Of a stretch of 36,967 bases of DNA, positions 1 through 36,967 are shown one piece after another. The DNA comes from a virus. The translations under genes and the position numbers were made by a program. How positions within the stretch are numbered: the stretch's first letter is position 1; every line of letters begins with the position of its first letter. The notes beneath the pieces are model-generated. The model had not been told where the DNA came from, did no database searches, and was given only the letters and a program-made list of their open reading frames with translations. Where the stretch lies: the IMG/VR virus record IMGVR_UViG_3300042555_001886, positions 1-36,967 of that record. The stretch is one strand, 5' to 3'.

Positions 1-633
1 ATCCCAACATTATGGCAATCAGATTGTATTTACAATACCATTCGTGATTTTAATTATTGCAATTTAGATGGTATGGAGTTAATTATTATAGATAACGCAA
101 ATAGCGACTATAATATTACATCAGATAATATGACTATTGTTAAGCAACAAGAAAACATATTTGTCAATCCTGCCTGGAATTTAGGTGTAGAAATGGCTAA
201 GTACGATACTATATGCTTATTAAACGACGATATAACAATTAATTTAAAAACGTTATATGCTAATATCCCTCGTTTTCCCGAGTATGGAATGATAGGCTTT
301 GATGCCAACAGAAACCTCACTCAAACGTTAAATCAAGACGATGAAATATGGGAATTAGAAGAGGCTACTTGCCGTAGTTTAGGATTTGGTTGCATGATGA
401 TAATGCCTAAAGCACACTATGAACCAATACCATCAGATTTAAAAATATATTTTGGTGATGATATATTTTATTGGTTAAATAATAATCATTTTAAACGTAA
501 AGTTTATAATATTAGAAATTTAAAAGCAGTTGGTGAATTAAGCAAAACAAGCAAACCGTATGAACCTCAATTACAAGTAGAAGTTCATCACTTTGATAGA
601 ATAATAAACGAATTACAACAAAAATATAAATAA
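1..633 (+). CDS. Glycosyltransferase, GT2-like (5' end cut by window)
   Basis: The frame is open from base 1, so the ATG at 73 is probably internal and the true start lies upstream. The visible protein begins IPTLWQSDCIYNTI, which reads like the start of a GT-A Rossmann strand. It continues through ELIIIDNANSDYN and a VNPAWNLGVEMAKYDTICLLNDD segment whose NDD would be the DxD-type metal and nucleotide-sugar site. This layout (strand, D-N, later N-x-G, then NDD) is that of family 2 glycosyltransferases. The stop codon overlaps the ATG of the next gene (TAATG), so the two are probably translationally coupled. The neighbours are an oxygenase and a collagen-like fibre, so a virion-protein or surface-glycan target is plausible but inferred. 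No membrane segment is seen. Confidence 0.68.
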   Translation: MPTLWQSDCIYNTIRDFNYCNLDGMELIIIDNANSDYNITSDNMTIVKQQENIFVNPAWNLGVEMAKYDTICLLNDDITINLKTLYANIPRFPEYGMIGFDANRNLTQTLNQDDEIWELEEATCRSLGFGCMMIMPKAHYEPIPSDLKIYFGDDIFYWLNNNHFKRKVYNIRNLKAVGELSKTSKPYEPQLQVEVHHFDRIINELQQKYK

Positions 634-1223
634 TGGTACAAACAGGTTATTTGTTTCCTAAGAAACATGTTGATCTTCAAAATTACTACTACTTTAATAA
701 TGGTTTTAATAGTGAAGAATTAGATAGAATTTATAAAGATGTAGATGATATTGATTTTGTAGAAGCTACCACTATTGGTGGTGATAACAAAGAAGCACGT
801 TCATCTTCTATTAAATGGATTCCACAAAACATGAAGTGGAATTGGTTATATAGTAAACTAATGGACATGGCTGTTGAAGCAAATAGTGCTTTATGGGAAT
901 TTGACCTACAATCAGCGCCAGAACAAATACAATACACTGAATACTACGCTTCAGAAGGTGGTCACTACATTTGGCACCAAGATATTGGACCTGGGATGTT
1001 ATCGCTCCGTAAAGTGTCTATTACAGTCCAATTATCCGATCCTAGCGAATATGAGGGTGGTGATTTAGATATTTGGCAAGGTGGTAAAGAACACATCACG
1101 GCTCCACGCGGCAAAGGTACAGTAGTTATATTTCCTTCATATATGATGCATCGAGTTTCACCAGTAACTGTGGGAACTCGCAGATCATTTGTGTTATGGC
1201 TTGGGGGAGAACATTATCGTTAA
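633..1223 (+). CDS. 2-oxoglutarate/Fe(II)-dependent dioxygenase (PKHD/prolyl-4-hydroxylase-like)
   Basis: This is a 196-aa double-stranded beta-helix oxygenase. The facial triad is visible: HxD in YIWHQDIG, the distal histidine in YMMHRVSPV, and the 2-oxoglutarate-binding arginine in TRRSFVLWL. The length and the motif order match the P4H/PKHD class, which hydroxylates proline, lysine or other residues using O2 and 2-oxoglutarate. Its ATG overlaps the stop of the upstream glycosyltransferase, and a late-type promoter for the next gene follows within a few bases. Related oxygenases are common in T4-like phages of marine bacteria with unknown substrates. The collagen-like fibre 570 bases downstream is an attractive substrate. 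That link is inference; the family call is firm. Confidence 0.85.
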   Translation: MVQTGYLFPKKHVDLQNYYYFNNGFNSEELDRIYKDVDDIDFVEATTIGGDNKEARSSSIKWIPQNMKWNWLYSKLMDMAVEANSALWEFDLQSAPEQIQYTEYYASEGGHYIWHQDIGPGMLSLRKVSITVQLSDPSEYEGGDLDIWQGGKEHITAPRGKGTVVIFPSYMMHRVSPVTVGTRRSFVLWLGGEHYR

Positions 1224-1231
1224 TATTTATA
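1224..1231 (+). promoter_or_regulatory. Putative late promoter element TATTTATA
   Basis: TATTTATAC ends 19 bases before the ATG at 1251, just after the oxygenase stop codon. The same octamer recurs ahead of other structural genes at similar spacing. No clear -35 box is seen. Confidence 0.6.
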
Positions 1232-1250
1232 CACGTAAAAAAACATAAAA

Positions 1251-1715
1251 ATGGCAATCAAAATTACAAAGCAAATTGGTACTGATTTAGGTATCACAAG
1301 TGAAGCATATCTTCGTATTACGAACTATAACGTTCAAAAAGGTGGATTCGCTAATTTCCAAACTCAATTATTCTTAAACACTGAAGCAGCAACTTCATCA
1401 TCTAATTTATATCCAGGTCCTGGAATGGGTGGAGCAATAGCTCGTAACCAACAAATTGGTGACAATTTAAACGTTGATTTAAGAGTTGCATCTCAAAGTG
1501 TTGTTTACAGAACAGTAAGCATGCCTTCTCAAAGTATTGGTGAATCAGGAAGTATTACTTATACTAACGTAGAAACTACAGTTTCTGAAAGCGTAACTGT
1601 AATGATCCCAGATTTTTCTCAAGTAGAAGACGCAAACATTTTCGAATTTGGTTATGCTAAATTGAAAGAAAAAGTTGATGAAGTGTTCGGTACAGGTAGC
1701 TACCAAGATTGTTAA
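1251..1715 (+). CDS. Hypothetical virion-type protein
   Basis: This 154-aa soluble protein has no family I recognise. It begins MAIKITKQIG, is rich in Ser, Thr, Asn and Gln with beta-type alternation, and contains a GPGMGG turn near residue 60. It ends in a short acidic and basic helix and a C-terminal QDC. No signal peptide or membrane segment is visible. It has its own late-type promoter 19 bases upstream and an intrinsic terminator about 25 bases downstream, so it can be transcribed alone, as abundant virion proteins often are. The position next to fibre genes suggests a fibre, tail or decoration protein, but the sequence itself does not show which. The A-rich leader AACATAAAAATGG supports this start. 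Confidence 0.7.
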   Translation: MAIKITKQIGTDLGITSEAYLRITNYNVQKGGFANFQTQLFLNTEAATSSSNLYPGPGMGGAIARNQQIGDNLNVDLRVASQSVVYRTVSMPSQSIGESGSITYTNVETTVSESVTVMIPDFSQVEDANIFEFGYAKLKEKVDEVFGTGSYQDC

Positions 1716-1739
1716 TTAGATATTAATATATATTTTTAG

Positions 1740-1764
1740 AAGGGGATGAGTGATCATCCCCTTT
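1740..1764 (+). terminator. Intrinsic terminator after the 154-aa gene
   Basis: A perfect 10-bp stem (AAGGGGATGA with TCATCCCCTT) closes a GTGA loop at 1750-1753. The trailing U stretch is short (TTTC). The next promoter element begins at 1767, so the units are insulated back to back. Confidence 0.7.
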
Positions 1765-1766
1765 CA

Positions 1767-1774
1767 TATTTATA
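1767..1774 (+). promoter_or_regulatory. Putative late promoter element TATTTATA
   Basis: TATTTATACG begins four bases after the upstream terminator stem and ends 21 bases before the ATG of the collagen-like fibre gene at 1796. Confidence 0.6.
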
Positions 1775-1795
1775 CGTGACAAATTCAAAAAAATT

Positions 1796-4267
1796 ATGGC
1801 TTTATCTTTAAGATCAGATTTAGGACGTCCGCTTACCTGGCAGGAAATGGATGACAACTGGACATCACTAAGTGGCAGTATATCACAAATATCAATAGCT
1901 AACGGGGCTCAAGGAGCACAAGGTATTCAGGGGACTGTAGGTTCTCAAGGTGTTCAAGGAGCTGTGGGTGCACAGGGTAATCAAGGTCCTATTGGCGTTC
2001 AAGGTTCACAGGGTACTAAAGGTGATAAAGGCGACCAGGGTGATAAAGGCGCTCAGGGTAATCAAGGTCCTGTTGGAGTTCAAGGTTCACAAGGTACCAA
2101 AGGTGATAAAGGCGATCAAGGAGATGCAGGTGCACAAGGTATACAGGGAACTACAGGTTCTCAAGGCATTCAAGGTGATAAAGGAAGTCAAGGAGAAAAA
2201 GGTACTACAGGTGATCAAGGACAAGCTGGTCCTCAAGGAAATCAAGGTCCTATAGGTTTTCAAGGATTCAAAGGTGACCAAGGGCTAAAAGGTGATCAAG
2301 GAGCTCAAGGTCCTAAAGGTGAACAAGGATTCAAAGGTGACCAAGGAAATCAAGGTCCTAAAGGCGATCAAGGTTTTCAAGGCCATACAGGTGACCAAGG
2401 AAATCAAGGTCCTAAAGGCGACCAAGGCTTTAAAGGCGATAAAGGAGACCAAGGTGACAAAGGTGATAAGGGCGATAAAGGAGATAAAGGTGACCAAGGT
2501 AACCAAGGCCCTAAAGGCGACCAAGGTTTTCAAGGCTCAATAGGTAATGATTCTATAATTCCTGGTCCTCAAGGAAATCAAGGCCCAAAAGGCGACCAAG
2601 GTTTTCAAGGCACGGGGGCTCAAGGAGCTCAAGGTCCTAAAGGTGATCAAGGACATCAAGGTTTAACAGGTAACTTTGGTGGTGCTGCTTTTGATTATAC
2701 ATTCAGCACAAACACATCAAATACAATTCCTGGAAATGGAAAATTAAAATTCAATAATTCATCATTACCGTCAGCTTCATTTTTATATATAAGTGAAACT
2801 GATGATGCTAGTGTTTCTGTATACAACTATTTACAAACAGTAGATGATTCTACATCAGCAATTAAAGGACACTTTACAGTTTCTGAAAAAGGTAGTACAA
2901 CAAACTTTGCTTTATTTGCAATAACTGGAAATCATACTCATAATACAAACTATTTCGAAGTACCTGTTACATGGTTATCAGGAGTAAGTTCACTTACTAA
3001 TGATTTAGATATAATTGTTACATTCGCAAGAACGGGTGATAGAGGAGATACTGGTCTTCAAGGTGCTAAAGGCGATCAAGGCTTTAAAGGAGATAAAGGT
3101 GACCAAGGTAATCAAGGTCCTTTAGGTCCTCAAGGTAACCAAGGACTTAAAGGTGATAAGGGTGACCAAGGTAACCAAGGTCCTTTAGGCCCCCAAGGAT
3201 TCAAAGGTGACCAAGGAGCTCAAGGTCCTAAAGGCGACCAGGGTTTCAAAGGAGATCAAGGTAACCAAGGACCAAAAGGCGACCAAGGCTTTAAAGGCGA
3301 TAAGGGTGACCAAGGCGACCAAGGCTTTAAAGGAGATAAAGGTGATAAAGGCGACCAAGGATTTCAAGGTTTCCAAGGTCTGGGAGTTCAAGGTTTACAA
3401 GGTTTAAAAGGCGATAAAGGCGACCAAGGAGATAGAGGTTTTCAAGGCTTTAAAGGCGACAAAGGCGACCAAGGAAATAAAGGCGACCAAGGAAATAAAG
3501 GCGACCAAGGAAATAAAGGCGACCAAGGAAATAAAGGCGATCAAGGATTTAAAGGAGATAAAGGCGACAAAGGCGATCAAGGATTTAAAGGAGATAAAGG
3601 CGACAAAGGCGATCAAGGAGATAAAGGTTTAAAAGGAGATAAGGGTGATCAAGGAGACAAAGGTTTAAAAGGCGACAAAGGCGATCAAGGAGATAAAGGT
3701 TTAAAAGGCGACAAAGGCGATCAAGGAGATAAAGGTAATAAAGGAGACCAAGGTGATCAAGGCCGTCAGGGGCCTACAGGTACAGGTGATCAAGGCTTCC
3801 AAGGCCGTCAGGGACCTACAGGTGCCGGTCCTCAAGGCAACCAAGGCCCTCAAGGAAACCAAGGTCCAACAGGTCCTGGATTTAACGCTATTTCACCTTC
3901 AACTGCTGATAGATTATTGATCAGTAACGGTACCTCAACTGGAGCCACAACTAACTCACAAATTAGAGTAAGTGGAAATACTATTGAAGCTGAAGGATTT
4001 TATCAGATTTCTTCTCGCTATTTAAAATATAATATAATTCCTTATGAAAGTGATGCTTTAGCTATATTAAATAAAGTTAATGTAGTATCATTTAATTATA
4101 AAGATGATAAAGATAATAGACCTCACATTGGTTTTATAGCTGAAGATACTCCATCAGATCTATCTACTCCAAAGAAAAATACGATGGATGTTCCATCAAC
4201 AGTGGGGGTATTGATAAAGGCAATTCAACAATTAGAAGCTAGAATAAAAGAATTAGAATCTAAATAA
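1796..4267 (+). CDS. Collagen-like tail fibre with C-terminal S74 intramolecular chaperone
   Basis: This 823-aa fibre starts with a short head (about residues 1-36, including DLGRPLTWQEMDDNW, typical of phage fibre N-termini). A first Gly-X-Y stretch runs to about residue 292. A globular, Ser/Thr-rich interruption fills about 293-412, and a second Gly-X-Y stretch runs to about 695. Triplets are dominated by GDK, GDQ, GPK, GFK, GNQ and GPQ: lysine and glutamine sit at Y, and proline mostly at X. The C-terminal domain has SSRYLKYNI, matching the S74/endosialidase chaperone signature with a Ser739/Lys744 dyad. It also has HIGFIAED and a terminal helix (QQLEARIKELE). This domain normally trimerises the fibre and then cuts itself off. 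The gene is probably a receptor-binding or side fibre. Its stop overlaps the next ATG (TAATG). Confidence 0.9.
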   Translation: MALSLRSDLGRPLTWQEMDDNWTSLSGSISQISIANGAQGAQGIQGTVGSQGVQGAVGAQGNQGPIGVQGSQGTKGDKGDQGDKGAQGNQGPVGVQGSQGTKGDKGDQGDAGAQGIQGTTGSQGIQGDKGSQGEKGTTGDQGQAGPQGNQGPIGFQGFKGDQGLKGDQGAQGPKGEQGFKGDQGNQGPKGDQGFQGHTGDQGNQGPKGDQGFKGDKGDQGDKGDKGDKGDKGDQGNQGPKGDQGFQGSIGNDSIIPGPQGNQGPKGDQGFQGTGAQGAQGPKGDQGHQGLTGNFGGAAFDYTFSTNTSNTIPGNGKLKFNNSSLPSASFLYISETDDASVSVYNYLQTVDDSTSAIKGHFTVSEKGSTTNFALFAITGNHTHNTNYFEVPVTWLSGVSSLTNDLDIIVTFARTGDRGDTGLQGAKGDQGFKGDKGDQGNQGPLGPQGNQGLKGDKGDQGNQGPLGPQGFKGDQGAQGPKGDQGFKGDQGNQGPKGDQGFKGDKGDQGDQGFKGDKGDKGDQGFQGFQGLGVQGLQGLKGDKGDQGDRGFQGFKGDKGDQGNKGDQGNKGDQGNKGDQGNKGDQGFKGDKGDKGDQGFKGDKGDKGDQGDKGLKGDKGDQGDKGLKGDKGDQGDKGLKGDKGDQGDKGNKGDQGDQGRQGPTGTGDQGFQGRQGPTGAGPQGNQGPQGNQGPTGPGFNAISPSTADRLLISNGTSTGATTNSQIRVSGNTIEAEGFYQISSRYLKYNIIPYESDALAILNKVNVVSFNYKDDKDNRPHIGFIAEDTPSDLSTPKKNTMDVPSTVGVLIKAIQQLEARIKELESK
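3464..3715 (+). repeat. Tandem 18-bp and 36-bp repeats within the collagen-like gene
   Basis: Four identical 18-bp units, each starting GGCGACCAAGG, occupy 3464-3535. Two identical 36-bp units follow (3536-3571 and 3572-3607), then three near-identical 36-bp units (3608-3643, 3644-3679, 3680-3715). Each unit is a whole number of Gly-X-Y triplets, so gain or loss changes fibre length without breaking the frame. Confidence 0.9.
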
Positions 4268-5034
4268 TGAAAAGTGGCAATTACCAAATAACGGGAAATG
4301 AGTTACAAGAAATGGTAACGGCTAATTTAGTTAGCTTAAAACCAGGCCAAACCATTCCTGCCACTAATAGATGTTTAACTCGTCAAGAAGTAGCTAATAG
4401 AGTTCAGGTTTATACCGGAGACTCTCCAGATGGAGCTTTTATACCTAATAGTAGTTGGGAAATTAATGGAACTTTATATTCAGGTCCTTCTCCATGGCTT
4501 ACTTGTAATTACAACTACATAAATGCTGTAAGATTATCAGACTCTGGTGGTAGTTCATCTCTTATTTTTGAGATGAATCAAGAAGGTAATCCTTATTTAA
4601 ACTGTGATTTAGGAGGGTATGTAAATGGATCTCCATTAAGATTAGATCCGGGTGGTAATTTAGATTGGTTGTATTTTGGAGGACCACAGTATTCTCCTCA
4701 AATGAATTCTGCTGTTAAAGTGGGAAATAGTATTTACGTTCAAGCAAATTTCGGATTAGCTGATGGTGGAGGATCTTGGAACGCTGATGGATATGGATTC
4801 ATGGAGGTATACGCAAATGGAACTTTAATACATGATTATTCTATATTTAAACCATACCAACCAACAGGCCCAAGTCTATCAGAACATGGATATACATTTA
4901 CTGTCCAAGCAAACACAAACTATTATATTAAAGCATGGACCCTTATAACTTATATTTATGAAGGATGTTATTCAGTAAACAACCCATATCATGCTTGTGG
5001 TGGTGATGGTAATTGTGGGTGTATACAATGTTAA
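4267..5034 (+). CDS. Hypothetical fibre-associated protein with Cys-rich tail
   Basis: This 255-aa protein is not one I recognise by family. The first 60 residues form a compact leader (TGNELQEMVTANLVSLKPGQ). A Gly/Ser/Asn/Tyr-rich middle reads as beta-sandwich (for example DGGGSWNADGYGFMEVYANG). The tail is unusually rich in cysteine, ending CGGDGNCGCIQC. There is no signal peptide. Its start overlaps the stop of the collagen-like fibre gene and the next gene follows after 9 bases, so the three form one expression unit. It may be an adhesin or fibre-tip protein. The Cys cluster resembles that of the next gene and may bind metal or form disulphides outside the cell. The function is inferred from position only. 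Confidence 0.72.
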   Translation: MKSGNYQITGNELQEMVTANLVSLKPGQTIPATNRCLTRQEVANRVQVYTGDSPDGAFIPNSSWEINGTLYSGPSPWLTCNYNYINAVRLSDSGGSSSLIFEMNQEGNPYLNCDLGGYVNGSPLRLDPGGNLDWLYFGGPQYSPQMNSAVKVGNSIYVQANFGLADGGGSWNADGYGFMEVYANGTLIHDYSIFKPYQPTGPSLSEHGYTFTVQANTNYYIKAWTLITYIYEGCYSVNNPYHACGGDGNCGCIQC

Positions 5035-5043
5035 AATTAAAAT

Positions 5044-6504
5044 ATGGCAAATAACGCAACATTATATTCTTATTGTTCTCCACTTAGTGTAAATTGTCCT
5101 GTTTGGACTAATGCTAAAAGAACTTCTACTGCTTCCAATGGTATATATTCTACATTTGATTATTTAACACAAGGAACTAGATATGTAACTGTGTTTAATG
5201 GTGTTATTTCGAGTATTGATAACTTATGTCCTGTTGGACCTGGTAGTGTAATAGCTACACAATCTGGATATGGAACTGGAATAATAGAAGTATCTAGAGG
5301 AGAAAATAGTATAACCATGACTCCTTTCCACACAGTAGGTAGAGATTGGATTGAGGCTAAAGCTAGTACAGATGGTATTTACATATATGCAATTAGAAAC
5401 CTCTCAGTCCCAGAAGCTGCAGGAAAAATCGAAAGATCATTAAATTATGGTGCATCTTTTTACCCTATCACTTCTGGTATTACTCCAACTCACAACCCAG
5501 TTGCTATAGCAATGGATGAAACAGCATCCACTGTAGTTGTTGTAACTCAAAATGGATATATCTATTATAATTTAGGTACTTACTTTAATAACTTTAATCA
5601 ATCAACTGCTCCTGGAATAAGAGATTGGAAAGCCGTTGCAGTAAGTGCTACAGGAAATATAATTGTTGCAGCAGCCTCAGATGGTACAGTTTGGAGAACA
5701 ACAAAAAGTCAGATAAGTAATAATCAAGGCTGGCTTCAATCTAATATAGGATATGGAGGTGGATCAACTTCTTGGACATGCATAACAATAAACCGTGATG
5801 GTAGTAGAATTTGGTTAGCTGGAAATAACACACATTTATATAGATCAGATGATGGTGGATACACTTTTGTACCAATACAAATAACAGTTACAATACCTGG
5901 TCTTGGTTCAGCTAATATTAGTAGCCCTTTTAATTTTTCTAATATTGCTACAGATAATCTAGGTAACAATACAGTAGCTACAGTAGAACCAAATAGTAAT
6001 TCTTCTAATTGTGGTTTCATTGCAAAAAACTTTATAGGAGGGCCAGTTAATTATAATAACTGGTCATGGGGGTGGGGAAGAACTGGATACTATCCATACA
6101 ATAATATAGTTAATGGTTCTTGGACAGGATTAGCAGTAAGCTCAGATGCTGCTACAATATATGCTGTTAATAACGACCCTTCATTAGGTGGATTATATGT
6201 ATCACAAGATAATGCCTCTAACTTTTTCGGAATAGGGGGCGTAAAGCCTTATTCTTCAATAAGTTATGTCCGAAACCAAACCTGCCCAGCTAATGGTACA
6301 GTTCTAGAACAATTTTGTGATGGTACTACTTGGACTCAAATAATTGCTAATGGTAGTTGTTCCACTTACACTACTCAAGAGTATAACTCATATTTATGTC
6401 CAATTATGCAGAATTATGTCTGTGATTGTGGATTTGGTTGTGAAGCATATCCAAACCCATGTTATTATTATGGATGTTATGACTGTAATGGCGGGGTTGT
6501 TTAA
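5044..6504 (+). CDS. BNR-repeat/beta-propeller-like adhesin with Cys-rich C-terminus
   Basis: This 486-aa protein contains at least three Asp-box (BNR) type turns: RSLNYGASFYPI, RSDDGGYTFVPI and SQDNASNFFGI. They are spaced by strands such as AIAMDETASTVVVV and CITINRDGSRIWLAG, as in YCF48/sialidase-like propellers, roughly residues 95-395. The last 80 residues form a separate Cys-rich module. It has NGTVLEQFCDGTTW, a phrase I associate with phage and surface proteins of Bacteroidota, then CDCGFGCEAYPNPC and a YYYGCYDCNGG end. No sialidase catalytic set can be assigned, so binding rather than cleavage is favoured. It follows the collagen-like fibre and another Cys-tailed protein in one operon, which fits a receptor-binding role. 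The exact ligand cannot be read. Confidence 0.68.
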   Translation: MANNATLYSYCSPLSVNCPVWTNAKRTSTASNGIYSTFDYLTQGTRYVTVFNGVISSIDNLCPVGPGSVIATQSGYGTGIIEVSRGENSITMTPFHTVGRDWIEAKASTDGIYIYAIRNLSVPEAAGKIERSLNYGASFYPITSGITPTHNPVAIAMDETASTVVVVTQNGYIYYNLGTYFNNFNQSTAPGIRDWKAVAVSATGNIIVAAASDGTVWRTTKSQISNNQGWLQSNIGYGGGSTSWTCITINRDGSRIWLAGNNTHLYRSDDGGYTFVPIQITVTIPGLGSANISSPFNFSNIATDNLGNNTVATVEPNSNSSNCGFIAKNFIGGPVNYNNWSWGWGRTGYYPYNNIVNGSWTGLAVSSDAATIYAVNNDPSLGGLYVSQDNASNFFGIGGVKPYSSISYVRNQTCPANGTVLEQFCDGTTWTQIIANGSCSTYTTQEYNSYLCPIMQNYVCDCGFGCEAYPNPCYYYGCYDCNGGVV

Positions 6505-6522
6505 TATATAAAATAAAAATTT

Positions 6523-6753
6523 ATGATAAATTATTACAGAAAGAATCAAATGCACTTATCGGTAGATACCGAAACACAAAAAGTTATCGTTTTAATGAAC
6601 GAATCTAATGAATGTTCAATACGCGTTACTGCACCAGCCCCGTTTTATGATAAAATAGCTGAAGATTTAACTAATAATATTATTGAAGAATCGACAGAAG
6701 AAGCATTTATCGCTACTAGACAGGAAGTAGAAACTCGTCTTTCTTCTTTATAA
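6523..6753 (+). CDS. Small hypothetical protein
   Basis: This 76-aa acidic protein begins MINYYRKNQMHLSV and has a two-strand start (VDTETQKVIVLMNESNECSIR) followed by an amphipathic helix and a charged C-terminus. No motif, signal peptide or membrane segment is seen. It lies 18 bases after the propeller gene, behind an A/T-rich leader, and probably ends the fibre operon, since a new late-type promoter element begins 26 bases after its stop. I do not recognise the family. A small tail or assembly factor is possible, but nothing in the sequence shows this. Confidence 0.6.
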   Translation: MINYYRKNQMHLSVDTETQKVIVLMNESNECSIRVTAPAPFYDKIAEDLTNNIIEESTEEAFIATRQEVETRLSSL

Positions 6754-6779
6754 GATTGCGGTTTTTGGACTCTGTTATA

Positions 6780-6787
6780 TATTTATA
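6780..6787 (+). promoter_or_regulatory. Putative late promoter element TATTTATA
   Basis: TATTTATATAC ends 22 bases before the ATG at 6810, in the 56-base gap after the 76-aa gene. Confidence 0.6.
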
Positions 6788-6809
6788 TACGAACAAAAAA
6801 ATATAAAAC

Positions 6810-7061
6810 ATGTTAACACTTATTATCGTATTAGTACTTGCAGCCGCTGTTACCTTTGTTCTAATGAGAAAAGGTAAGATTGCTGACACAAACAACAACA
6901 ACATTCCTGATGCAATCGAATCAAAAATCGAAGCAGTTAAAGAAGTTGTTGCTGAAGTAAAAGAAGTTGTAAAAGAAGCTAAAGCTAAAGCTCCAAAAAA
7001 ACAAGCAGCTCCAAAAGCAGCACCATCTCCAAAAACAAAAGCAACAAAGAAAACAAAATAA
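6810..7061 (+). CDS. Membrane-anchored protein with Ala/Lys/Pro-rich histone-like tail
   Basis: This 83-aa protein has a clear N-terminal hydrophobic segment (residues 1-18, LTLIIVLVLAAAVTFVL) followed by MRKGK. A short spacer, TNNNNIPDAIESK, resembles a dentilisin/thrombospondin-like calcium turn. A charged helix with VKEVVAEVKEVVKEAK follows, then a tail of Ala, Pro and Lys (PKKQAAPKAAPSPK) that looks like the tail of histone H1-like proteins. The layout suggests an inner-membrane anchor with a cytoplasmic basic tail, or a virion component in which the basic tail meets DNA or membrane. It has its own late-type promoter and leads a five-gene unit. The function is unknown; the architecture is seen directly. 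Confidence 0.65.
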   Translation: MLTLIIVLVLAAAVTFVLMRKGKIADTNNNNIPDAIESKIEAVKEVVAEVKEVVKEAKAKAPKKQAAPKAAPSPKTKATKKTK

Positions 7062-7076
7062 AATATAAAGAAAGTT

Positions 7077-7547
7077 ATGGAAAAAATTAGTCTAAAATTG
7101 TTCGAGTTTTTAAATCTCGAAGCTGAAATTAATGGTTTAGTAAACCAACAAACAGGTGAAGCAATTTCTAAAGGTTTATTAGGTGAAAAACTTAACATGA
7201 TCACTAAGTATTGGATCACTGATTTAAATAAAAAATTGACTTCTGAAAAAGAATCAATTAACAAACTTCGTGATGAATTAATTATGAAGTATGGTTCAAC
7301 AGATGAAAGTGGTGGATACCAACTATCTCCATCTATCAAGGTAGAAGATGGTGTCGACGAAGAAGGTAACCCAAAATTCAAAGCAGAACCAAACAAAGAT
7401 TTCTTTGAATTTCAAAAGGAATACAACGATTTGTTAAATCAAGAAAGAGAATTAGAGTATAAGCCTTTCAATATCAGCGATTTCGCTCATGTAGAAACAG
7501 AAGGCAACTACCAAACATTCTTCCAATTGATTAAAGTTGAAGACTAA
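7077..7547 (+). CDS. Hypothetical conserved phage protein
   Basis: This 156-aa soluble protein is mostly helical and acidic. It has an N-terminal segment MEKISLKLFEFLNLEAEIN, a coiled-coil-prone stretch around residues 55-80 (LNKKLTSEKESINKLRDELI), and an acidic loop (EDGVDEEGNPK). A second helix, FFEFQKEYNDLLNQERELE, ends near residue 135. There are no catalytic motifs and no cysteines. The gene lies 15 bases downstream of the membrane-anchored protein and ends in a hairpin terminator. The overall pattern, a helical bundle encoded just before tail genes, is compatible with a tail-assembly or chaperone-like protein, but I cannot name it. Confidence 0.66.
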   Translation: MEKISLKLFEFLNLEAEINGLVNQQTGEAISKGLLGEKLNMITKYWITDLNKKLTSEKESINKLRDELIMKYGSTDESGGYQLSPSIKVEDGVDEEGNPKFKAEPNKDFFEFQKEYNDLLNQERELEYKPFNISDFAHVETEGNYQTFFQLIKVED

Positions 7548-7571
7548 TCCCTCTATATAAAACAAAGAAAT

Positions 7572-7594
7572 AGCCTCTAATTTAGGGGCTTTTC
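7572..7594 (+). terminator. Intrinsic terminator after the 156-aa gene
   Basis: The stem AGCCTCT (7572-7578) pairs with AGGGGCT (7584-7590) with one wobble pair, around an AATTT loop. TTTTC and further Ts follow from 7590. Confidence 0.7.
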
Positions 7595-7612
7595 TTTATT
7601 AAATAAAGTTAT

Positions 7613-7840
7613 ATGAATAAATTAGTAGAAATAGGCAAAGCATGGATAGCAGCAGCAAATCCAACACCAGAACAAAAATCAATAGCTGAACATCGTTTAG
7701 CTGTATGTGATGGTTGTGAGCATAAAACACACCAAGATGTAATGAATTTTTGGTATTGTAATGCTTGTGGATGTCCGTTAGCTAAAAAGGTATTTAGTCC
7801 AATGAAGGATAGTTGTCCAAAACATAAATGGGAACAATAA
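7613..7840 (+). CDS. Small zinc-ribbon protein
   Basis: This 75-aa protein has an N-terminal helix (MNKLVEIGKAWIAAANPTPEQ) followed by two knuckles, CDGCEH near residue 33 and CNACGCPL near residue 52, then a further cysteine in DSCPKHKW. Four or more cysteines in CxxC pairs indicate a zinc ribbon. Similar small proteins with a CNACGCPLAKK-type knuckle occur in many T4-like phages of aquatic bacteria without assigned function. The gene lies just after a terminator with an A-rich leader, and its stop is one base from the next ATG (TAATATG). A role in transcription or assembly is possible; only the metal-binding fold is supported. Confidence 0.7.
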   Translation: MNKLVEIGKAWIAAANPTPEQKSIAEHRLAVCDGCEHKTHQDVMNFWYCNACGCPLAKKVFSPMKDSCPKHKWEQ

Positions 7841-7841
7841 T

Positions 7842-8105
7842 ATGAATAAGAAATTAACAGAACAGGAATTAGCTGAACTTATCGCAATGCGTGAACAATA
7901 TTCAGATACAGTATTTGAAATTGGCCAGCTACAATACAATAAACACGAATTAGAAGAGCAATTAAAATTAATTGATCAGGACTTAACGGGGCTATATGCT
8001 GACATAAAGTCCGCCGAAACGCGCCAAAACGAATTTCTTATTAAGGTTCGTGAAACATATGGAGAAGGAACTCTAGATGTACAAACTGGTGAGATCCTAG
8101 CATAA
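7842..8105 (+). CDS. Coiled-coil hypothetical protein
   Basis: This 87-aa protein is almost entirely a predicted coiled coil (EQELAELIAMREQYSDTV, then QYNKHELEEQLKLIDQDL and a third helix). It closes with a short beta hairpin, YGEGTLDVQTGEIL. It has no cysteines and no membrane segment. The start is fixed by the TAATATG junction with the zinc-ribbon gene. Proteins of this size and form are often encoded just ahead of the tail sheath gene in T4-like phages of aquatic hosts and are unannotated. A structural or assembly role is an inference from position. A 6-bp hairpin overlaps its stop codon. Confidence 0.68.
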   Translation: MNKKLTEQELAELIAMREQYSDTVFEIGQLQYNKHELEEQLKLIDQDLTGLYADIKSAETRQNEFLIKVRETYGEGTLDVQTGEILA

Positions 8106-8112
8106 GGCTAGG
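8096..8112 (+). terminator. Hairpin over stop codon, weak terminator or mRNA end
   Basis: CCTAGC (8096-8101) and GCTAGG (8107-8112) form a perfect 6-bp stem with a five-base loop holding the TAA stop. No U tract follows, so termination is uncertain; it may instead protect a processed 3' end. Confidence 0.35.
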
Positions 8113-8132
8113 CGGTTACGTATTTCTCCGAA

Positions 8133-8140
8133 TATTTATT
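8133..8140 (+). promoter_or_regulatory. Putative late promoter element TATTTATT
   Basis: This variant of the motif has T at the last position and ends 37 bases before the ATG of the tail sheath gene at 8178. That is the longest spacing in the set. Confidence 0.5.
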
Positions 8141-8177
8141 GTCAGAATAATTCAAATCAATTTAACTAAAAAATACT

Positions 8178-9890
8178 ATGGCAGAAAAAATTATCTCTCC
8201 TGGCGTTTTCACTCGCGAAAACGATAAGAGTTTAGTACAAAGAGGTATTCAAGAAGTTGGTGCTGCTATTGTTGGACCTACAGTTAAAGGTAATCCTTTA
8301 GCTCCAACAGTTGTAACATCATATAGTGAATATTTATCAGTTTTTGGTGATATATTCAAGAGTGGTAGTAACTACTATGAATATTTTACTTCATTAGCTG
8401 CTAAAGAATACTTCAACAATGGTGGAAACTCATTACTAGTAACAAAAATCATCAGTGGTTCTTCTTACGATACTTACGCAAGTTCATCAATTACATCTGC
8501 AACAGCAGGTACAGCTTCTTTCGTATTAGAAGCTACTCAATGGGGTGATATCGCAAACAACAGTGGTTCTGAAGTATCTGGCGCTTTAGCAAACGGTACA
8601 TTAGAGAATGTACGTTGGGAAGTGAGCAATGTAAGTACTACAAAAGGTACATTTACATTAGTAGTTCGTCGTGGTGATGACAACACAAATAACAAAAACA
8701 TTTTAGAAACTTTCTCAAACTTATCATTAGACCCATCTCAACCAAACTACATTTCTCGTGTAGTAGGTGATGCAAAACCTGTTTACAACGCTTCAAAAGG
8801 CTTAGTAGAAATTTCAGGTAGCTTCCAAGGTGGTTCTTCATATGTTCGTGTTAAGTCTGTAACTAATACTATCGATTCAATCGATAATAACGGAAACTAC
8901 AAAGCTACTACATATAGTGGATCTTTACCAACAGTTGCTAGTGGTTCATTCAGTGGTGGTGTTGCTTCAACAAACAGATCTGCTGTATTCTTTGAATCAA
9001 ATGATACTGCAGCTACAAACTGTCAAGGATTTGCTGCTGCTGATTATACAGCTGCTTTAAGTTTATTATCAAATAAAGATGATTATAGCTTTAACTTATT
9101 ATTAGTTCCTGGTGTAACATTAGGTACTGGTGCTTTAAGTTCATTAGCAGATGATGTAATTGGAGTATGTGAAGGTAGAGGTGATTCAATGGCAATTATC
9201 GATACTACAGCATATGGTGCTAACGTAGCTGCTGCTGTTACAGCTTCTGCTGCTAATGGTTCAAGTTACGCAGCTGCTTACTACCCTTGGGTACAATTAT
9301 TCAGTTCTAACTTAGGTAAGGCTGTATGGTGTCCTCCATCAGTAGTAATGGGTGGTGTATTCGCATTTAACGATCAAGTTGGTGCAGAATGGTTCGCTCC
9401 AGCAGGTTTAAATCGTGGTGGTATTGGATCAGTATTACGTGCTGAAAGAAGATTATCTCAAACAGATCGTGATGATTTATATGATACAAACATTAACCCA
9501 TTAGCTTCATTCCCTGGAGAAGGTGTTGTAGCGTTTGGTCAAAAGACATTACAAAAGAAATCAACTTCATTAGATAGAATTAACGTTCGTCGTTTATTGA
9601 TCACATTGAAAGGTTTCTTAGGTCAAGTTGGTCGTTCATTAGTATTTGAACAAAATACAGCAGCTACAAGAAACAGATTCATGAGCATAGCTAACCCTTA
9701 CTTAGAATCAGTAGTACAACGTCAAGGTTTGTATGCTTACAAGGTAGTAATGGATGATTCAAATAACACACCAGATGTAATTGATAGAAACCAATTAGTT
9801 GGTCAAATCTATTTACAACCAAGCAAAACAGCAGAATTCATTGTGTTAGATTTCACAGTATTACCAACTGGTGCAACATTCCCAGCGTAA
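8178..9890 (+). CDS. gp18: Contractile tail sheath protein
   Basis: This 570-aa protein is the sheath that surrounds the tail tube and contracts on infection. The N-terminus ISPGVFTREND is the hallmark start of contractile sheath proteins, which continue through IVGPTVKGNPLAPTVV and a tail-sheath loading strand. The middle (about residues 115-300) is a Ser/Thr/Gly-rich variable insertion. The C-terminal core is strongly conserved: an INPLASFPGEGVVAFGQKT region, then RINVRRLLITLKGFL, and LVGQIYLQPSKTAEFIVLDF at the end. These mediate sheath-sheath and sheath-tube contacts. Length is close to T4 gp18 (659 aa) and other phage sheaths. The tube gene follows after 46 bases, as in T4. Confidence 0.95.
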   Translation: MAEKIISPGVFTRENDKSLVQRGIQEVGAAIVGPTVKGNPLAPTVVTSYSEYLSVFGDIFKSGSNYYEYFTSLAAKEYFNNGGNSLLVTKIISGSSYDTYASSSITSATAGTASFVLEATQWGDIANNSGSEVSGALANGTLENVRWEVSNVSTTKGTFTLVVRRGDDNTNNKNILETFSNLSLDPSQPNYISRVVGDAKPVYNASKGLVEISGSFQGGSSYVRVKSVTNTIDSIDNNGNYKATTYSGSLPTVASGSFSGGVASTNRSAVFFESNDTAATNCQGFAAADYTAALSLLSNKDDYSFNLLLVPGVTLGTGALSSLADDVIGVCEGRGDSMAIIDTTAYGANVAAAVTASAANGSSYAAAYYPWVQLFSSNLGKAVWCPPSVVMGGVFAFNDQVGAEWFAPAGLNRGGIGSVLRAERRLSQTDRDDLYDTNINPLASFPGEGVVAFGQKTLQKKSTSLDRINVRRLLITLKGFLGQVGRSLVFEQNTAATRNRFMSIANPYLESVVQRQGLYAYKVVMDDSNNTPDVIDRNQLVGQIYLQPSKTAEFIVLDFTVLPTGATFPA

Positions 9891-9906
9891 GAATTATAAA
9901 CAATAA

Positions 9907-9914
9907 TATTTATT
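9907..9914 (+). promoter_or_regulatory. Putative late promoter element TATTTATT
   Basis: The motif ends 22 bases before the tail tube ATG at 9937, in the short gap after the sheath gene. It would give the highly expressed tube protein its own transcript. Confidence 0.55.
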
Positions 9915-9936
9915 AATAGACAAAATTTAACATAAA

Positions 9937-10422
9937 ATGGCTGTATTAGATGCAAACCAAATAATGTTCACCGCTTTCGAACCAAAGGTGCAAAACCGTT
10001 TCATCATGTATGTAGATGGTATCCCAGCATATTTGATCAAGAAGGCAGCGTCTCCTCAGTTTGACGCAGGTGAAATTGTACTTGACCATATCAACGTTTA
10101 CCGTAAAGTAAAAGGTAAAGTTAAGTGGCAAGACATGAACTTAGAATTATATGATCCAATCACTCCAAGTGGTGCTCAGGCTGTAATGGAATGGGCTCGT
10201 TTGGCTCACGAATCAGTAACTGGCCGCGATGGTTATTCTGATTTTTATAAAAAAGATTTAGTATTAAACGTATTAGGCCCTGTAGGTGACATCGTTAGCG
10301 AATGGGTAATCAAAGGTGCATATGTAAAAACTGCAAACTTTGGTGAATACGATTGGTCTAGTGAAGCAGCAGTTAACTTATCAGTTACTATTGCTATGGA
10401 TTATTGCGTATTGAATTTCTAA
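9937..10422 (+). CDS. gp19: Tail tube protein
   Basis: This 161-aa protein is the right size for T4 gp19 (163 aa), which stacks in hexameric rings to form the inner tail tube. Recognisable features are the N-terminal FEPKVQNRFIMYVDGIP, the KVKWQDMNLELYDPITPSG strand-loop, the helix AVMEWARLAHESVTGRDGY, and the closing pattern in which a strand sums to AMDYCVLNF. The gene lies directly downstream of the sheath gene with its own late-type promoter and is followed by a strong terminator, consistent with a high-copy virion protein. I see no anomaly. Confidence 0.93.
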   Translation: MAVLDANQIMFTAFEPKVQNRFIMYVDGIPAYLIKKAASPQFDAGEIVLDHINVYRKVKGKVKWQDMNLELYDPITPSGAQAVMEWARLAHESVTGRDGYSDFYKKDLVLNVLGPVGDIVSEWVIKGAYVKTANFGEYDWSSEAAVNLSVTIAMDYCVLNF

Positions 10423-10445
10423 TTCCCTTCATATTTCTTTTCTTT

Positions 10446-10478
10446 AAGGCGTCTGCTTATGCAGACGTCTTTTTTTTT
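10446..10478 (+). terminator. Strong intrinsic terminator after the tail tube gene
   Basis: GGCGTCTGC (10448-10456) pairs with GCAGACGTC (10461-10469) around a TTAT loop with one wobble, followed by nine Ts (10470-10478). It is the clearest terminator in the window. Confidence 0.92.
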
Positions 10479-10482
10479 CGTA

Positions 10483-10490
10483 TATTTATA
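10483..10490 (+). promoter_or_regulatory. Putative late promoter element TATTTATA
   Basis: The motif starts five bases after the T run of the preceding terminator and ends 22 bases before the ATG at 10513. TATACAC follows it. Confidence 0.6.
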
Positions 10491-10512
10491 TATACACAAA
10501 TAAAAATGTTAT

Positions 10513-11265
10513 ATGAGCGAATTTAAAATGCCTACCGAAACGATTTCGTTACCTTCAAAAGGCTTATTGTATCCAAAAGAATCACCACTATCCACAGGTG
10601 AAATTGAAATGAAGTATATGACCGCTAAGGAAGAAGATATTCTTACCAACGCTAACTACATTAAAGACGGTTCTGTACTTAATCGAGTAATGCAATCATT
10701 AATTGTAACACCAGTTAGTTTTAATGATATATTAGTGTGTGATAAAAACGCAATTTTGTTAGGTGCTCGTATCTTGGGATACGGTGCTGAATACCCATTT
10801 AGGTATTTTAATCCATCTACAGGTGCTGAAGAAACAATAACTGTTGATTTATCAACATTAAAAGAAAAAGAAATTGATTTATCAATATTTCAAGAAGGTA
10901 TAAATGAATTTACATTCACTATGCCATTATCTGGAAATGAAGTAACATTTAAGTTATTAACACACGGTGATGAGCAAGCAATTGATGCTGAAATTAAAGG
11001 TTTAAAGAAAATTACACCACAAGGTTCATTTGAAATTACTACTCGTTTAAAATATATTATCACATCAATCAACGGTAAGAGAGAATTAGCATCAATTCGT
11101 GATTTTGTTGATAATGGTTTAACAGCAAAAGATGCTAGAGCATTGCGTGAGCATTATGCACAAATCCAACCAGACATTGACATGACTTACTATCCTGAAA
11201 ATGCAGAGGAGGGCATTTCGATTCCAGTTGGAATTAACTTTTTTTGGCCTGACTCAGGGAGATAG
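10513..11265 (+). CDS. gp26: gp26-like baseplate hub / tail assembly protein
   Basis: This 250-aa protein resembles the T4 gp26 baseplate family. It has the opening TISLPSKGLLYPKESPLSTG and MKYMTAKEEDILTNANYIKDGSVLNRVM, the latter a widespread signature of this family. An acidic beta region and GDEQAIDAEIKGLKK follow. Length is similar to T4 gp26 (208 aa). It sits between the tube gene and the tape measure gene, the position where many phages encode the tail assembly chaperone. Its 3' end overlaps the next frame by 65 bases, with a run of seven Ts (11239-11245) in the overlap, so a minor longer product made by frameshifting is possible. It has its own late-type promoter. Confidence 0.78.
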   Translation: MSEFKMPTETISLPSKGLLYPKESPLSTGEIEMKYMTAKEEDILTNANYIKDGSVLNRVMQSLIVTPVSFNDILVCDKNAILLGARILGYGAEYPFRYFNPSTGAEETITVDLSTLKEKEIDLSIFQEGINEFTFTMPLSGNEVTFKLLTHGDEQAIDAEIKGLKKITPQGSFEITTRLKYIITSINGKRELASIRDFVDNGLTAKDARALREHYAQIQPDIDMTYYPENAEEGISIPVGINFFWPDSGR

Positions 11266-11518
11266 ACCTATAATATTCGACCAAATCCACGAAATAGTAT
11301 TTCATGGAAAGGGTGGATACGATTGGAATACGGTGTATAATATGCCAATATGGTTACGTCGATTCACGTTCCATAAGATGAAAAAATTCTATGATGATGA
11401 AAATGAAGCAATGGAAAAACAAAATCAACAGCTTGAAAATAAATCAAAGGTATCATCAAAACCACTAACACCAAACGTATCACAACCCACATATTCAACA
11501 AGAGCGCCTAAGAAATAG
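11201..11518 (+). CDS. Overlapping +1-frame ORF, possible frameshift extension of the gp26-like protein
   Basis: The frame opens after a stop at 11183 and runs to 11518. If it had its own start, the first ATG is at 11201, but the leader there is poor and no other start looks better. The last 75 residues look like a genuine protein: IIFDQIHEIVFHGKGGYDW, then MPIWLRRFTFHKMKKFYDDE and a charged tail. The aromatic/basic helix is reminiscent of the second product of tail assembly chaperone pairs (lambda G/GT type). A ribosome slipping +1 or -2 on the T7 run at 11239-11245 would fuse it to the gp26-like protein, giving about 336 aa. Either the fusion or independent translation would explain the conserved-looking frame. 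The stop codon lies within a terminator stem. Confidence 0.6.
   Translation: MQRRAFRFQLELTFFGLTQGDRPIIFDQIHEIVFHGKGGYDWNTVYNMPIWLRRFTFHKMKKFYDDENEAMEKQNQQLENKSKVSSKPLTPNVSQPTYSTRAPKK
11239..11245 (+). promoter_or_regulatory. Candidate frameshift site (seven Ts)
   Basis: The upstream frame reads AAC TTT TTT TGG here. A +1 or -2 slip on the T run moves ribosomes into the frame that stays open to 11518, 20 bases before the upstream stop. Confidence 0.45.
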
Positions 11519-11527
11519 GCGCTTTTT
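11503..11527 (+). terminator. Intrinsic terminator overlapping a stop codon
   Basis: AGCGCCTA (11503-11510) and TAGGCGCT (11516-11523) form a perfect 8-bp stem with an AGAAA loop and trailing Ts. The right arm starts with the TAG stop of the overlapping frame. Confidence 0.8.
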
Positions 11528-11528
11528 A

Positions 11529-11536
11529 TATTTATA
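11529..11536 (+). promoter_or_regulatory. Putative late promoter element TATTTATA
   Basis: TATTTATACG begins right after the terminator T run and ends 17 bases before the tape measure ATG at 11554. Confidence 0.6.
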
Positions 11537-11553
11537 CGGGTAATTATTACTTT

Positions 11554-14232
11554 ATGGATGAGAAGTTATTAAAACAGATTGAACAGTACCTTAAAGACTC
11601 AGGTCTAAGCGCTGACGAACTTAGAAAGCGAATGGATGCCGTCAAAGAAAGTACTGCAGAATTTAATAGGGAGTTAATTAATTCTCGCCGCCATTTTGCT
11701 TCAATAGATAGTGATATTAAAGATTTAAGTGATCAATTAAAAAATGTTGTAAGAGATTTATCTAAATCTAATATTACTTCTAAAGACATTAATTCAAGCT
11801 TTAGAAAAATAAGTGGGCTTGCAGATAAATTAAAATCTGATGCTCAAGGTACTAGTATTTTAAATAAGCAAGAATTAATAGCTATTGATAAAAAACTTCA
11901 AAAGGAAACAGAATCTTTATTTGAAAAGAAAAGAGCTTTAGAAGAAGATTTTAAAGCTTATAATATAAATTCTCTAAATTTAGCAGCAGAAAATAAAAGA
12001 AATAAATTATTAGCAGAAAAAGCTAAACAATTAATTGAATTAAGAGGATTATTTGATGAAAATGGGCAATTTTTAGATGAAGAAAATAATTATTTGTCTA
12101 GAATTCAAATACTTACTAGAGAAAGAATTCAAAATGAAGAAGAGATTAATGCTAAATTAGGCATATCAGGAAAAATAGTAGATGGTATTGTTGGGACTTT
12201 AGGTAAATTAGGTATTAGTAGTACCTTTTTTGAAAACCTAAAAGAAGATATGAGGGAGGTTGCTAAAACTGGATCTAAATGGGATGTGTTGATGACGGGG
12301 GTAAGAGGAACCGTTTCTGGTATAGGACAAGCATTAAAAGATCCTGTTACACAACTTACTATACTATTAAAAATTGCTAATTTCTTCTTTAAAGCTGCTT
12401 TAAATGCTAATGCACAAGCAGTTGAATTAGGAAAGCAATTAGGATACGGAACTCAAAGAGCAGATGCCTTCAGAGAAAAGATGGTAGCTATAGAGCGTTC
12501 ATCTAATAATCTAAACGTTACTACTGCTAATTTAACTCAAGCATTTGGTGAATTAACTAAAGCAACAGGATTTGCTTATGAATTTACAGCAGACCAGCTT
12601 GAAACTCAGATTAAATTAACTAAACAAGTTGGTTTACAAGCAGATGAAGCAGCTCAAGTCCAAAGATATGCAGCATTATCAGGTAAATCATCTGAAGAAA
12701 CTTACAAATCATTTGTTAGAGGTCTAACAACCGCAAGAAATCAACTTAGAGTTGGTATTGATTTTAGATCAACATTAGCTGAGGCTGTTAAAGTATCAGG
12801 CCAATTAGCTGCTAATTTAGGATATAATCCTGAGCGTATAGCTAAGGCTGTGGTGGCTATGAAGGCATTAGGTACTACATTAGAAGATACCAAGTCACAA
12901 GCAGACTCGTTGTTGAATTTTGAATCATCTATTGAGAATGAATTAAAAGCAGAATTATTAACTGGTCAAGCATTAAATCTAGAAAGAGCTAGAGCATTAG
13001 CATTACAAGGTGATATGGCTGGTGTAGCTCAAGAATTAGCTAACCAAGGTATGACTGCTGCTAAGTTTTCTAAAATGAATGTATTAGCACAAAATGCTTA
13101 CGCTCAAGCTTTAGGAACAACATCAGATAAATTATCAGAACAATTAAGAAAAAGAGAAGAAGCTGTTAAATCTGGTAAATCATTAGCTCAAATAAATGCA
13201 GATGAAGCAGCACAAGCCCTTGAAAGACAAAATGTTCAAGATAAGTTTAATGCTGCCGTAGAAAAATTACAAAGTCTATTTGGTAATTTGATGGCAGGTC
13301 CTTTAGGTTCATTCTTAGATATGTTAAGTGGGGGGTTAAATATTATTAATAGTATGATTCCCGCTTTAAAAGTAATTGGTGGTCTTTATTTAGCTATTAA
13401 GGGTTATCAATTAATATCAAATGTTCTTTCAACATCTGCTTTAGCTACTAATAGAGCTAATTATGCTATAAAAGCAACCCAATTAGGAACTGAAGCCTTT
13501 ATAACTCGTGAAAAGGGGGTTCAAGGTTTAATGGATAAGCAGGGATTAGGAGCTAGAATGGTATATAATGCCCAATTATTAGCAGGATTAATATCAGAAC
13601 AAGGTATAGCAGGTATTAAAACATATGCAAGCACATTAGAAGAAAAAAGCTTAGCTCGTAAAATTATAATGGGTACTTATGATGCTGCTGCTGTTATTGC
13701 TGCTAGAACAAAAGCATTATTTGAAGGATTTAGCCTTAAAAATATATTAGGTCAAATAGCAAGAATACCAATATTATTAGGATTAAGAAGTACAGAAGCT
13801 GCAATAGCAACTACTACTGCTGCTGCTACAGTAACTGCTGCTGAAGCCACTACTTTTGGTGCTGCTACAGTATGGATTGTAGCTGGATTAGCTGCCGTTA
13901 TGGGGGCTTTAGGTACATATATGGCTATGAAAGATGGTATTATTGACCCAAGTAAAGGCCCAGTAATGACTGGAGGATTTGGATCAGTTCAATTAGATCC
14001 AAATGATAAGGCAATGTATGGTGCTGATGGTAAAATTAAAGTAGGTACAGACTTGACTGGTGGAGAAGGCGGTGGAAGTGGAGTAAATATTGATTTATCA
14101 CCAGTAGTATCAGCTCTTGCTGAGGTTAGAGCAGCTATTGATCAATTAATCAATAAAGAAGGTATAGTGTTAATGGATAGCGTGCAGGTAGGTACAACAC
14201 AAAACATGAACGGCCGTTATAAAACAGCCTAA
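11554..14232 (+). CDS. Tail length tape measure protein
   Basis: This 892-aa protein is predicted to span the tail lumen and set its length. The first 250 residues are long coiled coil (for example INSRRHFASIDSDIKDLSDQ and KKLQKETESLFEKKRALEED). A central Ala/Gln-rich helical region (about residues 290-590) with ERSSNNLNVTTANLTQAFGE and SFVRGLTTARNQ is typical of tape measure proteins. Hydrophobic segments follow near residues 600-640 (IPALKVIGGLYLAIKGYQLI) and 775-790 (AATVWIVAGLAAVMGALGTY), probably the membrane-inserting parts used in DNA ejection. It is longer than T4 gp29 (590 aa), so the tail may be longer. It follows the tube and gp26-like genes. Confidence 0.85.
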   Translation: MDEKLLKQIEQYLKDSGLSADELRKRMDAVKESTAEFNRELINSRRHFASIDSDIKDLSDQLKNVVRDLSKSNITSKDINSSFRKISGLADKLKSDAQGTSILNKQELIAIDKKLQKETESLFEKKRALEEDFKAYNINSLNLAAENKRNKLLAEKAKQLIELRGLFDENGQFLDEENNYLSRIQILTRERIQNEEEINAKLGISGKIVDGIVGTLGKLGISSTFFENLKEDMREVAKTGSKWDVLMTGVRGTVSGIGQALKDPVTQLTILLKIANFFFKAALNANAQAVELGKQLGYGTQRADAFREKMVAIERSSNNLNVTTANLTQAFGELTKATGFAYEFTADQLETQIKLTKQVGLQADEAAQVQRYAALSGKSSEETYKSFVRGLTTARNQLRVGIDFRSTLAEAVKVSGQLAANLGYNPERIAKAVVAMKALGTTLEDTKSQADSLLNFESSIENELKAELLTGQALNLERARALALQGDMAGVAQELANQGMTAAKFSKMNVLAQNAYAQALGTTSDKLSEQLRKREEAVKSGKSLAQINADEAAQALERQNVQDKFNAAVEKLQSLFGNLMAGPLGSFLDMLSGGLNIINSMIPALKVIGGLYLAIKGYQLISNVLSTSALATNRANYAIKATQLGTEAFITREKGVQGLMDKQGLGARMVYNAQLLAGLISEQGIAGIKTYASTLEEKSLARKIIMGTYDAAAVIAARTKALFEGFSLKNILGQIARIPILLGLRSTEAAIATTTAAATVTAAEATTFGAATVWIVAGLAAVMGALGTYMAMKDGIIDPSKGPVMTGGFGSVQLDPNDKAMYGADGKIKVGTDLTGGEGGGSGVNIDLSPVVSALAEVRAAIDQLINKEGIVLMDSVQVGTTQNMNGRYKTA

Positions 14233-14237
14233 TTAAA

Positions 14238-14245
14238 TATTTATA
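14238..14245 (+). promoter_or_regulatory. Putative late promoter element TATTTATA
   Basis: TATTTATACG lies after the tape measure stop and ends 27 bases before the ATG at 14273. It probably drives the baseplate operon to about 21.7 kb. Confidence 0.6.
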
Positions 14246-14272
14246 CGTAGACAATTTTAAATTAAAATAAAA

Positions 14273-14569
14273 ATGGCGATTATTAATCAAAAAGACAAAA
14301 GCAAATTAGGTTTAACAGCTAATAATTTATCAGCTAACAAATTTGGATATTTTGCTGGTACTGCAACTGACAAATTACACAATCAGTATTCAGTACACAC
14401 AGATCCTAAAGTTAAATTAGTTGATTTCAATGGTTCTTCTAAAGTTAGAACAGAATCTACATTAGATGAGTTAGATCCAAAAGCTCCACGTAACCCACGT
14501 GCAACACAATACAAATCAAAGAAAGGTCGTAAATATAGCGATTTAGGTCCAACTGAAGGTCGTTACTAA
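14273..14569 (+). CDS. Small basic hypothetical protein
   Basis: This 98-aa protein is basic, low in hydrophobic residues and rich in Lys, Asn and Thr (MAIINQKDKSKLGL at the start; TQYKSKKGRKYSDLGPTEGRY at the end). No domain, membrane segment or cysteine is visible. It carries its own late-type promoter, and the leader AAATTAAAATAAAAATGG supports the start. The start MAI(I/K) resembles other small late proteins in this phage. It leads a run of baseplate genes, so a small virion or baseplate-associated role is plausible. I do not recognise a family. Confidence 0.65.
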   Translation: MAIINQKDKSKLGLTANNLSANKFGYFAGTATDKLHNQYSVHTDPKVKLVDFNGSSKVRTESTLDELDPKAPRNPRATQYKSKKGRKYSDLGPTEGRY

Positions 14570-14584
14570 TAAACCAATTAAGGG

Positions 14585-17434
14585 ATGCCTATAATCAAGC
14601 AATTAAATGCTACTAAGTTTCGTAGCTTAAAGTACGGTAATGATACCTCAGACGGAGGTAGCAGTAGGCAACCTTATATGAGGGTTGAATTAAAAGACCT
14701 TGATAAACCAATCAATAGACTTAGACTTACTAAATTTGATGATGGTTTAGTTAGAGGTGGAGCTGTAGGAGCATTAAATGCTGCTGCGGTTGATACACTT
14801 CGTATAGGTAAATTTTTTAAGGATTTACCAAAAGGACCTTTATTCCTAATTAAACAAGTAGGCTTACAGTTATCTAATCCTAGATTAGAATTTAAAAAAG
14901 TTGGTGGTGGTGCTGTAGGTGGTATTGGACCAACACGTCTATACAACTTAGGTATCAATACACTTGCTCAAGTTTCCCTTAATGCATTTGGTGGTCATTT
15001 AGTAAGACATGGTTTATTACCTGTAATGAATGATAATACTAAGTACTTAAGCGTAGTAACTGATAATAACAAATTTAGTGAAGATAACTTAGACTCTCAA
15101 AACAATAGATTAGTTGGTTTGAGAAACAAATTTGATTTAGGAGATGGTGAAGTTGAATATAGTATAACTTTAAAAGATGCTATAGCAACTAATAGACAAA
15201 ACAATAGAGACGGAAGACAAGCTAACAGAGAATTTAATAGAGACGGAAGACAAGCTAACAGAAGTCTCAATAAGATGGGTAGGAAGATTAATAGAGAAGA
15301 TAATAGAGATATAAGAAAATATAATAGAGGTTTTAATAGAGAAAGTAGAAAAATTAATAGACAAAATAATAGACAGGGAAGACAAAATAATAGACTTGTA
15401 AATCAAAGTACAAGAGAGGGAGCTAGAGTTGAAGGTTTTGAATTTACTCGTTCTAAATTTGAACGTACTTCGTATGAACCTACTAACCTTGAACAAACTA
15501 AATTTGAACGTTCTGTATTTCATCGCTCTAGTTTCAAAAGAAATAAAATAAACATAAGCGATTATACTATTGATAATTATCTTGGTGGACCAGGTTCAGT
15601 ATATGGTATAGGAAGAACTATTATCAATAGATATAATTTTACTGAAGATAAAATAAAGATCGATCAGGCTTTTGAAAACGCTAGGATAGAAACAATTAGA
15701 GGAAGTTTATTAGTTAACCCATTAACAGAACAAAGTGCGTTTGCCGATGCTAGTGGTAGTTACATTACAGGGGCAACTGTTGTCCCTTTTATAGATGCAG
15801 ATTGGGTATGGGATGATTGGAATAACGAAGAAGATCAATTTAAAGCACTATCAAGAAAAAAACAACCAGGGAGTTTTTACTATACAGTAGGAAATATAGC
15901 TGAAAGTAAATTACAAAAGGCTATTGGTGATGGAAATATCAATACAAGTCCTCAAGATCCTGATTGGTCTAAGAGCACAATATATGGGTATAAAACTTTT
16001 GGAACAGGACATGTTCCTAAGATAGACCCAACTATGCTTACGTCCCCAGAACAATTTAAAGCAATAAAACGTTCTTTACTTTGGGACTCTGAAAAGAAAA
16101 TAATAAAATTTTATGACGAAGACCCAGAATATATTGGTGGTACAAGAGATATAGTAACATTTTCAAAATCAACCAAAAATGCAGTTGATGGATTAAAGGA
16201 TGCTCAAGTTAAACGAGAAGATTTCACTACAACTGGTAAAACTTTAGAAGAAGCCCAATCAAAAATGTCGGCTTTGACAAACCAGCCTGCTGGTTTAGAT
16301 TATTTTGAAAATGATCCTGGAGGAACTACTTTAAAAGATGTAGGAGTTACAGCAAGTAAAGTAAGAAAGAAAAAAACAGTTAAAGCGTCAATTATAGATG
16401 TTAAGGGATTTGAAAGAGAAAATAAACTAGAAACCATTTACAATAATGGTGAGATGGTATCATCCCCATTAACATCAATTATTCAAGAAACTAGTGGTGA
16501 TGATATTTTTAAAACTGAAGATCTTATCATAAATAGAGACACTAAAAATTTCCGTTATCTTGCTGGTGGTAGAACAATGTCTGCTTTTGACAGATTTGAT
16601 CCAGATATAATGAGTGTACATTTTAACTCTATCGATCCATTCACTGCTACAAATTTAAGCAGTATATGGTTCTCAGCATATATGTCTGGATTTAAGTATG
16701 GTACATCAGCAACTTGGAACCCAGTAAAGTATGTGGGTAGGTCAGAAAGTTTTTATACCTTCACCGAACATAAAAGAGATGTAAGTTTTAATTTACAAAT
16801 TCCATGTTTTAATGAAACTGAATTATTAGAAAACCATTCAAAGTTAAGTGAATTACAATCAGTTTTAGCAGGAAAATATAGTCCTGATAATAGATTAGGA
16901 GGAATAATAACAGCAATAACATTAGGTAGTTACTTAGTGGGAGAACCAGGAATATTAACATCAGTTTCATTTGATATACCTGATACATCTTCTTGGGATT
17001 TGGATTTTAACTTAGCAATGTATTTAAATGCACAATTTAGCTTCATTGTTATTGGCAAAGAATTACCTGAATTTAGAAAAGGCGGGTTCTTCTTTGGCAA
17101 ACCACAACCTAAGTCAGAACCTCCTAAAAAAGATCCTGCTGCTAAAGAAGAGCAGAAACCAAAAACAGATGCTACTAAAGGAGACAGTGAACAGAAAATT
17201 GAAAAGAAAAAAACGGACGACGCTAAGAAAAAAGAAGAAAAACAAACAAAGATAATTGCACCAAAAGCAACATTAACAGATTCAAACGCAGGTGCTAAAA
17301 AGGAAAAACTTAGCACAGCCGTTAAATCAGGGACCTATAAACCAACAACAAATCTAGCAACAACCACTAAAAGTACCTTCCAAGGTTATGGTGGTGGAAG
17401 TTCAGGTGGAGGTGGTGCAAGTGGAGGGTGGTAA
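14585..17434 (+). CDS. Large baseplate/tail-tube-initiator-like protein with Arg/Asn repeats and pentapeptide-like repeats
   Basis: This 949-aa protein has several parts. Residues 1-200 are a Gly/Leu-rich domain. Residues about 203-278 hold 11-residue repeats of the form R-(Q/K)-x-N-R-x-x-N-R-x-G. Residues about 285-325 are pentapeptide-like (FTRSK, FERTS, YEPTN, LEQTK, FERSV, FHRSS, FKRNK). A central region of unknown fold follows. Residues about 680-830 contain WFSAYMSGFKYGTSATWNPV, KYVGRSESFYTFTEHKRDVSF and ELLENHSKLSELQSVL, a pattern I associate with baseplate or tube-cap proteins. The C-terminus is Lys/Glu-rich and then Gly-rich (GGGSSGGGGASGGW). The gene starts 15 bases after its neighbour. 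The baseplate role is inferred from that C-terminal domain and position. Confidence 0.68.
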   Translation: MPIIKQLNATKFRSLKYGNDTSDGGSSRQPYMRVELKDLDKPINRLRLTKFDDGLVRGGAVGALNAAAVDTLRIGKFFKDLPKGPLFLIKQVGLQLSNPRLEFKKVGGGAVGGIGPTRLYNLGINTLAQVSLNAFGGHLVRHGLLPVMNDNTKYLSVVTDNNKFSEDNLDSQNNRLVGLRNKFDLGDGEVEYSITLKDAIATNRQNNRDGRQANREFNRDGRQANRSLNKMGRKINREDNRDIRKYNRGFNRESRKINRQNNRQGRQNNRLVNQSTREGARVEGFEFTRSKFERTSYEPTNLEQTKFERSVFHRSSFKRNKINISDYTIDNYLGGPGSVYGIGRTIINRYNFTEDKIKIDQAFENARIETIRGSLLVNPLTEQSAFADASGSYITGATVVPFIDADWVWDDWNNEEDQFKALSRKKQPGSFYYTVGNIAESKLQKAIGDGNINTSPQDPDWSKSTIYGYKTFGTGHVPKIDPTMLTSPEQFKAIKRSLLWDSEKKIIKFYDEDPEYIGGTRDIVTFSKSTKNAVDGLKDAQVKREDFTTTGKTLEEAQSKMSALTNQPAGLDYFENDPGGTTLKDVGVTASKVRKKKTVKASIIDVKGFERENKLETIYNNGEMVSSPLTSIIQETSGDDIFKTEDLIINRDTKNFRYLAGGRTMSAFDRFDPDIMSVHFNSIDPFTATNLSSIWFSAYMSGFKYGTSATWNPVKYVGRSESFYTFTEHKRDVSFNLQIPCFNETELLENHSKLSELQSVLAGKYSPDNRLGGIITAITLGSYLVGEPGILTSVSFDIPDTSSWDLDFNLAMYLNAQFSFIVIGKELPEFRKGGFFFGKPQPKSEPPKKDPAAKEEQKPKTDATKGDSEQKIEKKKTDDAKKKEEKQTKIIAPKATLTDSNAGAKKEKLSTAVKSGTYKPTTNLATTTKSTFQGYGGGSSGGGGASGGW
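15191..15420 (+). repeat. Degenerate 33-bp (11-residue) Arg/Asn repeats
   Basis: About seven units encode R(Q/K)xNRxxNRxG, with AATAGA and GGAAGACAA recurring. The first copies are nearly identical at DNA level and later ones diverge, as expected from past tandem duplication. Confidence 0.75.
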
Positions 17435-17447
17435 TTTAATAATATAA

Positions 17448-17750
17448 TTGATGAGATATACAACAAAAGATATTACACAAAAACCAACAGGTACAAAATA
17501 CCTAAAGTTAAAGAAATACCCAAATATTCCTTTAACAGAATCTGATGTCTATGTTATTACAACAATAGGAGATAGACTAGATTTATTATCCTATGTTTAT
17601 TACAAAGACCCAGAATATTGGTGGGTTATATCTGCAGCTAACAACAACATCAATAAAGGCTCTATGTTTCTCACACCAGGTACTCAATTAAGAATACCAA
17701 CTGATTTAGGAGCTGTATTAAAAATGTTTAACGATTTAAACTACAAATAA
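17448..17750 (+). CDS. gp53: Baseplate wedge gp53-like / LysM-type tail protein
   Basis: This 100-aa protein has a LysM-like core: VYVITTIGDRLDLLSYVYYKDPEYWWVISAANN then GTQLRIPTD. The DRLDLLSYVYY helix and the DPEYWWVISAANNN-type turn are typical of the T4 gp53 family and of P2 gpX-like proteins, which sit between the hub and the wedges. T4 gp53 is longer (196 aa), so this is a minimal form. It starts 13 bases after the large baseplate protein and ends 4 bases before the hub gene, in the usual hub neighbourhood. It probably binds a baseplate ring rather than peptidoglycan. Confidence 0.78.
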   Translation: MMRYTTKDITQKPTGTKYLKLKKYPNIPLTESDVYVITTIGDRLDLLSYVYYKDPEYWWVISAANNNINKGSMFLTPGTQLRIPTDLGAVLKMFNDLNYK

Positions 17751-17754
17751 TGTT

Positions 17755-20700
17755 ATGTCTATATTTAAAGAATCATTTCCATCGCATATTAAAAAGCAAC
17801 TCTTAAAAAGAGGAGAGGCTATTGTTAGACGTAACTTAACAGACTTAACCTACTATAATGGTAGAAAAGCCTGGTTGAGAATGTCTTCATCAGTTGACGT
17901 TAAAGAGGATGGTGGCTCTTTAGCTAAAAATTATGTTTTATTAGGAGGTGCTTTATATAATGGTAAACTAAGACATGGTGTTGGGAGTGGGCCTGAAAAC
18001 GCATATGCATTACAAACACCAAGCGGACAAACACACAAATATGGTATTAGACCAATGCCTGGTATTACTGGAGTTGATATTAAATCAAAAGGTGCTTACG
18101 GTTCATTAAGAGAAGTAACAATAAATTTTAACTGTTGGGATATTACTCAATTAGAAGATTTAGAATTACTTTACATGAGACCAGGATACTCTGTATTATT
18201 AGAATGGGGATGGATTCCTTACCTTAATAATGATGGGGCTTTAGTATCAACACCTGCAACGTTTGATATATTTGATAGTAATTTAAAAGGAAAAGATTAC
18301 CAAAACGTATTCCAGAAGTTATTCAAGATGGAAGAAGAAGCACAAGGTAATTATGGTGGATTCCTAGGTATTATTAAAAACTATAAATGGTCAGCTAGAC
18401 CAGATGGAGGATATGATTGTAGTACAACTTTAATTTCTATTGGTGAAATGATAGAATCATTAAAGATTAACTATACAGCAGCTAATTTATCACTTACTAC
18501 ATTACAAACTGTAGGATACCTAAAAATGGTAGACTCAGCTAATCCTGATTTAGATGATGATGCTTTAGAATTATTTTATGGACGAAATTTCTTATCAGGA
18601 TTGATATATGAATTATGGGAATCTATAGATTCAAAAAACAATTGTGCAATTTTCACTAAAAAAGATAGCTTTGGAGTAGAATACGATATGCTTGCAATGG
18701 ATATTGAGTTCGAAAATGATACAGAAGATGATGAAGAATTGGGATGGGCTTTCGATAATCAAAAATATATTACATTAGAGTCTTTATGTAGATTGATAAA
18801 TCGTCACTTAACAGTAGGTATAGTAAGTGAAGATGGAAATAAACCTATTATAGGAGTGTCAGTTAGTGATAGAAAATACCCATCTGGTAATAATATAGAT
18901 TTATTAAATGCAACAACTCCTTACTTATTGAGTTTATGTCACCCACTACAAATGTCAGTTGACCCATCAGTATGTTTAATTAGAAACGATGTTTGGGGAG
19001 CTTTTAAATTACCTGAAGAAATAACTACCCCACCTGCCCCATCATCTCCCCCATCAAATACAGGAGACAAAGGAAAACAGGTTGATGCTAATATTACATT
19101 TAATGGAGTTGCTACACCTTGTGAAACAGCAGCCAAAGCAACCTTAGATGCCATCATACCTCAAGTAACTGCTATTAATGGTGATGATACATTCACGATG
19201 GATACTCTTAAAAAGTATTTTAATGCTTGTAGTGCTGCTGGTGTTAACGCAGATAAAGCTGCTGAAGAATTAGCTAGACAATTTGAACTTAATGCAACTG
19301 TCACTCCAGGTGTGTTATACGGTACAAATATAAGTACAAACGGTAATTCAAGCGATAATCTTTTTACCTTCTTAGATGACCAACTTTATGAATCAGAAAT
19401 AAAGGAATGCTCCCCAGCATTATCAAATTTGAAAGGAAAAAATATGGGGATAATACAAGCAAAGATAGATGTAATCACAGCTCAGAAGGCAGCTGCTAAA
19501 AAAGCAGAGGAATTAAAAGAAAAACAAGAAGATGCTGCAGAAGATCTTAGTTGGATGAGCACATTAAAACCATTCTCAGTGTCTGATGCTAATGGAACGG
19601 CAGATCCTGCTTGTAAATCTGGTTTAGGACAAATAGGAAATATATATCTTAATTTAAGATATTTAATGAAATCATGTAAAGATCCTGGATTAGAGGAAAG
19701 TGATAAAACAGGTAAGAATACTATTAATTTATATGATTTTTTAAAGAAAATATTAACGGATATTGCTACAGCAACAGGTAATGTAAATAACTTTGATATT
19801 CATGTTGATCCTATAGATAGTGTAGCTAGAATTATAGATATTAACTTTGTAGACACTCAATCGAAAAAAGACGCCTACAACAATTCATTCACATTCTACT
19901 CAGAAGATGGAACACCAACAGGAAAATATAATGGTTTAAAATCTACAGTAAGAAATTATTCATTAGAATCACAAATATTCTCTGAACAATCTTCTATAGT
20001 AGCAATAGGTGCTCAAACAGGTGGTGGTCAATTAGGTTTAGAAAACGATACTATGGTTGGGTTCAACTATGGTGTAAAAGATCGTCTTAAACCTAAAATA
20101 AATGCCATGAATACAACAGGAACTGATGACAGTGCTTCAGTTCAATTGGAAAATTTATTAACTAACCTCACCCCAATATATGAGTTTATTGGTGAAATGG
20201 CAGGTAATGGAGTATTTACTGAAAGTGATTATGATATATCTAAGGCAAGTAATTATGAGGGCGCTCTTAGAGATGTTATAGCAATTTTTAGAGCTTTATC
20301 TAAAAATCCAATTAAATTTAAAGCAATTATCCCTACAAAATTATCATTAGAAATAGATGGTATATCAAATCTAATCATAGGCCATATGTTTAATATCCAC
20401 CCAGATTTACTTCCTAAAGGATATAAAACTGAAGGTGATACTGAGGCTGGTAGAAGACTAGGATATATTTTAACAGGAATAGGACATACCGTTAGTGATA
20501 ATGGTTGGACCACTAAATTAGAAGGCCAAACAGTTATATTAGAAGAACCAGATGGTGAGGAAAAAAGTTTATTCGATATTACTTTAAGTAAAACTGGAAA
20601 AGTACAAAAAGCTTCCGCTAAAATCACAACAGATGAAAAAGGAAACTTAATTAAAACGGACGTAACATTAAGCCAGGCTCAAATGCAGGAAATCGAACAA

Positions 20701-21189
20701 TGGATTAATTTTGGTGGATTTAAAAAGTTCTATACAAATGGATATTTTAACCCTAATACTCTTTTAGATGCCGCAACTGCTGCTAAATCATGTGGGTTTA
20801 AAATAGCAGTGACATCAGGGATAAGAGGTGGAGAAAATCAAGGATATCATAGAACTGGTTGGGCTCTTGATATATCTGGGTTTGATGGTCTTTACTCAAC
20901 AGCTTCAACAAATACTGGGTTGGAAAAAAACCATGCAAAATATGCAGCAAATGGAGATAAACTTGCTTCTGCTCTCATAAAAATGGGTTACAAGCATTTA
21001 TTTGAATCTGGAAAAGATGGTACATCAGCAGAAGTATATCAAACAAAAACATTTATATGGCGATCAGGAGGTCACTTTAACCATATTCATATGAGTAACT
21101 CATTTGAAGCCCCAGGTTGGAAAAACCCAAATAAAGTAGGAAAGTATGCAGTACAACAAAAGAAATATAATCCAAATAAGTATAAATAA
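17755..21189 (+). CDS. Baseplate hub with C-terminal M15-type peptidoglycan peptidase domain
   Basis: This 1144-aa protein begins with a hub-like region: RPMPGITGVDIKSKGAYGSL, ITINFNC-type strands and RPGYSVLLEWGWIPYL, a pattern seen in gp27-like hubs. The middle (about residues 420-660) is Ala/Lys-rich with helices and probably linkers. The C-terminal domain (about 985-1144) has SGIRGGENQGYHRTGWALDI, giving His1032 and Asp1039, followed by GGHFNHIHMS with His1107, His1110 and His1112. This H-x6-D plus C-terminal HxH layout is that of M15/hedgehog-type peptidases that cut peptidoglycan peptides. It is an analogue of the lysozyme on T4 gp5 that opens the cell wall during ejection. The stop overlaps the next ATG (TAATG). 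Confidence 0.78.
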   Translation: MSIFKESFPSHIKKQLLKRGEAIVRRNLTDLTYYNGRKAWLRMSSSVDVKEDGGSLAKNYVLLGGALYNGKLRHGVGSGPENAYALQTPSGQTHKYGIRPMPGITGVDIKSKGAYGSLREVTINFNCWDITQLEDLELLYMRPGYSVLLEWGWIPYLNNDGALVSTPATFDIFDSNLKGKDYQNVFQKLFKMEEEAQGNYGGFLGIIKNYKWSARPDGGYDCSTTLISIGEMIESLKINYTAANLSLTTLQTVGYLKMVDSANPDLDDDALELFYGRNFLSGLIYELWESIDSKNNCAIFTKKDSFGVEYDMLAMDIEFENDTEDDEELGWAFDNQKYITLESLCRLINRHLTVGIVSEDGNKPIIGVSVSDRKYPSGNNIDLLNATTPYLLSLCHPLQMSVDPSVCLIRNDVWGAFKLPEEITTPPAPSSPPSNTGDKGKQVDANITFNGVATPCETAAKATLDAIIPQVTAINGDDTFTMDTLKKYFNACSAAGVNADKAAEELARQFELNATVTPGVLYGTNISTNGNSSDNLFTFLDDQLYESEIKECSPALSNLKGKNMGIIQAKIDVITAQKAAAKKAEELKEKQEDAAEDLSWMSTLKPFSVSDANGTADPACKSGLGQIGNIYLNLRYLMKSCKDPGLEESDKTGKNTINLYDFLKKILTDIATATGNVNNFDIHVDPIDSVARIIDINFVDTQSKKDAYNNSFTFYSEDGTPTGKYNGLKSTVRNYSLESQIFSEQSSIVAIGAQTGGGQLGLENDTMVGFNYGVKDRLKPKINAMNTTGTDDSASVQLENLLTNLTPIYEFIGEMAGNGVFTESDYDISKASNYEGALRDVIAIFRALSKNPIKFKAIIPTKLSLEIDGISNLIIGHMFNIHPDLLPKGYKTEGDTEAGRRLGYILTGIGHTVSDNGWTTKLEGQTVILEEPDGEEKSLFDITLSKTGKVQKASAKITTDEKGNLIKTDVTLSQAQMQEIEQWINFGGFKKFYTNGYFNPNTLLDAATAAKSCGFKIAVTSGIRGGENQGYHRTGWALDISGFDGLYSTASTNTGLEKNHAKYAANGDKLASALIKMGYKHLFESGKDGTSAEVYQTKTFIWRSGGHFNHIHMSNSFEAPGWKNPNKVGKYAVQQKKYNPNKYK

Positions 21190-21659
21190 TGAGAGCGCCT
21201 AAGAATTTAGTCAAAGTAAAATATACAATGGGGGAAAAATATGTTGATTCTAATTTTAACCCATATACAGGATATTACTGTGAATTACGAGGTAAAGCAT
21301 ATCCTGGGAAAGTATATACTGGTGCTTCAAAACCTTTAAAATTAATATCTAGTTTAAACAAAAGTACTAAAATTAATGGAATAACCTTTAATGTCTCTAG
21401 TACATACGATTCAGAAATAGAATTTGTATTTAGATACTTTGTAAAATACATCAACACTGTCCCAGTGTACATAAAAGAAATAAACGCTGATACTTATAAT
21501 TCTATTAAAGATAATCCTTTATATCAAACTACAGTGTTAAAATTTACAGTATCTGAAAAAGGTTCTCCCTCAAATGGTTTCTTTGATATGAATGAAGTGG
21601 AACAGGCCAATAAGAAAATGTCTGGAATAAAACTTTATCTTCAAGATGAACTTTTTTAA
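21189..21659 (+). CDS. Hypothetical baseplate-operon protein
   Basis: This 156-aa protein reads as mostly beta: YTMGEKYVDSNFNPYTGYYC, GKAYPGKVYTG, YDSEIEFVFRYFVKYI, and a helix at the end (NEVEQANKKMSGIKLYLQDELF). The motif pattern around YTG-YYCELRGKAYPGKVYTG resembles conserved phage proteins of unknown function encoded beside hub genes. It overlaps the hub stop by one base (TAATG) and ends the operon, with a 42-base gap before the polymerase gene. The role is probably baseplate or hub related; this is position-based only. Confidence 0.65.
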   Translation: MRAPKNLVKVKYTMGEKYVDSNFNPYTGYYCELRGKAYPGKVYTGASKPLKLISSLNKSTKINGITFNVSSTYDSEIEFVFRYFVKYINTVPVYIKEINADTYNSIKDNPLYQTTVLKFTVSEKGSPSNGFFDMNEVEQANKKMSGIKLYLQDELF

Positions 21660-21676
21660 GGCAAGATTTTATATTA

Positions 21677-21682
21677 TATTTA
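21677..21682 (+). promoter_or_regulatory. Possible promoter (TATTTA) before the polymerase gene
   Basis: The first six bases match the late motif (TATTTA) but the last two differ (GG). It lies 19 bases before the ATG at 21702. It may be a divergent or middle-class element. Confidence 0.3.
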
Positions 21683-21701
21683 GGGCCACAAAAAAAAGGT
21701 T

Positions 21702-22988
21702 ATGTTTTATATTATTGAGAAATCATCTCAACTATCACAATTATCATTCGAGGATTGTTTCGTTAGGTTTATTCCTAATAGTAACAGTTTTCATCCTGCA
21801 CTTACTGAGTTAAGTCTAATTTATGTTAGACCTGTTCATAGTAAGAAGGGATACATACTGTGTTTAAATCATAACGAATCATTATCATTATCCAAAGATA
21901 AAGTATTTGATTGGTTAGATGATCTAGGTAAAATATGGGTATTAGATAAAAAACAAGCATTACATTGGTACCCAAATTCAGATAAATTATTTGATGTTAA
22001 TTTTATAGAGCATGTTGACATAAAGGCGTTAGATAATGCCTGTATAAGCTACTACTACAGCTTACATGGTGCGTTGTCTAACGTCAACTGTTTAATTCCT
22101 ATTAGCAAACATTATGAAATGTGTGAGGCTGTATATGAATTAGCATGGCCTATTATTAAACAATATTCATTAAGCGACACAACGTTTCAATTTAATAATT
22201 TTCGCACGTCAAATGTGTTTTATAATATTGAAAAAAACGGCATTAAGGTCGATAAAAACTGCTTTATTGATTATTATCGAGGTAAGTTGCACCACCCAGA
22301 ATTCAATTTAAATCGCAGTAAAATATACACTCAATATAATTTATATACAACAACATCACGCCCATCTAATACATTTAACAGCGTGAATTTCGCCGCATTG
22401 CATAAAGATGATGGCGAACGCATGTGTTATAGACCGGAAAACGACAAATTTATTGAAATTGACTTCCAGGGTTATCACCCACGATTAATTGGTGAGATGA
22501 TTGGATTTGATTTTCCAAAAGATAAAAATACATACGAGTATTTAGGTTATATATTAGGTGTATCACAACAAGAAGCAAAAGAATTAACATTCAAGCAATT
22601 GTATGGTGGTGTTTGGTCTGAATATCAGTCAAAGCCATTTTTTGAGAAAGTACTTGCATACACAGATGATATGTGGGATACGTACCAATATGGAAAATCG
22701 TTCAAGACGCAGAATAAAATATTTATACCCGACGAAAGCATAACAAAAACAAAATTATTTAATTATGTTGTGCAGAGTAATGAAACATCAACCAATGTTG
22801 AATTATTAGGGCTGGTATTTAATTTATTAGAAGGTAAAAAAACGAAATTAGTATTGTATACTTATGATGCGTTTTTATTCGATTATAGTGAAGAAGATAA
22901 AGGTTTAATTCAACAGATAGTTGATGTATTAGAATATCCTGTAACCATTAAACAAGGCCAATCGTATCACGGTTTGGAGAAATTATAA
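21702..22988 (+). CDS. Compact family A-type DNA polymerase
   Basis: This 428-aa protein carries the three family A palm motifs. Motif A is IDFQGYHPRLI with Asp254. Motif B is KELTFKQLYGG, where Lys293, Phe297 and Tyr301 align with K758, F762 and Y766 of E. coli Pol I. Motif C is YTYDAFLFD with Asp389. It also has a TTTSRPSNTFNSVNFAAL segment equivalent to the TGRLSS-type finger/palm strand. The usual steric-gate glutamate of motif A is replaced by His259, and the motif C Glu by Ala390. No 3'-5' exonuclease DxE motif is seen in the first 180 residues, and the protein is short. It may be the replicative polymerase or a specialised one. The flap nuclease is a separate gene at 25.4 kb. Confidence 0.68.
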   Translation: MFYIIEKSSQLSQLSFEDCFVRFIPNSNSFHPALTELSLIYVRPVHSKKGYILCLNHNESLSLSKDKVFDWLDDLGKIWVLDKKQALHWYPNSDKLFDVNFIEHVDIKALDNACISYYYSLHGALSNVNCLIPISKHYEMCEAVYELAWPIIKQYSLSDTTFQFNNFRTSNVFYNIEKNGIKVDKNCFIDYYRGKLHHPEFNLNRSKIYTQYNLYTTTSRPSNTFNSVNFAALHKDDGERMCYRPENDKFIEIDFQGYHPRLIGEMIGFDFPKDKNTYEYLGYILGVSQQEAKELTFKQLYGGVWSEYQSKPFFEKVLAYTDDMWDTYQYGKSFKTQNKIFIPDESITKTKLFNYVVQSNETSTNVELLGLVFNLLEGKKTKLVLYTYDAFLFDYSEEDKGLIQQIVDVLEYPVTIKQGQSYHGLEKL

Positions 22989-22997
22989 ATATTTATT
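22984..22997 (+). promoter_or_regulatory. Near-palindromic TATAAATATTTATT over stop/start junction
   Basis: The site holds TATAAATA (the T4 late box) and TATTTATT (this phage's motif) overlapping. It spans the polymerase TAA and abuts the next ATG at 22998. It is too close to serve the following gene unless that gene is leaderless. Confidence 0.3.
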
Positions 22998-23414
22998 ATG
23001 GAACAACTAAACGAATTAGACTTGAACAAATTATTCTGTACATTTACAACTCCACTGGATTTGGAAAATACAGTTAACACAATCAATCGCCGTTACGCTA
23101 TATTATTCAATAAGATATTTATTCTTGAATCTCCACAAAGCGAAGAATTGATGTGTACTTACAATATTGACTCGGGCAATGTACAAGATGCACCGATGGC
23201 CAATACTATCTTATTACATAGAAAGAAAGAATCAAACACATTATATACCATTAATGCTTTAAATACTTTAATTAAGGATTTGAATGGTGGTATATTAGAT
23301 AAGAGTTTCGTTGTTAACTGGAACGATTACAAAAATTGCATTTTACTAACAGACGGACCTAGCCTACGCAGGTTGGATACGGCTATTCATAAAATAATAG
23401 ATTTTAACAAGTAA
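22998..23414 (+). CDS. Hypothetical protein between polymerase and gp32-like genes
   Basis: This 138-aa soluble protein begins MEQLNELDLNKLFCTFTTP, has an alpha/beta pattern (RRYAILFNKIFILESPQSEE, then MANTILLHRKKESNTLY and a helix NALNTLIKDLNGG), and ends in GPSLRRLDTAIHKIIDFNK. No catalytic motif is visible and I do not recognise a family. In T4-like genomes the neighbourhood of gene 32 holds replication accessory proteins, so a helper role is possible but not shown. The stop codon lies in a 7-bp hairpin, and a 98-base structured leader to the ssDNA-binding gene follows. Confidence 0.66.
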   Translation: MEQLNELDLNKLFCTFTTPLDLENTVNTINRRYAILFNKIFILESPQSEELMCTYNIDSGNVQDAPMANTILLHRKKESNTLYTINALNTLIKDLNGGILDKSFVVNWNDYKNCILLTDGPSLRRLDTAIHKIIDFNK

Positions 23415-23426
23415 AAAACACTTGTT
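23406..23426 (+). terminator. Hairpin over stop codon, possible weak terminator
   Basis: AACAAGT (23406-23412) pairs perfectly with ACTTGTT (23420-23426) around an A-rich loop holding the TAA. There is no U tract, so strength is doubtful. Confidence 0.35.
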
Positions 23427-23452
23427 GAAATAAGTTTTGAGGTCATAAAGAA

Positions 23453-23489
23453 GAATCATAGATTCATAATATATTCCGTTCATAGAACG
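23453..23489 (+). promoter_or_regulatory. Tandem hairpins in the gp32-like leader (possible autoregulatory operator)
   Basis: Two 5-bp perfect hairpins, each with an ATA loop, stand in series: GAATC-ATA-GATTC (23453-23465) and CGTTC-ATA-GAACG (23477-23489). Both share the heptamer TCATAGA. They end 23 bases before the ATG. T4 gp32 represses its own translation by binding a leader pseudoknot and adjacent unstructured RNA, so this is a candidate operator. Confidence 0.45.
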
Positions 23490-23512
23490 ACTTACAATTA
23501 AAACAAATAAAC

Positions 23513-24340
23513 ATGGACTTATCGTTCGTCAAGCAAAAGCTTGAAGCAAACGCCAACAGAGGCGCAGGTCGTGAAAAAATCGACTACACAAAGATCTTCT
23601 GGAAACCTAAAGCAGGTAAATACCAGATTAGAATCGTCCCAAACAAATTTAGAAAAGAGTGGCCATTAAGAGAAATCCAAATGCATTATGGATTTTCTAA
23701 GGGACCAATTTTGGCTTTATCTAACTGGGGTGAAGAGGATCCAATTACAGGTTTCGCTAAGGGATTAAGAAAATCAGCTGACAAAGATGATTGGACTTTA
23801 GCCAACAAAATTTCTCCTAAAACACGTTATTTTGCTCCAGTAATCGTTCGCGACGAATTGAGTGCAGGTGTTCGTTTATGGGAAGTAGGTAAATTAGTAA
23901 ATGACCAATTAATGGGTATCGCTAGCGATGAAGATTATGGTGATTTTACTGACATTACTGATGGACGTGACTTTACAGTTGAAGCTGTAGAAGACGTTAT
24001 TGCTGGTAGAAAAGGTATCAAATGTACTTTACGTATTAAACCAAAAACATCTCCAATTTCTGATGATCCTGCTGTAGTAGAGAAAGCATTAGAAGAACAA
24101 CCAGATATCTTAGCAATCAACCGTAAGTATACTTACGATCAATTGAAAGATGTATTACAAAAATGGTTGAGTCCTGAAGATGAAGCATCAACTTCAGAAG
24201 CAACTCCAACTGTAGCATCAACAGATGATGAGGAAGATGATTTTATTAAAGAAATCAATGCTCCAATTCAACCTTACAGTTTAGATGTAAAACCAAAAGA
24301 AACGGCATCTGACAAATTTGATTCACTATTTAACGACTAA
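23513..24340 (+). CDS. gp32: gp32-like single-stranded DNA-binding protein
   Basis: This 275-aa protein matches the T4 gp32 plan. An N-terminal region begins SFVKQKLEANANRGAG. An OB-fold core of about residues 25-200 has WKPKAGKYQIRIVPNKFRKEWP and VRDELSAGVRLWEVGKLV. A linker follows, then an acidic tail (TDDEEDDFIKEI) ending KFDSLFND, which resembles the protein-interaction tip of SSB proteins. It lacks the Cys/His zinc site of T4 gp32, as do several phage homologues. It coats ssDNA at forks and recruits helicase loader and recombinase. It is followed by uvsX two bases after its stop, matching their cooperation. The long leader with tandem hairpins hints at self-regulation. Confidence 0.85.
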   Translation: MDLSFVKQKLEANANRGAGREKIDYTKIFWKPKAGKYQIRIVPNKFRKEWPLREIQMHYGFSKGPILALSNWGEEDPITGFAKGLRKSADKDDWTLANKISPKTRYFAPVIVRDELSAGVRLWEVGKLVNDQLMGIASDEDYGDFTDITDGRDFTVEAVEDVIAGRKGIKCTLRIKPKTSPISDDPAVVEKALEEQPDILAINRKYTYDQLKDVLQKWLSPEDEASTSEATPTVASTDDEEDDFIKEINAPIQPYSLDVKPKETASDKFDSLFND

Positions 24341-24342
24341 TA

Positions 24343-25443
24343 ATGGCTAAAAGTAAAGACAGTTTAACGTCGGTTGTATCCGAATCGTTAAAGAAATCCT
24401 TTGATATTAATGCATATAAGAAATCTAAATTCTTAGATGAAACTACAAAGTTTAAAGAGCAAAAATGGATTCCATTTTCGCCTGCAATTCAATCTGCATT
24501 ATCTATTCCTGGGATCCCTATGGGGCATGTCGCTATAGCTAGAGGAGGTTCTGATACTGGTAAAACTACTCTAATGATTGAGACTGCAGTAGCGGCTCAA
24601 AAGATGGGTATTTTACCAGTATTCATTATTACTGAGATGAAGTGGGATTTCGCCCATGCTCAAACAATGGGACTAGAATTAGATGCTGTTCCTGATGAAG
24701 AAACTGGTGAAGTAATTAACTACAAAGGTTTCTTCTTATATGTAGATAGATCATCGCTTAATACAATTGAAGATGTATCTGCTTTTATAGCTGATACTCT
24801 AAATGATCAGGCAAAAGGTAAATTACCTTATGATCTATTATTCCTATGGGATTCAGTAGGTTCTATTCCATGTGAAATGAGTGTTAAACAAGGTAATAAC
24901 AACCCAATGTGGAATGCAGGTGCTATGGCTACACAGTTTGGTAATTTTATCAATCAACAATTTCCACTTTCACGTAAAGAAAAATATCCTTATACAAATA
25001 CCTTCTTTGTTATTAACAAAACAGGTGTACAACCAGCTTTAACACCAATGTCTCAACCAAAGATGACAAATAAAGGTGGTAATGCAATGTATTGGGATGC
25101 TTCAATCGTAATCACATTTGGTAATGTTACTAATAGTGGTACTTCAAAGATTAAAGCAGTTAAAAACGGAAAGAATGTTGAATTTGCGAAGCGTACTAAG
25201 ATAGCAATTGATAAAATTCATGCTGACTGTGGTGTAGCAACCTCATCTACTGTAATTGCAACTCCTCACGGGTTTATTCCTGATGAAGATACTGCAATTA
25301 AAGCATACAAAAAGCAATACGCAAACCAGTGGTTTGAAGGAGTAACAAATGTTGATGAATTACAAATCATAGAAGACAATAGTGAATGGGATGAAAGTAG
25401 TAAAATTTCACCTACAATTGAAATAGATAACAATGCAGAATAA
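24343..25443 (+). CDS. uvsX: UvsX/RecA-like recombinase
   Basis: This 366-aa recombinase has a P-loop GGSDTGKT at residues 68-75, a Walker B-like DLLFLWDSVGS strand, a MATQFGNFINQQFPLSRKEK helix, and a mobile L2-like region (TFFVINKTGVQPAL). The order and length match phage T4 UvsX (391 aa) and RecA. It forms filaments on ssDNA, exchanges strands and supports recombination-dependent replication. It lies two bases after the ssDNA-binding gene and overlaps the flap nuclease ATG by 11 bases, so it is part of a compact replication operon. I see no anomaly. Confidence 0.93.
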   Translation: MAKSKDSLTSVVSESLKKSFDINAYKKSKFLDETTKFKEQKWIPFSPAIQSALSIPGIPMGHVAIARGGSDTGKTTLMIETAVAAQKMGILPVFIITEMKWDFAHAQTMGLELDAVPDEETGEVINYKGFFLYVDRSSLNTIEDVSAFIADTLNDQAKGKLPYDLLFLWDSVGSIPCEMSVKQGNNNPMWNAGAMATQFGNFINQQFPLSRKEKYPYTNTFFVINKTGVQPALTPMSQPKMTNKGGNAMYWDASIVITFGNVTNSGTSKIKAVKNGKNVEFAKRTKIAIDKIHADCGVATSSTVIATPHGFIPDEDTAIKAYKKQYANQWFEGVTNVDELQIIEDNSEWDESSKISPTIEIDNNAE

Positions 25444-26458
25444 ATACTTTGAACTTCTTTCAAGTATTCAACCTGACACTCGTACATCACTAGATTCGAT
25501 TTTAATAATAGACGGCTTAAATACTTTTTTAAGAGCGTTTACTATGATAAACCACATAAATCCAAATGGCCACCACATTGGTGGCCTAACTGGATTTTTA
25601 AAGTCAGTAGGTTATGCAATTAAAATGCTTAACCCAACTAAAGTAGTAATTGTATTTGATGGAGTTGGTGGTTCGAATGCTAGAAGGAACTTATACCCAG
25701 AATATAAGGCAAATCGTCACGTTAATCGTATGACGAACTACTCAATTTTCTCTTCAAAGGAAGAAGAAACAGAGAGTATAAACAATCAGATGGCAAGATT
25801 AATTCAGTATCTTAAATGCCTACCGATTACTGTTATTAGTATTGATGGTTTAGAAGCAGATGATATTATTGGTTATTTAACTAATAAGTTTCAAGTTTAT
25901 GATGAAACTAGAAGTGTAACTATTATGTCTGCTGATAAAGACTTCTTACAGCTAATATCACCTAAAGTACAAGTATATTCTCCTGTTAAAAAGAAAATAT
26001 ATAAACCAAAGGATGTATTGGAGGAATTTGGGGTTAGTAGTTATAATTTCCTTAACTATAAAATCCTATTAGGAGATAATTCAGATAATGTGCCTGGGAT
26101 TACAGGTTTAGGACCTAAAAAGTTAACTAAATTATTTCCAGAATTAGCATCAGATAACCCAGTAACATTAGATGAAATTATTGAGAGATCTGCAGATAAA
26201 ATAGAAGAGAATAAATTATATTTCTCTGTAGTAGAAAGAAGACACCAATTAGCAATTAATTATCAATTGATGTCTTTGAATGGAAGTTTCTTATCACCGG
26301 AAAACAAACAGTTGGTAAAAGACGCATTTAATAATTCGTATGAGTTAAATAAGTATATCTTTCATCAAATATATGTAAATGATAAGTTAGGAGAATCAAT
26401 TCCGAATGTAGATAGTTGGTTACAAGAAACATTTGGTTATCTAAATTCTCTAAATTAA
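25433..26458 (+). CDS. 5'-3' exonuclease / flap endonuclease (RNase H-like, PIN/FEN)
   Basis: This 341-aa protein carries the FEN/5' nuclease series: ILIIDGLNTFLRAF near residue 25, VVIVFDGVGGSNARRNLYP (metal Asp), SIDGLEADDIIGYL and SADKDFLQLIS (metal-binding acids), and a helix-3-turn-helix LGDNSDNVPGITGLGPKKL (DNA binding). Size is close to T4 RNase H (305 aa). It removes RNA primers and flaps on the lagging strand, a job often done by the N-terminus of Pol I, which is a separate short polymerase here. Its start overlaps the end of uvsX, indicating translational coupling. A perfect 8-bp hairpin lies near codon 46-52. Confidence 0.9.
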   Translation: MQNKYFELLSSIQPDTRTSLDSILIIDGLNTFLRAFTMINHINPNGHHIGGLTGFLKSVGYAIKMLNPTKVVIVFDGVGGSNARRNLYPEYKANRHVNRMTNYSIFSSKEEETESINNQMARLIQYLKCLPITVISIDGLEADDIIGYLTNKFQVYDETRSVTIMSADKDFLQLISPKVQVYSPVKKKIYKPKDVLEEFGVSSYNFLNYKILLGDNSDNVPGITGLGPKKLTKLFPELASDNPVTLDEIIERSADKIEENKLYFSVVERRHQLAINYQLMSLNGSFLSPENKQLVKDAFNNSYELNKYIFHQIYVNDKLGESIPNVDSWLQETFGYLNSLN

Positions 26459-26474
26459 ATTTATAAAATAAGTT

Positions 26475-27857
26475 ATGACAACATTAAGCAAATTAAATCA
26501 ATATGGCCCGGGTTTCCAAACCAAAGTAATTGGAGCACTATTAACACAGAAAAACTTCTTAGTTAATGTATCCGATTCACTTGAAAAGGAATACTTTGAG
26601 AATCAGGCTAATCAATGGATTATAAAAGAGGTACAACAATATTTCTCCAAGTACCATACAGTTCCTACAATGGAGGTGTTATCAACTGAAGTAAAAAAGA
26701 TTGATAACGACGTTTTAAAAATCGCTATTACTGAAGGATTAAGAGAAGCCTATAAAGAATCACAATCAAATGATTTGGAATGGGTGGAAAGCGAATTTAC
26801 TAATTTCTGTAAAAACCAACAAGTAAAGAAAGCAATTATGACATCAGTCGATTTGCTTGGTATGGGTGATTATGATAGTATTAAAACACTAATGAATAAT
26901 GCCTTGAAAGCTGGTGAAGATAAAAATATTGGTCATGAATATGATAAAGATATTGAGTCAAGATACAGAATGGATGATAGAAACGCAGTACCATTTCCTT
27001 GGAAAGTATTTAATGATTTGACTCAAGGTGGTATGGGTAAAGGTGATTTAGTATTAGTATTTGGTAATCCTGGGGGTGGTAAATCATGGGCTGTAATTGA
27101 TATGGGTGCTTATGCTGCTGCATTAGGTTATAATGTAGTGCACTATTCACTTGAATTAGCTGAAGGATATGTAGGTAAAAGATATGATGCTGTGTTTACA
27201 GGGCTACCTGTTGATACATTAGATAAACATAGAGCCAAAGTTGAAGAAACAATTGGTAAAGTAAAGGGTAAAGTTGTAATTAAAGAATACCCACCTAAAC
27301 GAGCATCATTCGACACTATCCAGGCTCACTTACAACAATTAGAACATCAACACGACTTTAAACCAGATCTAATTATTATCGATTATCTCGATTATGTTAA
27401 GAGTTCATCTCGTAATAGAAGTGGAGAGCGTAAAGAGGAAATTGATGATGTTTATGTTGGAGCTAAAGCATTGGCCAAAGAATTAGGAATACCAGTTATA
27501 TCGCCTTCACAAGCAAATAGAGGTGCTGCTAAGAGTAATATCATTGAAGGTGATAATGCAGCAGGTTCATATGAAAAAATTATGATTGGTGATATTATTT
27601 TATCTTTAGCTCGTGGGAGAAAGGATAAAGTAAACGGAACAGGACGTTGGCACGTTATGAAAAATAGATATGGTGCTGATGGATTAACATTTGGTTCCAA
27701 AATAGATACGTCAAACGGAAAAATAGATATATACGAAACGCCATTAGAAGATGATGATGACGATGACTCTAAACCTGTAAACCAATACAGTAGTGTCAAC
27801 AATGATGATAGAGACTATCTTCAACAGAAGTTTTTTGAACTTAGTAAAGGCCAATAG
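26475..27857 (+). CDS. Replicative DNA helicase, DnaB/gp41 family
   Basis: This 460-aa protein has an N-terminal helical domain (GALLTQKNFLVNVSDSLEK) and a RecA-like ATPase domain: Walker A GNPGGGKS at residues 197-204, HYSLELAEGYVGKRYDAV, Walker B DLIIIDYLDYV, SPSQANRGAAKSNIIEG and ILSLARGRKDKVNGTGRWHVMKNRYG (arginine finger region). This is the DnaB/T4 gp41 pattern and length (T4 gp41 is 475 aa). It forms a hexameric ring at the fork and unwinds DNA 5' to 3'. An acidic C-terminal stretch (DDDDDDSK) may contact a loader or primase. It ends the replication run, 37 bases before the thioredoxin. Confidence 0.92.
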   Translation: MTTLSKLNQYGPGFQTKVIGALLTQKNFLVNVSDSLEKEYFENQANQWIIKEVQQYFSKYHTVPTMEVLSTEVKKIDNDVLKIAITEGLREAYKESQSNDLEWVESEFTNFCKNQQVKKAIMTSVDLLGMGDYDSIKTLMNNALKAGEDKNIGHEYDKDIESRYRMDDRNAVPFPWKVFNDLTQGGMGKGDLVLVFGNPGGGKSWAVIDMGAYAAALGYNVVHYSLELAEGYVGKRYDAVFTGLPVDTLDKHRAKVEETIGKVKGKVVIKEYPPKRASFDTIQAHLQQLEHQHDFKPDLIIIDYLDYVKSSSRNRSGERKEEIDDVYVGAKALAKELGIPVISPSQANRGAAKSNIIEGDNAAGSYEKIMIGDIILSLARGRKDKVNGTGRWHVMKNRYGADGLTFGSKIDTSNGKIDIYETPLEDDDDDDSKPVNQYSSVNNDDRDYLQQKFFELSKGQ

Positions 27858-27866
27858 TATATACTA

Positions 27867-27874
27867 TATTTATA
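27867..27874 (+). promoter_or_regulatory. Putative late promoter element TATTTATA
   Basis: TATTTATAAC ends 19 bases before the thioredoxin ATG at 27894. This is the only full match in front of a metabolic gene. Confidence 0.5.
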
Positions 27875-27893
27875 ACTACAAACACAAAAATAT

Positions 27894-28154
27894 ATGGTAA
27901 AGGTAAAAAGGTTCACGGCTGCATGGTGCGGCCCGTGTAAGCAGCTTGCTCCTCTTTTCGGGCAACTGCAAGCAGAGTATTCAGGAGTTTCATTTGAAAC
28001 GATTGATGTGGATAATGATAAAGAAGAAGTCATGAAATATATGGTTACATCTGTTCCTACGGTTGTAATTGAAAATGGAGGACAAGTGGTTCAACGATTC
28101 GTTGGAGTAAACCCGAAATCAACATATACTCAAGTAATTAAATCACTTATTTAA
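27894..28154 (+). CDS. Thioredoxin
   Basis: This 86-aa protein has the canonical WCGPC active site at residues 11-15 after KVKRFTAAW, the conserved VTSVPTVVIENGG with the cis-proline, and a C-terminal helix. It is shorter than E. coli TrxA (109 aa), missing the first strand and helix, which is common in phage versions. It lies directly upstream of the ribonucleotide reductase, 11 bases apart, and probably reduces its C-terminal cysteine pair after each turnover, as T4 nrdC does. A late-type promoter sits upstream. It may also be a polymerase processivity factor, as with T7, but no such fit is visible. Confidence 0.93.
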   Translation: MVKVKRFTAAWCGPCKQLAPLFGQLQAEYSGVSFETIDVDNDKEEVMKYMVTSVPTVVIENGGQVVQRFVGVNPKSTYTQVIKSLI

Positions 28155-28165
28155 AAATTAGAAAA

Positions 28166-30015
28166 ATGGATGTAACGCAAAGTATTCTTAGCGAGATCAC
28201 TACGTACATGAAGTACGCTAAGTATTCTCCTGAGAAGAACAGAAGAGAAACATGGGAGGAATTAGTAACGAGAAACAAAGAAATGCATCAAACTAAATTC
28301 CCACAACTTAAAAATGAAATTGAAGAAGCTTATAAACTGGTTTATGATAAGAAGGTATTACCTTCAATGCGCAGTTTACAATTTGCTGGTAAACCCATTG
28401 AGCTTAATAATGCTCGTATATTTAACTGCTCTTTTTTGCCTCTTGATGATTGGAGATCATTCAGTGAAATAATGTTCTTATTGTTGAGTGGGTGTGGAGT
28501 AGGATACTCAGTGCAACTACATCACATTGAGCAGTTACCTGAAATTAAGATACCAACCAAACACAAAAGATACTTAATAGGCGACAGTATTGAAGGATGG
28601 GCAGACGCTGTAAGAATGCTATGTAAGGCGTATTTTACGGGTGCTCCGTTGCCTTTATTTGATTTTAGAGACATCAGACCAAAAGGCGCTCAGTTGATCA
28701 CTGTAGGTGGTAAAGCACCTGGTCCTGAACCATTGAAAGAATGTTTATTTAACTTATCTAAAGTATTTGAACGTAAACAAAATGGTGATAAATTAACATC
28801 AGTAGAAGCTCATGATATGGCTTGTCATATTGCTGATGCAGTATTGAGTGGTGGTATCAGACGTGCAGCATTAATCTCATTATTCAACTTAGATGATGAA
28901 GATATGTTAACATGTAAGTTTGGTAATTGGTGGGAAGAAAATCCACAAAGGGGACGTGCTAACAACTCTGCAGTTGTAATGCGTCATAAAATTGACGAAG
29001 AAGAATTCTTCAAATTATGGAAGAAAATTGAATTAAGTGGATCTGGTGAACCAGGTATCTACTTCAGCAACGATAAAGATTGGGGAACTAACCCATGTTG
29101 TGAAATTGCTTTACGTCCTTATCAGTTCTGTAACTTATGTGAGGTAAACGTTTCAAACATTGAATCACAAGAAGATTTAAACGAAAGAGTACGTGTAGGT
29201 GCCTTTATCGGTACATTACAAGCAGCATACACTGATTTCCATTACTTAAGAGAAATCTGGCGTAAAACAACTGAAAAAGATGCTTTACTAGGTGTTGGTA
29301 TGACAGGTATTGGTTCAGGTGTAATTTTAAATTACGATTTAAAGAAAGCAGCTGATTTAGCTAAAGAAGAAAATGCAAGAGTAGCTGAAATCATTGGTGT
29401 TAATAAAGCAGCTCGTGTAACTACAGTTAAACCATCAGGTACTAGTTCATTAGTATTAGGTACAGCATCAGGTATTCACGCTTGGCACAATGACTTCTAT
29501 ATCAGACGTATTCGTGTAGGTAAAAACGAAGCTATTTACAACTACTTAGCTATTAATCATCCTGAATTAGTTGAAGATGATTTCTTCAAACCAACAATCC
29601 AAGCAGTTATTTCAGTACCTCAGAAAGCACCATCAGGTTCTATTTTAAGAACTGAAAATGTAATTGATATGTTAGAACGTACTAAACGTTTCAATGTACA
29701 GTGGGTTAAGAAAGGTCATAGAAAAGGTGCTAATACAAACAACGTATCTGCTACAGTATCAATTCAAGAGAATGAATGGGAACAAGTAGGACAATGGATG
29801 TGGGAAAACAGAAACACATTCAATGGTTTATCAGTATTACCTTATTTTGGAGGTAGTTATACACAAGCTCCATTCGAAGATATTACTGAAGAACAATTCA
29901 ATGAAATGGCTACTCATCTACATAACATTGATTTAAGTAAAATTGTTGAATTTAGTGATGATACAGCATTGATGGATCAAGCAGCATGTGCTGGGGGTGC
30001 TTGTGAAATAGTATA

Positions 30016-30016
<1 letters not shown>
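28166..30016 (+). CDS. nrdJ: Adenosylcobalamin-dependent (class II) ribonucleotide reductase, monomeric RTPR-like
   Basis: This 616-aa protein reduces ribonucleotides to deoxyribonucleotides. It has CSFLPLDD with Cys88 (partner cysteine), then NPCCEIALRPYQFCNL with Cys311 (radical) and Glu313, and Cys322 at the 11-residue spacing of the RTPR active-site pair. GVGMTGIGSG, VTTVKPSGTSSLVLG and a C-terminal ACAGGACEIV with Cys608 and Cys613 follow; these last two have the C-x4-C spacing of the reductase tail re-reduced by thioredoxin. There is no NrdB gene, so class II is favoured. It is shorter than the Lactobacillus RTPR (739 aa). Host cobalamin would be required. Confidence 0.85.
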
Positions 30017-30271
<255 letters not shown>

Positions 30272-30272
<1 letters not shown>

Positions 30273-30469
30273 TGAATTTAATAGAATTACTAGACAAAGC
30301 AAAACAAATTCAGGAGCAAATAAGTACACCTGATGCTGATACTGAAACACTATCTAAAGAGTTAGAAGGTATTATGGATGAAGTATACAGTATTATTGAT
30401 GATGATAAAAACTGGGTAGAAGTAACTCCATCAGAATTAGAAGAATTAAATAACGAAGAAACAGAATAA
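30272..30469 (+). CDS. Small acidic coiled-coil protein
   Basis: This 65-aa protein is very acidic and helical (NLIELLDKAKQIQEQISTPD, then LSKELEGIMDEVYSI and EVTPSELEELNNEETE). It has no cysteines or hydrophobic segment. The start overlaps the upstream stop by one base (TAATG) and its stop is followed by TATG of the next gene (TAATATG), so it is a coupled gene in the deazaguanine region. The function is unknown; an adaptor or inhibitor of a host protein is conceivable, but nothing supports a specific role. Confidence 0.62.
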
Positions 30470-30470
30470 T

Positions 30471-30677
30471 ATGAAACCAGTAGAACAAGCACTTTATCTT
30501 ATAGGATTGTTAATGTTAGCAGCTCTATTATTTGGATTGCCACTTCAATTCCTATGGAATACCCTAATGACAAGTATATTTAATCTAAGATATATTAGTT
30601 TCTGGGAAGCTTGTGGATTAAATTTAATGGCGGGAATATTATTTAGATCAAACATTACAGTAAAAAAAGAAAATTAA
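30471..30677 (+). CDS. Small membrane protein
   Basis: This 68-aa protein has two hydrophobic segments: about residues 6-24 (ALYLIGLLMLAALLFGLPL) and 43-58 (ISFWEACGLNLMAGILF). They are joined by a short loop, LWNTLMTSIFNLRY, and followed by a polar tail. It starts at a TAATATG junction and lies 1 base before queD. Small membrane proteins recur in this late section of the genome and may alter host envelope or inhibit secondary infection, but no motif identifies a function. Confidence 0.62.
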   Translation: MKPVEQALYLIGLLMLAALLFGLPLQFLWNTLMTSIFNLRYISFWEACGLNLMAGILFRSNITVKKEN

Positions 30678-30678
30678 T

Positions 30679-31140
30679 ATGGCGAAATTTCAATCAACAA
30701 AACTATTCGACGGTTTTAGTACAGTCTTCCGTCAATGGAAAGCAGAAGGTACCCACTGTAGATTCCTTCATGGTTATGGTGTTTCATTTAGAGTATGGTT
30801 TGAAGGTGAATTAGACGAACGTAATTGGGTTTGGGATTTTGGTGGCATGAAACGTGCTAAAGGTACTATTGATGGTAAAAATCCTAAAGCATGGATGGAT
30901 TATATGTTTGATCATACTACAATTGTAGCAGAAGATGATCCTGCATTAGGTGGTTTTAAAACAATGAATGATTTAGGAATTATCCAATTAAGAATAATCC
31001 CAGCAACTGGAGCAGAACAATTTTCAAAATATATATTTGAGAAACTAAATACATTTGTTCAAGAAGAAACTAGTGGTAGAGTTAGTGTTGTGAGAGTAGA
31101 GTTTATGGAACATAGCAAAAACACAGCAATATACGAATAA
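30679..31140 (+). CDS. queD: QueD-like 6-carboxytetrahydropterin synthase
   Basis: This 153-aa protein is the expected length for QueD, which turns 7,8-dihydroneopterin triphosphate into 6-carboxy-5,6,7,8-tetrahydropterin. The family core is visible: HCRFLHGYGVSFRVWFEG (Cys and the HGH region), WVWDFGGMK, YMFDHTTIVAEDDP and an end VRVEFMEHSKNTAIY. Canonical zinc ligands are altered: the first His region reads FRQW without His and the second His of HGH is Tyr. It lies one base before a small ORF and is followed within 2 kb by a DpdA-like gene and queC, supporting a deazaguanine role. The zinc change means activity needs testing, or a different substrate. Confidence 0.78.
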   Translation: MAKFQSTKLFDGFSTVFRQWKAEGTHCRFLHGYGVSFRVWFEGELDERNWVWDFGGMKRAKGTIDGKNPKAWMDYMFDHTTIVAEDDPALGGFKTMNDLGIIQLRIIPATGAEQFSKYIFEKLNTFVQEETSGRVSVVRVEFMEHSKNTAIYE

Positions 31141-31141
31141 T

Positions 31142-31366
31142 ATGGACGCGCTATACAATTATATTTTTTGGTTCAATCATCATGAGGATATGTGGTATGC
31201 TATAAGCAGAGATGAACAGTTGGCATTCTTTAATGGTAATAGAAAAGATACAAATCATTTTAAATCTAGAGATATAAATACCTTAACTGAATTACTTAAC
31301 AAACCATCAATACTATCCAAACTAAATGAGCAAGAAAACAACAAAACAGCGCAACCGGCAGATTAG
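31142..31366 (+). CDS. Hypothetical protein in the deazaguanine region
   Basis: This 74-aa protein begins MDALYNYIFWFNHHEDMWYAI, with an aromatic-rich opening followed by a polar helical part, KSRDINTLTELLNKPSILSKL. The pattern of a short beta unit with FWFNHHEDMWYAISRDEQLAFFNGNR resembles small conserved phage proteins, but I cannot name a family. It starts at a TAATATG junction behind queD and its end overlaps the next gene by 41 bases in another frame. Its function is unknown. Confidence 0.6.
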   Translation: MDALYNYIFWFNHHEDMWYAISRDEQLAFFNGNRKDTNHFKSRDINTLTELLNKPSILSKLNEQENNKTAQPAD

Positions 31367-31607
31367 AGCCAACCATGAAGCACATCACCCATACCATTCA
31401 GAAGGTATATGGGAAGAATTAAATTTAGAACATCACAGTTACTGGGATATAGACATGCTCGAAAAAATAAATAAACCTATTAATAAGAAAATCAAATTAT
31501 GGGAAGGCAAGTATGCTGAAGCCTCTAGTTGGTTAGGAAAATGGTATTGTCAAATTCAAATAGATAAATTTAAAAGTAAATTACACCACTATGAAAATAA
31601 GCCATGA
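31326..31607 (+). CDS. Hypothetical basic/aromatic protein
   Basis: This 93-aa protein opens with a basic segment (SKKTTKQRNRQIRANHEAHH) followed by a Trp/His-rich part (PYHSEGIWEELNLEHHSYW) and a helical end (KLWEGKYAEASSWLGKWYC and KFKSKLHHY). The starting segment overlaps the previous gene by 41 bases and its 3' end overlaps the DpdA-like ATG by 17 bases, so the true start could be later. Histidines and tryptophans suggest a binding protein, but no domain is recognised. A role beside DpdA is conceivable because of the coupling, and is inference. Confidence 0.55.
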   Translation: MSKKTTKQRNRQIRANHEAHHPYHSEGIWEELNLEHHSYWDIDMLEKINKPINKKIKLWEGKYAEASSWLGKWYCQIQIDKFKSKLHHYENKP

Positions 31608-32376
31608 GTTGCCTTTAGCACTAATGCACAATGCTTATAAATGGAATGATTATGATTATTGTCTACCCCATTTAATTGATCAGTATGATCAATATAGAAT
31701 ATTCTTTCAAAAATCCCGTTTAGATAAACGTTTCATTATTATGGATAATGGATTATTTGAAGGAGTAACACACACAACAGAGGATTTATTAGAAAAAATT
31801 AATCTAGTTCGTCCTAATATATTCATTGTACCTGATGCTTGGAATGATGCTACAACTACTATTCGCAATGCTAAGAGTTGGATGATTAATTATAAAGAAG
31901 GTTTACCTGAAGGTGTTAATTTAATGGCAGTATGTCAAGGTAATGATATAGGTGAATTAATTACTACATACCAAACATTAGTTGATTTGGGTTATACTCA
32001 TATTGCCTTTAACCATTCAAGTATCGCATATCAGAAAGATTATGATGGTTTAGATCATTTAAAAGCATCAATGTATGGTAGAATGGAATTTATTAGACGT
32101 TTAGTTGCGTCTGGTACTATTAGAAAATCCCATTACCATCATTTACTAGGATGTTCATTACCACAAGAATTCATGTCATATAAAGACTGGACATTTATTA
32201 AATCAGTAGATACGTCTAATCCTATTTTAGTTGGAGCTGAAGGTAAAAGATACACTGATAGCGGTTTAACATGGAAACCAAAAGAAAAGCTTGAGCATTA
32301 TTTTGAAAAAGATTTGAGCGGTCAACTTGAAGATATTACATTTAATGTCAACATGTTTAAATCATTCATTAAATAA
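31591..32376 (+). CDS. dpdA: DpdA-like deazaguanine DNA transglycosylase (TGT superfamily)
   Basis: This 261-aa protein resembles the phage DpdA branch of the TGT superfamily, which swaps guanine for a 7-deazaguanine. FIIMDNGLFEG carries Asp52 and FIVPDAWND carries Asp82. LMAVCQGND follows a central strand, HHLLGCSLPQEF fits the TGT-type LGxG/P region near residue 185, and SVDTSNP (Asp207) is the second acid. Unlike bacterial TGT it lacks the C-terminal Cys/His zinc motif, as expected for DpdA-like proteins. It lies among queD, queC, queE and folE, which make its likely substrate preQ0. The exact target (DNA rather than tRNA) is inferred from context. Confidence 0.75.
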   Translation: MKISHELPLALMHNAYKWNDYDYCLPHLIDQYDQYRIFFQKSRLDKRFIIMDNGLFEGVTHTTEDLLEKINLVRPNIFIVPDAWNDATTTIRNAKSWMINYKEGLPEGVNLMAVCQGNDIGELITTYQTLVDLGYTHIAFNHSSIAYQKDYDGLDHLKASMYGRMEFIRRLVASGTIRKSHYHHLLGCSLPQEFMSYKDWTFIKSVDTSNPILVGAEGKRYTDSGLTWKPKEKLEHYFEKDLSGQLEDITFNVNMFKSFIK

Positions 32377-32382
32377 AAAGTT

Positions 32383-32580
32383 ATGGTAGAATTTATTTCG
32401 CTTTATGATTATTTAGGTAAAGCAGCAGGTAAGGAATTAGGTAGACAAGTAGCGGATTATGCTTTAGCTTCTTGTGTAGCTTATAAAATAAGACAGGTAT
32501 CAAATCCAAAGTATGCAGGTCCTATTATGTTGTATCCAAAATCATTTTTAGAGTTATATTTTAAAGCATACAACGCTTAA
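32383..32580 (+). CDS. Small hypothetical protein
   Basis: This 65-aa protein has a helical middle (LGKAAGKELGRQVADYALASCVAYKIRQV) and an ending PIMLYPKSFLELYFKAYNA. It carries no recognisable motif and only one cysteine. It lies 6 bases after the DpdA-like gene with a TTATGG start and ends within a hairpin near the queC leader. The N-terminus reads like a soluble small protein; function is unknown. Confidence 0.6.
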   Translation: MVEFISLYDYLGKAAGKELGRQVADYALASCVAYKIRQVSNPKYAGPIMLYPKSFLELYFKAYNA

Positions 32581-32595
32581 ACGGGAGTAAGCGTT
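32572..32595 (+). terminator. Hairpin at the stop before queC
   Basis: AACGCTTA (32572-32579) pairs perfectly with TAAGCGTT (32588-32595) around an eight-base loop, AACGGGAG. The stop codon lies in the left arm. No U run follows, so it may be a processing or regulatory hairpin rather than a terminator. Confidence 0.4.
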
Positions 32596-32632
32596 TAATA
32601 AGTAAATACGATCCCAAAATAAATCATTTTAA

Positions 32633-33496
32633 ATGAAACAAGCAGTTTTATCATTATCAGGTGGAATGGACAGTAGTTCATTATTGTTACACCTATTAGC
32701 TAACGGCTATGAAGTAACAGCATTAGGTTTTGACTACGGTCAAAAACACAAAGTAGAATTAGAACGCGCAGGTGCATTGGTACAGTATCTTAACCATGTA
32801 GCTCCTATTAAAAGTGGAATAATTTTACCTAGAATAAACCACCAAATTATTAAATTAGACGGTTTACAAAATCTACTAAATTCAGCTTTAGTAACAGGTG
32901 GTGCTGATGTACCAGAAGGGCACTACGAACAGGACAACATGAAAGAAACAGTTGTACCTAACCGAAATAAAATATTTAGTTCATTAATTCAAGCAGTAGC
33001 ACTTTCACTTGCAACTAAAGATTTAGGTGATGGTCAATTGGAAAAAAGAAATGTAGCAATTGCAATGGGTATTCATGCTGGTGACCATGCTATTTATCCT
33101 GATTGCAGACAAGAGTTCCGTGATGTTGACTTTGAAGCATTTAAAGTTGGTAACTGGGATTCTGAATTAGTATACCATTATACCCCTTATTTAGATGTAA
33201 CTAAATTTGAAATCTTAGAAGATGGTTTAGCATCATGTAATAAATTAGGTTTAGATTTTGATGAAGTGTATAAGCGTACAAACACATCTTATAAACCAAT
33301 CAAATTAACAGAGGATATCTGGTTGTCTGATTATAAATCAGCAGCATCAGTTGAACGTGTAGAAGCGTTTATTAAATTAGGTCGCCCTGATCCTGTACAG
33401 TATGGTGAACAACTACCAGAGGGTGGTATTCGCACTGTGAGATGGGAAGAAGTAAAAGAATCAGTACAAGCAGTATTAGATTCACATAAATCGTAA
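32633..33496 (+). CDS. queC: QueC-like 7-cyano-7-deazaguanine (preQ0) synthase
   Basis: This 287-aa protein has the QueC ATP-pyrophosphatase P-loop LSGGMDSSSLLLH, the FDYGQKHKVEL segment, VPNRNKIFSSLIQAVAL, AIAMGIHAGDH and IYPDCRQEFRD, all characteristic. It converts 7-carboxy-7-deazaguanine plus ammonia and ATP to preQ0. The region that normally holds four zinc cysteines (CY...CGxCxSC) reads TNTSYKP and SDYKSAASVERVEAF, so all four are lost, while the flanking VER-x-EAF...DPVQY remains. Length is slightly above the usual 230 aa. The gene lies after the hairpin at 32572 and 19 bases before a basic HTH gene. Confidence 0.82.
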   Translation: MKQAVLSLSGGMDSSSLLLHLLANGYEVTALGFDYGQKHKVELERAGALVQYLNHVAPIKSGIILPRINHQIIKLDGLQNLLNSALVTGGADVPEGHYEQDNMKETVVPNRNKIFSSLIQAVALSLATKDLGDGQLEKRNVAIAMGIHAGDHAIYPDCRQEFRDVDFEAFKVGNWDSELVYHYTPYLDVTKFEILEDGLASCNKLGLDFDEVYKRTNTSYKPIKLTEDIWLSDYKSAASVERVEAFIKLGRPDPVQYGEQLPEGGIRTVRWEEVKESVQAVLDSHKS

Positions 33497-33515
33497 TCAA
33501 AAAACAAGTATAGTT

Positions 33516-33752
33516 ATGAGTTATCAAACAAGTGTTCGTGCAAACTATTTAAACCGCACAGCTAAATTATCATTCTTCACTCACCGTCAACGCACTGGTG
33601 ATTTGACAAGATTGTCAGAAGAAACAGGCTACTCAGTTAGCCACTTATCAAACGTAACAAGTTTGAGACGTAGAGTAAATAACGAGATTGCAAACGCAAT
33701 GTACAATTTGACTCGTCGTCGTGTAAAAAATTCTGAGTACGCTCAAGCGTAG
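33516..33752 (+). CDS. Small HTH-type DNA-binding protein
   Basis: This 78-aa protein is strongly basic with a helix-turn-helix-like segment, DLTRLSEETGYSVSHLSNVTSLRRRVNNEI. Residues LSEETGYS-x-SHLSNV follow the typical turn of HTH domains, followed by an Arg-rich helix, TRRRVKNSEY. It probably binds DNA as a small transcription regulator or nucleoid-type protein. It has a leader AAACAAGTATAGTTATG and is followed by a strong terminator. The DNA target and role are unknown, but placement between queC and queE leaves open regulation of the cassette. Confidence 0.68.
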   Translation: MSYQTSVRANYLNRTAKLSFFTHRQRTGDLTRLSEETGYSVSHLSNVTSLRRRVNNEIANAMYNLTRRRVKNSEYAQA

Positions 33753-33762
33753 TTAGTAACCC

Positions 33763-33801
33763 AACATCTCCCTCGTCTATGGATAGGGGAGATGTTTTTT
33801 T
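33763..33801 (+). terminator. Strong intrinsic terminator after the HTH gene
   Basis: AACATCTCCC (33763-33772) pairs with GGGAGATGTT (33787-33796) around a 14-base loop, followed by a run of Ts to 33801. It separates queC/HTH from the queE unit. Confidence 0.85.
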
Positions 33802-33812
33802 ATTTTAAAATT

Positions 33813-33947
33813 ATGAATGAAATATTACATATAATAGAACATGCTTTGGGACTATGTGGTGAAAGACATATTAGCATTGTTGCTATAATTTCGGAGTGGC
33901 ATAATTTTAGTCCTATATTCAATTATATAAAAACAATATTCAAATGA
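33813..33947 (+). CDS. Small ORF before queE
   Basis: This 44-codon frame begins with ATG at 33813 and ends by ATGA overlap with queE. The product, starting MNEILHIIEHALGLCGERH, is helical and hydrophobic in part (ISIVAIISEW) with one Cys. No domain is recognised. The tight overlap with queE argues that it is translated and coupled, but with so short a frame this is uncertain. Confidence 0.5.
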   Translation: MNEILHIIEHALGLCGERHISIVAIISEWHNFSPIFNYIKTIFK

Positions 33948-34777
33948 GTAAAATAGACCCACACAAACTACTTATCAGTAGTGATTTTTACAGCATACAA
34001 GGTGAAGGTATTTCATCGGGTATTCCTTCATATTTCGTACGTTTAGGTATTTGTAACCTAACTTGTGGTATGAGTAGAGCATTTACTAATCAATTAATGA
34101 AAGATCAAAATCTAGAAGATGGAGAAATCTTCGAAGGTGATTTACATAAAGAAGGTAAAGCAACTTGGACTTGTGATAGTACATCTCAGTGGTTATGGAG
34201 AGGTGAAGATAAAGAATTCGATTATTTAATTAATCGTTGGAAAGAAGAAGGTGTATATAATGATATTTTAAATGGTACTGTTCATATTATTTGGACAGGT
34301 GGTGAACCTACAATTAAGGGACATCAAGTTGCTATTGTTAATTTTACTAATTATTGGTTATCAAGACACTTAGATGAAACTGTTAAACCATACTATGAAA
34401 TTGAAACCAACGGTACAGTAGTAATTGATGAATTGTTTAATATGATTGATCAAATTAACTGCTCACCTAAATTAGCCAATTCAGGTATGACTGAAAAACA
34501 ACGTATTAATCCAGAAGCGATTAAACGTATAATGCAGCACCCAAACTATCAATTTAAGTTCGTTATCAGCACAGAAGAAGACGTACAAGAATTATTCCGT
34601 GACTTTGTAGAACCATTTAATATACCGCTTAAAAACGTTGTTTGTATGCCTGGTTTAGACGATGTTGCTGATTTTGAAGAGCGTACTCAATTCTGTCTTG
34701 AAATGGCTAAAAAATACCGTTTCCGTGGTCTTACAAGATTGCATATTGCTGCTTGGAATAAAACATTAAACGTATAA
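33944..34777 (+). CDS. queE: QueE-like 7-carboxy-7-deazaguanine synthase (radical SAM)
   Basis: This 277-aa protein makes 7-carboxy-7-deazaguanine from the QueD product. It opens with FYSIQGEGISSGIPSYFVRLGIC, the QueE signature, followed by CNLTC and, 35 residues later, TWTCDST. The cluster-binding cysteines therefore read CX3CX35C instead of the usual compact loop, with an insertion between the second and third. WTGGEPTIKGHQ (GGEP, SAM contact), EIETNG and a C-terminal DVADFEERTQF are also typical. Length is close to normal for QueE plus the insertion. Its start overlaps the small upstream ORF (ATGA). Confidence 0.85.
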   Translation: MSKIDPHKLLISSDFYSIQGEGISSGIPSYFVRLGICNLTCGMSRAFTNQLMKDQNLEDGEIFEGDLHKEGKATWTCDSTSQWLWRGEDKEFDYLINRWKEEGVYNDILNGTVHIIWTGGEPTIKGHQVAIVNFTNYWLSRHLDETVKPYYEIETNGTVVIDELFNMIDQINCSPKLANSGMTEKQRINPEAIKRIMQHPNYQFKFVISTEEDVQELFRDFVEPFNIPLKNVVCMPGLDDVADFEERTQFCLEMAKKYRFRGLTRLHIAAWNKTLNV

Positions 34778-34778
34778 T

Positions 34779-34874
34779 ATGGAAGCATTAATTATCTGGG
34801 GCTATGTTGTTATAGCTATACTATCAGTATTCGGTGCTATAAACATGATCAGACAAATCAATAAATTAAAATAA
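34779..34874 (+). CDS. Single-pass mini membrane protein
   Basis: This 31-aa product (MEALIIWGYVVIAILSVFGA, then INMIRQINKLK) is one transmembrane helix with a short basic tail, probably with its C-terminus in the cytoplasm. It starts one base after the queE stop (TAATATG) and is followed one base after its own stop by another small membrane gene. The neat spacing supports reality. The function is unknown. Confidence 0.55.
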   Translation: MEALIIWGYVVIAILSVFGAINMIRQINKLK

Positions 34875-34875
34875 C

Positions 34876-35004
34876 ATGAAAGAGAAATTAGAAAAATTCT
34901 TAGAAAACTTTGGTTATTTTGCTGTTTTGGCCTTAGGATTTACTATCCTATATTGGGGAATTAGAATGTTGGGTGAAATATGGTATATGATATTTACAAA
35001 ATAA
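34876..35004 (+). CDS. Mini membrane protein
   Basis: This 42-aa product has a basic/acidic helix (MKEKLEKFLENFG) followed by a hydrophobic segment YFAVLALGFTILYWGI and a polar end. It lies one base after its neighbour, a similar mini membrane protein. The pair may act in the envelope. No family is recognised, but the packed spacing favours translation. Confidence 0.55.
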   Translation: MKEKLEKFLENFGYFAVLALGFTILYWGIRMLGEIWYMIFTK

Positions 35005-35014
35005 AATAAATTAT

Positions 35015-35248
35015 ATGGCAAAAGATCATTGCATATTATGTGGAGTAGAGACTCCATATGATGAATCTACTCATGTAGACATGAGAATCGGTTATATCGA
35101 GGGTGCTGGTCAATTATGTTCTAAATGTTTCGATGCAGGAACAAATCACAACAATATTCTAGTACCAGAATGGTTAATTGAAAATAATCCAAATGATCAA
35201 ATTTTGGGAAGCAAAGTAAGGGAATTATATTTCGAAAGTAAAAAATAA
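35015..35248 (+). CDS. Small CxxC zinc-finger-type protein
   Basis: This 77-aa protein has CILCG near residue 6 and CSKC near residue 36, an arrangement typical of small zinc-binding knuckles, separated by DESTHVDMRIGYIEGAGQL. The C-terminus is charged (KVRELYFESKK). It probably binds zinc; small zinc proteins of this kind are common in T4-like phage genomes and mostly unassigned. It lies 10 bases after the mini membrane proteins and 3 bases before folE, so it is co-expressed with the deazaguanine pathway. Confidence 0.68.
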   Translation: MAKDHCILCGVETPYDESTHVDMRIGYIEGAGQLCSKCFDAGTNHNNILVPEWLIENNPNDQILGSKVRELYFESKK

Positions 35249-35251
35249 AAT

Positions 35252-35884
35252 ATGGAATTATTAAAAAAATCAAATGGTAATTTAGCTCGTACACCAGAAG
35301 AGATTGAGCAAATGATTAATAATGCATCTGAGGCGTATGCTCAATTCCTTACAGCAGTGGGGTTTGATTACAAAGCAGATAGACAAACTGAAGATACACC
35401 TCGTCGTGTAGCTAAAGCGTGGTTGAAGGATTTAATCGTAGGTAGTATTAGTGATGAACCAAATATTACAGTATTTCCTAATGATGAAGGATATGATGGA
35501 TTAGTAATCCAATCAGGTATTCCTATTGTTAGTATGTGTGCACACCATAACTTAGCATTTACAGGTTATGCTACTGTAGCATATGTTCCTGCTGAAAACG
35601 TTATTGGTTTAAGTAAATTAAATCGTATCGTTGAATGGTTTGGACGTAGACCACAAATGCAAGAGTCATTAACAACACAAATCCACGATTATATTGCTAA
35701 TAAAATGCAATGTGAATCAGTAGCAGTTAGTATTGCTTGTAAGCATACATGTTGCTCACATAGAGGTATTAAACACGGTTCTACTATGACTACAAATAAG
35801 TTTAGTGGTGTGTTTATGGAAAAAGAAAATTTAATTAGAGAAGAATTCTTACACGCGATTGAAGTAAATGGAACAAAATTCTAA
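35252..35884 (+). CDS. folE: GTP cyclohydrolase I (FolE-type)
   Basis: This 210-aa enzyme turns GTP into 7,8-dihydroneopterin triphosphate, the first step to preQ0 as well as folate. Motifs visible in order are DRQTEDTPRRVAKAWLKD, SMCAHHNLAFTG (zinc Cys and His), YVPAENVIGLSKLNRIVEWFGRRPQMQESLT, and ACKHTCCSHRGI (second zinc Cys). The usual CEHH reads CAHH here. Its product would feed QueD in the same region, so it supports the deazaguanine system. It may also feed host folate. The stop is one base before the ATG at 35886. Confidence 0.92.
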   Translation: MELLKKSNGNLARTPEEIEQMINNASEAYAQFLTAVGFDYKADRQTEDTPRRVAKAWLKDLIVGSISDEPNITVFPNDEGYDGLVIQSGIPIVSMCAHHNLAFTGYATVAYVPAENVIGLSKLNRIVEWFGRRPQMQESLTTQIHDYIANKMQCESVAVSIACKHTCCSHRGIKHGSTMTTNKFSGVFMEKENLIREEFLHAIEVNGTKF

Positions 35885-35885
35885 T

Positions 35886-36269
35886 ATGAACAAAAGATTT
35901 ATTACCTGGGATTATATTGAGACTGCTGTGGATAACATAGCGTCTCAATTAAAATCTAGTGGGCTAGATATTCAATATATATTTGGAATGCCTAGAGGAG
36001 GATTAATACCCGCTGTAATGTTATCTCATAAATTAGACATTCCATTGTTTAGACCTGGAATGGTATTAGACAATAAAGTTCTGATAATAGATGATATCTG
36101 TGATTCAGGACTAACATTACACAAGTATAATGTTCCAACAGCAACAATTCATACAAAAGAAACAGCATCTGTACAACCAACATTCCACTATGAAGTAGTA
36201 GATAAAGACTGGATAGTTTATCCATGGGAAAGAGCAGATTCAAAAACAATACAAGATTATGCAATCTAG
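35886..36269 (+). CDS. Phosphoribosyltransferase-family protein
   Basis: The product begins MNKRFITWDYIETAV; the start at 35886 follows the recurring TAATATG junction, while an in-frame ATG at 35868 would overlap folE. It has FGMPRGGLIPAVML (first conserved strand), and VLIIDDICDSGLTL, the PRPP-binding loop of type I phosphoribosyltransferases. The fold is of the purine salvage type (hypoxanthine/xanthine/guanine), but at about 127 aa it is short and the hood that chooses the base is not identifiable. It may supply or recycle purines or modified bases, which fits deazaguanine metabolism, but this is inference. Confidence 0.75.
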   Translation: MNKRFITWDYIETAVDNIASQLKSSGLDIQYIFGMPRGGLIPAVMLSHKLDIPLFRPGMVLDNKVLIIDDICDSGLTLHKYNVPTATIHTKETASVQPTFHYEVVDKDWIVYPWERADSKTIQDYAI

Positions 36270-36417
36270 AGAATCAAAAACAAGTTGGCATTTTTCAATT
36301 AGTTTCGCTAAATCATTAATCAGAATGGGTGCCTGTATTGGGCTTCTATTTAGTACTGGAATATTTGTTCTAGGAATGGTAATAGCAGAAATACTTGGAA
36401 TTGTAGAAGAACTTTAG
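36259..36417 (+). CDS. Small membrane protein
   Basis: This 52-aa frame starts inside the end of the phosphoribosyltransferase gene (11-base overlap). It has a polar N-terminus (MQSRESKTSWHFSISFAKSL) and one clear membrane helix, about residues 24-46 (GACIGLLFSTGIFVLGMVIA). The frame fills the gap to the next gene with a stop at 36415-36417, 12 bases before ATG. This supports translation, but no family is recognised. Confidence 0.55.
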   Translation: MQSRESKTSWHFSISFAKSLIRMGACIGLLFSTGIFVLGMVIAEILGIVEEL

Positions 36418-36429
36418 TAAATTTAAAAT

Positions 36430-36957
36430 ATGTTAAACGCAAAACAAATTGTAGACGAGGGTCTACTACTATTAGAAAACACTAAGGGCAAACCAGCCCA
36501 AGTAGGATACGATATTACTTTAAAAGAAGTACAAAAAATCGGTCTTAAAATAGGGGATAACACTTATCGTCAAGGGAAAATTGGTAAAGTATTAAAGGAT
36601 AAAACCGAACTTACTGAATATACTCCTCAAAACACAATAATGTTAGACGGTGTTGAAGGTTGGTTATTATATGATGGTGTTTATGATATTACATTTAATG
36701 AAGGTTGTAAAATACCTGAAAACCGGGTAGCATTCATTAAACAACGTTCATCATTATACCGCAATGGTGCAATCATTAATAGCCCTGTATTTGACCCAGG
36801 CTTTGAAACACAAAACATGGGTACATTATTGTATGTTCACGAAACTATATTCATTGAAAAAGATGCTCGTGTAGCACAAATATACTTCCATGAATGTAAT
36901 GGAGCTGAACTATACAATGGTCAGTGGCAAAACGATAAACAAAGAAGTTCATTATAA
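36430..36957 (+). CDS. dUTPase/dCTP deaminase-family protein
   Basis: This 175-aa protein has family motifs in order: VGYDITLKEV (motif 1), IKQRSSLYRNGAIINSP (motif 2, RSSLxRxG), VFDPGFETQNMGTLLYV (motif 3) and ARVAQIYFHEC (motif 4). dCTP deaminase has Glu in a GFEGxITLEL context; here that stretch reads NMGTLLYV, so the deaminase acid is not evident, and dUTPase or a catalytically altered homologue is favoured. It would keep dUTP low or feed dTMP for phage DNA. It is complete, with TAA at 36955, and lies 13 bases after the small membrane gene. Confidence 0.78.
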   Translation: MLNAKQIVDEGLLLLENTKGKPAQVGYDITLKEVQKIGLKIGDNTYRQGKIGKVLKDKTELTEYTPQNTIMLDGVEGWLLYDGVYDITFNEGCKIPENRVAFIKQRSSLYRNGAIINSPVFDPGFETQNMGTLLYVHETIFIEKDARVAQIYFHECNGAELYNGQWQNDKQRSSL

Positions 36958-36967
36958 TAAGTGGGAG

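Follow-up and report, generated by a model that had tools for sequence, protein, structure and literature searches.

The 36,967-nt stretch of phage DNA analysed here (the window) contains a single polymerase gene, and the question it raises is whether its product replicates the phage or serves it in another way. The original prediction described a short polymerase of family A whose motifs A and C are unusual, and singled out DFQGYHPR (D254, H259), K293/F297/Y301 and Y388-D389-A390. All these residues were confirmed in the ORF, and the description itself was borne out by profile-profile alignment and by an AlphaFold2 model (see below). The coordinates of this gene and of other features of the window are collected in Table 1.

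Table 1 Features of the window discussed in the text
Feature	Position	Strand	Remarks
Protein with five collagen-repeat stretches	1796-4267		823 aa; C-terminal S74 intramolecular chaperone domain
Structural-region protein	14585-17434		949 aa; Asn/Arg-rich repeat run; no Pfam match
Protein with M15-type-peptidase-like C-terminus	17755-21189		1144 aa; whole protein without Pfam match
divPolA1, short divergent family A polymerase	21702..22988	+	428 aa, ATG to stop
divPolA1 parts	residues ~1-125; 180-220; ~205-428		exonuclease-like domain without acidic residues; thumb stub; palm and fingers
divPolA1 motifs	residues 254-261; 289-302; 358; 388-390		motif A; motif B; Q358; motif C
138-aa protein adjoining divPolA1	22998..23414	+	predicted alpha/beta fold
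Single-strand DNA binding protein (SSB)	23513..24340	+	phrog_1192; same operon
RecA/UvsX-like recombinase	24343..25443	+	phrog_97, PF00154
5'-3' exonuclease	25433..26458	+	matches N-terminal domain of DNA polymerase I; PF02739 and PF01367; NF004397, E 3e-48
DnaB-like replicative helicase	26475..27857	+	phrog_19, PF03796
7-deazaguanine cluster	30679-36269		QueD, DpdA-like, QueC, QueE, FolE, phosphoribosyltransferase-like gene
dCTP deaminase-like gene	36430..36957	+	last in window

Family membership

The window protein belongs to divPolA1, a kind of divergent family A phage polymerase reported from 14 immuto-group phages (PMC11348598, Virol J 2024;21:200). As defined there, divPolA1 has intact palm residues, a truncated thumb and an inactivated exonuclease, and its phages encode a regular DNAP besides, from family A, B or C; the gene is followed downstream by replication genes, in genomes of 155-190 kb (PMC11348598). 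We took Flavobacterium phage immuto as the exemplar for comparison. A tblastn search aligned the window protein with immuto gp001 at 33% identity over 97% coverage (E 7e-63), and the two are alike in this near full-length homology, in the palm Asp residues, truncated thumb and dead exonuclease, in the presence of a regular DNAP and in the downstream replication genes. The regular DNAP was judged from relatives and from a contig that matches the end of the window, since the window stops before that gene. As to genome size, the window is a 37-kb fragment, and its largest close relatives are contigs of 132-179 kb. The two proteins differ in their low identity and in their position in a tree of 62 divPolA1 members, which had been proposed as a check: the window protein falls in a clade apart from immuto, with PolB as the regular DNAP.

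In the literature searched, the name divPolA1 was used only by PMC11348598 and its preprint. To the known description our analysis adds an invariant histidine at the steric gate, a free Arg754 position (E. coli Pol I numbering), an Ala/Ser motif C and an invariant small companion gene; the terms 'steric', 'histidine' and 'glutam' are absent from the text of PMC11348598, whose figures may show the residue, and that text also says nothing of the small neighbour as a constant companion. The range of the family is also widened, to Microcystis phage Mel-JY01, to LR756508 and to hundreds of IMG/VR contigs, with at least 582 divPolA1-related stretches in a profile-guided scan of IMG/VR. LR756508 is a jumbo phage of 484 kb that bears the divPolA1 operon, beyond the published size range. 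To look for a possible cellular origin, 84,980 cellular genomes were searched; the 7 matches all lay in metagenome-assembled contigs, and part of this material may be binned phage DNA.

A parallel is divPolA2 of the barbaviruses (Vibrio phage 1.063.O, AUR84708; PMC11348598), likewise a second, short PolA that stands beside a PolB and lacks both the exonuclease and a normal thumb. It differs from divPolA1 in that its apparent motif A retains the Glu (YDFKAFE) and its gene neighbourhood is variable, and AUR84708 showed no significant similarity to the divPolA1 profile (0.3 bits).

Catalytic residues and predicted fold

Taken alone, the window protein matched no Pfam, PHROG or NCBIfam model and gave nothing useful against PDB sequences. 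PF00476 was matched by 3 of 17 divPolA1 relatives (best E 4.6e-11), and the sole match of the family profile among PDB sequences was a DNA polymerase I, a weak one (E 0.007). Profile-profile alignment (hhalign) of the family with regular PolAs, namely Klenow, T7 gp5 and three phage PolAs, gave E = 9.4e-7 and brought every core motif into register, a result that at the level of sequence profiles is well beyond chance. The aligned pairs were R220=R668, D254=D705, H259=E710, K293=K758, F297=F762, Y301=Y766, Q358=Q849 and D389=D882. Thus, divPolA1 has the motif order and the palm/fingers architecture of E. coli Pol I/Klenow and of regular phage PolAs (T7 gp5, immuto gp199), and with the exception of the E710 position these pairs are identities common to both groups. 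It departs from Pol I in having His for Glu710, Tyr for His881 and Ala or Ser for Glu883, in the loss of Arg754, and in that its 5'-3' exonuclease is encoded by a separate gene. Motif B, said in the original prediction to align exactly, does so at K293, F297 and Y301; it does not at the O-helix Arg754 position, which is Q289 in the window protein and free to vary across the family.

Conservation was counted over 116 distinct rows among the IMG/VR matches listed. Among these listed matches, D254, H259, K293, F297 and Y301 were invariant (114/114 distinct relatives), as was D389 (109/109), and motif C was always YD(A/S), with Ala after D389 in 90 and Ser in 19. Both metal-binding Asp residues and the equivalents of K758, F762, Y766, Q849 and R668 were invariant in more than 100 distinct members, down to ~28% identity; E361 of divPolA1 is invariant too. 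The dN/dS values against close relatives were 0.11-0.18. Given the invariance of H259 and YD(A/S) and this purifying selection, the non-canonical residues are fixed family traits and not damage.

The literature describes the E710 position as the steric gate for rNTPs, occupied by a strictly conserved Glu. Thermus phage Tt72 PolA (PMC9324360), an active enzyme, resembles divPolA1 in the non-acidic residue (Ser) that follows its motif C Asp, at the E883 position; its S616A mutant retains 76% of activity and its E389A mutant, altered at the E710 position, 35%, against 4% when either catalytic Asp is changed to Ala (PMC9324360). Loss of the E710 and E883 acids need not kill the enzyme. Tt72 PolA differs from divPolA1 in being full-length, in keeping the steric-gate Glu and in having an active proofreading domain. 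As judged from sequence, divPolA1 is very probably catalytically active; with Arg754 absent, His at E710 and Ala/Ser at E883, its activity could be weak or specialised.

Structure prediction, also proposed as a check, gave an AlphaFold2 model (pLDDT 93.3, pTM 0.90) that matches polymerases of the Klenow/Taq type. Among its best structural matches in the PDB are apicoplast Pol, KlenTaq and Klenow (E 1e-15 to 1e-13); human Pol nu is matched as well. The TM-score with Klenow reached 0.72-0.73 by query length, more than the 248 palm/fingers residues out of 428 could give alone, so that the N-terminal domain, taken within the whole-chain match, would be superposed too. The thumb was measured from G180, the Gly of the 'erNGi.vD' segment, to R220: it has 40 residues, as compared with 124 between the matching Gly and Arg of E. 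coli Pol I, and only two short helices (185-192 and 199-202). In the model it is thus reduced to a stub. The N-terminal 125 residues show in the model the strand order expected for a DnaQ-type exonuclease, with FIPNSN where the DxE motif (DTE) was expected and is absent. This domain looks like a 3'-5' exonuclease without its acidic residues; the original prediction was right that a proofreading exonuclease is absent, and its view of the N-terminus as unassigned has to be given up. Altogether, divPolA1 is an exonuclease-dead, nearly thumbless polymerase that keeps a two-metal palm and most nucleotide-binding residues of the fingers, and in which the canonical features of a replicative, proofreading PolA (gate Glu, HDE, full thumb, active 3'-5' exonuclease) were not found.

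Neighbouring genes and the regular replicase

The gene for divPolA1 heads an operon in which SSB follows downstream in 69/70 loci, RecA in 57/58, the 5'-3' exonuclease in 49/50 and DnaB in 42/42, i.e., in 98-100% of the loci with enough flank. Under a strict distance rule the 138-aa protein lies beside divPolA1 in 100/101 loci; in the remaining one, L075, the two overlap. In the phage collection the six records that contain it are the six that contain divPolA1. It is more conserved than the polymerase, with 40-93% identity across families and an invariant HRKK..N..Y..N.LN core; its predicted structure (pLDDT 89.5) had no PDB match at E <= 0.001. Immuto, Mel-JY01 and LR756508 show the same operon order, interrupted by small insertions. 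In the latter two, blastp detected no RecA, although one is annotated in Mel-JY01. One name in the Mel-JY01 annotation is misleading: the stand-alone 5'-3' exonuclease (20793-21833) goes under DNA polymerase I (TIGR00593), and the real short PolA (15398-16624) is given as hypothetical.

A regular polymerase accompanies divPolA1 in the relatives. Immuto has a 777-aa PolA (gp199) in addition to gp001, and Mel-JY01 has a PolB in addition to its short protein. Of 14 long relatives that were searched, 10 encode a full-length polymerase, eight a PolB (858-938 aa) and two a full PolA (775-787 aa); these 10 take in every one of the seven that exceed 100 kb. No full-length polymerase was found in the other four, records of 54-77 kb that may be fragments. 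The relatives' PolB presents three intact exonuclease motifs (FDIECE, NSEYFDVP and YNIRDVE). In pieces running from 29472 to the window's last base, one contig, L162, shares 82-91% DNA identity with the window (84% in the final piece), and the PolB ORF of L162 opens about 30 bases beyond the point that matches the window's end. Homologues of the dCTP deaminase-like gene in L147 and L162 are likewise followed, about 40 bases on, by the regular PolB. Hence a proofreading PolB very likely replicates the phage of the window, and its gene would lie just beyond the window's end; the polymerases of these long relatives make divPolA1 very unlikely as the replicase. The bearing on replicative fidelity that the original prediction had suggested is not supported, given these separate full-length enzymes with their exonuclease motifs, and an intact exonuclease encoded in trans, which it had named as evidence against itself, is what the relatives point to. 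The altered rNTP discrimination that it had also raised may exist; H259 is invariant in the family.

The same prediction had raised modified dNTPs. The window does carry a 7-deazaguanine cluster, and modification of the phage DNA is probable. The cluster's DpdA-like protein, which had no Pfam or NCBIfam match, is 34% identical to immuto gp206 (annotated DpdA). The DpdA pathway is post-replicative and swaps bases in finished DNA. Modified dNTPs are therefore not implied by the genes of the window, and the link of divPolA1 to them is weak.

Upstream of divPolA1, the 823-aa protein with collagen repeats is probably a tail fibre, to judge from its domains. The repeat run of the 949-aa protein reads NRDGRQANREFNRDGRQANR..., and the C-terminus of the 1144-aa protein YHRTGWALDISG...HFNHIHMS.

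Probable role of divPolA1

That the role of divPolA1 is accessory, and not that of main replicase, we hold to be highly probable, and its overall reading as an accessory gap-filling or repair polymerase with a separate replicase to be likely. It would be a second family A polymerase beside the bulk replicase PolB (PolA in sister clades), making short, distributive DNA patches together with SSB, RecA/UvsX, the Pol I-type 5'-3' exonuclease and DnaB. Because the operon's exonuclease is of the Pol I type, a Pol I split between two genes is a natural, if putative, model, and such an enzyme would fill gaps after primer removal or extend recombination intermediates. A 5'-3' exonuclease beside helicase and SSB is common in phage replication modules and is, alone, no pointer to gap filling. 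The choice of gap filling or nick translation over translesion or recombination synthesis is tentative, and we give it somewhat less than an even chance.

An enzyme that extends RecA/UvsX D-loops or performs low-fidelity bypass, like Pol nu and Pol theta, would fit the presence of RecA/UvsX in nearly all the loci, the absence of proofreading, the low processivity suggested by the thumb stub and the structural match with Pol nu; DnaB and the Pol I-type exonuclease in the same operon argue against it, and such a role seems unlikely, if well worth keeping in mind. It is very improbable that divPolA1 is the main polymerase, altered in fidelity or in rNTP discrimination: it does head a conserved replication operon and is the sole polymerase in the window, and PMC11348598 found the conserved context to be that of divPolA1 and not of the regular DNAP and suggested that divPolA1 participates in replication, but a full-length PolB or PolA bearing exonuclease motifs is present in relatives, and divPolA1 itself has no proofreading and little thumb.

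The invariant H259 at the rNTP steric-gate position might instead indicate a primer-making or ribonucleotide-tolerant enzyme that starts or extends RNA/DNA primers with a minimal thumb. A thumb is absent from many primases. However, T7 RNA polymerase has Gly at the gate, by contrast with which His is bulky, and the DNA-type pocket keeps F297 and Y301 without exception, which makes this reading quite improbable. A DnaG-like primase, present in each of the five searched relatives that are >=160 kb long, further weakens a primase role. A catalytically dead fold acting as a structural or regulatory part of the replisome would agree with the replacement of R754, E710 and E883, the loss of the exonuclease acids and of most of the thumb, and the highly conserved small neighbour; the invariant metal Asp residues and equivalents of K758, F762, Y766, Q849 and R668 are hard to explain without catalysis, so we regard it as improbable.

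Many phages (at least 582 IMG/VR stretches) carry divPolA1 as a second polymerase. The invariant His and the constant small neighbour offer concrete residues and a candidate partner for study. It is a bold and rather improbable proposal that divPolA1 and the 138-aa protein form a new two-protein accessory polymerase, in which the His gate and the near-absent thumb would change substrate choice (e.g., toward RNA-primed or ribonucleotide-containing ends); if true, this polymerase would be distinct from every characterised family A enzyme.
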